A stretch of DNA of 64,000 bases, from contig NC_088298.1 in the NCBI RefSeq assembly GCF_032854445.1, positions 7,305,504-7,369,503 on the forward strand, in the 5' to 3' direction. The notes beneath the pieces were generated by a model. That model ran no database searches and was not told where the DNA came from. It worked only from the letters and a program-made list of their open reading frames with translations. The stretch's first letter is position 1, and every line of letters begins with the position of its first letter. Origin of the DNA: Liolophura sinensis. Lineage: Eukaryota > Mollusca > Polyplacophora > Chitonida > Chitonidae. The position numbers and the translations under genes were made by a program. Shown one piece after another: positions 1-64,000 of this stretch.

Positions 1-1452
1 AATGGGGACACTTCTCCAACACAGTGTTTGATGCACTATCCTGTCTGAGAGGGATGCTGTACACATTCTTCTGACCTATGCTGGGCAAATGGGGACACTT
101 CTCCAACACACTGTTTGATGCACTATCCTGTCTGAGAGGGATGCTGTACACATTCTTCTGACCTATGCTGGGTAAATGGGGACACTTCTCCAACACAGTG
201 TTTGATGCACTATCCTGTCTGAGAGGGAATGCTGTACACATTCTTCTGACCTATGCTGGGCAAATGGGGATACTTCTCCCACACAGTGTTTGATGCACTA
301 TTCTGTCTGAGAGGGATGCTGTACACATTCTTCTGACCTATGCTGGGCAAAAGGGGATACTTCTCCAACACAGTGTTTGATGCACTATCCTGTCTGAGAG
401 GGATGCTGTACACATTCTTCTGACCTATGCTGGGTAAATGGGGACACTTCTCCAACACAGTGTTTGATGCACTATCCTGTCTGAGAGGGAATGCTGTACA
501 CATTCTTCTGACCTATGCTGGGTAAATGGGGACACTTCTCCAACACAGTGTTTGATGCACTATTCTGTCTGAGAGGGATGCTGTACACATTCTTCTGACC
601 TATGCTGGGCAAATGGGGACACTTCTCCAACACAGTGTTTGATGCACTATTCTGTCTGAGAGGGATGCTGTGCACATTCTTCTGACCTATGCTGGGCAAA
701 TGGGGACACTTCTCCAACACAGTGTTTGATGCACTATTCTGTCTGAGAGGGATGCTGTGCACATTCTTCTGACCTATGCTGGGCAAAAGGGGACACTTCT
801 CCAACACAGTGTTTGATGCACTATCCTGTCTGAGAGGGATGCTGTACACATTCTTCTGACCTATGCTGGGTAAATGGGGACACCTCTCCAACACAGTGTT
901 TGATGCACTATCCTGTCTGAGAGGGATGCTGTACACATTCTTCTGACCAATGCTGGGCAAATGGGGACACTTCTCCCACACAGTGTTTGATGCACTATTC
1001 TGTCTGAGAGGGATGCTGTACACATTCTTCTGACCTATGCTGGGCAAATGGGGACACTTCTCCAACACAGTGTTTGATGCACTATCCTGTCTGAGAGGGA
1101 ATGCTGTACACATTCTTCTGACCTATGCTGGGCAAATGGGGACACTTCTCCCACACAGTGCTTGATGCACTATTCTGTCTGAGAGGGATGCTGTACACAT
1201 TCTTCTGACCTATGCTGGGCAAATGGGGAGACTTCTCCAACACAGTGTTTGATGCACTATCCTGTCTGAGAGGGATGCTGTACACATTCTTCTGACCTAT
1301 GCTGGGTAAATGGGGACACTTCTCCAACACAGTGTTTGATGCACTATTCTGTCTGAGAGGGATGCTGTACACATTCTTCTGACCTATGCTGGGTAAATGG
1401 GAACACCTCTCCAACACAGTGTTATGTGAAGTATCCTGCCAAAGTGGGGACG
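1..1452. repeat. 87-bp minisatellite array
   Basis: About 16.5 tandem units of 87 bp. Each unit contains the landmarks atggggacacttctcc, gtttgatgcactat and cacattcttctgacc. Variation is at a few fixed positions (gggt/gggc, atcc/attc, gtac/gtgc). Three units carry one extra base (gggaatgc near 228, 489 and 1099). The array starts before the window and ends in a degenerate unit near 1396-1452. Because 87 is 29 codons, the minus strand stays open for long stretches as a 29-residue repeat; the one-base insertions end those frames, so I do not read it as a gene. Confidence 0.95.
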
Positions 1453-1689
1453 CTATTATCACCAGGGGTTCTGGTCTTCAAACTCTTGGTGACATGAACG
1501 AAGGCACTCTGGACACCTGGGTTGAAAGTCATACTTCTCGTTATTAACTACATTTTACTCTCTAGAGTGAAAGCTGGAAATGTTTTTATATATTAGTCCA
1601 TGTGTAGGCTGCTTGGCATGGTTGCCATAGATAATCCCAACATGGACTGAACGATGTTTGAACTAGGTAAAAAACAGGTAACAATATAT

Positions 1690-1954
1690 TTATTTATTTA
1701 TTTGATTGGTGTTTTACGCCGTACTCAAGAATATTTCACTTATACGACGACGGCCAGCATTATGGTGGGTGGAAACCGGGCAGAGCCCGGGGGAAACCCA
1801 CGGCCATCCGCAGGTTGCTGGCAGACCTTCCCACGTATGGCCGGAGAGGAAGCCAGCATTAGCTGGACTTGAACTCACAGCGACCGCATTGGTGAGGGAC
1901 TCCTGGGTCATTACGCTGCGCTAGCGCGCTAACCAACTGAGCCACAGAGGCCTC
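1690..1954 (-). mobile_element. tRNA-derived SINE, copy 1
   Basis: Full-length SINE on the minus strand. It starts with a tRNA-like head (gaggcctctgtggctcagtt) containing an A-box-like tggctcagttgg and a B-box-like gttcaagtcc, the two internal RNA polymerase III promoter parts. It ends in cgtaaaacaccaatcaaa followed by (aaat)n. A 13-bp direct repeat ggtaacaatatat flanks it (1677-1689 and 1955-1967), which proves insertion by retrotransposition. It separates the young and old minisatellite blocks. It is the same family as the copies at 17203 and 41272. Confidence 0.93.
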
Positions 1955-2109
1955 GGTAACAATATATAACAAAGAAAGGATGAAAAAATAATGACTAAAA
2001 GATCAACATTGACATGAGCAGTTGATGTATGTAAGCAATTGCAGTTCTACCACTGACATAACACATAAATTAACTATGTATGCCAGTACATGTATAACAA
2101 ATAGTGACC

Positions 2110-3480
2110 AATGCCAGTCACGTGGTAATACTATACACATTCTTCTGACCTAGGCTGAGCAAATGGGGACACTTCTCCATCACGATGTTTAATGCATTAT
2201 CCTGCCTTAGTGGGGACCCTATACACATTCTTCTGAACTAAGTGGGGACCCTATACACATTCTTCCGAACTATGCTGGGTAAATGGGGACACTTCTCCAA
2301 ACACAGCATTTAACACACTATCCTGCCTAAGTGGGGACACTGTGCACATTCTTCTGAACTATGCTGGGTAAATGGGGACACTTCAACACAGTGGTTGATG
2401 CACTATCCTGCCTAAGTGGGGACCTTATACATATTCTTCGCAACTATGCTGGGTAAATGGGGACACTTCTCCATCACAATGTTTAACACATTACCCTGCC
2501 TAAGTGAGGACTGTATACACATTCTTCCAAACTATGCTGGGTAAATGGGGACACTTCTCCAACACAGTGTTTAACACACTCTCCTGCCTAAGTGGGGACA
2601 CTATACACATTCTTCCGAACTATGCTGGGTAAATGGGGACACTTTTCCATCACAGTGTTTAACACACTATCCTGCCTAAGTGGGGACACTATACACATTC
2701 TTCCGAACTATGCTGGGTAAATGGGGACACTTCTCCAACAGTGTTCAACACGCTACCCTGCCTGTGGGGACACTGTGCACATTCTTCCAAACTATGCTGG
2801 GTAAATGGGGACACTTCTCCAACAGTGTTTAACACGCTATCCTGCCTAAGTGGGGACACTATAGATCCACATTCTCCTGACCTGTGTTGAGTAAATGGGG
2901 ACACTTTACCAACAGTGTTTTTTCACGCACTATCCTGTGGGGAGTGGGGACACATTCTTCTTTACCATAATTAGTAAATGAGGACACCTCTCCAGCAGTG
3001 TTCAGTGAACTATCCTGCCAAAGTGGCGACGCTATACACATTCTTCTGACCTATGATGGGTAAATGGAAACAATTCTCTCACAGTGTTTAACACACTGTC
3101 CCGCCTAAGTGGGGACACAATAGATACATATTCTTCTAACCTACAATTCTTAACTGAGGACACCTCTCCAGCACAGTGTTCATTGAACTATCCTGCCAAA
3201 GTGGGGAACCTGTGCACATTTTTCTGACCTATGCTGGGTAAATGGGGACACTTCTGTAACACAATGTTTAATGCACTATCCAGCCTAAGTGGCCACACTA
3301 TACACATTCTTCTGACCTATGCTGGGTCAATGGGAACATCTCTCAAGCATAGTGTTTAGTGAACCATCCTGTCAAAGCGGGGATGCTACAGACACACATT
3401 CTTCTGACCTACACTTAGTAAATGCAGACAACTATCCAAATTAGTGTTTAGCGAGCTATCCTGCCTAAGAAGAGACACTA
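2110..3480. repeat. Diverged continuation of the minisatellite
   Basis: Units of about 87-90 bp share ctgggtaaatggggacac, gcctaagtggggac and cacattcttc with the first array but are far more diverged, with indels and lost units. They decay towards 3480. The contrast with the near-identical units before 1452 suggests recent homogenisation of the left block only. Confidence 0.85.
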
Positions 3481-5867
3481 TAGTCACATTTCACACCTAT
3501 TCTATGCCTAGTGAATGATCACACTAACTTTGCATCAGTTGTAGAGTGACACAGTCTATATAACTGGGAACACCTTGCACATCCATACAGTATATTCTAT
3601 CTAAATAGAGACTTTGGGGGGAGATATCACTGTCTATGTAAATGGGGACACACAAACATTCGGGGACTAAAGTGTGTCCTCAGTTTGACTGCAAATATCA
3701 CTTTTGATGTTTTCAACAATGCGGCATGCTAAATGGTCAATGGACCCCACAGGGCCTCTATAGGTCTACTATAGATCTATATGGGAGATTGCTGAATTGC
3801 CAATAGTTATGAAGTCCCCATTTACCCAGGTTTGAAACATGGTCCCCATTTGGCACCAAAGATGTGTGTGTGTGTGTGTTCGTTCGTTCCAGTTAATGAA
3901 TGTAAAGGCCATTAGAAATACCTGAAGAATGTCATGAGAAAACATATGAATGCCCAACCAAAAACAAAATGTGGCGCACCTGCATACGACAAGTCGTCAC
4001 AAGTCACCTGGCCTTATTTCAACAAGCAACTTTTCATGACAGATGCATTTATTGAACATAAAATGATATTAAGCAACAATGAGGAGACGGACGTCAGAAC
4101 ACGGACATGTGAATAACATCGGCATAATCACTTTTCTCAAAATCCATTAATAATAACAAAAAAAAAAACACCCTACTAAGAATACAGGCAAAACTGTCCA
4201 CATTCACGCCGGTTTACGGTATGCCTTCTATAGTGATAACATGGCCTAGATTATGCTAGTAGCACTACACACAAAAATAAATGTGTTAAGTTTAAATTTT
4301 AGCTGTGTACATATGACAGCTGGATCTACTTTGACACTCATCCTATCCTACCACCCTTTGAATAAGCTTTGATAAACATTCAATGATTATCTCCATTGCA
4401 ATGGATACTGATATCGGCCATATGGTCCTGCACCTCAAATACTCTGCCTTAAGTACAGAGCTCATCCAGTAGACACACTTGCTGACAGCCATGGTACCAC
4501 ATTAAAACCTCAGGTGCAACGGCACTGAGCAGAGTGTTTAACATAGCCGAGTGTGGGAAGTAGTGGGATCAAACGGGAACTAATATGGCACGAACACACT
4601 TCACACTTCATGTAAGGGCTGTAGCACAAGTAATGAAGCACACAACATGCACCTGTTATCTAGGTCATTGTCAAAAAGCCTACTGCTCGTTGGAAGTCGG
4701 TGGCATGGCGCTTTAAATATATAAAATGTGTACACACGTCTCTATATGACAGCAGTCAAAAACCAGATCACTCTTACACAAGATTTGACTGCACTATGTA
4801 TGATCATTATCTCTTTAAGTGGATCCACAGGTGGTGGACTTTTTTAGCTTCCTAGTTCTTAATATTGAGTCCCCGCTGAAGGAATCTACACGGCATGTGC
4901 GCACTCATTGTGTGATAAAGTTACCACATCCTACAGGCAAACGTTACCGTTGTAAGGAGTGACGCAGTGTGAACAGACGAAGAAAGCGGTTTACACGCTT
5001 ATGGGAACTACTAAGAGATCAGTTTTCGTTACATGGAATAGGGTGTGAACCACTGATGTTTCCGCCTATCATAGCACATTTTGTCATCGAAAGCATCAAC
5101 ATACCCATGTTTTTTGTTCTCTTGACGTTTTCCTACGTATGTATCGGTGTTAAAAAGAGTAATTGAGCTTCTAAGCTTTAAAATAGATATATTATTATTA
5201 CAACTTGGCAACACAGATGGCGCCACCGTACCCATTCTTTACCGGAACGATCTGGAATAGGCTACAAATAAACGCCATACCGCCATTACGCGGCAGAGTA
5301 GCACAGAACTTATACGCCCTCGTGTTTGCAGTTATTTAGTGAAACGCGACCTGTCGTCAGTCTATCTTAAGGTTATTGAACATTCGTGCAAGATGAAATA
5401 CAGCAACGCTGCGACAAAACTCGTATCGATAAATGGGCAAGGCGTACTACACTGCTGAAGGAGTGCCCAGCAGTGCACCTCCCTGTAGGACCGGTATCAG
5501 AGGTCTGCGCCACGCTAGAATTGATTGTCGCCAACGTCAAACCAAACTACCTTCAAATAGCGTACTAAATGGCACATGTCCTAACAATTATCATTCTTTG
5601 AATTTATTGGTTAATCTTTTCTATAATTGAGGGCGAAGTGTTTTATTGATCAGTGTTGACTACAGGTTCCTTCCAGGTCATTTCTGGTGAGACTGATCGT
5701 AAACTAGCCAGATAGCCACCCCAACTTGAAACAAACATGGTGGGAGATATGAGGCTGGACGATATACCCGGCGACTTTTCAGCTAGACATGTGCCACACA
5801 CGCCCACTCTCGGACAAAAACAGCGCGCCACAGGTATTCGGGGGATAACATTTACAAACGGTGCATA
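3481..5867. other. No gene recognised
   Basis: No convincing exon chain or repeat family. There is a short (tg)n run near 3868-3888, and two scraps near 3825-3850 that match the minisatellite in reverse (cccatttaccc, cccatttgg). A 60-codon frame at 5386-5568 and an overlapping 65-codon frame in another frame have no recognisable domain. Confidence 0.5.
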
Positions 5868-6116
5868 GGTATTCCTATGGGTACCAATTGTGCGCCTCTT
5901 TTGGCAGACCTATACGTGTTTTCATATGAATACGACTAGATGCAGAAAATACTTGAAAGTAATATCTGTAAAGTTCGATCCTTTTCATTCACCAAGCGGT
6001 ATATTGATGATCTGGCGTTAAATAACCCCCATATTGCCGAAGTTTGCCCATATTTTGATATCGTAAATTATCCTTATTTGGATCGCAATATACCAAGGGG
6101 TCCTGCATATAGTGTA
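5868..6116 (+). pseudogene. Reverse transcriptase fragment
   Basis: A short decayed piece of a reverse transcriptase palm domain. Translation gives GIPMGTNCAPLLADLYVF, an in-frame TAG at 5937-5939, and then a segment with FTKRYIDDLALNNP. The first block matches the conserved RT loop; YIDD is the catalytic box that binds metal and dNTP. The rest of the RT is absent on both sides. The right edge is cut by the end of the pogo-like element at 6117. The GIPMGTNCAP style occurs in a group of invertebrate RT elements that I cannot place securely; Penelope-like is possible. It cannot be functional. Confidence 0.75.
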
Positions 6117-6734
6117 CCGTAAGCTGGGGTGAATTCGGACGGTTTTTTTAGTCTTTTCTTTCTGTGCTTCAGAATATCTGATATAATAAGGACTTTTTCT
6201 TCTGATCAGTTTGCATTTAATATATGGGTTCAGCCAGCATTAGTACAAGTCTTCAATGTATAAGAGTCTGCGATTTTTTTTTGTTTGAAAGTTGTCCGAA
6301 TTCCCCCCACAGGAGGTGGTGACTTCGGAGATTTACTTTACATCAACACATAAACGAGATAAGCGAACCAAAGGGTTGGTTTCGGAGTTTAATTAGGTTT
6401 TTAAAAAATACAAATTTTAACTTAAACATCTCAGGATGTTTGAAAAGTTATGAATGCACGTGTTTTGCTTAACAATGAAACAAATTTGAGAAACCGCAAT
6501 CACGTTTACACCATTTGGGAGCATAATTTTACAGTTTAAAAATAAAAGCTTTGCAACACACAGTTCAAATACGGAACAGAATGTCTCTAGAATTCTATGG
6601 GATCCATTCACTGGCGTCAACCGCAAATTTGAGCAGACCTCTTCGCAGTGTTTGTGGTTGATTAAGTGCTCCAACTATTTGGTCGAAATCCACTAATGCA
6701 CAGTCTTCTTCTTTGGGGTGAACAAATACACTTG
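6117..6734 (-). pseudogene. pogo-like element, 3' end with transposase C-terminus (left copy)
   Basis: The 3' part of a pogo/Tigger-type DNA transposon. Its outer end ccgtaagctggggtgaattc follows a TA dinucleotide, as expected for the Tc1/mariner/pogo superfamily. The minus-strand frame at 6598-6734 encodes the last ~45 residues of the transposase, including VHPKEEDCALVDFDQIVGAL and ending VDASEWIP. Comparison with the right copy (10957-11520) shows this is the end of a small Tudor-like barrel. The frame is cut at 6734 by hAT-1. Positions 6351-6734 recur almost identically on the other side of hAT-1. The catalytic domain is absent. Confidence 0.75.
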
Positions 6735-6945
6735 CAGGCATGGCAACAGCTAATTCTGAAATCAGCTGAACATCAGCAGGGGGTCTGGGGGCCGCCGGGA
6801 CCAGGTCTTTGGGGTTCGGGGAGTGAGAAAGCACTAGAGAGCATTTAATACAAGATTAATAACGACAAAAATAAAGGATAAAAGTGTATTTTTACCTGCC
6901 ACACAACAGAAAATAAAGTATTCAGCCATGTTGAATACATGTATG

Positions 6946-9900
6946 TCATAATAAAACACTGCATTTCATTAACGGTAATGTCCCATCACATGTAATTTCT
7001 GACATACTTCTTGGAACAGTGTCTACTTTTTCCTTTTTTTTGGCTTGTAATGCAGTTAATCTTTCAATGGCTTTCCTCTTCTGTTGCTGAGCAACCTTCT
7101 CCAAAGTCTTTATCCCTTTTCTAACAACTGTACTGGGAGGGACCACCTTTTCAGCAGATTTGATGTTTTTTAGTCTGTTCTGTTTTAATGTCTTCTGTTC
7201 CTCCCACAGCCTCTTCTGTTCCTTGGCTGCTGCCCTCATGTTGATACACAATGATTTGTCCACTTTGGTGTGTTTCACATCTGTCTTGGCAAAAAGTTTG
7301 ATGGCAGTGGTGTTCCTGGCCTTAAGTGCATACTTTACAGTTTGGAATGCATTAAATGTGTTAACATTCATTCTTGATGACCGGGGATCAATTATGTCAC
7401 CCATAAGGTTGAAAGATGATTCCACCATGGGTCCATGGAAACATGTTAATGCTGTTTTGGCAAGTTTACAAAGGGCTGGATACTTATTCGCTTCGTCCAA
7501 GGCTGCCCACCACTGATCAACGTCGTGGACACTTCTGTCAATTAGACTTGTTAGGCTCAAGTCTACCTGGAATCTATGAGCTTCAAGTGACACACTAGAT
7601 TGTTCTTCATCTGTAAGGAAAGGTCTCAAGCTCTCACCTAAATATTTGAGACATTTAACAGTTTCACTGTGGCCTCTTGCTGATGGGTCAATAGCAGAAA
7701 TTGACCGAAGAAGCTTGCTATCAAGAGGTAGTTTTTTCTGCAAATGCTGAGCACATGCAACATAAGCTGCAGAAACTTGCTTCAGAAACTCTGTTACTGT
7801 TGTGTCCTTTGGGTGACTACTCTTAATGATTTCTTCCACATTACTTCCAACAAACATGTCCTTGATATTGACAAACAGGTTACCATCATTCAAATTTAGC
7901 ACTTTCAACTGAGCTGCAGATTTCCCAGCGATGACTTCAGCTTTTACAAAGCATGCCAGAAAATCGGAGAATAATTGCTCCTGTTTGTCGTGTAACACAT
8001 GAATCATGGGTGTATTTGTTTGAAGGAGGCAGGTGAATTCTTTCAGCATACCCAGGACTGCAGAATATAATGACATGATTAAATGGGTCTTTTTGGACTG
8101 GAACAAGACTTTTTCAATAATCCTGCGCTTTCTCTCCTTACCATCTGCCGTAGTTTTCTTCTGCGCAAGCTCTGCCCAAATTTCGTCTAATCTATTTAAG
8201 CCATCAGCTGTCAATTTTTGTTGGTCCACAATTCCATTTACAGGTTCCTGGTACAGTTCTTTATCGTCTTCCTTAAGGAACCCATAGTAGAATACAGCAA
8301 AGGCATCCATCATGACTAGGTTGGCCAAGCTTGTGTCATAACAAGAAAGCCACCTGTGAGGAATAAACTTCTTTGGCATGGTGAATGGTGTATCAAGCAT
8401 TTCACATATTTCACTGAAAAGCTGTCTTAGATCTGTGCTCCACACCAAATCATTATGTAAGTCGTTGGCTAGACCTTCAACCCATCCTTCAAAAGGGGAA
8501 CAGAATTTCTTGCACGCATTATGTACACGATGACAAGAATCCCCGTCAATATCAAGCAAGTTAGGAGCTCTCTCTCTCTGAATTTGAACTTCCAGACCAT
8601 TCTTAGAACCCCGCATCACGTTGCACGAATCCATCAAAATAAAAGGGAATCAAGAGCAGCAAGAATGCTCTTAGTGTCAACCTTGAAGACTTCAACTGAT
8701 CGAAGATGTTCAACCACAACTTTCTTCTGTTCCACGCTGAAATAACTGGCTAATACAGCTAACATCCTTTTGTCACTGTTAGATGTGCTTTCGTCAATAT
8801 TGAGACTGAAAGGCTGAGACTGTAATGCACTGGCTGTATCTTCTGAAAAAGTCTTTCCCAGGCCATGTGTCAGTTTGTATCCTGCAGTCTTTCGTTCCAA
8901 TTTAACACAACTCAGGGCTCTCGGGTCCTTTGCAAGTTCACAGGCTGTTTGGACAATCACTGGCGCGAGGCTCAAGGGCAAGCTGTGTTCTGCTAGAACA
9001 GAGAGGACCAGAGCCTGAAAAGACAATAATTAAAATTTTAATTTAAGAAATAATTTAATATGTACATAATATCTTTAGTTCCATAGATCTCTCTCTGTCA
9101 AAAAACAATGATATTTGTGTGTGTCTAGGTCAAATTAATACAACAAAATGATCCCACAAGAGACGATCCAAGCAGATCTTTAATATTGCTCAGCTAATCA
9201 TTATACAATCACTACTTATTAATGCAAAGGGGGTGGGGGTGTAGTCTAGATATACCTCTAAGCTGTTGTATAAATTTAAATTATTTCAAGAAGTCAAAGA
9301 GAGACTTTAAATCAGGAAGACAGCAATTGATTAATTATAGGCAGACAGCAATCGACTGTAAAATGAACTCTCTAGGGAATATCAAGGAGTTTCTAGAAGC
9401 CATAGATTTACTACCTGAAGATCCTGACAAACAATATATGCAGCAGAATGGCCTCCTTTTCTACAATAGCACTCTACAAACTAACCAAGTCCGATAGTAA
9501 TGATTATGAGTAATAAATTTAAAGCAAATGAAGTAGAGCGTGCACTACACCAGTGTAGGGCATGTAAGTCTCGTCGGAATTCTTTGCACTTCTGGGTACC
9601 CTTGCTGCGTATAGGCATGCGTCCCCGAATCATGCGTTCGAACATGACGCCTGCTTGCGACGTGATAATGTAACCACGTCACCAAGCGAGCATGAACGTC
9701 ACTAAGACGTTGGTGTCAGTGTCAGAGGTACCCGGAAATTGTGAAATCTCGCTCATTTTCTTCGAGACTTACATACCCAATTATAAAGCAAAGCCATATC
9801 CAAATTAATAGCATTAAATATGAAGCTAGCACTACAGTTAGTGTTGCAGTAGACTATTAGAAATCCTTCACCAAAACCATCAGGAAAAGTGCAAGGGCAG

Positions 9901-10628
9901 AGATTTATTAGGACCAAAAGACTTACTTCTGACCGCTGTCAAAAATGGAAAAAATAAAATATTTTTGATTTTGTAAAAATAGGTTAATTAATATTAAGCA
10001 TGAATGTATATAAAAATAAAATAAAAATGAAGTAATGAAATTAAGGTTGTGATTACATTAAACAAAGGCTGTCAATTAAATTAAACATTCATGCCGACAA
10101 TACTGTGAATATTGAAAATCAGACAATCAAATAGTTTTTCCAAACATAAAAAAGGTAAAGAGGCAGTCAATATAAGTTTACCTCAGAATGAACTTGTCTA
10201 TCAGCAATTGGGGTGAGTGGCTCCGACTCCGAGTCCCGCTTCTCGGTAGGTTTTGCAAGCGTCCCCCATCGTGTAGCATCAGTCACAGCGCTCTTTTTTG
10301 TGAACGCTGATTTTAGTGAATAATTCGAACGCCGAATTGACATATTCTCAGCGTGTTTTGAAACTTTCATGGCATGGTTTGTCAATGCAACGCATCCCCT
10401 AGAGCCGTAGTTGATGATGTCGTTGCAGTAGGTGCAGAGTGCTTTACCAGGGATGTCGCACTTTTTCACAAAGTTTGACAACTTCTCTGTTACGTCTTCG
10501 AAATTCTTTCCGATTTTTACTCAAACTGTAACGCTTCTGTCAAGCCACTCTCATCTAAATTTGTTGCGAACAGTCTTATCAATTTCTCGGACAGCCGATT
10601 CCTGGTCTCTTGTCAAAGTTTTCGCCAT
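6946..10628 (-). pseudogene. hAT-1 transposase (broken), BED finger plus hAT catalytic core
   Basis: Two exons. Exon 1 runs from an ATG at 10628 to a donor (TCTGAG|GTAAAC) at 10182 and encodes a BED-type zinc finger (CTYCND, then H and H in ALTNHAMKVSKH). It carries two in-frame TGA codons near residues 29 and 37. Exon 2 begins after an acceptor (tcttttcag) at 9014. It has the acidic first motif FSLNIDEST, then a break near 8634-8637 where hAT-2 has about 15 more codons, then MDSCNVMRGSKNG, GDSCHRVHNACKKFC, and a C-terminal dimerisation block with MVESSFNLMGDIID. Family role: cut-and-paste transposition. The two stops and the internal deletion make it inactive. The order of motifs matches hAT-2 closely. 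Confidence 0.88.
9558..9778. mobile_element. MITE-like element inside the hAT-1 intron
   Basis: A 221-bp non-coding segment with 16-bp inverted ends that differ at one base: gggcatgtaagtctcg on the left and cgagacttacataccc on the right. It has no open frame. No clear target duplication is visible (flanks gtgta and aatta). The superfamily is unknown. Confidence 0.6.
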
Positions 10629-10956
10629 TTTCGATTTGTAACATAGCGCGAAATTGAATAGAACAGATCGAGTGATTGGCTGGAGGAATGACGCCTGAAC
10701 CAATGAAAACAGCCGTTTCAAACCCAACACAGAACTTCCGCTTGAGGCTTCTTAAAACAGAAGGATACAACAGAGCGCTCTCTGACAGTACTCACCAACC
10801 GTGCCTAGAATGCACGGACCGATGAAGTTACGGTACATTACCCACCCTATTTTTTTAATTTTTTTTTTAGCGAAATTTAACGTTTTAGAAAAATGGCCCT
10901 CTAGAATTTTTAAAAACGGCGGAAATCCGCCGATCGGCGGAGAATTGCCATGCCTG

Positions 10957-11520
10957 TAAACGAGATAAGCGAACCAAAGGGTTGGTTTCGGACTTTAATT
11001 AGGTTTTTAAAAAATACAAATTTTAACTTAAACATCTCAGGATGTTTGAAAAGTTATGAATGCACGTGTTTTGCTTAACAATGAAACAAATTTGAGAAAC
11101 CGCAATCACGTTTACACCATTTGGGAGCATAATTTTACAGTTTAAAAACAAAAGCTTTGCAACACACAGTTCAAATACGGAACAGAACGTCTCTAGAATT
11201 CCTTTTGTTGACTATGGGATCCATTCACTGGCGTCAACCGTAAATTTGAGCAGACCTCTTCGCAGTGTTTGTGGTTGATTAAGTGCTCCAACTATTTGGT
11301 CGAAATCCACTAATGCACAGTCTTCTTCTTTGGGGTGAACAAATGCATTTGTTTGCAGACCTTTTCTTCTTAGAAAAGAAACCTCAAGATCCCCATCTGA
11401 ATAATACACGGTGTCGATACTTCCCATGAACAGTTTCTTCACACGATCCCCAAGCCGCACTAATACCCACTGATCTACATGTAACTCCTTAATTGACTTC
11501 ACGTTAACCACGCCAGTTAT
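10957..11520 (-). pseudogene. pogo-like transposase C-terminus (right copy)
   Basis: The same sequence as 6351-6734 (about seven substitutions and one 11-bp indel), but it continues further into the coding region. The minus-strand frame, about 99 codons from 11511 to 11212, reads a small beta-rich domain: DQWVLVRLGDRVKKLFMG, then DLEVSFLRRKG, VHPKEED, and the end VDASEWIP. This spacing matches the Tudor-like C-terminal barrel of pogo/DDE_1 transposases, and a similar module closes the pogo-like gene at 31528. The rest of the transposase is missing because Harbinger-A begins at 11525. Confidence 0.75.
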
Positions 11521-11703
11521 ATAAAGGTCCGTTTATACAGAGCGCGAACGCGAACGCGGCCAAAGCGAACGCGGCCAAAGCGAACGCGAACGCGACTTTT
11601 TAGCAGTTTGGCCGTTCAAATAGAGCGCGGAAAACCATCGACAGCTTTCCAGGCGGCTCGCCTTTTTCTTGTTGTGAGAGTTAAAATTTTGTCATTCTGG
11701 ATC

Positions 11704-14262
11704 ATGGCACAGGCAGAGTCAGACACGGAGATCATAGCTCTGTATTTATACACAAAACAGCGTAGAAAGAGAAATGAAATTTTACAGAGAAGAAGTGAAT
11801 ATGGAGAGTACCACCACCTCGTCCAAGAACTGTATTTTCATCCTGCAAAATTTCAGCAATATTTTCGAATGACTGAGGAGCAATTTGACTACATTTTGGA
11901 ATTAATTCGAGGCGACATTTGCAAACAAGATACTAACTGGAAGAAGGCCATCACCCCAAGAGAACGACTGGCCATTTGTTTGAGGTAAGTAAAGTTTCAG
12001 TGTTTTCCCTATAATAAGTTAATTTTGGATCTGCAATGTTTATATTTCAGTGGGAAATACTGTAGCAGACACGCATTGACAAGGATGGAAAAATAATTAA
12101 AAAAAGAAAAAAAAAACAACAAAAAACAAAACAAAACCAAAAAAAACGTGTAAAATCATAATTAAAAGATTTTATTTATACAATGCATTCGTTAACTAAA
12201 ACAATACTTGAATAGCATTTCAAACATTTATTATGTATGCTTGTGTTCAGTGCAGTAAATCTTTATAACAGGTTCGAGTGAAAAAGAAGCAGTAGTAAAA
12301 ATAATCGTAATTATTTTATTATCGATTCAAATGTCCAAAATGAAAATAATTACAGTTTGTTCCATCGAATCTTGACTGAAACAGTTCCTTTCCATCGCAT
12401 CTTGATGAAAACAGTTCAAATGTTCAAAATTAGCATAAACACTGTTATGTGTTTCTCATTTTGTTTAGCAATATTTTCCTAAATCTAAATATTTCCTTAA
12501 AATTGTCATCTGCAATTTAAAATTATAATAACTCAAAGAAACAAAGATGCCCTTGTGGTCATCACGATCCCTGAGAGTCCAGAAACTGAGAGTACGACTG
12601 GAAGCCCTGAAAGGTTGATTCCAAGTTGCTTCTGACGGTGGGCTGGCTGCCCATTGGCTGCATGTCATGCGCAGGAGATGTCATGCATCGGGTGTAGGTC
12701 AAATTCGGAAGTTCACTCATGGGCTGCATATCAACTGGTGTCGACATTTCAGGAAAGCAGCACTGCATTTCCGCTTGATGTACGACGCTATGTATTTTAA
12801 ACTTAACCTCGGCCCGTTTACGTGCAGGGAGCTTTCTGATTGTTCCGGCCATTGACAGAAGGAACAGATCCACATCATCTTGCTTTTCCTCTCTTTTCTC
12901 AGGAGTACGTGACTTCTTCTTCAAATAGTGACATAAGGTGGCGTCCAAATCATCCTGAGTGCGCATTTGTTTTCGCTTGGACTGACTTGAGGAGGCAACA
13001 CTGGTGCTCAGTGGTGTAACTGGTCGATCATGTCGTGGCTGGATGTCAGATATTTGACTTGCATCATCTTCTTCGTCAGAGAAGGTGTCTGGTGGCAATG
13101 GGTCCTCATCTGATCCCTCTGTCAAGTTGCTGCTGGTGGGTCTGTCACCCAAGTAGGGGGTTAGAAAGGACAGAGCTTTTGCGTACTTGTATTCCTTGAC
13201 TGGTTCAGCTGCATCCCCGCTCTGGCATTTCAGCTTCCTTTTATATTTAGAAAAGCCATCACGCACATTCTTCCAACGAGTTTCCACTTCTTTACCTGAA
13301 ACAGAAATGCAGATCTCTATTAATATCTTTTGTTTGCTTTCTGGTTCTTGACAACTGGGGATTCCTACCACACCATAGCATCGAGTTACCGTGTGGGGGT
13401 TGCAACAGTGGCAGCAATCGTACGTGAAGTATGCGAGTCGATTTGGAATCAACTACAACCAATTCATCTACCTCAGCCAACTCAAGAAATGTGGCGGCAA
13501 ACTGAAAGGGGATTTCGTGAAAGATGGCAGTTCCCAAACTGCATAGGTGCTTTAGATGGAAAGCACGTATTGATTCAGGCGCCTCCCTGTTCAGGAAGTA
13601 AATGCTTCAATTACAAAAAATCTTTCTCAGTCGTTCTTCTGGCCCTCGTGGATTATCGGTATCGTTTTACATTTGTGGATATTGGTTCATACGAGTCAAA
13701 CAGTGATTCTGGCGTTTTCAAAAACACTGCATTGTTTCGAAAGATGCAAAACAAAACGCATGCCCTACCGGATGACAAACCATTAATCGTGGATGATCAA
13801 CCCTGTCCTCATGTAATAGTAGGAGATGAAGCCTTCCCGCTCATGACCAATTTGATGCGCCCGTACCCAGGTTCTCATCTGAATGATGCAAGGCGGATTT
13901 ATAATTACAGACTATCGCGAGCAAGGAGAATCTCTGAAAACGCGTTTGGCATACTGGCAAATCGGTGGAGAATGTATCACAGAAAACTCTCTCTGTCACC
14001 TGAAAATGTGGAGTGTGCAGTGAAAGCAAGCATAGTTTTACATAACATGCTGTGTGGTGAACTGGAGGTCGGTGCACACGGGGCTGACGTGGAGGCCATG
14101 GAAACAGACATCCACGATGGTGTATTGAGGCCTTTCAGGCGAGAAGGCCATCGACCTAGGGATGCAGCCATTGAAGTGCGAGAACAATTCAAAAACTATT
14201 TCGTCTCCCCAGCAGGAGCAGTCACATGGCAAATGGAAGAATGCTTTGGACATGCCAATTAG
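11704..14262 (+). CDS. Harbinger-A transposase, two exons
   Basis: Exon 1 is 11704-11984. It starts MAQAESDTEIIALYLYT and ends at a canonical AG|GTAAGT donor, in the family's N-terminal helical region (FRMTEEQFDYILELI). Exon 2 covers about 13344-14262 and contains the DDE_4 (HARBI1-like) catalytic domain: GALDGKHV gives the first D, VDIGSYESNSDSGV the second, and RRISENAFGILANRWR the E. The protein would be about 400 residues, normal for the family. The reading phase requires splicing just before TTCTTGACA, but the bases there are tttctg|g where an AG is expected. No other AG keeps the frame. The reading frame is intact but correct splicing is doubtful. Confidence 0.88.
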
Positions 14263-15011
14263 GACATAGACATGCATCCACACATTCAGAGGACGTTTTA
14301 AACAACGTGTGACAACAGTCAATTTACCCAAAGAAGATAATATCATTCACAGCTCTGTCTAGACAATAACGAGAACAGATAGACAAACAGATTGCCTGTG
14401 TTTATTGTATTCCTGTGTATCAGATCTGTCAGTGTGAGACGCAGGCTTTATAATATCGTAATTCCTTCATATACAGGTACGTCTCATAAAATTAGAATAT
14501 TATGAAAATGGTCAATATTTTTGTCAGTTGGTTCAGAAAGTATAAATCATACATTTTGAGGATTTATTACATAAAGTGTTAAATATTTCAAACAGTTCTT
14601 GAAATTTTGCTAATTGGTAGGACATTGTCATTGAAATCAGAAAAAAATATTATCTAAAAAATATTAAGCATTTCCATCATATTCTATTTTTTTCGACGTA
14701 CCTGTAGTTCTCTCAGAGCTAAAATGGTGTCATTATGATGACTGCTAACATGAAAGTTAAAACGTGTTTAATAATTGAATTGGTACATACAATCATGTTA
14801 GTTTCATACCATTGTTGACAGAGGCAAAATAAATTGAAATTAATTTCAATCACAGACCTGTCAGTCCAATTTTCTCTCCAATTGCCTTCCAAATATCTTT
14901 CTTTTTGACTGTCTCTTTGTAAGCTTTATCAGATTTGTCGAACAAAACCATATTTTTTGCCACTTCTAAAATCAAGACTTCCGTTTTATCCATCTTCTCG
15001 GCATCGGCCAT
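12562..15011 (-). CDS. Harbinger-A accessory DNA-binding protein (MADF/BESS type)
   Basis: Second gene of the element, antisense to the transposase. Exon 1 is 15011-14858, starts MADAEKMDKTEV and ends CTGACAG|GTCTGTG. Exon 2 is 13295-12562, begins after ttctgtttcag, and the phase joins as GKEVETRWKNVRDGFSKYKR. Together the exons form a MADF/Myb-like trihelix, followed by an acidic serine-rich linker (DEDPLPPDTFSDEEDD) and a BESS-like helix (LFLLSMAGTIRKLPARKRAE), about 295 residues in all. In this superfamily the partner protein binds the ends and brings the transposase into the nucleus. Both exons are open with good splice sites. The apparent upstream extension to 13452 overlaps transposase exon 2 and is not coding. 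Confidence 0.87.
14474..14704. mobile_element. Tc1/mariner-type MITE
   Basis: A 231-bp non-coding element with perfect 10-bp ends (caggtacgtc and gacgtacctg) and a TA target duplication (14472-14473 and 14705-14706). The first 30 bases resemble the widespread Tc1-like end type that reads on into tcataaaattagaat. It lies in the intron of the Harbinger-A MADF gene, on the far side of transposase exon 2, so it interrupts no exon. Confidence 0.82.
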
Positions 15012-15200
15012 ACCCTACAAGCAACGTAGACTGGTTATGAGTAGCGTTTTCTTGGAAAAGCCATGCCTACAAGTTTCTATTTTTGGAAATGATGCAATGG
15101 GAGGTGGTACTTCCTGATTGGTTGATACAACCTGATAGCAAGAAATCCGCTGCGGCGTTCTGAAAAATTCGCTCTGGGGGCAATCTCGGCGGTCGTTCGC

Positions 15201-15220
15201 GCGAACAAATATTTGTTCGC
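15201..15220. promoter_or_regulatory. 20-bp perfect palindrome near the Harbinger-A right end
   Basis: gcgaacaaatatttgttcgc is identical to its reverse complement. It sits about 110 bp inside the right terminus, in a region rich in gcgaac/gttcgc half-sites that also dominate the left subterminal region. The likely role is a dimeric binding site for the transposase or the MADF protein; this is inference. Confidence 0.55.
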
Positions 15221-15330
15221 TTTCGTGTTCGCACTCTATTTGAACGGTTCCATTATAAAAGGACTATACCATTCCAGGACGAAAAACCGCGTTCGCGTTC
15301 ACGTTCGCGCTCTGTATAAACAGACCTTAA

Positions 15331-15420
15331 CAGGGAAAGACGTAATCGTTCGTTACTTTTGAATCAGTCTGATCGGTTAAGGTCTAACACTCATCATTTT
15401 CGATAACGACGAAAATAATT
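15331..15420 (+). repeat. Y-repeat fragment
   Basis: Begins cagggaaagacgtaatcgtt and continues through ctgatcggttaaggtctaa to the cattttc region. This matches the last third of the 262-bp Y repeat at 36362-36623 and 62433-62694 and the sequence just beyond it. Y is therefore dispersed, not unique to the Harbinger-C locus. Confidence 0.7.
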
Positions 15421-15878
15421 TACGAATTTTTATAATTAGTTTAGCTTCGCCATCGACCTAGCTAAACTCTTCCACATCGCCTGAGACCTAAACTTTGTAA
15501 ACTCTTCCACATCGATTAGATGTAAAACTACCGTTAGACTACCCTGTTGCGAACATTACTGCTATTCTATTAACTTGGTAGCAGCAACATGTTTTCGTAA
15601 TTATAATTATAATTTTCGTATACATTAACACAGAGTTCATACACTTTTTTAATCCTGAAATTCCAGGACATTTCAGGACTTTTTGCAGTGATATTCCAGG
15701 AGTTTCCAGGACAATTTCCGGTTGACGGGCAGGGTGTGACTCATGCCTTTTGAACACTCAAGCTGCTACATTTGTCAACCCAACATGTACAGCAGGGCAG
15801 ACCGGGGTTGCATCGTAGGACAGATAAGTTTGTTTGATAATAACCGTAAATACTATATTTCACTGATTTTTGCCTGTT

Positions 15879-16910
15879 TCAATATTTTGTTGGGTACCCT
15901 CGAGCTCGTATGATGGCATTCATTCTTCTTGGCATTGTGTCATAAAGCTGTCTTACTCTTTCTGGACTGATATTAGCCCAAGCCATGAAAATGGAGTGGA
16001 TCAAGTCATTCCTGGTGGTGGGCCTGTCCTTCATAACTGTTCGGCCAATGTCATCCCAGAGATTTTCAATCGGATTGGCATCCGGTGATTGGGCAGGCCA
16101 GTTGATATGGTTGATCCCTCGTTCATGGTACCATTCCTGCATCGCTGCAGCCCTGTGGGGAGGGGCATTATCATCCTGAAATACGAATGGGTGATCTTGG
16201 TCGCCAAAGATGTTCCTAATAGATAGTAGCAAATTCTCCTCCAAAATCCTTCGGTAATAGACGTGGTTTATATTTCCGTCTATGAGTACGAGTTCACCGA
16301 CACCATGTATCCCGATGCATCCCCATACCATTATGGAAACTGCATTATGGTGCGCGAAGGTCAGGTTTTCGGGATTATGGGAAGTTCTGATCCCGCGCCA
16401 CACTCGAATTCTCCCATCATCGAAAGACAAGCAAAATTTAGATTCGTCGGAAAACACAATATGGCGCCAGTTGTCATCCACTGTCCAGTTTCTTACCCTG
16501 GTTGCCCATCTCACTCTCGCCCGTCTGTTGATCGGAGAGATAAGCGGTTTTCTTCTGGAAAGACGGCTAAACATATTGCACTGATGAAGCCGCCGACGGG
16601 TAGTCTTGGTTGAAATTCTCTGACCAATAGCATTGCTCCACCTTTCAGCCAAAAATTTTGCAGGACTGAAACGAGCCAACCGCGTGATGCGCAAAAGGCG
16701 TCTATCGTCTCTCGCTGTGGTTTTCCTTTTCCGTCCACTTCTGAGTAATTTGTTACAATTGCCACTTTCGTTATATCTCCTACAAACCCTATAAACAGTT
16801 TGACGACAAACACGAAACCGTCTGGTAATTCTCTCAACCGGAATACCCTCAGCTCTCAATACAACAATCTGTTGTCGTTCAACATCTGTCAACTCTCGTG
16901 TCTTCGGCAT
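15879..16910 (-). CDS. Tc1-like transposase (DD34E)
   Basis: An uninterrupted 343-residue frame, the normal length for this family. The N-terminal paired-type helix-turn-helix spans roughly residues 1-115 (MPKTRELTDVERQQIVVLRA, then VCRQTVYRVCRRY and a GRKRKT linker). The catalytic core has D in VFSDESKFCLSFDDG, D in FQDDNAPPHRAA and E in SPDANPIENLWDDIG. There are 34 residues between the second D and the E, which defines DD34E. It catalyses cut-and-paste at TA. All catalytic residues are present and I see no break, so this is the least damaged DNA transposase here. Its promoter side carries the piggyBac insertion, so transcription is uncertain. Confidence 0.95.
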   Translation of the reverse strand: MPKTRELTDVERQQIVVLRAEGIPVERITRRFRVCRQTVYRVCRRYNESGNCNKLLRSGRKRKTTARDDRRLLRITRLARFSPAKFLAERWSNAIGQRISTKTTRRRLHQCNMFSRLSRRKPLISPINRRARVRWATRVRNWTVDDNWRHIVFSDESKFCLSFDDGRIRVWRGIRTSHNPENLTFAHHNAVSIMVWGCIGIHGVGELVLIDGNINHVYYRRILEENLLLSIRNIFGDQDHPFVFQDDNAPPHRAAAMQEWYHERGINHINWPAQSPDANPIENLWDDIGRTVMKDRPTTRNDLIHSIFMAWANISPERVRQLYDTMPRRMNAIIRARGYPTKY

Positions 16911-17202
16911 AACTAAACCATGTGAAATGCTCTTGAGCTTGCAGCAGCGAAGAACACTTCAACTTGTTATATAAGGAAGTGCATTCTTTATTGAGTAATA
17001 TACACGGCTCCTTAGGGTATTTATATGTTAATAGCACGAGGCTGGTCGATTTTTTCAGGCATATATTACCACTCGGTGAATATTTTTTACAAAATACTAA
17101 AAAATACAGTAACGTAAAGTACTGATATAAAAGTTGAATAACTTTATTAGATGCTTGTCATTCACATCTGTTGTTTCAAAACAGACACCATCAAGTGTCT
17201 GA

Positions 17203-17469
17203 GGGGCCTCCGTGGCTCAGTCGGTTAGCGCGCTAGCGCAGCGTAATGACCCAGAAGCCTCTCACCAATGCGGTCGCTGTGAGTTCAAGTCCAGCTCATG
17301 CTGCCTTCCTCTTCGGCCGTACGTGGGAAGGTCTGCCAACAACCTGCGGATGGTCGTGGGTTTCCCCCGGGCTCTGCCCGGTTTCCACCCACCATAATGC
17401 TGGCCGCCGTCGTATAAGTGAAATATTCTTGAGTACGGCGTAAAACACCAATCAAAAAAAAAAATAAAA
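17203..17469 (+). mobile_element. tRNA-derived SINE, copy 2
   Basis: Full-length and plus-strand. The head is ggggcctccgtggctcagtc with A box tggctcagtcgg and B box gttcaagtcc; the tail is cgtaaaacaccaatc then an A-rich run. The target duplication atcaagtgtctga is perfect (17190-17202 and 17470-17482). It lies inside the non-coding left part of the piggyBac element, making a three-level nest: Tc1, piggyBac, SINE. Confidence 0.95.
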
Positions 17470-17565
17470 ATCAAGTGTCTGAAATGTGGATTTCACTTAT
17501 TTGCATGGACTTCCACAGTTGATTCATTTTATTTGTGGAAATTTTCAAAACATTTGTTGCGACAC

Positions 17566-19371
17566 AGTCCAACTCCGCAATCCTTGCACCATGTACCAAT
17601 CCTGGTGCCTTTGTATCCAGCTTGTCTGGGCTTAGCACAATAGGCACATTTCATTCTTTTTACCATCAGGGATTTTAGTGAGGAAATGCCGTGCAGATTT
17701 TCTTGCTAGAGGATCACCAAGGCTGGGTCTGCCCACTTTTTCTCGCGGTTCCTCATACCCACCGATAAGTCCTTCCACAACCGAAATAACGAACTTCAAA
17801 TGAGTCAAAGGAAGTTCCCTGTAAGTTAGGATTATCCTTGTACAAGATGTACGCATTTGTCATGGTTCTGTCAAATAAATGAAACATAATTTTTCTCCAA
17901 CACTTTCTACTTCTTAGCTCACAAGAGTATTGATCAGTCATCTGATCTGATTTATCAATACCACCCATACCAGAATTGTAGGCAATGACAACATTCGGTA
18001 CAATTTTTTTTTCTTTTTTATAGTTTTCTTTCTCCACTGTACCAGAATTAGCAATTGTGGATAGAAGTCTCACTTGTTTTCTGTCTAACCAGTTTACTGC
18101 TAAGAGCTGTCCTTTACGCTGGCAAACCAATTCACCCTTCTGTTTTAGTGTTTTTTTGATTGGATCAGGCAATCCCACACGGTTTGAACGCACGGTACCA
18201 GTAACGTAGATTTGTTTGCTGAACATGTATTCACACAATGGAATGCTTGTATAATAGTGGTCAACAATAAGATGGTGATACTTTCCACCATGTTTTTCCA
18301 ACAATTTGTCACATACATGAAATGGCTGACCATGATTCGATACTCTCATATTAGCAACATGATAGTTTCATACACATAACCACTCTTTGAATCAGCAAGG
18401 GAATATTCTTTGGGCCCCCACTGGTGGTGTTTTTTTATACGAATGTAATTGACCAGTGTGTGCCTGCCCTTGAAGCCAACAATTGTTTCATCAATAGAAA
18501 TAACCGGGCCTAAATCATATTCCCGTGCCCAGGACTCATTCAGGAAATTCAGTACAGGACGAAATTTGTACTGAGGGTCATAGTCACGGCTACCTGGTTT
18601 GGGTTCATTTGCACTATCAGAACAGTGTATAAAACGAAGAATGTTCTCAAAGGTCTGGAGTTTCATTACACGCCTAAATAATGGAGTGTCTTGTGAGTAA
18701 TTGGTTGTATTCCAGTACTCCTCAATGCTGTGTTTGCGAATAAGTCCCATATTGAAGTACAGTCCCATAAAAGCTCGCAGCTGAGGTACAGCTATCGGAT
18801 TCCATCTATGATATCGCGAATGTTCCTGCAGTAAACCAGCTTTTGCCAAATTCCAGCTGTAGTATTTATTAGTCTCATCAACTAAAACATCCCAAAGTGA
18901 CAGTCCGCCAGGAGTGGGGTTCTGCAAAAATCTGTCAAAATATTCAACTGGTGGTGTGTCACCCGGAGGAGTCCATGTTGGACCTGTGCGTGATGTAAAG
19001 TCGTTTACATTTGGAGGCTCATCTTGCTGCAAGTTTCGTATAGTTTGCCAGACATTATCAATCACAGAATCATTTGACTGATCATCATTCTCAGAAACGC
19101 CAAGGCCAGCATCTCCATGTCCGTGGGCAGTATTGTCAACATCAGAACGGTCATTGTCAACAACAACGTTACTTCCGTGTTCACTTTCATCTGATTCAGA
19201 TGCTGAATCCGGGTCATCATAGTGAAAATCATTCACATCTATATCACTTCCAGACTCTTCTCCATCGGAAGAATTAGTGGATTCGTCTAAAAAGCTCAAA
19301 ACTTGTCTAACATCAAATACACGCACTCGTTTTCGAGAAGACCGGCGTGGTGTTTGACTGGGCGCCGCCAT
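17566..19371 (-). pseudogene. piggyBac transposase (frameshifted)
   Basis: Starts at 19371 (MAAPSQTPRRSSRKRVRVF) with an acidic, serine-rich leader. The DDE_Tnp_1_7 core follows: VISIDETIVGFKGR (first D), HHLIVDHYYTSIPL (second D) and YNSGMGGIDKSDQMT (third D). The frame breaks near 18349, where ETIMLLI and NMRVSNHG lie in different frames, and again near 17760 before GRPSLGDPLARKSARHF. The C-terminal cysteine-rich zinc-binding tail (CLLC, CYCAKPRQAGYKG, WCKDCGVGLC) can be read in yet another frame to about 17566. All three catalytic aspartates survive but at least two frameshifts make it a pseudogene. Confidence 0.92.
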
Positions 19372-20323
19372 CTTGAAACACCGTTCGGTTATTTCGGGAA
19401 TTTCCGTAAATTATAGGACAATGCAGCCTCGTTTTGGCTCTACAGGTGTTATATGAGATAGTCAGTGTCTCGGGGGATATGTAGTGCCGAGTTAAAACTC
19501 TGTCCTGGCCGGAGTTTGCTCCCAGAATGCATTTAAATAACGCTGTCCGGAAACGACAATAATGTCGCTTGACCGGTAAGCCAATAGCGACAAAAATGTC
19601 CTTTGACCGGTAAAAGGGTTAATAGCACGAGGCCGTGGTTGTTCTCAATTTTCTGTATGTTGCAATACTTATGGCCAGTGAGTGTACTTGCGGAACGGGG
19701 CAATTCCACACCTCGTAAACTTTAAAGGTTAAACTGCCAGGAATGAGAAACATTCAATCATATAACTGATAATCAGTCTTTAGATTAAAAAAAACAAACA
19801 AACAGCAACTGGCTAGACACAATTTAGATAGTAGATACCCATTTATAATAATCTGTCCAATACTGAATACGCAAAAATTGTAAATATCTTCTAAAGGTAG
19901 AACCGCAAAATTGTTTGACAAATTAATTTGGCAATATGGGATGAAAGACAAATGTGTATGTGAGTTCTATCACACAGAGCAACTGTCACATATGAAATCT
20001 TGACTCGTAGCTTCATGTTCTAATATCTCGGCACAGTTCAGACAGCTCCATGTATCGCATATACCACAGTGTTCATCGTCACGCATGGCTAGCACATGGC
20101 CCGATTAAGCTCTTCCGTCCATTCATCGTACTCCCCCGTAATATAACAGCTGTACATGTATGTCGGAGGGCGGCAGATCGGCTGATGAAATTTGCCGGTT
20201 TACGGTAACTGTAAAGCTTCGTTTACTGGCGAGCGGTAGATTTAGCGGTTTCGGCAGCGTTTTTTTTTTTGCGCAGGGGTGAGTGTTTATTGAAACGCGG
20301 TACGAGCGGTTTTCATTTCCATC

Positions 20324-20649
20324 ATGGTCCCCGTACAGCCAACTCTCGCTGATCGTGATCAAGATATCATTATCATCGGATTAGGCATACTGCTGCTGAA
20401 ACGAAAAAGGAGGAGAAGATTTCGACGATGGAACGTCCACCCCATATTACAGAGTCGCAACACACACGGGGTTTTCCATACACTGGTTAAAGAACTTGGG
20501 CAGTTCGAAGAAAAGTTCTTTGAGTTTCACAGGATGTCAAGGGAGCAGTTTGCCCAGGTGTTCCATCTAGTTGAAGAAGGAATATCAAAGACGCATCATT
20601 CCCGCACCGATGTCATACAAGCAAGAGAACGACTGAGTCTAACTATTAG
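20324..20649 (+). pseudogene. Harbinger-B transposase, exon 1
   Basis: Starts MVPVQPTLADRDQDIIIIGL, followed by an arginine/lysine-rich stretch and FHRMSREQFAQVFHLV, and ends VIQARERLSLTIR at an AG|GTGAGA donor. The motif order and splice phase (two bases left over) match exon 1 of Harbinger-A. The catalytic exon is not found in the window, so the gene is incomplete. hAT-3 lies in the following intron, and the partner MADF exon is at 29674-30494. Removing hAT-3 restores an exon spacing of about 0.4 kb, close to the 0.58 kb in Harbinger-A. Confidence 0.8.
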
Positions 20650-23186
20650 GTGAGAATTTCTCGTTTTTTATTGTCATGTGCTAATACAAACCAGCCAGTC
20701 CAGAACTTAATGTTTGACACAATACTTAATTTTGACGTTGAAAGGACAACAGGAAAAACAAAACACACTCCCATCTCCGGCGAGTGTTGAAATTAAGTTG
20801 AGTTCAAAGTGCATACCAAACTCCTGGGTATGATAGTGAAAGGATATCAACAAGAAAATACAGATTGATCAAAGGTTCATAGAACATTTTGGCTATAGAA
20901 GATAAACTTCTCGTATTCAGACAAACTCAGTAGGCTCACACTGAAAATAATCATCTGATCAGCTAAACATTATCATGGATCGACTTTTCAGGGTCAGAAT
21001 TTCGTGCGGAGACGCGAGAGTCCAGGTGGACTCCCACTACTGCCATTTGCGAGAGCCCAAAGAGTCAAAACGAAAATTCTCAAAATAAATGTATATACAT
21101 GTAAGAAACAACTAAAATTCAGTTTAACTCTTTTAATGTTTAGATTTATCAAAACTTTAAACACAAACGGTTTGGTGACAAATTAACCTAAATCGACTTT
21201 TATTGATGGCGAGTCCTAGTCACAAGTGCCAACTAACAATGAGGCAACAGGACACAATAAATGAATACCATAATTCATCATATGATAAACATATGAGAAA
21301 AGCTTAGCTGATTATACAAAGTTGCGTTTTTAGTTTGATGTTAAAACCAGTGTTGAAAATTTCAACAGATTTATTCATCAGGAACAGAAGCACTCAAATA
21401 ACAACATAAATCTTGTCAATCACAGTCAGTCATCGTATGGCATCAGACTGATGCAAAAGTCACAGTGAGGCACAAACTCCTATAAAAGGATAAACTACCA
21501 TAGTCAGGCATGAGAATCACATTTAAAAGTGTTGGTGCAATCCCCTGGTTCATTATGCATTAAAAACAGGAGAAGTTAGTGAAGGAACATGAATTCTCAG
21601 TCTGTCGTAGTCAATCATCATTAGACGGGCTTGGGGTTTGGGAAGAGTCACTTTCTGAATGGCTGGAAAGCTCTACCAGGTCAGAACTGAGGGACCGACA
21701 GCTGCTGCCATCACACGACGAAGGTCCACATTCGGACTCTTTCTTATCCCCTTCCAGGCCGTTCAGGATTTTGTTGATTCGGCGTTTTGTTAGCATACCT
21801 AAACCACCACGTGAGCTGGTTTTCTCATGCTCGTTCAGAAATGAGTCACAGGCATTGTTTACCAACTCATCCCTGTATCTGCTGTCTTTCAGTTTGTCTT
21901 TTCTTGTAGAGAAGTGCAAACAATCTGCTAGGAGGGTCGGAGAGAGGTTTACACGCCAGTCGGTAAGAACCCGTCGGACTGCTGAGAAGCCGCGCCCAAC
22001 TACAGATGTGGAAAATGGCAGGCAGAGAAGGAGTTCAACCAGCAGGAGTATACCTCTGTATTTGGATCGCTCATTTCTGTATACCATAGGCCAGAAATCC
22101 TTGGACTGAAGCTTCATGGTTTGTATACGTGGTCTGTAATACGTTTTCAGCATCCGGAATTCCCTAAGGACATCAATGTCACTGCCAATGTCAGCAGCTT
22201 GTAAAGGGATGCGAAAGTGATCCAGAAGCCACTGAATGTCCTCCACTCCAAACGACACAAGATCTTTTAAATCTTGTGGCCAGATTGTGACATCGATGAA
22301 AGAGAGTCGTGACATCACCTCTGTTTGTTTTTAGAATTCATCAAACCTCTCATTCATAGCAGACTTTAAGGAGCCAATGGCTGCCTGGCGGATTTCACTG
22401 GTGGCTTCCGGGGAGATTGCATTGGTCATTGTAACAGCCTCTGGCGCATCTGAATCAAAGTACTTTGATCTAGACTTAGGGTTATCTGGATATGGTGCTC
22501 CAAGTCTCAGTTTTTTGCAGGGCAAGACAATTTTGGCGCTATTTTCCACTGATGGCGCATTACCAGCAGAACGACTGGCTCGTGTTGATACGGACAGCAA
22601 GGGAAGGTCATCAGGGCTAACCAGTTGCGACTGAGCAAGTGACAGTCTTCTCCAAGCGTCTTCCTCTGATTCTCCCAAATGTAAAGCCAAGAGTTCCTGT
22701 AGACATAAAATGAAATATAATATTAAAGAATATAATTATACTCTTTCTACATGTTTCTGTTTTGCTTATTTAATTATTTTGTTAGATTGCTTTTGTTTAA
22801 TTTGACTTTTTCATTGCGAAATATATTTATTATTTTTGAAGATATCGCTTCAGGTGTTCTAAATATTTTACAAAATCTTCAAGATTCACCTGAACTGATT
22901 GTACCATCTTGTGAATGTATTAAGGAAGGCATCTTGATTGTGTGTATAGGGGATACTTCTATACACAAATAATTATGATTTATCTCTAAGCGCCTTACCT
23001 CTTATTTCACACATTTGTGATTTTTCTTAAGTATTACCAAAATATTGGTGGGTGTATAAAATAATTGTTTTTACATGATACTGTTGTTTGAATTGTTGAG
23101 GGTGCATGAAACAGTGAAGCTATACACACGCGCGCCCATCCACACACGCACACAATTTATACAAATACAAATTAATTTTACAACTA

Positions 23187-26100
23187 AAGGGATGACAACA
23201 GCTGAAAGTTATTTCAGCTGAAATTTACTATCCCGGCCAACTTAGGCTGGGGTCCAGGGGCCGCCTAGGCCCCGGAAGCTCTGAGGTCCTAGGTGGCCGG
23301 AGAGAGCATCTGAGCCATTTTAGGGAACTAAACTGTTCAATACTGACACATCTTCAAGACCTTATTTATATATTGTTTGATGTGTTTTCACAAATACAAA
23401 TTGATATCCCAGCTTTAAAAAAAAAAGTTGCAACTTTCTAAGGAACTGCAACCTTTAAGCAACAAATCTGAGATAGACAGGGATTGTACTACCCAGGATA
23501 TTTTCAGGTGATGTAAAACGCTTTACACTTACCACCTGAAGGAGTGTCCTGTTTTAAATACATATTATTTATGTATCAATTGTCCTGGCATAGACTGTCT
23601 AACTTCTACAAGCATTGTTAGAAAGGCTTTCAATTGTTCTTTACAAAACTAGCATGAAATCAACGTCAAACACAAAGAAACTTTTTCAGTCAAATCAATA
23701 TGTCATTATCAGAACATCTGATTACATCTTCTTTCTCTTAGCAGCCAATTCCTTAAGTCTTTCGACAGCTTTTCTTTTAGCAGACTTCTGGTGATAAAGT
23801 CTGGCTTTCCATTCCATATTCTGTACCTCTAATTTATTCTGGGCTGCTGAACGTACAGGGATTGGATGTCTCTCTTTCCTCAGATCTGCACTTTCCTTCC
23901 ACAAGGCCTTCTGTTTCTGTGCAGCAGTCCTCATGTTCAAGCACAGACGCCTGTCTACCTGATGCATAACATTGGACTTGGCAAACAGTTGAACAGAAGT
24001 GGTCTGTCTGGCTTTTAGTCCATACTTTATTGACTGAATTGCATTAAAAGTGCTGACATTCATCCTAGTCGACCTGTTGTCAATAATATCTCCCATCAAA
24101 TTAAATGACGATTCCATCATTGGCCCATGAAAACAAGTGAGAATGGTGAACACCATTTTACACAAAGCAGAGTATTTTTCTGTACTCTGGACAGCCATCC
24201 ACCACTGATCAACCTTCATTGTAGCTGGGTCAGGAAGAGATATATCAACTTGATATTGGTGAGCTTGGAAAGAAATGGCTTCTACTTCTTCTGAGAGAAA
24301 ATGTTTTGTGTGTACCATGATTTCTTTCAAATACTTCAGTGTTAGGTGATGTCCTCTTGCAATAGGATCGATGGATGAGACAGCTTTCAGTAACACATTT
24401 TCCAGGGGGAGCCTCTTTTGGAGATGCTGGGCACAATGAATAAAAGCTGTACAGGCTAAATCCAAAAATGTTGCCACTTCGTTAGAACTTTTCTCCTCCT
24501 CCAAAATCCTCTCGGCTGCCAATCCAACAAACATTTCTTTCCTCTTTAAAAACTTGTTCTCATCTTGCTCGATTTGAAAGGTGATGAGCTGCTCAGCTTT
24601 GAGTTTTGAGACCACCTCCGGTTTGATGAAACAAGACAGAAACTCCCTTAAGAGCTCTTCTTGTTTGTCATGTAATAGGTGAATCATTGGCTCTTTACTT
24701 TGAAACAAGAGACAATCGTTCTTCAGTAGGCGCAATACAGCTATATAAAAAGACATGATTAGGTTGGTTTTCTGGAACATTAAGAGGACTTTCTTGATTA
24801 TTCGCTGTTTTCGGGTTTTACCATCTTCTGTCAGGTTCTTACTTGAAAGTTCTGTCCAGATTTCTTTTATACGACTTTTTCCATCAGAAGACACATTCCT
24901 TTCTTTCAAAATATTGTACACTGGCGTCTTGTATAACTCCTGATCGTCTTTTGCCATAAATCCATAATACATGACACGAAATGCATCCATCATGGTTATA
25001 TTAGGAATGGTGACATCATAACAAGACAACCAACGGTGTGAGAGGAATCTCTGGGGAGTGGTGAATGCAACTGACAGAATGTCACAAACTTCCATAAGCC
25101 TAACTTTCAAGTCAGCAGACCATTTCACATCATTGTGAAGATCTGTACAAAGTGTTTCCACCCATCCATCAAAAGGCTGACAGAATTTTTTGCAAGCATT
25201 ATGTATATGGTGGCAGGAGTCGCCATTAATGTCTAAAAGTTGTGGCGCCACCTCTTTTCGCATTCTGGTTTCTAGGCCATTCTTCGAACCACGCATGACA
25301 GAGCACGAGTCCATCAAGACAGATACAAGGTTTTTCCAAGGAATATTCTTGTCATTGAAAAGTTGCTTCACTGCTGTAAATACACTGTTTGTGTCAACTT
25401 TGTATAGCTCAACAGACTGAAGATGTTCAACCACAATTTTCTTTTGCTTAGGACACAAGTAGCTCACTAATATGGCCAGTATTCTCTTGTCAGAGTTACT
25501 TTTGCTCTCATCTATATTGAGAGAGAATGGACCTGTTTTCAAGTTGTCTATAGTCTCATCAATTAAAGTTTTCCCAAGTCCATGAGTCATTTTGTATGAA
25601 GCTGTTTTCCTATCAAGTTTTACTTTAGTTAGTGCTCTTGGGTCCTTCGCAAGCTCTTTAGCAGTGTTGAGAATAACAGGGGCCAACGTCAGTGGAAGGC
25701 TGTGCTCAGCCAATACACTCAGGATAAGGGCCTGTAAAATAAAAGCAAAAATTTAAACAATACATTTTACATTCATTAATTCATTTAAATCAATGGTACC
25801 AGGAGGCAAATAATATTGACATATGCAATCTTTGAATGGTTTTTTAACTCGAAGTAAGCTGCTGCAAAACTGCCAGTATTTCATCCCACAAAAAGTGAAA
25901 TGTGAACAAAGCCAGCAGTTGTAAGTCAGTCACACACAAAATATTGGTATATTCATGTATATTAAATGTCCTTGACAACCTAACCTTCTAGTGCTCTAAA
26001 GATATTCAAACGAATTGACAACGAATAAACACTAGACAACAATGAAAGAAAAAAAATTTCTTCTCTTAAGACTTAAAGACTAAGAAACACCATAATACCA

Positions 26101-27596
26101 AAACAAAATGTAAACAAATATCAGAAATTATACATAGGGAAATCTTTGATAACAGGTTACAGGTTAGTAAATATTGTCTACAGCATATAAGCTAGAAATT
26201 AGTAACCATGATGAGTGCACATTTTACTAAGTCATAGATTTGATAGTTTGATAAATAAATATTGCTACACCCATAAACCTTCAGTACAGCAGCCAAAAAA
26301 ATATATTAAAAGCCAAAGTACGCCCATCTCCAACTACATCTAGTTACTACCACCACATAAGCGTTTATAAAGAGACTAAATGAGTTGAAACTAAAATTAC
26401 AAACCAAGTCAGCAGGATCCTGTAACAATTAGAAAATTACATTAGCCTACTGATTAGACTAGTGATACCATACTATGTACTTGTAACGCTGCCTCGATAA
26501 CATACAGATTGATTATTTTTGCACTAATATGGCAATTCCCGGTTTACTGTCTGAAATATAGTAATAAAATTCTTATGGTACTTTTGCCAATTAACAATAT
26601 TTGAAAGTATTCATTTCGTATATTGCAATTAATAATATTTTGAAAATTTCATTTCCTATATAAAAGAAAATTACCTCAGAATGAACTGTTCTGTCATCGA
26701 CCGGAGTGAAAGGAATGGTACCACTTTCATTTGCTGAAACGGGCGTCGCTAGAGTGCCACTGATTTCCTCGTATTGGTTGTCGTATTGTCTGTACTACTT
26801 CTGGCAGTAAACGCGGATCCCAGAGAATAATTTGTCATCCTAACTGAAAGCGCAGCAGAATGTTTTTTTTTAACTTTGGAAGCATGTTCAGTCAATGCGA
26901 TGCATCCTCTTGACCCGTAGCTGATCATATCCTGGCAATAGGTGCACATAGCTTTACCGGAAACATCCACCTTCTTGACAAATGCATCCAGACTTTCCGT
27001 TATATCTTGAGTCTTATCGCCAACTTTTACACGGACTGTCACCTTATTTTCAAGCCATTTCCATCTAAATTTGTTTCGGACGCCTTTATCGATTTCCTGG
27101 ACACGTATTTCGTCCCCAAGCGATAGAAATCCCACCATCTTTGCATGAACTACAACAGCTAGAGTCAAGTTTTGCACCTTATTCTAGACCGGAAATGAGC
27201 TGTTAGAGACACGTTCATTGGTTCAAATACCGGAAATAAACTTGGCTAAACCAATGAAACTCTCGTTTCAGAAAACACAAGCCAAGTTTATCACCAAGCA
27301 TTTAGGCCCATTGATAACAGCTGGGCGATCGTCGTGAAAGGTGCAGCATTTCAACACTGTATTTAACGTTGAAAACTTTGCCGACTTCGGAACGATGGAG
27401 GATAAAAGCATTATAAATAACACAAGATATGTAGGCCTATTTAACATATAATTTATTTTCTCAGTATCTATCTCAGTATTGAAGGTACACCCCCCCCCCC
27501 CCACTTTCCCCTCGGATTTAGACGATTCACAAAAACGACCGAATTGGATATTTTTTCAGCAGATTTCCGCGAATCCGCGCAAAATTGTCATCCCTG
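23187..27596 (-). mobile_element. hAT-2, BED-finger hAT transposon
   Basis: A 4.4-kb paralogue of hAT-1. The right end is ttgtcatccctg (27585-27596) and the left end aagggatgacaa (23187-23198), 11 of 12 complementary. Flanks share CAACTA (part of the expected 8-bp duplication; the last two bases differ). It is inserted in an intron of hAT-3, just past a splice donor. The intron between its two exons (25732-26674) contains nothing recognisable. A (C)n run lies at about 27488-27502. Confidence 0.86.
23722..27138 (-). CDS. hAT-2 transposase, nearly intact
   Basis: Exon 1 is 27138-26675: MVGFLSLGDEIRVQEIDKG, a BED finger with CTYCQDM and H residues in ALTEHASKVKKKH, then one frameshift near 26765, and the donor TCTGAG|GTAATT. 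Exon 2 starts at 25731 after ttttattttacag and stays open for about 670 codons. It has FSLNIDESKSNSDKRILAIL (first acidic motif), VLMDSCSVMRGSKNGLE, GDSCHHIHNACKKFC, HRWLSCYD, and the dimerisation block MMESSFNLMGDIIDNRSTRM, ending in a basic tail (LKELAAKRKKM). The BED finger binds transposon DNA and the RNase H-like core does cut-and-paste. Only the exon 1 frameshift argues against function. Confidence 0.88.
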
Positions 27597-29673
27597 CAAC
27601 TACCTGTTCAGCTTTTGCTGTTTGAAAGGACCCGTAAGCGTCGGCAATGGACCTGGTGTCATCTATTTGGAAGATTTTGGCTATAATAGACAACTTGTCC
27701 ACAATGTCCTCATAGACTCTGCATCTCATCAAAAATTTCAAGCTCAGCAGGTTCCTGAGCAATGCTGTGGCCTTCTCCGCTAGATCCTTATCGCTGTTCT
27801 GACTTTTCGTGTCACTGAAGTGAATGATGTACGCAGACCAATTACTGCGCAAAACACTGAGGCCACGGGCAAGATGAGGTAAAAATTTTGTCCCATATGC
27901 CCTGGGCTGAACGAGTATACACATCTCAAGTTTTTCCCCTAGCTTTAACAGCACACTACATTGCTTCGGGCTGTTTCTGAAATGCATGTGCAAGTTTTTA
28001 AGGAATTCATTTATGTCCTCGAAGTGTGGGTTTAGGGCATTCTTGGCTGCCAGTTCTAGACGGTGAGAGAAACAATGGACACCAACTATCCATTCACCAA
28101 CTGACTCTCTGTACAACTGCATAAGACCCTTCTTTCTGCCAAAATTCACGCTCGCCCCATCAGCTCCAGCACCAACCACTTTTAAGTGAAAATTGGTTTC
28201 CTTCAATTTCTCAACAAGCGTGTCTGTGCTAACTTCATCAACTGGCTTCTGTAGCTCATTGCCATTGTTGAGTTTTATCAGTTTATTTAGCACCGCATGG
28301 AACAAATTTTCAGAATTAGCAGATCCATACGATTTCATTGGAATTAATTGAAATAGCTGTGTGTCAGGTGTAAGTTCATGGGCAGTCCGGATATAAAACA
28401 GTTCAGCCTCATACGTCAAACGATGTTTTGCAGCGGAGCTGCCGTCAATTAGCCAGCTACAGAAATTTCCAGAGGACACAAGATCGCGTAGGGCGTCCAC
28501 TAATTGATCAGCAATAGTATGGTTAAATACCTTAACTGCTTTGTCATTGGAAAATGACGTTGTAAGTTTCAGCCCCATGTCACCGCAAACAAAGACGAGG
28601 GTATTCTGAATATGGTTTTTCAATTCGCCCGATATGTAACCCGGCTACAAGGAGCGGTCTCAGAGATGTTTTGGCCATATATTTTGTTGTTCCAAACGCC
28701 GCTGTCACAGTGTTTTGTTTCTTGTCCACAGGCTGTCCAGTTTCAACGGTCAGACACCGCCGGTGACCTTCTGATTCAATATGTCGGCGTAAATTCGGTT
28801 TCCTAACATGACGAGTGCCTTCCACGCCATACGTCACCACATCATTCACCACTTTTCCCTTGTATTTGTTCCGAATTTTATCTACATGCGATCGACAGAC
28901 TGCATGTTGCAGCCACTACTTTCTCTCCTCCATCATCCAACGTAAATTCAAAATTTGATTTTAAATCGTCCTCCCAAAGAGCAATGGACCTTTTCGATAT
29001 GCATTTCCCACGGGACGCCATTTTTGTAAACAGTCATTCGGCCCCCGTGTGAGTGTCCGACAGAAAACAAACTATTCCTCTGCCATACAAAGATACATTT
29101 TTTCTGCACAAACAGGGCGAAGTTTTGTTAACCAGTAGCTTCTTCACAGTTATATCTTTAAAGACACTAAATTCAGTATAACTGCCTTCAATGTTAAGAC
29201 TGAACAAAATACTTATAGTCAATATTCTCCCGCAGATGCTTAGCCGAGATCATGCTGTCAAAAAACGAGGTGAGGAGTTTGGCAGCGGCCGTCAACCTCG
29301 ACAGAGTTAAAACGGCATTGACTGGTTGACACATTTCTGCATGACCAATCAGCGACCGCGTCTTGTGAATGGCAATACTCGGCCAATTTACGGCAGTCGT
29401 AAATGTCCGAGAGCGTCAACATCCGTCGGTTCCCAATTTTAAGTTATTCGAGACAGGAACACGCGTCAGAAAGTGAAACCTTTTACCAAACAAACCATGT
29501 ATACATGTTACGTTTTGCGCGAGTCCACATGAACTCGCCCAACTGGACTTTTGCACGAGTCTTGGCGCGAGTCGTCTCGCGGACTCGCGTCGAAATTCTT
29601 ATTTTGCTTTTCCGATCTTCTTATCATTGTTAAAAAAGGTTGATAATTATGAATATCTTGTCAATATCAATTC

Positions 29674-30494
29674 TCAATTATCATTGTCAACATATGCAAT
29701 TCGGAAGGCAGAACGTATAATATCCATCGGCGCGGCTGTCCCCACGTCCTGCGAAGTATTGTCAAATTTAGGGTGAAATCCTGAATTCTGGCTTGGTGGA
29801 GGCATTGACATGTCCGGCAACGGGTCGTCGGAGCGGTACAAAGAATTTTGTCCCGAAGTACAGGGCTGGAGGCTGGTTTGAAGTGCAGGCCACACAGAAT
29901 TCTGGATAACATGGCTTTGGCTTGAGGACGGATAGGGCACCGTGGGTTGAGGTCGCAGCGGTAGAGGTGTAATAGGAATGATACAGTCCGGATTTTCGGC
30001 GTTGAAAAAGATTTGCGAGATCTGAAGCTTGGCGTAATGTTGAAGAGTCGTTGGTAATTGTTTTAAACGTATGGCGTAATTCGAAAATAACAGACCCTCT
30101 GCGCTGTCTGCTGCTATGTCCTTAACCTGTTGGCGCGATTGTGTGGCTGCGGAAATAAAACTAGTCAAGGCATTTTCCAATGAGCTATCGTTATCTGGTG
30201 TTAAACTGTGACATCCACGATGAACCGCTTTCTTCTTCTTTCTCGAGGTTTCTTCGGAAACTTTTTCAGTTGATAATGATTGCGAATGGTCAGCTGAGTC
30301 CCTCGCCAATGGCTGTGACTCATCAGATGGGTAATTCTCTCGTCGTGAAGAACGGCTGGAGGACATGGATCAGACCCCGGCCAATGGCTGGTTCTTCTCC
30401 TTTAGGTCATTCTCTCGTCGTTGTTCAGACCGGGAAGATGACATGGAAATGACAGACTCGTTGTCCATGTCCATATCGTTGAATTCGTCATCAC
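29674..30494 (-). pseudogene. Harbinger-B MADF/BESS protein, exon 2
   Basis: Starts after an acceptor (gaccttgtcag) at 30494 with DDEFNDMDMDNESV. An in-frame TGA near 30368 interrupts it, then the frame continues as MSSSRSSRRENYPSDE. An acidic, serine-rich linker leads to a BESS-like helix, LLFSNYAIRLKQLPTTLQHY, followed by a proline/serine-rich tail. The segments MSSSRSEQRREN and MSSSRSSRREN, each followed by a similar QPLA block, look like an internal duplication. The N-terminal MADF exon is not found. Position and orientation match Harbinger-A: in the transposase intron, antisense. Confidence 0.75.
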
Positions 30495-30835
30495 CTGACA
30501 AGGTCGACCTGCAACAGCAGATCAAAGTCGTACAAATCATAACTGATAAGTCGGAGTCTAGTACCTATCCTATAGCTAGGTACGGCTGATCTTCAGCTGA
30601 TCAGATAAATACTGTTTTCAGTAAAAGTTTTTCATTCTGAGCCTTTGCTGTGAGCTGCGACTGACAGATTAGCGACTGATTCGTTTTGTCGAATTTTGTA
30701 TCGGCGGGTCGCCCTGAAGAAATATAAATATTCGTCTGAAATCATGAAAATGTTGCGAATCGTGGCTCGACGCTTGCAAGCGCTGCGCGTGACATTGATA
30801 CTAAATATCAACTCAAACCAAAGACTTCAATGCAG

Positions 30836-31053
30836 TAATAAATAGAGGATATTACACAGTGAAGGGTGGATACCACAGATCTTGTTCGAGTGAAAGCTGA
30901 CGACGATAACCCACGAGACGCGCAGCGTCGAATGGGTTATCATCAAAGCTGACGACGATAACCCACCAGACGCGCAGCATCGAGTGAGTTATCATCAAAG
31001 CTTCCACGAGAACGATATCTGTGGCATTCTACTGTGTAATATTCTATTTATTA
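30836..31053. mobile_element. Fold-back MITE
   Basis: Non-coding, with inverted ends of about 23-25 bp: the left begins taataaatagagg, the right ends ctatttatta, and both carry attacacagt or its complement. Inward from the ends, the matched arms continue (ccacagat/atctgtgg). The centre has two tandem copies of a ~54-bp unit around gataacccac and gggttatca. No coding capacity. Confidence 0.65.
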
Positions 31054-31072
31054 TTTATAAGAAATTTCTGTA

Positions 31073-32995
31073 CCGTAAACCGGGGCTACTTTAGTCCATT
31101 TGTTTCACACATTTGTCCTATCATTCCTTATTTTCTACCAATAGACTTGCTCTGTTGATTGTAATTAAGCAAAACAAAAGTCCAATTAGTAACATGAATT
31201 ACAACGTTTATTTGGTCAATAATGTTGGTCTTTTTTTTTCAAAACAATCTCTGGCCAAAGTAACCCCAGCTTTGGGGATACTTTGGCCGGTGCATTTGTA
31301 TTACCTTCTGAACCCAAAGTAGCCTTTCACTAAGGGCTACAATGGCCTCCACATGCATTTTTAAAAATACAAATACCTGTAAGGCAAGAAAAGAAAAACA
31401 GAGAAATTTTCTAGAAACCAATTAGATCGGAAGACCCGTTATCGTCACAAAGACATGTATACTCTAAGTGTATTGTGTGTCCTCAGAGACATTGTTCCCA
31501 GCCGTTTTAATGGCTCACATCACCAATTCAGTTTACAAGAATGCCGTCAAAACTGCAGCTGAAGCGGAACTGTCCGTGGCGGTTGACATCTGGTTTTGGC
31601 AGAACCCGGACTACTTGATCACTGTCGATGTCATCAACATTCATCTCTTCTGGGTATGCGAAGAGCGACATCTTCCCTGAAACTTTCTGACAGAACTGCA
31701 CCTCCCAGTTTTGGGTATCAGATGCAGCCCTGTGTATGATGTGGCCTACATAATACTTTGATGTAGTTTTCATGGCGTATTTCACCAGAATCCAGTCACC
31801 TCTCTTCAGAACATAATCTGGGTGATCTGCGATGTTATCTTCTGACCCAACGGTTTCATCACAGTCGGAAGTTTCCTCAGCAGACTGTTTGTCCGAGTCA
31901 CTTGATCCGTCCTCCTCATCAGTCTGCCTGCTGATGTCTGCTGCACTTATGCTTTTGCCAGGCTCAACCTCTATTCTACTCCGCTTTTTCGGCTTAGAAG
32001 CTGCAGGCCCTTCTTCTCCGTATCTAATGGCTTTCAACATGTCAATGACGGAATCTGAGACATGCTTCTCCAGATTCGCCACTTTGTCGTCGCTGTCTGT
32101 TTGGTCATTCTCATCAGATGGAAGTCTCTCGAGTATTGCTTGGGGATTGAGAGAATGTGTTCCACACTTCCTAAAACCGGCAACGAGGTTATCCCTTTGC
32201 TGTGGCTCTATTGCTTCCAGTAATTTGGTCAGAAGAGTTGGAAATACATCCTTGTTGACAGCTTGGCTGCGTCTACCTATGCCCTGTTTCCATTCAGTGA
32301 GAATTTTTCTCCACTTGCTCTTCAGGGGTCGAAAGAATGCAACATCTAGAGGCTGACACAGGTGTGTGGAATTGGCCGGGAGGCAAAGAAAGTGAATGTC
32401 CTGCCTCTCGCATTCCTGGAGGACATTGTTGCTGAAATGGCTACTCAAGTTATCTCCAATTATGACCTTTTTGCCAGGTTTCCTTCTTAAAAATGGCACT
32501 GCTACAGTGTTGAACCAGTCTTCAAAGCAGACACCATCAAACCATCCAGATCGTGATCTATTGTAACGAGCATCGTTTGGTATGCCTTGTGTCCATGTGT
32601 CCCACAAGTTTTCAGCCTTGTACCGTACACAACGTATACTGGTAAAAGATCACCTTCTGCATTTCCGGCAAACATCAGTGAAATTGCCCCTTTTCTGCTG
32701 TTAAGAATTCTTTCGGGGTAATTTGCTCCTCTTCTAAACATGCAGAGTTTTTTGCCAGGATCATCCGAGAGATTGGTTTCATCATAGTTTACGATGTTGC
32801 CCGGTGGGACATCTTTCAATGAGTTTTCCAGGTTTTTGAAGTATGTCTTTATTTGGCTAGGATCAACTCCTGCCCGGCTTTGAGAGATGTTCTGGCACAT
32901 GCGCTGTGAAATTACATCCTTGTGTCGCTTGATAAAGGCTGAAGCCCACTCTTGTCCGGGCAGGAGTTTATTAAAGCTAGTACTTGAGAATCTGT
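31073..32995 (-). pseudogene. pogo-like transposase (DDE_1), frameshifted
   Basis: The outer end ccgtaaaccggggctac follows TA at 31071. The coding region on the minus strand covers about 32995 to 31528. It begins in the CENP-B/HTH-linker region (LLPGQEWASAFIKRHKDVI). It then has VNYDETNLSDDPGKKLC (first D), shifts frame near 32600, and continues with VIIGDNLSSHFSNNV (second D) and HLCQPLDVAFFRPLKSKW (third D). It ends with an acidic linker and a Tudor-like module (LKRGDWILVKYAMK, then VQFCQ). The N-terminal DNA-binding domain is missing. Frameshifts near 32600 and at the 5' edge make it non-functional. It is the same broad family as the fragments at 6117 and 10957. Confidence 0.83.
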
Positions 32996-33664
32996 CACTT
33001 TCTTAACAGCCTATGGGGCTTACTGAATTGGGAGCTGGAGAGAACCACTGGACTTCGGAGAATTATAAACAATTCATTCACTAGCGATGAACATTTGTTT
33101 ATGCAATTGAAGTGGTGAAAGGCTAATAAAAATGATATTAAGCAAAAGTTGTGTGTCGCAAGGAGATCTGCAAGCACTTTTAATCACTTTGTCACCAAAT
33201 CTAATGAAAAATTAAGGTGAGAAACAATGAAAATTGTTAACCAAGACTGGATTTGGGCCCACTACAGTTTGCAGATTTGTGACTATCTGACTGATAAAAC
33301 AAGACTATTTCATAGCAATAAAGCTTACTGAAATCAGATGATCGCATGACTGAGCTAATTGGCTAGGTACATACATGTACAACATGTACCAGGGACATAT
33401 TCATGTCTATTTCAATACTGTTCACTGGTTTGGGAGCTCAAATTCTTAATTATTCCAGAATACATTTATTGAATACAACGTCCCCCACCCCGCAAATCTC
33501 TGGACATGTCCCTGTATACAAACTGTGACAATTTATAAACAAGCCACACCAAGAATAAATTTCAAAACTTTACTGAAAAACATTTTCACTGTTCAAGATA
33601 AATGATTATTTCTGTTGTTGACATGACTTTACCAACAGAAATAAAGATAAGAAATTTAGTCATC

Positions 33665-34392
33665 CCTTAAGTTCATTTACTTTCTCATCTAGTTCAGTAC
33701 AGAGAGCATTCAGTTCTTCTTTCTTTTGTCTGGCAGTTCTACGTAGGCTATTTGATTTGGCAATGAAAGTTAGCTGGCTCGTCGTTTCAGCTTTCTCAGA
33801 ATATTTGTCAGCTGATTGCTCTAATTTTAATATGTCTTTCTCAATCCGTGTTTTTTTTTGTTTTTAGGGATTCAACCTCATCAAGAAATGCTTTTCTTTT
33901 TTTACGATCTTCCTCCTTTTCTTTCTCTCTTCTCTGATTTTCTAAGTGTGTCATATACTTCTGCCTGGCTGCTCCGGCAAAAAGAAGTAATTGTTTACTG
34001 ATGTCTACCTTGGTTATTCCACCAACTGATTCAATATAATCACAGATTACACGCTGTGAAACAAGGGACTCTTCAAGAAGATTTTCAACCTCTATCTGAC
34101 GGTTAACTGAAAAGCCCCGTTCGACAGATGCTTGGCCATGAGAAATTAGGAGAATGTCTCTGACAATGGCCCAGAACTTCTTAAAGCTCTCCTTTGTACC
34201 AATGGTCTGATGGAAAAGCAAATCCAGTCTGGAATCGTACGGCTTAAACGATTCGAATTGCGAGTGGTGTTCCACAACTGTTGTGTTAATGAAGTCCTCA
34301 AATTGAACTAATATATCATCACACTCCGATATCCCTCCCATTACTTTATTTGCTTCCACCGTTTTAGTTAGCAGTAGTTTCATTTTATCCAA
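33665..34392 (-). pseudogene. hAT-like transposase C-terminal fragment
   Basis: A 183-codon frame, extended by one frameshift at a poly-A stretch near 33850 to a stop at 33665. It contains FWAIVRDILLISHGQASVER and GFSVNRQIEVENLLEESLV, the shape of the hAT dimerisation region (hydrophobic strand, ER-GFS). A long charged coiled coil follows (ENQRREKEKEEDRKKRKAF and onward). The upstream catalytic region is absent. I see no terminal repeats. The neighbouring 33000-33660 interval contains no recognisable gene. Confidence 0.65.
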
Positions 34393-34441
34393 ACACTCTT
34401 GTTTTGATAAAATTTCACATTTATGAATAATGTGTGCTAGT

Positions 34442-34739
34442 TAATTGCCCGGGAGAGAGTCCGTCTTGATGAATATGCATTGGTAGGACTTTTAGTAGCC
34501 TGTAGCCTGGCTGTGTGTTTCTTTTCACGGCACTTCCACAGGTGGGCTCGGTCATACTGCCTTTGCCTTTCGATCTATATGGATTGCTCTTGAGGTGGTA
34601 ACTGCCCTAGAAGTCTTTTCTGTTTTTCTCTATACACTTTCTTGTAGTTTAAAGCTCTCACTTTGTATGCATCAAACTGACCAGTTGATTTTAGCTTACT
34701 TCTTCTCCTCCTCCGTCTCTCTGCTGCTGTTGGAGCCAT
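34442..34739 (-). pseudogene. Basic N-terminal fragment of an unidentified repeat protein
   Basis: Starts MAPTAAERRRRRRSKLKSTG and continues in a second frame after a shift near 34575 with ERQRQYDRAHLWKCREKKH and ATKSPTNAYSSRRTLSRAI. Strings of this style (AERRRRRR, then YSS/ASxxxLxxAI) occur at the start of repeat-encoded proteins in invertebrates, but I cannot name the family. The rest of the protein is absent. Just downstream, 34740-36361 holds only decayed remains, for example a minus-strand stretch near 35790-35860 reading GLVARKTSVLGPIYCNK. Confidence 0.4.
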
Positions 34740-36361
34740 GCTGTAAAATATAACCATGAATAGCCACATTAGAAGGCCATGATTACACAGCGTGACTCCC
34801 GTGACAATGTTTTGTGACTCTCGTGACAGACTTTAATATCAAAATTCCCATTATATTAAATCATCTAAATAAAATTATAACTACACATTTTCACATTGTG
34901 CTATGCCAGTAAGTGAAATAAGTCAATGGAATTCTCCGACAACACATTATTCAGTAGTGAAAATCAATAACATACCTTATAATGTGACTCCCGTGACACA
35001 AAAATGAGGGTGAATGTATCCTACCAGCTTGACTATTGGAAACCAGCTGAGAGTTTGGTTGTACTCTGCTGCCACACTGTGCTTCATGACCTACATTTGG
35101 GCAGCAGGAGACAGTTCACACTGAAGAAATCTTCCATGGAAAATTCCATTGTTTTAATTTGTAGGCCTATAACTGTGTTGCAAAAATGACCCGAAATGAA
35201 GAGCCACGCTCTGGGGCCTCTAAGTTAACTACGGATGTACCAATCATGACAATATTGCACACACACAAACTCCAGCTCTATCTGTATTTAAAACAGTAGA
35301 AATTTTCTCATCAGCTAGCTTTTCAGAAAACTGTAAGAGTGTCCCATTCTAATGGAATGGCTGTCCTGCTTTGACAGATTTAGTAGCCACCTCAGACAGA
35401 AACCCAACTAGATAGGCAAGGGAACAACGCATTAAACTGAGTACTTCATGTCTGAGGAGGGGTCGATGCCCTGGCAGGACTACATGAAGAGTTTACACGT
35501 GTCGAGAGAAAGTCAATAACAGTTGAAACTCTCGTGCTCTCCTGTTGAGTTCTGTAAATGCCAGAAATGCCCCAAAGGTAGTGAACAAATTATTGTAAAT
35601 ATTTATTCATATATACATGATTTGCTCAGTGTCACAGTGTGTTCTATAAAATAATTATGTAAAGCAGCATTCCTTATGTGTTTAATACTCTGTATTTGTA
35701 TCCTGTTCATTATTGTGAATCATAACATATTTGACCAATAAACCGAAGTGATGTGAATTAAAGACTTTATTACTTACAGCGTTCAAGTTTGATACAGTCT
35801 GTCTTGTTGCAATATATGGGTCCAAGAACTGACGTTTTTCTAGCAACCAAACCGTCCTTTTTGTTGCAGCTTTCCTAGCACTCCCACTTGCTGGTGCTTT
35901 TTTTAGCCTTGGTGAAGCTATTCCTCAGTTTGTTTTTTACTCAGTCAACTGAAAATATAAAACAGTCTGTGTTGGGAATATGTATTAGAGACAGTCCACT
36001 CCTATTGCCTAAAAGCTTCCGTACTTTTTCAAAAAGTAAACGATTGTACATCAAAAGCTGCAGTGAAACGTTGTTGCACAAATGGATTTATGACAGAAAC
36101 ATATTCGTGCCACGCATATCCTGTTTTTAAATAGTAAAAACCCGTGAAAAAAAAATGGTTGTCTTTTACAAAGAAAATAATATTTCGTATCATGTGCAGG
36201 AAAATGGGTATCGGTAATCTCACAATTCAATTTTCACAGCCAAAAATAAAACCGGTACTTTTAACCAAAACATAGTGTCAACATCGGCTGAAAACGGACA
36301 CTTTGGTGTCATTATAACACTTGGTTATTTATAAGGGGCCCAATAATCGTTCCCATTGCCG
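34740..36361. other. No gene recognised
   Basis: AT-rich sequence with scraps of coding-like translation but no intact frame, splice pair or terminal repeats that I can support. It lies between the coding remains ending at 34739 and the Y repeat. Confidence 0.5.
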
Positions 36362-36623
36362 TTACAAATAGTTCAGAATCTCTGGCGATCTGCATTGTGA
36401 TCAACCTCATAGACGGCGCTGTTATCCCTATGTACATATCTATCGCGTACATGGTATTTAACAACATAGATGGCGCTGGTTGCCCAGTGTAACCGTCTAT
36501 CTTGTATGTCATGTGTAACATCATAGATGGCGCCTCTTGTAGCATGAGATCTTTACATATTAACGGGAAAGACGTAATCGTCCGTTACTTTTGAATCATA
36601 ATCTGATCGGTTAGGGTGTGTAA
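36362..36623 (+). repeat. Y repeat, left copy flanking Harbinger-C
   Basis: 262 bp, starting ttacaaatagttcagaatct and ending gatcggttagggtgtgtaa. It contains two full and one partial 57-bp degenerate tandem units, each starting catagayggcgc. An equal-length copy with seven substitutions lies at 62433-62694, directly after the right end of Harbinger-C. The left transposon end abuts the final TAA of this copy. Confidence 0.9.
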
Positions 36624-36769
36624 AGCGGCCCATACACGATCAATGATATTGCACAATAGTATTGCACAATTGACTTCAGGGTTTTTTCTGGTCGCCACAC
36701 ACGATTCAATAAAATCACACAATTGTATTGAGCAAAATGGTATCATTTCTACTGTAAACTTTGGCCACT

Positions 36770-37184
36770 ATGGATCCAACAATCGCTATCGCGTTGGTAT
36801 TTGCCTCTAGACGTAGCAAACGGAGAAGACGAAGGTTGTGGGCGAAACAATGGTTTCTAGAGCGTGGACGAAAGTTCGGAAACCAATCATTATTACTCGA
36901 ATTGCGCCACAATGAGCCGGATGATTTCAGGAATTTCTTGAGAATGGACGCAAATTGTTTTGATGAACTACTGGATATGATAACACCTTTAATTGAAAAA
37001 CAATTATGCGAGATCCGATTTCCCCTAGTGAGCGACTTTCAGTTACGCTACGGTATTTGGCTAAGGGAATTCTTTCGAGGATTTGAAATTTCACACTGCT
37101 GTGTCACCTCAGGCCATAGGAAAAATCGTCATCGAGACGTGTGAGGCCCTCATCACGTGCGTTGGGCCATAGGCCTATATCAAG
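36770..37184 (+). pseudogene. Harbinger-C transposase, exon 1
   Basis: Starts MDPTIAIALVFASRRSKRRR and continues through FRNFLRMDANCFDELLDMIT, the family's N-terminal region. After IEKQ the frame shifts to MRDPISPSERLSVTLRYLAK, then shifts again to FEDLKFHTAVSPQAIGKIV with a TAG before the final AYIK, which meets a good donor (AAG|GTAAGC). The N-terminus matches the Harbinger-A and -B exons in order. At least two frameshifts and a stop make the gene dead. Confidence 0.85.
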
Positions 37185-37366
37185 GTAAGCACAAACCACA
37201 ATTTCTGTTAAATTCGGTTTATTATTATTATTGATTTAAGAAATGTAGAAATATACATGTGTCATCACAAAGTTCAGAAATGAATTACCAAAACAAAATC
37301 GTTAAGTCTGCACCAATTTAAGTTAAGTCTGGAGCAACTGCAAATTTAAACTGTTCAAATACTGTT

Positions 37367-37865
37367 TCATTCACGGTACAAAAGAAGAGAAATAATCAGC
37401 GAGTCCACAAGATGACTCCTCAGGAGGCGGCAAAGGTGTCGAGGATCGACTCTATGTTGGTGCAGATACAGTGCTGTATGGCGTATCAGGGCGGTTGTTA
37501 ATGTAACTTGATTCAGATGCACTGCTGTACCGGGTCGGCAAATGAACTGCTGCATTTGGTTGATTGTAACGCTGTCTCTTCGTAGAGTACCCATTTGGCC
37601 TTCAAATAAAATATCATTAATAGCCTTTTTTGCAAATAATTGCTGATTCGGTGTCATTTGCGATAGTTCGTTGGCCCATGTCTTTGCCAAGGCAAGATTA
37701 ACATCATCGGGCTCACGAAGTCGTTTACATGCCAAATCCATTAGTTCCTGTTCTCGTGACAGCTTACTCTTTCGCGCGTCCTTTTGTCGAGATTTCGGTG
37801 TGTCTTTGGAGGGGACAGGCCCAGGTGTGGTTGATGGTTCATGTTGTGCGATATCTTGTCTCAAC
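37367..37865 (-). pseudogene. Harbinger-C MADF/BESS protein, exon 2
   Basis: Begins after a gtcatttcag acceptor at 37865. It contains a basic linker ([20 protein letters not shown]), then the BESS-like helix [20 protein letters not shown] and [14 protein letters not shown], and a short tail to a stop at 37367. It sits in the transposase intron on the opposite strand, as in Harbinger-A and -B. This exon itself is open, but exon 1 is broken and split by a retrotransposon. Confidence 0.8.
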
Positions 37866-38694
37866 CTGAAATGACAATACAATTCTATATTTCAGATGCC
37901 GAAGACGGAAGATGAGTGGAAGCTAGAGCAGGGCTCATTTTAGAAAATATATGATGGCCTGCATTTTTTACCAAAAATCATAAAATCGCAGGCCAGTTTC
38001 AGCTTGACCTGCTGACCTATTATTTGACCAGCAATTTTTAGCAACAGGCAATGCACATTGTAACTTTGATTTTATATCTTTCAGAATGTGGACGCGTGGC
38101 TATATTACATGTCACCAAGCAAGAGATATAACAGCTAACAAGTGACTTCTATATATTCAAAGTGACGCAAACAAATGTTGATAAAAAATCTAAACTGTGT
38201 ATTTATTACCTCATACCTTCAGATTCACAACATAATATAAATCAATGCTCATGATATTCAGCACATATCAAGTTGAGTAAAAATACAATCAAATTACACA
38301 AATGAATTTCAATTACTCGAATCACATCCACAGTAACTATATTTATTAATAATAAATAAACAAAATATGATTTCTGTTATTAAAACAACTAAAATATTTT
38401 ACTAAATCAAATAATTTTAATCACCAAATATCTCATAACGTTGGATATCAATTTCAGTTATCAGCTGTTTCCCGACACAATCATCTTGATTGGTCCTAAC
38501 ATTATCTGTGAAAAAGACATTGGGAAAGAATTATGTAGCCTAAACTTTCTCATTTGTAACAGTGTTGTACACTTGTTTTAACTTTTCATGCCACATAGTC
38601 AATATTAATGTAGAAACTGTCAAATATGAAAATTTTTGACCTTTATTCAAAAGTTTCTACAAAGTAAGTGGTTTCAATTTATTCTATCTAAAAT

Positions 38695-39710
38695 CTATTG
38701 CATTACCTCAGATTGGGGTAATTTACGTTTTGTACCAATGCAGCCCGATGTGCTTGTCGCAGCTTTATGGGGGCCATATGGCTGTACCCACGGACGCCGT
38801 TCACATTTGCCAAACCATTTCGTAACAGCTTTATCTGCATCAAAATTCATTGGCTCTGGGCCATCGTGTATAATGCGCAAAAGCTGTTCTACCCTTTTCT
38901 CACCTAAAGAATTGCGCCAATCTGAGTGTATTCTATTCATACACGAGAAACCTCTTTCAACTACAGCATTACTCACTGGTATAACTAACAAATTTCAATG
39001 ACAGCAAGTATGTTCTCAAGTGAGGATTTCTTTGAACTGCAAAACAGTTTTGCTAATGTTCCTCGATACTCAAGGGCATGTAACCCAGTCGTGACTACTA
39101 ATTCTTTAAGGTCATCCCATTCAGTGGGTATTTTAAGCAAGTCAATCTCATTTGACACAAGAACTTGTTCAAAGTGTTTTGTCACAGTTTCAATAGCAGA
39201 ATTCCCAAAGTCAGAAAATGTGTTGCTGTCCTTAGTTGGATACAGTTCAGTGTCCAAAATAGTTACAGCACTAGAGAACAAATTTGACTCCACAATATTG
39301 TCAAATCTCTGCTGGAAGGAGTCAAACACCGATTGGATGATGCGGCCATTGTTACTTTCCAACAACTGGCGAGCTCTCTGCACATGCGTCAGTGGAATTT
39401 CATTGTATTTGTAGGCATCATTGTGTTCATCTGCATTAGTTGTGTAGCCTCGAGTTTGTGTACGATTTGTCAGTGGATCAGTGTACTGCTTTAAGTTCTT
39501 GAAGAAGAAGCTCACCCTACCTTTAGAAATGAGCAAATCATCCGAGTTTATCATTTCATTTAAAATTCTATAAAATTTCTTGATAGATTTAACTGCTGAG
39601 ACAATGTCAATATCTTCTTTCTGGAACTGCTGACTTAATACAGCAGCAGGGGTGAGTATCTCCAGATAGTAGGAAATGAACAGTGGGAACTTTGCATCCC
39701 TGAAATTGTC
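38695..39710 (-). pseudogene. hAT-5bp transposase, C-terminal part
   Basis: Continues the frame interrupted at 52983. From the 7-bp duplication it reads NFRDAKFPLFISYYLEILTP, runs through INSDDLLISKGRVSFFFK, and ends with the dimerisation block, out of frame by a shift near 38995: LLVIPVSNAVVERGFSCMNR, followed by a cysteine/proline-rich tail. The join KGYY-DNFRDAK across the nested insert is seamless. Related to hAT-3 (same ZNF862-like style). Confidence 0.87.
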
Positions 39711-40517
39711 ATAATACTAGGGAGTTCAGCAAAAATTTTATTTTTGTTATTTCACTGAATGACTTCACTCATTACCAAGATGAGGTTCTAAGAAACACAA
39801 AACAGTTTGAATTTTGAAAATCGGTTGAATAGTTCTCTGTGTAGCGGCAGTTATGTCATCGGTTTTGAGTCGTTTTGTTGGAACTTTTCTTACATACTGT
39901 AACACTGTGCCCATGGCACCAAACACCCCCACAAATTAACAAAAACAAAAGAAAAATTGATGGATATCTTTGAATTTTAATCCCATTTTGATGAAAATTC
40001 ACTTCCTATATGAATTTTTCGCTGCGATTTCAAATTTGAATCGAAAAATCGGCATGGGCGAGCGTAAATGGGTTCATTTGCATAAATTTGCATAAATTTG
40101 CATATCAATATGCTCCTACAATTACGTAATATTTACACAGGAATCAGACACCTTAAAGGCAATGAAGTAAAATGAAAACAAATCTATGCAGGAGTCAACC
40201 AATCATTTGATAGACATGTGAACCTCAGAGACAGAGAATAGGGCTCGCGTAATTAACCAAGATGGCGGACAAAAATCCAATATGGCCGACAAAATCCAAT
40301 ATGGCCGCCAAATTTCAAATCACTTGACGATGAACTTTTTATGCTTTGTTATATATCAAATGAAAGCTTATTTCATACACATTGCAAAAACAAATACACC
40401 AAAGGTTGATTTTAACATCCAAAACCAAAAAAACTACCTGACAAGTCTTTTGACCGTGGGTGCAGGATGTGGCGCAAGTCTCCTAAAGATAAACTGCATA
40501 CGGTATAATAATGATTG

Positions 40518-43500
40518 TTAACTCATGTAGGCCTTTTTAAAATAAAGATACAGTTGGTCAATCTGCTTGACATTGTCAACAGACCAAAGTCTAATGTTTT
40601 TGGGTTCACACTTTACTTCAGCAAATGCAAACACTCTCGGAACTGGTTTTCCATCACTAGGGTCTGGGGGCTCAGGCCAAATAAAACTGTCCCCTCGACG
40701 GTGAAGAAAACGGACAGTCATCATGCCATCATCAACAGAATCTACAAAAGCAGGACACCATTCTGTATCAAATGCAACAGCAACATAAGAACCAGAAGCA
40801 AACTGTAAACATGGTAACGGTTCTGGAACTCGAGGTTTCTTAGCAGCATTACTTTTAACTGGAACTTGATGCCTGCGTTTTCGCGACGCGTTTTTTTGTT
40901 GATCGATGTTCACGTGGTCTGGTACATGTAGATGAAATTCAATGTCCACATTCTCACAGATCAACAAAATAAGATTTCGACTAAGTTCATCAATGGTAAG
41001 TTTCTTCTTGTTCACTGTAAATTTTCCTAGGTTCTTATTTGATGTTTTACTCCGGTTTATCCTGTAAGTAATCTGATCTCTGACTGCCTGCATCCTTTTC
41101 ATTTTCCCCTGTATCTGTTTCATCTTCTCTTTCAGCTCTTCCTCTGTCCTCCAGATACCACCATTCACACTGATTCGCACTCTGAGTTGTTCTTCTCGCC
41201 ACATTTGCTTCCGTTCCTTTTCTTCTTTCTGAAGCTTTTTCTCTCTCATCAGTTCTAACTTCTTTCTTCTAGGGGCCTCCGTGGCTCAGTCGGTTAAAGC
41301 GCTAGCGCAGCGTAATGACCCAGGAGTCTCTCACCAATGCGGTCGCTGTGAGTTCAAGTCCAGCTCATGCTGGCTTCCTCTCCGGCCGTACGTGGGAAGG
41401 TCTATCAGCAACCTGCGGATGGTCGTGGGTTTCCCCCGGGCTCTCCCCGGTTTCCACCCACCATAATGCTGGCCGCCGTCGTATAAGTGAAATATTCTTG
41501 AGTACGGCGTAAAACACCAATCAAAAAAAAAAAAAAATCTTTCTTCTAATGTCTCTGTATCGGTCTCTGTCAGCTTTCTTTCTTACAGGGGCTCTTCTAC
41601 GGGCAATTTGAAAATATTTCCTCTTCTTTTCCAGGCTCAACTTCTTAAGATAAACAGATGTTTTGTTTCGCTGGAAACATGATAGGGCTGCCTTTGCAAT
41701 CGTGCTTTTTTGTGGTGCATGCTGAACACACCTGTCAAGATCAGCAAATGCGGACTCTGATACTACATTTGTCAATGGAGCAGATTTTGTCTCCTGCCAC
41801 AGTTTGTCAGATGGTTGATGAAGGAATCCAGTCAGATGATCTGCAAGCTGCCGTTTACACAGAGAAGCCAAATTAGCACATGTGAGTTCTAGGACAGATT
41901 TAGTATGTTTCTGTAGAAGTGGTGTTCCAGGTTCAAATAAACTATTGTAAACGTCATCTTTCTGAAGTAATTCTTCGCTGAAAACTGTTTTCCCATTCAT
42001 CATAGGCGTGGAATCATTGGAGCACTCATCCAGGAAGTTGGTTACCTCTTTCCAAATTTGATTGGTGTCCAGAATGTGCATTCCTTCCTCATTTAACTTT
42101 CGCCACAAAGGGCCAGTAATCATTTTGTCTATAATGCCCAGAGCTCTGCATCCAGCAAGGTTGTGGTCTACTTGAATTTGTTCGAGGATGCATTTTAAAA
42201 GAAAGTTCAGTTTATCATTCGAGTCTGATATGTAACCCCCTCTCAAAAACTCTACAATATCTTGCCTGTGAAAATATGTGGCAGCAGCATCATGAAAAAG
42301 AATATTGAAGCGGTTACCTAGAAATGGAACTAACTTAACAACCTTTTTCAAGCCTTCCATGTGAACAGCAAACTCCTCCCCATATCCAGACTTTTGGTCA
42401 GATTGCCTCTCAGGTCCAGTTGGCAAAGCCTTGCACACTTGATATATCAAATCATATGACCTAGAATTGTTTGTATTGAACCCTGGCCCAAGGTCCTCTC
42501 GTGGAATGTTTCTATCTTGGTATAGTTTGAGCGCTTTCTTTGCTTCCGTGGTCATGTTAACAATTACATGGAGACCGCAGAACAAACTGTTCATGTTGAC
42601 AAGGTCGGTCTTTTCTTCTTCTGTTATATCAGCAGATGAAATAATTTCAGGCAGCATTTGGGATCGCCAATCTTCAAGTGATTTTACGATTTTTTTGTTT
42701 ACAATATGCCGATCAGTCATTATATTTTTCAGTGCAAAAAGTAGTTTTGCCTCCAGTAGTGATTTCTCCTCTGTTGTTGAAGCTACATTTTCAGCTAGAT
42801 GGGACAGAGTCAGTTTCAGAGCATCAAGAACGGATTCCGTGTTGCCACTCACCATTTCCACGATATCAAGAAAAACAGGATTTTCTGACTGAACAGAGAC
42901 TTGGACGCCTGCATATTCTCGTCCCTTCTTTTTAGTGTTGTCTGTATGCAGTGTACTGTCCTCATGTGAAAGGATAACACCCAGAGCTTGCTGTTCTGAT
43001 AATATCTGTGCTTCAACTTGTAAAAGTGATGCTGTGCTTCTGCTAGGAAGTCTTCCGACTGTTGTATTTGTCAAATTGCCAAATACTGATCGAACAACAG
43101 ACTCGCATCTTCCAACACTGCCCCCGTGGGGTTTCCGGGGTGATAAGAATAGGACCTCAGCCCTCTAGGCAAGCTTGTCGTAAAAGTCGACTAACCTAGA
43201 GCTCTCCTGTGTGAGCCCGGTGAATATAATAGGCTCACATCTTCTCGGTTGTGTGAGAGGCAACCGGGGAGCGACCTGTTTGCCGTGGGTTGCGACCCGT
43301 AATCTACGAGGACGGGATCCTGGTGGCTGAGGGTGGGTTGGTCTTGCGAGATCCTCACGCCCAACACTCCGCTTTGGCCCTTACTTGGAGTGAGACGGGA
43401 GGTCGGATGGGCCCGGTCCGATCAATCGGCTTGGTCATGTCTTGCCTCTACGTTGTCCCAATTGCCTCAATAACAGCTTATAGTTTGGCGAACAAATATT

Positions 43501-46500
43501 ATTTCTGAAATATCGTTTGTAGGACTACGTTTTGAGGCGGTGGCTCATGGGTCAATCGAGTAGATTGAATTTAACCTGTTGGTATAAATCAATCTGTTCG
43601 AGTATACCTCATATGGAATCCTTGGTGTCTTTCCTGCTGGGTATCCCCAGGTTCAGACATCGCCCTTGTTGGCACTCCGTGGTGGGTGGGGAACATATGG
43701 GGTGAATTTTATATACATATTGCCATGTCATCTGTAAACCTTAATTCGAATGTTTTAAATCTAAATGCCAGGTCTTCCTCTCAGCCGATTTCAAGCGCTG
43801 ACAAAAAGAGGAAATTAGAGGTTTTGTCGGATTCGGCTGATAACGGACAGGACAGCTGGCCGGCCTTTATGGTTCTCTCAACAAAGAGTGAACAAAAGCC
43901 GGCCTCAAAAATTCATCCATTTGTACTGAAAAGGGCCCTGCAGGGTTCAGCAGGTACATTAAAAAACGTCAAGAAATTACGATCCGGAGACATTCTTATT
44001 GAATGTTTCCGGAAACAACAGTCCATAAATTTATTAGCTTTAAACCAAATAAATGATATTTCTGTGTATACATCCCCCCATAATTCCCTGAACAGCTGTC
44101 AGGGAATTATACGTGACAGGGATCAGGATATCATTGATCTATCAGAAGAAGAGATCTGCACTGAACTGAAGTCACAAGGTGTTACCAGAGTGAAACGCTT
44201 CAATATGAAGAAATCTGGTAACATCATTAAACTAAATACATATCTTCTCACCTTCAACAGTAAATCTATTCCGTCATATATTTACATTGGCCCGTATAGG
44301 GTTGGTGTGGACCTATATATACCTAACCCAACACGTTGTTTCAAGTGTCAAAAGTTTGGCCATGGCAAGGGCCAGTGTAAAAATAAACTGATTTGTTTCC
44401 GGTGCGGCAGCGAGGGTCATGACGGTTTCGACTGCAGCAGCACAGCAATGTGCTGCAATTGTGGTGGAGATCACATGGCCTCCTCTAGGGACTGCCCGCT
44501 TTTTGTAAAAGAAAAACAAATAATCACAATAAAGACTAAAAACAAAATATCATATCAGGAGGCCCGGAAATTAGTCTCCCCTCCTAACATTTCACTGCAG
44601 ACTTCATTTGCCTATGCGGTCAAGCCAGTAGCATCTGTTGCTACTCAAACATCAATGACTTGGCCATTGGAAACCAGAAACCATGTCTTATTTCTGTTGA
44701 ACCTACTGTTCGACCTGCTTTTAATACGTCCTCAACCCAGACTGCCTCAATACAACAGATCAAACCAGCCAATAATACTGACCAACCCGATATTCCTAAA
44801 CCTAGTCAACCTAAAAACAAAAATATGTCCGAAAATAAACCTCAAAATAAAAACAATAAACCTGGTAAACCCAGTGGCCCAACAGAGCGTCCCTCTAAGG
44901 CCACTGGGGACCCTGTCCAAACTTATAATAAATTTGGACCGTTGGAGGACGTTGGTCCTTCAACATCAGATGCGGATGTGATGGATACATCACCCGCACC
45001 AGGGAGATCTAACAGCCGATCTCCCAGGAAGGGTCGTCCACGGTCCAAACATAAAGAAAAATCTCCTATACGTCTCCCTCCGTAATGGCGATATACGACA
45101 AAATTATACAGTGGAATTGTCGAGGCCTTAAGGTCAATTTTATTGAAATAACACAGCTTGTTCAATCATTAAATCCTATAGCCCTGTGTCTTCAGGAAAC
45201 TCATTTGAAGACATCTGACAAAGATAAAATAAATCTTAAAAATTACTCATTATACAGTACGTACTCGAATGAAGAAGATCGAGCTGCAGGCGGCTCCTCT
45301 ATCTTCGTCAATAACAATGTTATTCACAGCCCTGTTGCTCTGGATACAGAGCTTCAGGCTGTGGCCGTTCGTGTTTCACTATGTGAAACAATCACATTAT
45401 GTTCAGTGTATATTCCCCCGAACATTTCTTTGTCAGCTTTGCAGTTACATAATTTAAAAGAACAATTACCCAAACATTTTATACTTATGGGAGATTTTAA
45501 TTCCCATAACCCCCTATGGGGCAGTAACAACATAAATGATAAGGGCAAGATAGTAGAAAACTTCTTATCTAACGAAGAACTGTGTTATTTCAATGATGGT
45601 TCTAATACCTATTTACATCCAGGTAATGGCGCTTATTCTGCTATCGATCTCACTATCACAGATCCATCACTTCTCCCGGATTTTTCTTGGAAGGTGCATG
45701 ACGATCTTTGTGGTAGTCACAATTTTCCTATAATCCTAGAACATAACACTTCTAATTCTTTAGAACGTGTAGCTAGGTGGAAATTCGATAAAGCAGATTG
45801 GATCGCATTTGAGATGTTCTGTGAGGCTGATGTCAGTCCAGAGACTCTCAAAACAGCAGATGATCCAATATTAAAATTTAACGAGCTTGTATTGCGAGCT
45901 GCCGATAGAACTATCCCTAAAACCTCGACAAATCCCAAATCCAAAAGTAAACCCTGGTATGATCAGGACTGTCGCAAAGCCATTAAGGGCCGCAAAAAGG
46001 CCGAGCGAAATTTTAATATATGTCCAACTGATAATAACTTAAACCAGGTTCGTATTTTTCGAGCTAAAGCTCGTCGATTACTCAAGTCCAAGAGACGATC
46101 TTGTTGGCGGAACTTTGTTTCGGGCATTACGTCAAAAACACCCATGCGTAAGGTCTGGAACATGGTTCAGAAACTTAAGGGCAAAAATAATAAAGCAAAA
46201 GTTCAGCATTTAAAAGATGGCGCTAATATATTAACATCTCCATCTGATATAGCCAATAAATTAGCTGAAACAATTTCAACGAAATCTTCTGACGACAACC
46301 TTACTAAAGAATTCCAACATATTAAAAACCAGAAGGAGAAAACCAAATTGCCCTTTTCTTCTAAAAATTTAGAAGATTATAATTATCCTTTTAATATCGA
46401 GGAACTTAAGACTGCATTAAAAAAGGCCCACGATACTGCTTGTGGCCCCGATAATGTATATTATAAGTTTCTGAACCATTTACCACCTGAGCCACTGGAG

Positions 46501-49500
46501 ACTCTCTTGGATTTGCTTAATGATATTTGGATAACTGGTAATTTTCCACCGTCATGGAGGGAGGCGTGTATTATCCCGGTTCCTAAACCGGGTAAGGATC
46601 ATACTGATCTAAATAATTACCGTCCCATAGCTCTTACCAGCTGTGTCTGTAAGACTATGGAACGAATGATTAATGATAGACTTGTTTGGTTTCTTGAAAC
46701 CAACAAGTTACTTTCTAATATACAATGTGGTTTTCGTCAAGGTAGATCCACTATGGATCACCTTGTTCGCTTCGAAACCTTTATACGAGATGGATTCATT
46801 AATAACGAACATGTGGTGTCCATATTTTTTGACCTTGAGAAGGCTTACGACACCACATGGAAATATGGTATTTTAAAGGACCTTTCTGATATGGGTCTTA
46901 AAGGCCGATTACCAATATTTATATCAGAATTTTTATCCGATCGTCAGTTTAAGGTAAGGGTGGGGTCCACTGTTTCTGACTCTTATGAGCAGGAAATGAC
47001 AACACCAACACTATTTAGCATAAAAATTAATAGTTTGGCTAAAAAATTGACATCTGGCACAGAGGGTTTTTTATATGTAGATGATTTCCTGATATGCTAC
47101 CGTGCTAAAATTATGAATAACATCGAGCGGCAACTGCAGCTTTGTCTCAATAACATCGAGAAATGGGCAGTTGCCAATGGTTTTAGATTTTCAACATCTA
47201 AAACCGTCGGTATGCATTTTTGTAATCAACGGAAATTCCATCTTGACCCTGAACTGAATTTTTGTGGTAAACCGGTGAAAATTGTTGGAGAAAATAAATT
47301 TTTAGGGGTTATATTCGATAGAAAATTATCATTTATACCTCATATTAAAATGCTTAAAGCCAAATGTACAAAGGCTCTCGATATAATTAAGGTCGTGTCT
47401 AGCACCGATTGGGGTGCTGACCGATCAGTTTTACTTAATTTATATCGTTCTCTGGTGAGGTCTAAATTGGACTATGGATCCATCATTTACGGTTCCGCTA
47501 GGAAGTCGTATATTAAAATGTTGGATCCTGTTCATCACCAAGGTTTGAGGCTCAGCCTTGGTGCTTTTAGAACCTCACCAGTAGAAAGTTTATACGTGGA
47601 GGCAAACGAGCCTTCTTTATATAACCGACGTATAAAACTTAGCCTTCAATATGCTACAAAGCTTAAAGCTTATCCAACAAACCCTGCCTACGACTGTGTT
47701 TTCAATCCATCATATGTAGACAAATATAATAAATGTTCTAACAAGATCCCTTCGTTCGGTGTTCGTGTTAGGGACCATATTGTGGAAGCCAACATTAAAC
47801 TTGGGGACATAGCTCAGGTGTCTTTCCCGGAGTCCCCACCATGGCTTTTTCCACAACCTAAATTGATATTTGATCTACGTAAATATAATAAATCAAATAC
47901 AAATCCTCTTATAATTCAGCAAGGTTTTGCTGAAATTAAGGCTAAATATTCGGATTATAAATTTATATATACTGATGGGTCAAAGGATGGGGATAGGGTT
48001 GCAGCTGCAGCTGTCTTAGGGCAGCGAGTTGCTTCTCTTCGTCTTCCATCCTCGTCTTCGATCTTTTCTGCAGAGGCCAGGGCTATACTCCTGGCCTTAT
48101 TATATGTCTCTTCTGGGCATGCTCAGAGTTCTGTGATATGTAGCGACTCGCTTTCCAGCCTTTTGGCAATACAGAATAATAAATTTAAAAATCCGTTGAT
48201 CTTCGAAATATTAGCCATACACCGAAAACTAATTAAAAGAGTTAAAGATATCCTATTCTGTTGGATACCAAGTCATGCTGGTATCCATGGAAACACAGTC
48301 GTGGACATGGAGGCAAAAGCTGCTCTTACTAAACCTTTGTCGAAAGTTAAAATACCATATAATGATTTTAAGTCTAATATTCTTAAATATATTCGTCGCC
48401 TTTGGCAGGGTGAATGGGATCTGCAGGTTTACAATAAACTGCATGTCATTCATCCTGTCATTGGCTTTAATTCATATACACTTGATTTGTCTCGTAGAGA
48501 CCAAGTCGTTTTAACCAGATGCCGTATTGGACATTCTCGTCTAACACACAATTTCATCTTGGATGGGAGCAGCGCTCCCGAGTGTGTTGGATGTGATACT
48601 CAATATGGCATCAAACATATTCTGTTTGACTGTGTAGACTTTGCCCATGTTCGGCAAAGGTTCTACACAGTCAACTCTATATATGATTTATTTGACAGCA
48701 TCGCTGGCGATGTTGTCATAAATTATATAAAGGCCATTGGCCTATATCATAAAATATAAATTTTAATCGTCATAAATATCTATATATAAACAGTTATATA
48801 CATATAGATTGGTACATGTAATATATAACCCTGGTTTTCGAGTTTTAACTCTTATTTTTTCTTTTATGCGATTTTAATCATGTCTGTACTTTTTGTTTTA
48901 CTTTTGGTGTTTATATTATCATATCGAAAACCTTAACCGTCTCTTGTTTTCACCTTGTTCTCGCCACGATATGGCTGAAATATTGCCGATGTGGCGTAAA
49001 GCCATAATCATTCATTCATTCATTCATTCTTCCAACACTGACACCCATGGACAATAAATCTATGTAGCATTGGCGAATGTTGTCATCATATCTATTCCCA
49101 GAAAATGTTTCCAGTTGTGTCGTTTTGTCTACAAGATCTTCAATTTGCTCTTTCAATGTTTCATTTTCTGTTTCTAACTCTTCAATCTTAGCCAAAGAGA
49201 GTGCATCTGGTCGTAATCCATCTTCTTTAAGTTTGATACATCTGTTGTAGTAATGAGAAGCTTGCTTTTGTGCATTCAGTTTTTTTCTCTCTGCTGTGTT
49301 CAGGCTTTCCTTCGAATTCATGTTTTCACGATTCAGTTCAACATTAATGGCAGACAGTTTTTCAATATGTTTGTCTCTGGTTGCAATTCGTTTGTTAACA
49401 TTCCTGGTTGAGAAAGATGATCGAAGTTCACTCAGTTGTTGTTTCAGTTTCTTATGCTGTTTTGCCATTTTAGTGAGTTCAAATAGTCGTTGGTTTTGTT

Positions 49501-51926
49501 TGTAAACTGTGTGCTCTAAAACACAATTCTTGTCATAAGCACTCTTTAAAGTATCAGATAATTCTTTTAATTTCTGTTTCAGGTCTTGATACAGTTCAAC
49601 AACATCATTTTCTGTGTCACTGTGATCCGATGTCTGTCCAGCTGCCTGCTCAACAACCTGCACAGAGACAGGGGGACGGCACTGCTCCTCTAAAAAAATG
49701 GCCGATGACTTTTTCCTCTTGCGAAGGAAGAGCCTATTACACTGGCTAATCAATGAAGTGGTATCAACATCCTCTGGAGATAGTCCCAGCATTTCGATAA
49801 CCCACTTGTGTAAATATTTCCAGGATAACTGTCGTACACGTATGAATGATCTCAAGGAGAGGATATGTCCGATAGTTGGAGTGCACCTTGGCAGTGAGCC
49901 GTTTAGTAGCTGATCTTCAGAAAAGCCAGCAACCTTCACATCAGATGGGTATATTGATGAAATAATTTCTGTTTGACTGTCCGGATGACTGTTCAGATAT
50001 TTTTTCACTTTTCGAGTAAGGTTACTGATTTTGTTAGGCAGTTCAATTGTGGAGTCTGTTATGTATGACTATTTAACGTCTTCATGTACTGTTAGTCTGC
50101 GGACCTTTGTGTTATATGTTATAAGCATAACAGGCCCTGTTATATATGTACAGCGCGGACCTGGCCGAAAGCACCTTGTTCAAGGCTCTGTTTATTTAAC
50201 TGGCTGTTCATTGGCTGTTAAACTCTGTGGTTAAAATAGTTGAATCCACCTGGCACGTATATAAGCCGTGTTTTCTGTGCAGAGGGGAGGTATTTTTGCT
50301 GCATCCACTGGGAGCCAGGAGAGTGTGAGACGCTCTCGTATCGAGTCCATTATTTTGATATGAGCTGGTGATGCCAGTTTCATTTGGGAGGACAGTTTTT
50401 TATGCCGGCACCGTTTGTGTACCACAGTAGTACTGATGTCTGATTTATGTGAATTTCTGCGGAAGTCACGTTTATTGGTGTTCGGATCTTTATTATGATT
50501 ATACAGTGTGGACTGTGTAATTTGTTTAACACGCTGACCTCACCTGACCGACAAGGTCGTCAAGGACTCTAAACTGAAGTTTTCAGTTTTGCAAAGGACG
50601 TTCGTTCTGCCACAAGGTGACATTACTCTACGTCTCTGAACGGCTCGTTTGTGAGCTTCTGCGGGAGCTGTGACTGATCTGAAGTGGATTATACCTCCAT
50701 GCCTGTATTTACCCTGTGTTGTGCTCTGCGGGTGTGACGTCATTCAAAGGCTTGACTGTTCCAGTTCTGTGTAACCTGTGTTCGTGTTCGCTAACCTGGC
50801 GAAGTACCTGTCTAGGACAATTTGTGACTTGTGTGAATTGTGTGTTTATCCCATGGTCTTTACGTTGGATTTCCTGGAATACATTCCTTGGGATGCAAAG
50901 GTGAACTGGAAACTTGTAAAGACCGGTAATACTGATGTGTATGTTGTTGTTGTTGTTGAACTGTCTGTAAAACTGTACGTCTCATTTTATATATAAAGCA
51001 TTGTTTACATTGTAATATTGAGTCACTGAGTCTGTTTTCTGTTGCCGTTTTCAATACCGTAACAAGTCAAAAAGTTTTAATAAAGGGGGCAAATTGTTCT
51101 GAATGTTGATTCCTCTTGTCTCCAGCCTCAGTAATGCTTTGGTATACAGTCCATAGGTTATTGGAACATCTATCTTGTTAGCCAGGTCGGGTGGTAGCTG
51201 AGGGCCTTCCTGCATATGCTCGAAATATTCACCCAGGAGAGTATCTAAAACAGAAATAAAATATATTAAGAAGTACATGTTTTTGTAATTTATTCAATAC
51301 ACATTTATTAAGTAAAGATTGTTGGTTTACATTATGTTTCTATACTGTGATGAGCCTGAGGCGATCTCAATTGAGCAGAAACCTTGGCAAGGGTAAATGG
51401 CTACGAACCCGTAACAAGTTTACTTTTATGTATGCCATCCACTGCCAAATAAGTAATAGTTCGACAGCGCACAACGAGGGTTATCACAGGATAGACGGCG
51501 AGCGAAGCGAGTCGATCTATTCTGTGATGACCCCAGCCACACCCAGCGATACGGATAATCCAATCAGTTTCTCTTTTGCACGTGCTGTCTAGACAGGGCG
51601 TGACCTGCAGTTATGTCACAAGGTTGAATAAGTGTAATTTGCACACATCGCAAGATAGATAGCAGTAGTACTGGACAGCCATTGGTCGAGCGATGAGTGT
51701 TGCGGTCTAAATATGGGGAAGTAGTTCAGAACTATTTTTTCTGCCAGTGGTTTACCCCAAGGATCATGGGGGCATAACAAGTCCCAACGGTGTTATGTAG
51801 AATAAGGGAAATAATTATATTCCTTAGAATATGGCGCAAGTTACTTGAGAGACCTTTTGGTGAATAAATGTATATGCGCATACCAATATCTGAAACTGAG
51901 TCACACAGCTCTTCTTCATCTGCCAT
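40518..51926 (-). CDS. Putative transposase of the unclassified transposon, 1186 codons with three inserts
   Basis: Exon 1 is 51926-51884 (MADEEELCDSVSDI; donor ATTG|GTATGC). Exon 2 starts at 51244 after tttctgttttag (DTLLGEYFEHMQEGPQ) and is broken by the solo LTR, the retrotransposon and SINE copy 3. At each site the frame resumes exactly when the insert and one duplication copy are ignored; the total is 3561 bases including the stop, with no internal stop. Order: N-terminal helical part, long coiled coil (KLKQQLSELRSSF and onward), central domain with LHTDNTKKKG, KNIMTDRHIVNKK, NSLFCGLHVIVNM and VVSESAFADLDRC, a basic helix, and a C-terminal Tudor-like module (FASGSYVAVAFDTEW, VRFLHRRGDSFIWPE). 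The D, D and E in the first, second and fourth motifs may be a DDE triad (inference). I remember similar proteins being left uncharacterised in invertebrates. Confidence 0.82.
41272..41537 (+). mobile_element. tRNA-derived SINE, copy 3
   Basis: Full-length, plus-strand, same family as copies 1 and 2. Head ggggcctccgtggctcagtc, B box gttcaagtcc, tail cgtaaaacaccaatc plus poly-A. The target duplication is tctttcttcta (41261-41271 and about 41538-41548). It was inserted into the coding exon of the unclassified transposon; removing it rejoins DIRRK with KLELMREKK in frame. Confidence 0.95.
43725..45085 (+). pseudogene. Retrotransposon ORF1, copy A (frameshifted)
   Basis: The start is set by comparison with copy B (MSSVNLNSNVLNLN; an in-frame ATG at 43686 lies in the leader). 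The protein has a basic N-terminal region, an esterase-free nucleic-acid-binding middle, and three zinc knuckles: CFKCQKFGHGKGQC, CFRCGSEGHDGFDC and CCNCGGDHMASSRDC. Copy A lacks one C near 44664 (tggccattgg against tggcccattgg in copy B). This moves the proline/asparagine-rich tail into another frame, where it is preserved to the stop at 45083-45085. ORF1 proteins of this type package the RNA. Confidence 0.88.
45085..48759 (+). CDS. Retrotransposon ORF2, copy A (open but catalytically damaged)
   Basis: 1224 codons without a stop; the ATG overlaps the ORF1 stop as TAATG. Domains: AP-type endonuclease (IIQWNCRGLK, LCLQETHLK, MGDFNSHNPLWGS), reverse transcriptase (PKPGKDHTDLNNYRPIALTS, FFDLEKAYDTTW, YVDDFLICY), RNase H (FIYTDGSKDG, SAEARAILLAL, CSDSLSSLLA, WIPSHAGIHGNT) and a C-terminal CCHC-like piece (CVGCDTQYGIKHILFDC). 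Two lesions remove key residues. The endonuclease SDHFP is SHNFP here (45716-45727), losing the catalytic D and H. A 21-bp in-frame deletion near 47000 removes most of the RT motif GVPQGSILSP. It is therefore open but very likely dead. Confidence 0.92.
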   Translation: MAIYDKIIQWNCRGLKVNFIEITQLVQSLNPIALCLQETHLKTSDKDKINLKNYSLYSTYSNEEDRAAGGSSIFVNNNVIHSPVALDTELQAVAVRVSLCETITLCSVYIPPNISLSALQLHNLKEQLPKHFILMGDFNSHNPLWGSNNINDKGKIVENFLSNEELCYFNDGSNTYLHPGNGAYSAIDLTITDPSLLPDFSWKVHDDLCGSHNFPIILEHNTSNSLERVARWKFDKADWIAFEMFCEADVSPETLKTADDPILKFNELVLRAADRTIPKTSTNPKSKSKPWYDQDCRKAIKGRKKAERNFNICPTDNNLNQVRIFRAKARRLLKSKRRSCWRNFVSGITSKTPMRKVWNMVQKLKGKNNKAKVQHLKDGANILTSPSDIANKLAETISTKSSDDNLTKEFQHIKNQKEKTKLPFSSKNLEDYNYPFNIEELKTALKKAHDTACGPDNVYYKFLNHLPPEPLETLLDLLNDIWITGNFPPSWREACIIPVPKPGKDHTDLNNYRPIALTSCVCKTMERMINDRLVWFLETNKLLSNIQCGFRQGRSTMDHLVRFETFIRDGFINNEHVVSIFFDLEKAYDTTWKYGILKDLSDMGLKGRLPIFISEFLSDRQFKVRVGSTVSDSYEQEMTTPTLFSIKINSLAKKLTSGTEGFLYVDDFLICYRAKIMNNIERQLQLCLNNIEKWAVANGFRFSTSKTVGMHFCNQRKFHLDPELNFCGKPVKIVGENKFLGVIFDRKLSFIPHIKMLKAKCTKALDIIKVVSSTDWGADRSVLLNLYRSLVRSKLDYGSIIYGSARKSYIKMLDPVHHQGLRLSLGAFRTSPVESLYVEANEPSLYNRRIKLSLQYATKLKAYPTNPAYDCVFNPSYVDKYNKCSNKIPSFGVRVRDHIVEANIKLGDIAQVSFPESPPWLFPQPKLIFDLRKYNKSNTNPLIIQQGFAEIKAKYSDYKFIYTDGSKDGDRVAAAAVLGQRVASLRLPSSSSIFSAEARAILLALLYVSSGHAQSSVICSDSLSSLLAIQNNKFKNPLIFEILAIHRKLIKRVKDILFCWIPSHAGIHGNTVVDMEAKAALTKPLSKVKIPYNDFKSNILKYIRRLWQGEWDLQVYNKLHVIHPVIGFNSYTLDLSRRDQVVLTRCRIGHSRLTHNFILDGSSAPECVGCDTQYGIKHILFDCVDFAHVRQRFYTVNSIYDLFDSIAGDVVINYIKAIGLYHKI
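50057..51064 (+). mobile_element. Solo LTR
   Basis: 1008 bp beginning TGTTATG and ending CGTAACA (TG...CA with a 5-bp inverted end), with a 4-bp target duplication AGTC (50053-50056 and 51065-51068). A TATA-like cgtatataagccg near 50256 lies before a plausible start of transcription, and a tatataaagc sequence near 50990 may serve polyadenylation, both in plus orientation. There is no internal retroelement sequence, so it is the product of LTR-LTR recombination. It sits in the coding exon of the unclassified transposon, which rejoins as LLKLF-DSTIEL in frame. The clade cannot be told from an LTR alone; a 4-bp duplication suits Gypsy-type elements. Confidence 0.85.
51479..51532. repeat. Small fold-back repeat
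   Basis: gggttatcacaggatagac faces gtcgatctattctgtgatga across a cgagcgaagcgag core, forming an imperfect hairpin in the intron of the unclassified transposon. It shares the gttatc-type ends and alternating purine core with the fold-back at 30836, so it may be a MITE remnant. Confidence 0.4.
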
Positions 51927-52962
51927 GATTCAGGCCACTATGAGGTAGGTTATCTGTGTGAAAACTAGAACAAAAAATAAACAATTTAATGGTACAGAAG
52001 AAAAAAGGTTTAAACAACCTGACACCCTCTCATAACATGACCAATAACTTAGGTATGAACACACTATAAACTCCTTAATTTCATTCCTTGAATCTATTCG
52101 CATGTCGATCGTAACCAGTCAATCGTCAAGCATAACCACGCCCAATGTTAAAAAACACTGGGCACACCGAGGAAGGCTATGAAGAAGTTATCAATAATTT
52201 TTATTTTGAACTGAAAACATTGCCGATCGGACAGCACAGATAACATGGTGTTGTTGTTGTTTTAGCCGAAGCTACTGGGAACGGGGTGTTTTGGCCAAGC
52301 ATTTTGATTTACAAATTCAGAACGAGGCCAACGCTAATGTAGGCGGTTAGGAACAAGGTGATAAGAATGAAACCGAGACTGTAACAAATGGCTGCCACGG
52401 AAAAACACCGAAGCAAAAATCGGAAAATTACACATGAGCCAAGAAGAAAAAAGTCGAAGATTGCCAGTTTACAGCCACATTGATGATGGGACTTACCTCT
52501 CATCGCCACCAATTCCAGAATCCGGCGTCTGCTGTTGTTGCGGACCCATCGGAAGGCCATATTCGCCTTTTGGAGCCCATGCCCTCACGTGTTTGACGAA
52601 TTGGCAGGTATCACGATAAACTACGAGATCCCAACTTTATAACCAAAGCATTTTAAGACGGATATTTCCATTGGCTCATGTGCGAATAGCGCATTGAAAA
52701 CGTAAACACGTTAAAAAAATGGCGCCGTCTCGTTGACTACGCGCCGATCGTCAGGCCATTACGAGAGCTATTTCTCCGTGGTACACGCTGATAAGCGATT
52801 TTTTATTTGTCAGCTACCATTCACAAACACAAGATATTTATAAAGGTACACCAAAACGTAAACACAAACTGAAATAAATGTATTACACTCTCATTAACAG
52901 TCAAATGAAAAGGCCGTGGTATTGGGGTTTTGTAGGCAATTCGTATGGCGGATGCCTGAGAA
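51927..52962. other. 5' flank of the unclassified transposon gene
   Basis: No confident gene. A 61-codon plus-strand frame (52434-52619, MSQEEKSRRLPVYSHIDDGT) and an antisense piece ending AGAG|GTAAGTC at 52494 both exist. Either could be an extra exon or a small second gene of the element, but neither has a recognisable domain. The sequence just upstream of exon 1 should hold the promoter. Confidence 0.35.
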
Positions 52963-52982
52963 GCTGAACTCCCTAATAATAC

Positions 52983-54162
52983 CCTTTGAACTTAACTTGT
53001 TCATCTTTTTTGAACGTATTATCCACGCTCATGTGTTGCAGGTGTTCCATCAACAGACGGTAGTTTTGTGAAACCCACTGTAGAGCGCGAACCTTGTGTT
53101 CTATCCATCTCGTACCACTAGATTTAACAGGTGTACAGGCCGACAGTTCTAAAGCTTCAGCTATTCCCACAAGTTGTCGCACCTTCTTTGGACTCTTATC
53201 ATACATAAGATACAATGTGAGAAGCATGTCCTCTACGTCACTGAACATGACTTGTTTGGAAAGAGAGTCTTTAATACTGAGCTCTAGTCTATGAGAGATA
53301 CAATGAACAGCAACAAGCCATGTCATGCCTTCATTGGTTTTAAATATTGTCTGAATCCCACCTCGATTCCCCATATTTACTGAGGCGCCGTCCATACCCA
53401 TCCCAACAATGTTTCTTAATTTTTTCTGAATTATGTGATCATTGAGTGCACACTTAATTGTCTCAACAAGTCCTGCTGCATTCCCTTGCAGACTAGGTGA
53501 TATTTCTTTCAGTGAAAAAAACCTAACCATTTGACGACCTGTTGTTGGATTGAGAAAAAGTACATAAATAAGCTCTTTCTCTCTATTTCTTACATCTGTA
53601 CTTCCATCAACAAGGAGACTGAAGAATTTGGCTTGGCGCAATGTCTCATTTAATTCATCCTCGTAAATTTCTGCATTGTTTTCAATAAACTCAGCTTACT
53701 TGAGGTCAGTTAAATATGCTTCTCCCAATTCTACTCCATGCTTTTTTTCCATTTTAGCAAATGCCGGAAATTTGGTAAACGATATTTCCTCTTTAGCCAC
53801 AAGAAAAGCAATGCCAAAGAGTTTTTTCATCCGATCTCTATCCTTATTCTTTAGTCGGACCAATGACTGACCGATTACGGATTGGGCTGCTGGAGATTCT
53901 CCATTTTCCCTCAAAATTTTATCTCGTTCAAGCAATTCTACTTTTTTGTGGGGTTCTCCATTTTTATGCGTTGTGGCGGCATCGTGTTTGACGTTTGATG
54001 TACCCGTTATCCACGCCTTCTGGAAATTTCTGATTGAACAGACTTGACGTTCGTACGAAGAACACAGCGAACTTTCGTGACGACTGTTTGTCCTTTTTTG
54101 CGTTCCTGATCAACCACTTCTAACCAGTCAAACCCCCAAGATTTTAAAGTAGACAACTTCAT
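52983..54162 (-). pseudogene. hAT-5bp transposase, N-terminal part
   Basis: Starts at 54162 (MKLSTLKSWGFDWLEVVDQE), shifts frame near 54050 to VCSIRNFQKAWITGTSNVKH (a finger-like C and H pattern seen in ZNF862-type proteins), and continues to KKVELLERDKILRENGE. An in-frame TAA at 53696-53698 is followed by AEFIENNAEIYEDELNETL and the catalytic core FFSLLVDGSTDVRN, GMGMDGASVNMG and VAVHCISHRLELSIKD. It is cut at the ATAATAC duplication by the unclassified transposon, and the frame resumes at 39710. Confidence 0.87.
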
Positions 54163-54599
54163 CGTTAACGAATACAATTACAACATGTGCTTGCAGCAAA
54201 GTGCAACTTGTCATGCGTGTAGATCGTACATTTTCGAAAGTCCATGTATTATTATATACACAAAAGTACTAGTCAGTGCGGTGTGAACGACAGCGCCAAA
54301 CAAAGGGGCATAACTGAGTGTGTTTGCGACTTCACCACCGTGGTGATTGGACTGAGGAATTCACGTTCGATATTTGCCATGTTTGTCCACAAAGATTATC
54401 ATTCTTGTTTAATATTACTGTTTTGGCTTCTCAGTCGATCTACATGATTGGTGTCGTTGTATATTGTAGCGACCATCAATGTATTTCTCCTGCTATTTTT
54501 ACGTTTTTAATTTTTTTAGCAGGCCATTTTACCGTTAGCCGGCAACATACGAATTTTCGCCTGCTTTTCGCCATTCGCAGGGCGCTAAAACGAGCCCTG

Positions 54600-55399
54600 T
54601 AGAGGCTGATAAATTTCGCTGTAAATGGAACTTTCCCCATGCCATTGGAGCGATTGACGGCAAACATGTGTCCATAAAAAAGCCCCCAGGTTCTGGATCA
54701 TTCTATTATAACTACAAAGGCTTTTTCAGCATTGTATTATTGGCAGTGGTAAATGCTAATTATGAGTTTTTGATGGTGGACGCAGGCATCAACGGTCGCG
54801 TTTCCGATGGTGGAGTTATTTCATATAGTACATTTGGACGCATGATGGAGGAAAACAAACTCTGTATACCAGCACCGGAGAAGCTACATGATAACGATGA
54901 GGCATGTCTGCCATACGTATTCCTCGGTGATGACGCCTTCGCCTTGGGAGAAAATTTGATGAAGCCTTACGGCGGGGAAGGTGCCGGTAAACTTGATTTG
55001 GACCAATGCATTTACAATTACCGTATAAGCAGAACACGGCGTATAGTGGAAAATGTTTTTGGAATTCTGGCGTCCAGATTTGGGGTGTTTCAGCGAGCCA
55101 TCCAACTTATCCCTGAGAAAGCTCAAATAATTACATTGGCATGTTGCTATCTTCGTAACTATTTAAGAACAAAATCTGGTTCGTACATCACCAGCGGGAC
55201 AGTTGATTGGGAAGATGATAATGGAGTCGTACACCACGGATCATGGCGTGAACGTCAGGGAAACCTAGAAGGTTTGCGGGCAACCTATGGGCGGAGTGCG
55301 TCGGGACAAGCAAAATACTACCGTGATTTATACAAGGAATACTTCAATAGCAAAGGAGCAATCCCGTGGCAAAAAGAACGCTGCACATGGTTGAAATAA
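54600..55399 (+). pseudogene. Harbinger-C transposase, exon 2 (catalytic)
   Basis: The exon begins upstream at 37896 (acceptor tatatttcag, MPKTEDEWKLE), is split by the hAT-5bp insertion and resumes here. DDE_4 domain: FPHAIGAIDGKHVSIKK (first D), FLMVDAGINGRVSDGGV (second D) and RRIVENVFGILASRFG (E). It ends AIPWQKERCTWLK. This half is open for about 260 codons with all three catalytic residues, but exon 1 is frameshifted and exon 2 is interrupted by 16.7 kb. Confidence 0.92.
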
Positions 55400-55892
55400 A
55401 AGAGGAATCAGAGGAATAACAAACATTGCTACACTGTTGTGTGTGTTACCATAGTAATGAAAAAACAGTGAACTCCACCATATAATAGTCCGTATTCATG
55501 AAGTGTGACCAAGCTCGATCGGGGCCAATATTTCATTGTAAATGCACCAAGGTTTGCTTGATAGACTCGTGGAATGCATAATATTTAGTCGAGATCAAAT
55601 TTTATGACAGTTGATCTCAGATTCTCAGCAGAAAAGTACCAGTAACTGTATGTAATCGATCCGCGTTGATTGTAATATTTATGCAGGGTTTATAATCAAT
55701 TTCGTATGATGAAATATGTAAAGTTTGGAGTCCGGATCAAATAAATGTGGTTGTCCGTAAAGCACAAAGCTCACAAACTTTGTCATATTTACAATAAAAA
55801 ATTGACTTGAATTGAAAAGAAAACTCTTTAACCATGATAACTGTAATTATATAATAATTATTATAAAGTTAAATATCAAGATGAAAACATAC
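55400..55892. other. Intergenic part of Harbinger-C
   Basis: AT-rich sequence between the transposase stop and the donor of MADF exon 1 (GAACAAATCCAG|GTATGT at 55893). It is probably the transposase 3' UTR and the MADF intron. No other feature seen. Confidence 0.5.
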
Positions 55893-56663
55893 CTGGATTT
55901 GTTCTTCAAGTTCATTGTTTTCTACAGTTTCTATGGAATTTCTCGATGAAGCTGGCTGTTCTTGGTCCGTTAGGAATAACAATGCATTATAATACCACAG
56001 TGTGGGTTCATACACATCATCACTACCAGCACCAGATTTTTTGGAATCCATTACTTTCTTCCCCCGTGGGGTTTCCGGGGTGATAAGAATAGGACCTCAG
56101 CCCTCTAGGCAAGCTTGTCGTAAAAGTCGACTAACCTAGAGCTCTCCTGTGTGAGCCCGGTGAATAGAATAGGCTCACATCTTCTCGGTTGTGTGAGAGG
56201 CAACCGGGGAGCGACCTGTTTGCCGTGGGTTGCGACCCGTAATCTACGAGGACGGGATCCTGGTGGCTGAGGGCGGGTTGGTCTTGTGAGATCCTCACGC
56301 CCAACACGTCACTTTGGCCCTTACTTGGAGAGAGACGGGAGGTCGGATGGGCCCGGTCCGATCAATCGGCTTGGTCATGTCTTGCCTCTACGTGGTCCCA
56401 ATTGCCTCAATAACAGCATATCGTTTGGCGAACAAATATTATTTCTGAAATATCGTTTGTAGGACTACGTTTTGAGGCGGTGGCTCATGGGTCAATCGAG
56501 TAGATTGAATTTAACCTTTTGGTATAAATCAATCTGTTCGAGTATACCTCATATGGAATCCTTGGTGTCTTTCCTGCTGGGTATCCCCAGGTTCAGACAT
56601 CGCCCTTGTTGGCACTCCGTGGTGGGTGGGGAACATATGGGGTGAACTTCATACATATAAACC

Positions 56664-58013
56664 ATGTCTACATTAAAAATTTCTACAAATGTTTCCAATT
56701 TATCTAACCGAACTTCCTCTCAGCCGACTTTGTTGCCGTGTGTTGATAAAAAGAGGAAGTTATCTGACTCAAATGATAATGAACAGGACAGCTGGCCGGC
56801 TTTCATTGTTCTCTCAACAAAGAGTGAACAAAAGCCGGCCTCCAAAATTCATCCATTCCTTTTGAAAAGAGCTCTCCAGGGTGCAGCTGGTACTCTTAAA
56901 AACGTTAAAAAGCTGAGATCCGGAGACATTCTCATTGAATGTTTCCGGAGACAACAATCTAAAAATCTGCTGTCATTGAATAAAATTTCCGATATACCTG
57001 TTTTCGTATCCCCTCACAATTCCCTGAACAGCTGTCAGGGAATAATTCGTGATAGGGATGCTGATATTATTGACTTAACCGAAGAGGAAATCTGCGAGGA
57101 GTTAAAATCACAAGGTGTTGCCAGAGTAAAACGCTTCACTATGAAGAAATCTGGCAATATCATTAAACTAAATACATATCTTTTGACATTCAATACTACA
57201 TCTCTTCCGTCATATATCTATATTGGCCCGTATAGGGTTAATGTGGCTTTATATATCCCTAACCCTACACGCTGCTTCACTTGCCAAAAATTTGGCCATG
57301 GCAAGGGCCAATGTAGAAATAAACTGGTTTGTTTCCGGTGCGGCAGTGGGGGTCATGATGGTTTCGATTGCAACAACATAGTTAAGTGCTGCAATTGCGG
57401 TGGAGATCACATGGCCTCTTCTAGAGACTGTCCACTGTTCGTAAAAGAAAAGCAGATAATCAACCTCAAATTTAAAAACAACATATCTTATCAGGAAGCC
57501 CGCAGATTGGTCTTGCCTTCTAATTCCTCTCTGCATACTTCGTTCGCCAATGTGGTCAAAAAAGTAGTATCTGTTGCTACTCAAACTTCTTTGACTTGGC
57601 CCATTGGAAACGACAAACCTAGTACCACTTCTTTCAAACTTTCGGCTCAACCTGCGCAAAACACTTGTTCAACCCAGACTACTTCAGCAGAACAAATAAA
57701 AACAGTAAATAGTATCGAAAAATCTGATAAACCTGAACCTAATGACAGCAACAAATCAAAAAACAAACCTCACAGTAATAACAATAAAACTAATAAACCT
57801 AGTGGCCCCACAGAGCGTCCCTCTAAGGCCACTAGGGACCCTGTTCAAACTTTTAACAAGTTTGGATTGTTGGAGGACGTTGGTCCTTCAGCCTCAGATG
57901 CGGATGTGATGGATACATCACCCGCACCAGGGAGATCTAACAGCCGATCTCCACGGAAGGGTCGTCCGCGGTCCAAACATAAAGATAAATCCCCCATACG
58001 CCTCCCTCCATAA
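56664..58013 (+). CDS. Retrotransposon ORF1, copy B (intact)
   Basis: 449 residues from MSTLKISTNVSNLSNRTSSQ to KDKSPIRLPP. The N-terminal third is basic and variable. A conserved middle contains LKRALQGAAGTLKNVKKLRS and SYIYIGPYRVNVALYIPNPT. Three zinc knuckles follow (CFTCQKFGHGKGQC, CFRCGSGGHDGFDC, CCNCGGDHMASSRDC), then an asparagine/lysine/proline-rich linker and a serine/arginine tail (PGRSNSRSPRKGRPRSK). It probably binds its own RNA. The stop codon overlaps the ORF2 start. No break seen. Confidence 0.92.
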   Translation: MSTLKISTNVSNLSNRTSSQPTLLPCVDKKRKLSDSNDNEQDSWPAFIVLSTKSEQKPASKIHPFLLKRALQGAAGTLKNVKKLRSGDILIECFRRQQSKNLLSLNKISDIPVFVSPHNSLNSCQGIIRDRDADIIDLTEEEICEELKSQGVARVKRFTMKKSGNIIKLNTYLLTFNTTSLPSYIYIGPYRVNVALYIPNPTRCFTCQKFGHGKGQCRNKLVCFRCGSGGHDGFDCNNIVKCCNCGGDHMASSRDCPLFVKEKQIINLKFKNNISYQEARRLVLPSNSSLHTSFANVVKKVVSVATQTSLTWPIGNDKPSTTSFKLSAQPAQNTCSTQTTSAEQIKTVNSIEKSDKPEPNDSNKSKNKPHSNNNKTNKPSGPTERPSKATRDPVQTFNKFGLLEDVGPSASDADVMDTSPAPGRSNSRSPRKGRPRSKHKDKSPIRLPP

Positions 58014-61000
58014 TGTCTTCTTTAGACAAAATTATACAGTGGAATTGTCGAGGTCTTAAGGTAAATTTTATTGAAATAACATAGCTAGTTCAATTACTAA
58101 ATCCTATTGCCCTTTGTCTTCAGGAAACTCACCTGAAGACATCTGACAAAGATAAAATAAATCTTAAAAATTATTCTTTATATAGCACTTATTCAAATGA
58201 AGAAGAGCGAGCTGCAGGCGGCTCCTCGATATTCATAAATAACAGCATTACCCACAGCCCTGTTGTTCTGCATACAGAGCTTCAGGCTGTGGCCGTTCGT
58301 GTTTCACTATGTGAAACAATCACATTATGTTCAGTGTATGTTCCTCCTAGCGTTTCTTTGTCGGCTTTCCAGTTACATAATTTAAAAGAACAATTGCCAA
58401 AACCTTTTATACTTATGGGAGATTTTAATTCCCATAACCCCCTATGGGGCAGTAATAACATAAATAATAAGGGCAAGATAGTTGAAGACTTCTTATCGAA
58501 GGAGGAACTGTGTTATTTCAATGATGGTTCTAATACCTATTTACATCCGGGTAATGGCATTTATTCTGCTATCGATCTCACTATCACAGATCCATCACTT
58601 TTCCTTGATTTTTCTTGGAAGGTGCATGACGATCTTTGTGGTAGTGACCATTTTCCTATAATCCTAGAGCATATCACTTCTAATTCTTTAGAACGTGTAG
58701 CTAGGTGGAAATTCGATAAAGCAGATTGGATCGCATTCGAGATGTTCTGTGAGGCTGATATCACTCCAGAGACTCTCAATGCAGCAGATGATCCAATATT
58801 AAAATTTAACGAGCTGGTTTTACGAGCTGCCGATAGAACTATACCTAAAACTTCGACAAATCCCAAATCCAAAAGCAAACCCTGGTATGATAAGGACTGT
58901 CGCAAAGCCATTAAGGACCGCAAAAAGGCCGAGCGAAACTTTAATATTTGTCCTACTGATAACAACTTAAACCAGGTTCGTATTTTTAGAGCTAAGGCTC
59001 GCCGATTACTCAAGTCCAAGAGACGATCTTGTTGGCGGAACTTTGTTTCGGGCATTACGTCAAAAACACCCATGCGTAAGGTCTGGAACATGGTTCAGAA
59101 ACTTAAGGGCAAAAATAATAGAGCAAAAGTTCAGCATTTAAAAGATGGAGATAATATAATAACTTCTCCACCCGATATAGCTAATAAACTAGCTGAAACA
59201 ATCTCAAAGAAATCTTCTTCTGAGAATTATACTAAAGAATTCCAACGTATTAAAAACCAGAAGGAGAAAATTAAATTGCCCTTTTCTTCTAAGAATTTAG
59301 AAGATTATAATAATCCTTTTAATATCGATGAACTTAAGACTGCATTAAAAAAGGCCCACGATACTGCTTGTGGTCCTGATAATGTATATTATAAGTTTCT
59401 CAACCATTTACCACCTGAGCCACTGGAGACTCTCTTGGATTTGATTAATGATATTTGGATAACTGGTAATTTTCCACCATCATGGAGGGAGGCGTGTATT
59501 ATCCCGGTTCCCAAACCGGGTAAGGATCATACTGATCCAAATAATTACCGTCCCATAGCTCTTACCAGCTGTGTCTGTAAGACTATGGAACGGATAATTA
59601 ATGATAGACTTGTTTGGTTTCTTGAAACCAACAAGCTTTTATCTAATATTCAATGCGGTTTTCGGCAAGGTAGATCTACCATGGATCACCTTGTTCGATT
59701 CGAAACTTTTATTCGCGATGGCTTCATCAATAATGAACATGTGGTGTCCATATTTTTTGACCTTGAAAAGGCCTACGACACCACATGGAAATATGGTATT
59801 TTAAAAAATCTCGCGAATATGGGTCTAAAAGGTCGCTTACCTATATTTATATCCAAATTTTTATCCGATCGTCAGTTTAAGGTACGGGTTGGGTCCACTC
59901 TTTCTGACTCTTATGAGCAAGAAATGGGTGTACCCCAGGGCAGCATTCTATCACCAACTCTGTTCAGCATAAAAATAAATAGCCTAGCAAAAACATTAAC
60001 ATCTGGCACAGAGGGTTCTTTATACGTGGATGATTTCCTTATATGCTACCGAGCTAAGAATATGAATAATATCGAACGTCAGTTGCAGCTTTGTCTCAAT
60101 AAGATCGAGAAATGGGCAACTGAAAACGGTTTTAGATTTTCAACGTCTAAAACCGTCGGTATGCATTTTTGTAATAAACGGAAACTTCATCTTGACCCTG
60201 AGCTAAATTTTTGTGGTGAACAGGTTAAAATTGTTGGAGAAACAAAATTTTTAGGTATAATATTTGATAGTAAACTATCTTTTATACCTCATATTAAAAT
60301 GCTTAAAGCTAAATGTACAAAGGCTCTCGATATAATTAAGGTCGTGTCTAGCACCGATTGGGGTGCTGACCGATCAGTTTTACTTAATTTATATCGTTCT
60401 CTGGTGAGGTCTAAATTGGACTATGGATCCATCATTTACGGTTCCGCTAGGAAGTCGTACATTAAAATGTTGGATCCTGTTCATCACCAAGGTTTGAGGC
60501 TCAGCCTTGGTGCTTTTAGAACCTCACCAGTAGAAAGTTTATACGTGGAGGCAAATGAGCCTTCCTTATACAACCGACGTATTAAACTTAGTCTTCAATA
60601 TACTACAAAGCTTAAAGCACATCCAACAAACCCTGCCTACGACTGTGTTTTCAATCCATTATATGTAGACAAATATATTAAATGTCCTAACAAGATCCCT
60701 TCGTTCGGTCTGCGCATACGGGACCATATTGTGGGAGGTAACATCAAGCTGGAGGATATAGCTCCGGTGTCTTTTCCGGAGTCTCCTCCATGGCTTCTCC
60801 CACAAACTAAACTAATATTTGATCTACGTAAATATAATAAATCGAATACAAATCCTCTTATAATTCAGCAAGGTTTTGCTGAAATTAAAGCTAATTATAT
60901 GGATTATAAATTTATATATACTGACGGGTCGAAGGATGGGGACAGGGTTGCGACTGCGGCTGTCATGGAGCAGCGAGTCTCTTCCTTTCGTCTTCCATCC

Positions 61001-61708
61001 TCTTCTTCAATATTCTCTGCCGAGGCCAGAGGTATACTCCTGGCCTTATCATATGTTTCTTCTGGGTGTGCCCAGAGGGCAATGATATGTACTGACTCGT
61101 TGTCTTGCCTATTGGCAATACAGAATAATAAATTTAAAAATCCCTTGATCCTTCAAATTTTAGCTATACATAGGAAATTAATTAGAAGAGGTAAAGATAT
61201 TATATTTTGCTGGATACCAAGTCATATTGGTATCCATGGAAACACAGTCGCAGACAGGGAGGCGAAAGCTGCCCTAAATAAACCCATATCTAAGATAAAA
61301 ATCCCTTATACTGACATGAAGTGCAATATTCTTAAATATATTCGTGGCCTTTGGCAGGGTGAATGGAACTTGCAGGTCCATAATAAACTGCATGCCATTC
61401 ATCCGGTCATTGGCTATAATTCATATACATTTGATATGTCTCGTAGAGACCAAGTCGTTTTAACCAGATGCCGTATTGGACATTCTCATCTGACACACAA
61501 TTTCATCTTGGATGGGAGCAGTGCTCCCGAGTGTGTTGGATGTGATGCTCAATATGGCATCAAACATATTCTGGTTGACTGTGTGGACTTTGCCCACGTT
61601 CGGCAGAGATTCTACACGGTCAACTCTATATATGATTTATTTGACAGCATCGCTGGCGATGTTGTCATAAATTTTTTGAAGGCCATTGGTCTATATCATA
61701 AAATATAA
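58013..61708 (+). pseudogene. Retrotransposon ORF2, copy B (one nonsense codon)
   Basis: Starts at 58013 (MSSLDKIIQWNCRGLKVNFI). Codon 24 is TAG (58082-58084) where copy A has CAG; after that the frame stays open for more than 1200 codons. The endonuclease keeps LCLQETHLK, MGDFNSHNPLWGS and CGSDHFPIILE. The RT keeps FFDLEKAYDTTW, GVPQGSILSPTLFS and YVDDFLICY. RNase H keeps TDGSKDG, AEARGILLAL, CTDSLSCLLA and WIPSHIGIHGNTVADREAK. Apart from the one stop, every catalytic motif is present, so this copy is one point mutation from a full coding set. Initiation downstream would remove the N-terminal endonuclease strands. Confidence 0.92.
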
Positions 61709-62432
61709 ATTTTAATTATCAAATATCTATAGATAAACAGTTATATATATTTATACATGTACTAAAACCCTGGTTTTCGAGTTTTAAATCTTATTTTTCT
61801 TTTATTCGATTTTAATCACGTCTGTACTTTTTGTTTTACTTTTGGTGTTCATATTATCAGATCGAAAACCTTAACCGTCTCTTGCTTTCACCTTGTTCTC
61901 GCCACGATATGGCTGAAATATTGCCGATGTGGCGTTAAGCCATAATCATTCATTCATTCATTCCATTACTTTCTTAAGTTCCTTCCGGAAGTTGGTTCGT
62001 AGGACATTTTTTCTTCACATCATCTTTTTCTCAAGTGGGATATTTCTCTTTGAATTTTGTTACAAGTACTCTATATGCCTCTTTCATTCTTCGATTCCTG
62101 TAATCTTTGCTCTTAATATTCCAGAGTACGGGATGTTCCCGATAGAGTTCTATACACTCCAACAAGAAATTTTTCTATTGGGTAGTGGTCATGTTTAAAG
62201 TAGAAAGTTGTCGCTTCAAATGAATATTGCTCAATGTAAATTGAGCCATGCCACACACCGTCAATCAAATGATTGCGCAAGTCTGAAAATTTCTACTAGA
62301 TTTTGAAATTCTGAGACTTGCACAATATGATTGCGCAAGTCTTCAATATCACCCACACACGGTCAATATAATTGCGCAATGTCAGTTTACACAATACTAT
62401 TGTGCAATATCATTGATCGTGTATGGGCCGCT

Positions 62433-62694
62433 TTACAAATAGTTCAGAATCTCTGGCGATCTGCATTGTGATCAACCACATAGACGGCGCTGTTATCCCT
62501 ATGTACATACCTATCACGTACGTGGTATTTAACAACATAGATGGCGCTGGTTGCCCAGTGTAACCGTCTATCTTGTATGTCATGTGTGACATCATAGATG
62601 GCGCCTCTTGTAGCATGAGATCTTTACATATTAACGGGAAAGACGTAATCGTCCGTTATTTTTGAATCATAATCTGATCGGTTAGGGTCTGTAA
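62433..62694 (+). repeat. Y repeat, right copy flanking Harbinger-C
   Basis: Starts ttacaaatagttcagaatct directly at the Harbinger-C right end and ends gatcggttagggtctgtaa. It has exactly the length of the left copy (262 bp) with seven substitutions and no indel. Downstream it runs on into cgctcgtcattttc, also seen after the Y fragment at 15331, so the right copy continues into natural flanking sequence. Confidence 0.9.
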
Positions 62695-62882
62695 CGCTCG
62701 TCATTTTCAAACTGTATCTAATACCGCTTAACCTGGGGCTAGGGGCCGTAAACGTATCCATGCTAATTACATTAGCATGATACCTTTATGAACAGTTGCA
62801 ATGAAAGCGCGACTGAGATACTTGTTTAGCTGTTATTTGACATGGAACTCATTCACGGACTACGAATTTGAACTTTGATAAT

Positions 62883-63212
62883 TATGATTTATTTGACAGC
62901 ATCGCTGGCGATGTTGTCATCAATTATTTGAAGGCCATTGGCCTATATCATAAAATATAAATTTTGTCATAAATATCTATAGATAAACAGTTATATACAT
63001 ATAGATTTATACATGTAATATATAACCCTGGTTTTCGAGTTTTAACTCTTATTTTTTTCTTTTATGCGATTTTAAACATGTCTGTACTTTTTGTTTTACT
63101 TTTGATGTTCATATTATCATACCGAAAACCTTAACCGTCTCGCGTTTTCACCTTGTTCTCGTCACGATATGGCTGAAATATTGCCGATGTGGGTTTAAGC
63201 CATAATCATTCA
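62883..63212 (+). mobile_element. 5'-truncated I/Nimb-like retrotransposon, copy C
   Basis: Matches the last ~330 bp of copies A and B. It starts tatgatttatttgacagcat in the final ORF2 codons, passes the same 3' UTR, and ends gccataatcattcatt. A typical truncated insertion. No clear target duplication. Confidence 0.9.
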
Positions 63213-63553
63213 TTGATCCCTTTTTTTGTGAGGAGCCTATGGGCGAACCTAAACATTTTTTTTTTATACATAATACATAGGAGCCATCCAGATACGCAGT
63301 CAGCCCTAGCATGACACACTGACCCAGTCAATTCTAGCACCGTCACCGACCAGCCAGCCAGCCGGCTGCTGTACGGGTGAGACACGACCAACACAAAGAA
63401 ACACAAAGACCGGGGTTGATTCAATAGTAAAAAAAAACAGTATTATTATTATTATTTACAGCAATGTACAGGTATTTAACACGGAGGGTCGAAATACCTC
63501 TGTGTGGTTGAGAGAGAGTCGCACTTCGTACATTAACGTGGGGCGAACAATCT
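63213..63553. other. No gene recognised; possible 3' UTR
   Basis: Contains (att)n near 63441-63457 and a 20-bp direct repeat: attctagcaccgtcaccgac at 63336 recurs with two differences at 63779. If the exon at 63554-63746 is real, part of this is its 3' UTR; the minus strand offers only the weak signal AATAAT. Confidence 0.4.
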
Positions 63554-63746
63554 CTACGCCCGAATGGGTCGGGGATCCTTGACCTGTCGGCGGACGTCTT
63601 CAGTGTACGCTCGCAGCACCTGCAGTTGTCCCTCATTGACCCTACCATCCCCAAACATACTACGAAGTACACCCGTGTAGCTTTGTAGGTCGGTGACGAC
63701 AGCCACCCAGTCTTTCCACTTGGGCGTTGTACGCAGCTTCGTCAGG
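63554..63746 (-). CDS. Exon-like open frame, unknown protein (partial)
   Basis: On the minus strand a strong acceptor (ttatgtcttttctag) at 63747 is followed by 63 open codons: LTKLRTTPKWKDWVAVVTDL, then SYTGVLRSMFGDGRVNEGQL and a charged helical end VRRQVKDPRPIRA, stop TAG at 63554. The codon choice is more GC-rich and the sequence more complex than in the neighbouring repeats. I do not recognise the protein. It looks like the last exon of a gene that continues beyond 64000, either a host gene or an element I do not know. The upstream exon is not visible in the remaining 250 bp. Confidence 0.45.
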
Positions 63747-64000
63747 CTAGAAAAGACATAAAGAAGACACCGTCGTCATTCTAGTGCCGTCACCGACCGA
63801 ACCCTATCAACATCGGTCAAAATATAGATAGATAGAGCTTTAGTTGTCAAATCGCTCCATCTGTCAGTTTTCATTTCTCTGGATTTCCAGTGATTTCTTG
63901 TGTGTTTGTGATACTCACAGATTTCTCTTGTCACGAGCTATCGATTCATATAGTTTGTAGTCAGAAATTCCATATTTTTGACTAGTTTTTTGACGTTTGG

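Follow-up and report, generated by a model that had tools for sequence, protein, structure and literature searches.

The window, by which we mean the whole stretch of 64,000 nucleotides analyzed here, carries an element bounded by inverted repeats and flanked by a direct duplication, with the following outer features:

39711..39717, plus strand: left 7-bp target site duplication ATAATAC, present as a single copy in two empty sites
39718..52975, strand not assigned: DNA transposon, 13,258 bp in the window, recognized by its ends, duplications, sister copies and empty sites
39718..39730, plus strand: left terminal inverted repeat TAGGGAGTTCAGC, 13 bp, exact; same ends in sister copies L009 and L010, and one in L011
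52963..52975, minus strand: right terminal inverted repeat TAGGGAGTTCAGC, 13 bp, exact
52976..52982, plus strand: right 7-bp target site duplication ATAATAC

Insertion and copies of the element

With up to two mismatches allowed, TAGGGAGTTCAGC matches the window twice, at the two ends of the element; as 0.91 such matches at two mismatches are expected by chance in the window, the ends by themselves are little proof. When the flanks of the window copy are joined around one ATAATAC, the resulting 635 bases align over their full length (635/635) with two uninterrupted loci, at 99% and with 8 and 9 differences, from which it follows that the window element is an insertion. DNA searches from either end retrieved at least four copies in the genome, the window copy included. 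Both ends were found in three of the four, all sharing the 13-bp TAGGGAGTTCAGC ends, and their 7-bp duplications are perfect and all different (ATAATAC, GTAACAC and ATTTTAG). The uninterrupted sister copies L009 and L010 measure 6,042 and 6,041 bp, each with its own duplication. L011 has one end only; on its other side the final 239 bases are replaced by other sequence, and no trace of them was found in the following 3.9 kb. Non-autonomous copies were sought with 543 and 426 end bases, and only the same four copies appeared among the matches listed. Altogether, positions 39718-52975 are a real DNA transposon, as the preliminary description had claimed from the inverted ends and the 7-bp duplication, both of which hold.

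L009 and L010 are 99.8% identical over 6046 bp, and their reading frames differ by three bases in 1188 codons, every one in an amino-acid-changing codon. This near-identity indicates that the element of this family (family 1) has moved recently.

The probable transposase gene and its protein

The gene of the element lies on the minus strand of the window and consists of two exons, the second of which is broken up by other mobile sequences:

51884..51926, minus strand: exon 1, 43 bp, MADEEELCDSVSDI plus one base, with GT donor; identical in L009, L010 and L011
51065..51244, minus strand: exon 2, piece 1, N-terminal region; open frame, 100% identity to the L009 protein
50057..51064, strand not assigned: probable solo LTR in exon 2, TGTTATG...CGTAACA (by inspection), duplication AGTC; absent from L009
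49028..50056, minus strand: exon 2, piece 2, coiled-coil region (by inspection); open frame, 98.6% identity to the L009 protein
43121..49027, plus strand: non-LTR retrotransposon in exon 2, duplication TCTTCCAACACTG; absent from L009
41539..43120, minus strand: exon 2, piece 3, catalytic domain; open frame, 99.1% identity to the L009 protein
41272..41538, plus strand: SINE in exon 2, duplication CTTTCTTCTA; absent from L009
40518..41271, minus strand: exon 2, piece 4, the last: basic region, and a C-terminus that is strand-rich in a weak model; open frame, 98.0% identity to the L009 protein

The non-LTR retrotransposon gave endonuclease, reverse transcriptase and RNase H matches, and the SINE was named by inspection, from its poly-A tail and from a start that is repeated at 17203. 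Since these three insertions divide the frame, the window copy is not intact. An intact protein of 1186 residues had been proposed for it; that length is right for the sister copies, the gene of L009 computing to 1186 codons, while the window frame is open but split. The proposed layout, a 43-bp first exon followed by a long second one, is borne out by exon 1 and its splice sites, identical in L009, L010 and L011; in L010, both exon 1 and a second-exon frame of 1188 codons are as in L009.

Piece 3 of exon 2 contains, in order, D (HTDNT), D (MTDR), CxxH (CGLH), GNRFNILFH and E (SESAF). The candidate acidic motifs noticed earlier in the central domain are retained in distant relatives: D472, D548, C593xxH596, GNR near 680 and E867 are kept at 20-29% protein identity, some acidic residues being lost in the broken relatives L012 and L014. 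In three sequences of a second lineage (family 2, see below), D, D, CxxH and GNR align, and the E does so in one; CxxH reads CGLH in family 1 and CHLH in these three. The E is assigned from the alignment between family 1 and family 2 only. A C/DxxH motif between the second D and the E is thus present, as in the group of hAT, P, MuDR, Kolobok and Dada.

Domain searches covered four window pieces and seven family proteins, none of which matched a Pfam family at cut-off, and no PDB chain was matched by sequence. The window protein pieces 51063-51242 and 41536-43110 were each searched with an edge residue containing insert bases. From a single sequence, AlphaFold modeled the catalytic piece at pLDDT 38, too low to be usable, and the C-terminal 120 residues as strand-rich at pLDDT 44; the Tudor-like C-terminus of the preliminary description is thereby weakly indicated as to its strands, in a model of low pLDDT. 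As both lineages carry D, D, CxxH, GNR and E in this order, the protein of family 1 probably belongs to the DDE transposases of the hAT/P/MuDR/Kolobok/Dada (C/DxxH) group.

A distant second lineage

Relatives in the same genome share 20-29% protein identity with family 1, and the hhalign comparison of family 1 with family 2 gave a probability of 98.8% (E 7e-17). One relative, at C7:15409011-15417766, has 16-bp perfect inverted ends, TAGGCATGTGACAAAA, with the 7-bp GACAATG on both sides. When its flanks were joined, the junction was crossed in 11 of the 13 matches listed, the remaining two being its own flanks; eight of the 11 cover 373-400 of 400 bases, and three were read at the junction. The C7 relative thus has many empty sites. 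A 7-bp duplication was found in all four scorable insertions, from two lineages, and two of these insertions also have empty sites. The preliminary description had regarded homologues that never carry terminal repeats as speaking against a transposon; the C7 relative carries both ends and duplication.

No complete, convincing end pair was found in L012, L014, L022 or L023. In L022 a single candidate end, TATTGCAACATGCCTA, was seen; the best partner for it in the DNA examined has four mismatches and no matching duplication. A looser scan yielded no pair in L012, L014 and L022, and its 3-mismatch pair in L023 was taken for chance. Beyond this genome, scans of viral contigs, reaching close relatives only, found no relative, and a protein query of plasmids gave no match.

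Given the end signature and 7-base footprint that the distant relative shares with family 1, the two probably represent an overlooked lineage, distantly related to hAT.

Relationship to known superfamilies

We consider it quite probable that the element is an autonomous cut-and-paste DNA transposon, with an RNase H-like DDE transposase that is closest to hAT and forms a clade with the second lineage. Its insertion as one unit, creating 7-bp target duplications, is shown, as are inverted ends beginning with TAGG and a single gene with two exons and 1186 codons. To evaluate the relationship to hAT, a hAT profile was assembled from 13 candidates (5 of 10 cut loci, 6 further regions, a frame of the window and one of L024), of which we retained the 10 whose open frames exceed 440 residues. 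Against it, hhalign gave a score of 36.7 and an E of 0.0019 over 211 columns, at a probability of only 14%, with D, D, CxxH and R-F/W colinear; the C-terminal part of our profile showed no alignment with the E of hAT. None of the 386 shuffles completed out of 400 reached this score (maximum 23.5), and the match fell to noise in 2 of 16 leave-one-out runs, when either family 1 or one hAT row was removed. Neither the single families against hAT (19.5 and 18.5) nor the ten single hAT rows (12.6-23.9) scored clearly above noise. Overall, the profile comparison points weakly to hAT, and this qualifies the earlier statement that the protein could not be matched to a named transposase, which stands for Pfam and PDB.

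Could the element then be a very divergent hAT family, with a stagger of 7 bp in place of 8, making a new superfamily unnecessary? We hold this to be a realistic possibility, although we lean away from it. The order D, D, CxxH, R-(W/F) and then a candidate E, the cut-and-paste mode, the fact that hAT gave the best profile match found, and inverted ends of 13 and 16 bp, within the 10-25 bp of hAT, are all in its favor. Moreover, hAT inverted ends start with YAG, and the TAGGG ends of family 1 are hAT-like; those of the second lineage start with TAGGC, in difference to hAT. On the other hand, the element is 6.04 kb long instead of 2.5-5 kb, and Pfam detected neither hATC (PF05699), DUF4371 nor a BED finger in the four window pieces and seven family proteins, although DUF4371 exceeded its cut-off in the hAT frame of L024 and PF05699 fell just below its own in a window frame. 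In addition, hAT elements are described with an 8-bp target site duplication (PMC3942097), against 7 bp in four of four insertions here. The 7-bp duplication, the 6-kb length and the undetected hATC are not hAT features, and thus count against membership.

Membership of the P superfamily, next to Galileo, appears unlikely. The C/DxxH group is common to both, the coiled coil ahead of the catalytic domain is also the P architecture. Galileo duplications are 7 bp long as well, and their consensus, GTAGTAC (PMC2775673), is matched at five of seven places by two of the three family-1 duplications in a hand count. Nevertheless, the TAGG ends differ from P-type ends, Pfam detected neither the P RNase H model PF21787 nor other P models or THAP, and the sole PF21787 locus found in the genome scored at noise against the family profile (14.7-21.9 over six frames), a weak test on a single broken copy. 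The comparison with P suggested earlier gave no match in these searches.

It is very improbable that the element is moved by another transposase and carries this gene as a passenger or as a host gene that it captured: in the copies examined, one long gene takes up the greater part of the element, a relative whose ends are different, at 20-29% identity, is a transposon too, and the DDE and CxxH residues are kept. The other suggested comparison, with Dada, fails almost certainly: duplications of 6-7 bp, C/DxxH, a large protein and an intron are in common (PMC3706591), but Dada elements are described as lacking terminal inverted repeats, all those with clearly defined ends lying in small RNA genes, and as having N-terminal CCCC and C-terminal CCHC zinc fingers (PMC3706591), against perfect 13- and 16-bp inverted ends, no tRNA gene in eight loci, no Rfam match at gathering score in five loci, and nearest cysteines 7 apart (828, 835) in the family-1 protein, the one inspected for fingers. 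Kolobok and MuDR share the C/DxxH group with the element and were rejected, the former for its 4-bp TTAA duplications against ATAATAC, GTAACAC, ATTTTAG and GACAATG, the latter for the lack of a MULE Pfam match and a score in the noise with a two-row MULE profile (2 of 8 loci above a 300-residue cut).

What we favor, then, is that the element stands for a lineage of its own, which may amount to a new superfamily and probably works like hAT. Its protein would be a transposase with an RNase H-like DDE domain, within the C/DxxH group and nearest to hAT; this protein may dimerize by means of its long coiled coil and attach to the 13-bp ends. Each end would be nicked and the element released by way of a hairpin formed on the DNA that flanks it, a step for which the hAT enzyme Kat1 requires CxxH (PMC4763223); the free 3' ends would then be joined to target strands 7 bp apart, and gap filling would create the duplication.

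The two lineages form a transposon clade that is unnamed in the libraries searched. Among titles and abstract openings in the literature we found no description of the element, which does not imply absence from print or from Repbase. Repbase-style classification distinguishes about 20 eukaryotic DDE transposon superfamilies (PMC9587614), membership being assigned by PSI-BLAST convergence with the transposases of a superfamily below 0.005 (PMC4455052). Tentatively, and at somewhat less than even confidence, we propose that the two lineages are the first members to be described of a new superfamily of eukaryotes. It would be a sister group of hAT, marked by TAGG ends, by 7-bp duplications and by a coiled-coil DDE transposase whose motifs are D, D, CxxH, GNR and E, and it would lie widely concealed among "uncharacterized" proteins, as the preliminary description suspected for corals, anemones and molluscs. 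A clade invisible to Pfam would escape annotation that relies on it, and its proteins would be taken for host genes. The two uninterrupted, nearly identical copies are directly testable for activity, and if a hAT-like enzyme cuts with a 7-bp stagger, it would reveal how stagger length changes within one catalytic group.

The transposon, its sister copies and its insertion site

The window transposon (39718-52975) is bounded by perfect 13-bp inverted ends, TAGGGAGTTCAGC, which are the only two matches to this sequence in the window when up to two mismatches are allowed, and ATAATAC flanks it on both sides as a 7-bp duplication. Its gene has the 43-bp first exon and very long second exon of the preliminary description, the latter split into four pieces, all open, by three later insertions:

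51926-51884, minus strand: exon 1, 43 bp
51244-40518, minus strand: exon 2, long, in four open pieces
41272-41538: SINE in exon 2 (named by inspection), duplication CTTTCTTCTA
43121-49027: non-LTR retrotransposon in exon 2, duplication TCTTCCAACACTG
50057-51064: probable solo LTR in exon 2 (LTR named by inspection), duplication AGTC

The non-LTR retrotransposon, as it sits inside the transposon, was inserted later. Of its two long open frames, of 431 and 1224 residues, it is the second that has matches to models of endonuclease, reverse transcriptase and RNase H. The first bases of the SINE recur at window 17203. Other transposon genes in the window are:

6949-8637: hAT gene, just below the Pfam cut-off
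18349-19371: DDE_Tnp_1_7 gene (Pfam)
31531-32607: DDE_1 gene (Pfam)
58289-61705: second LINE (Pfam)

DNA searches from either end recovered at least four genomic copies of this lineage (family 1). Two of them, L009 (6,042 bp) and L010 (6,041 bp), are uninterrupted, contain an open frame of 1188 codons and are flanked by the 7-bp duplications GTAACAC and ATTTTAG, respectively. Spliced to exon 1, the L009 frame gives 1186 residues; the intact protein of that length described earlier therefore exists in this copy, but not in the window copy with its thrice-interrupted exon 2. The fourth copy, L011, keeps a single end and a broken frame; on its other side a different sequence takes the place of the final 239 bases, which did not turn up within the following 3.9 kb. 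That replacing sequence (L025) resembles, by eye only, a DDE_Tnp_1_7 (piggyBac-type) gene, with no Pfam match in its first 192 residues. A 7-bp duplication was thus present in all three scorable copies out of four. Applied blindly, a scan for inverted ends of 14 bp (at most two mismatches, duplications of 6-9 bp) recovered exactly this structure in both L009 and L010; five other loci, among them L013, which does not include both of its ends, gave none.

When the window flanks were joined with one ATAATAC (635 bases), two uninterrupted loci, C3:7791404 and C4:392609, matched with 8 and 9 differences (99% identity), and the joined frame was stop-free across the junction. The interrupted gene (window 38985-39554 and 52976-53641) falls below every Pfam cut-off; hAT frames from the same genome match its right part with E-values down to 7e-30, so the insertion target was a hAT-like gene. 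Ends, ATAATAC, sister copies and joined-flank matches together bear out the 13-bp-ended DNA transposon with a 7-bp duplication first proposed, and the window family is a transposon.

Judging from sequence identity, movement of family 1 is recent, since L009 and L010 are 99.8% identical across 6046 bp, with three coding differences among 1188 codons, each in a codon whose amino acid changes, and too few to be informative on selection. In L010, a BTB/POZ-domain coding stretch (281-478, E 3.5e-10) ends in splice-donor-like sequence about 90 bases before the transposon start, so a host-gene intron may harbour this copy.

A second lineage with the same type of ends

A genome search with the catalytic piece returned relatives on contigs C7, C8 and C12, and one of these, used as lead, gave further relatives on C7 and C11; identity to the window piece was 20-28% and 20-29%, respectively, in two alignments. 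One C7 relative has perfect 16-bp inverted ends, TAGGCATGTGACAAAA, at C7:15409011 and 15417766, with GACAATG on both sides. Its left end was set first, by comparison with another copy, on C11, to which similarity breaks off within 5 bases of that point, and the inverted partner was sought only afterwards. Among the 13 matches listed for the joined C7 flanks, eight span 373-400 of 400 bases, another three reach across the junction, with some 30 bases to one side of it, and two are the element's own flanks; the three matches read in detail carry a single AACAATG at the junction, one base off GACAATG. Ends starting with TAGG and a 7-bp stagger are therefore common to two far-diverged protein lineages, in four of four scorable insertions. 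The search for homologues with such ends and duplications, suggested at the outset, thus succeeded for the C7 relative, but yielded no convincing end pair in L022, L023, L012 or L014, the gene being visibly broken or interrupted in L012, L014 and L022. In L022, a DDE_Tnp_1_7 (piggyBac-type) gene (1363-3186, E 2.7e-66) lies between two parts of the second-lineage gene; a further stretch, C4:518474-519082, matches the L022 protein over residues 7-212 (29%, E 1.2e-9), a part that precedes the catalytic domain.

Candidate catalytic residues and superfamily membership

Family 1 and three aligned sequences of the second lineage (family 2) keep, in order, the motifs T/F-D-N/A-T, T-D-R, C-x-L-H and G-N-R-x-N/H-x-x-F-H, located in the 1186-residue protein at D472, D548, C593/H596 and near 680, with the candidate glutamate at E867. 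Regarding the acidic residues originally put forward, both aspartates are kept in the three family-2 sequences, the glutamate, four residues after N, aligns in one of them, and some acidic residues are lost in the broken relatives L012 and L014.

The preliminary description could not match the protein to a named transposase, and this held: no Pfam family reached its cut-off in four window pieces or in seven family proteins (best DUF6174, 16.7 bits vs 23.8), and of two proteins searched against PDB sequences, one had no match and the other nothing better than E 0.97. That the library can detect hATs here was checked on two frames: DUF4371 scored above its cut-off in that of the L024 hAT, and PF05699 slightly below its own in window 6949-8637. 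A literature search, covering listed titles and abstract starts, found no such element described.

hAT elements are characterized by 8-bp duplications, a length of 2.5-5 kb and a conserved dimerisation domain (PMC3942097). Unlike these, the present family has 7-bp duplications, about 6.04 kb and no dimerisation-domain match in Pfam scans; as it differs in all three tested features, it is not filed in hAT. Nevertheless, hhalign comparison of a profile of six family pieces with one of ten hAT frames from the same genome gave 211 columns with a score of 36.7 (E 0.0019, probability only 14%), in which the two aspartates, CxxH and GNR face D, D, C..H and T-R-W/F of hAT, respectively; the glutamate region showed no alignment to hAT. 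Column shuffles (386 of 400 ran) reached at most 23.5, none attaining 36.7, and reversed controls gave 16.6 (hAT) and 19.9 (family). Leave-one-out runs stayed above the shuffle maximum in 14 of 16 cases, the signal being lost without family 1 (18.5) or the L024 hAT (20.2). Scores not clearly above noise came from each family by itself (family 1, 19.5; family 2, 18.5) and from the ten hAT rows used one at a time (12.6-23.9). The comparisons with MULE, P, pogo, piggyBac and LINE, which scored 11.7-21.9, each drew on one or two sequences, so that depth favours hAT. Overall, the profile alignment suggests that a remote kinship to hAT is probably real.

Membership in the P superfamily would be compatible with the duplication length, since its transposon Galileo likewise has 7-bp duplications (PMC2775673), but no P model matched the four window pieces or seven family proteins. 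ATAATAC (39711-39717) and GTAACAC (L009 508-514) share 5/7 bases, by hand count, with the Galileo consensus GTAGTAC, a likeness noticed post hoc that may be chance. Locus L034 (G000:C7:27675328), with two internal stops, was the sole P-type RNase H match among the genome matches listed. Kolobok duplications are TTAA (PMC9587614), as opposed to 7 bp here. Dada, also proposed for comparison, is described as without inverted ends and located in small RNA genes (PMC3706591), and is ruled against by the perfect inverted ends, with no tRNA gene in the eight loci scanned and no Rfam match at gathering score in five.

A possible transposition mechanism

The element inserts as a unit, with its ends, a 7-bp duplication and one gene with conserved candidate catalytic residues. 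Its coiled coil may pair two proteins, and the ends would be bound by either its N-terminal region or its C-terminal one, which is basic. When CxxH is mutated in Kat1, a hAT enzyme, hairpins no longer form but nicking persists (PMC4763223). Here the DDE site would nick, a hairpin would then form on the flank, as in hAT, and strand transfer would proceed with a 7-bp stagger.
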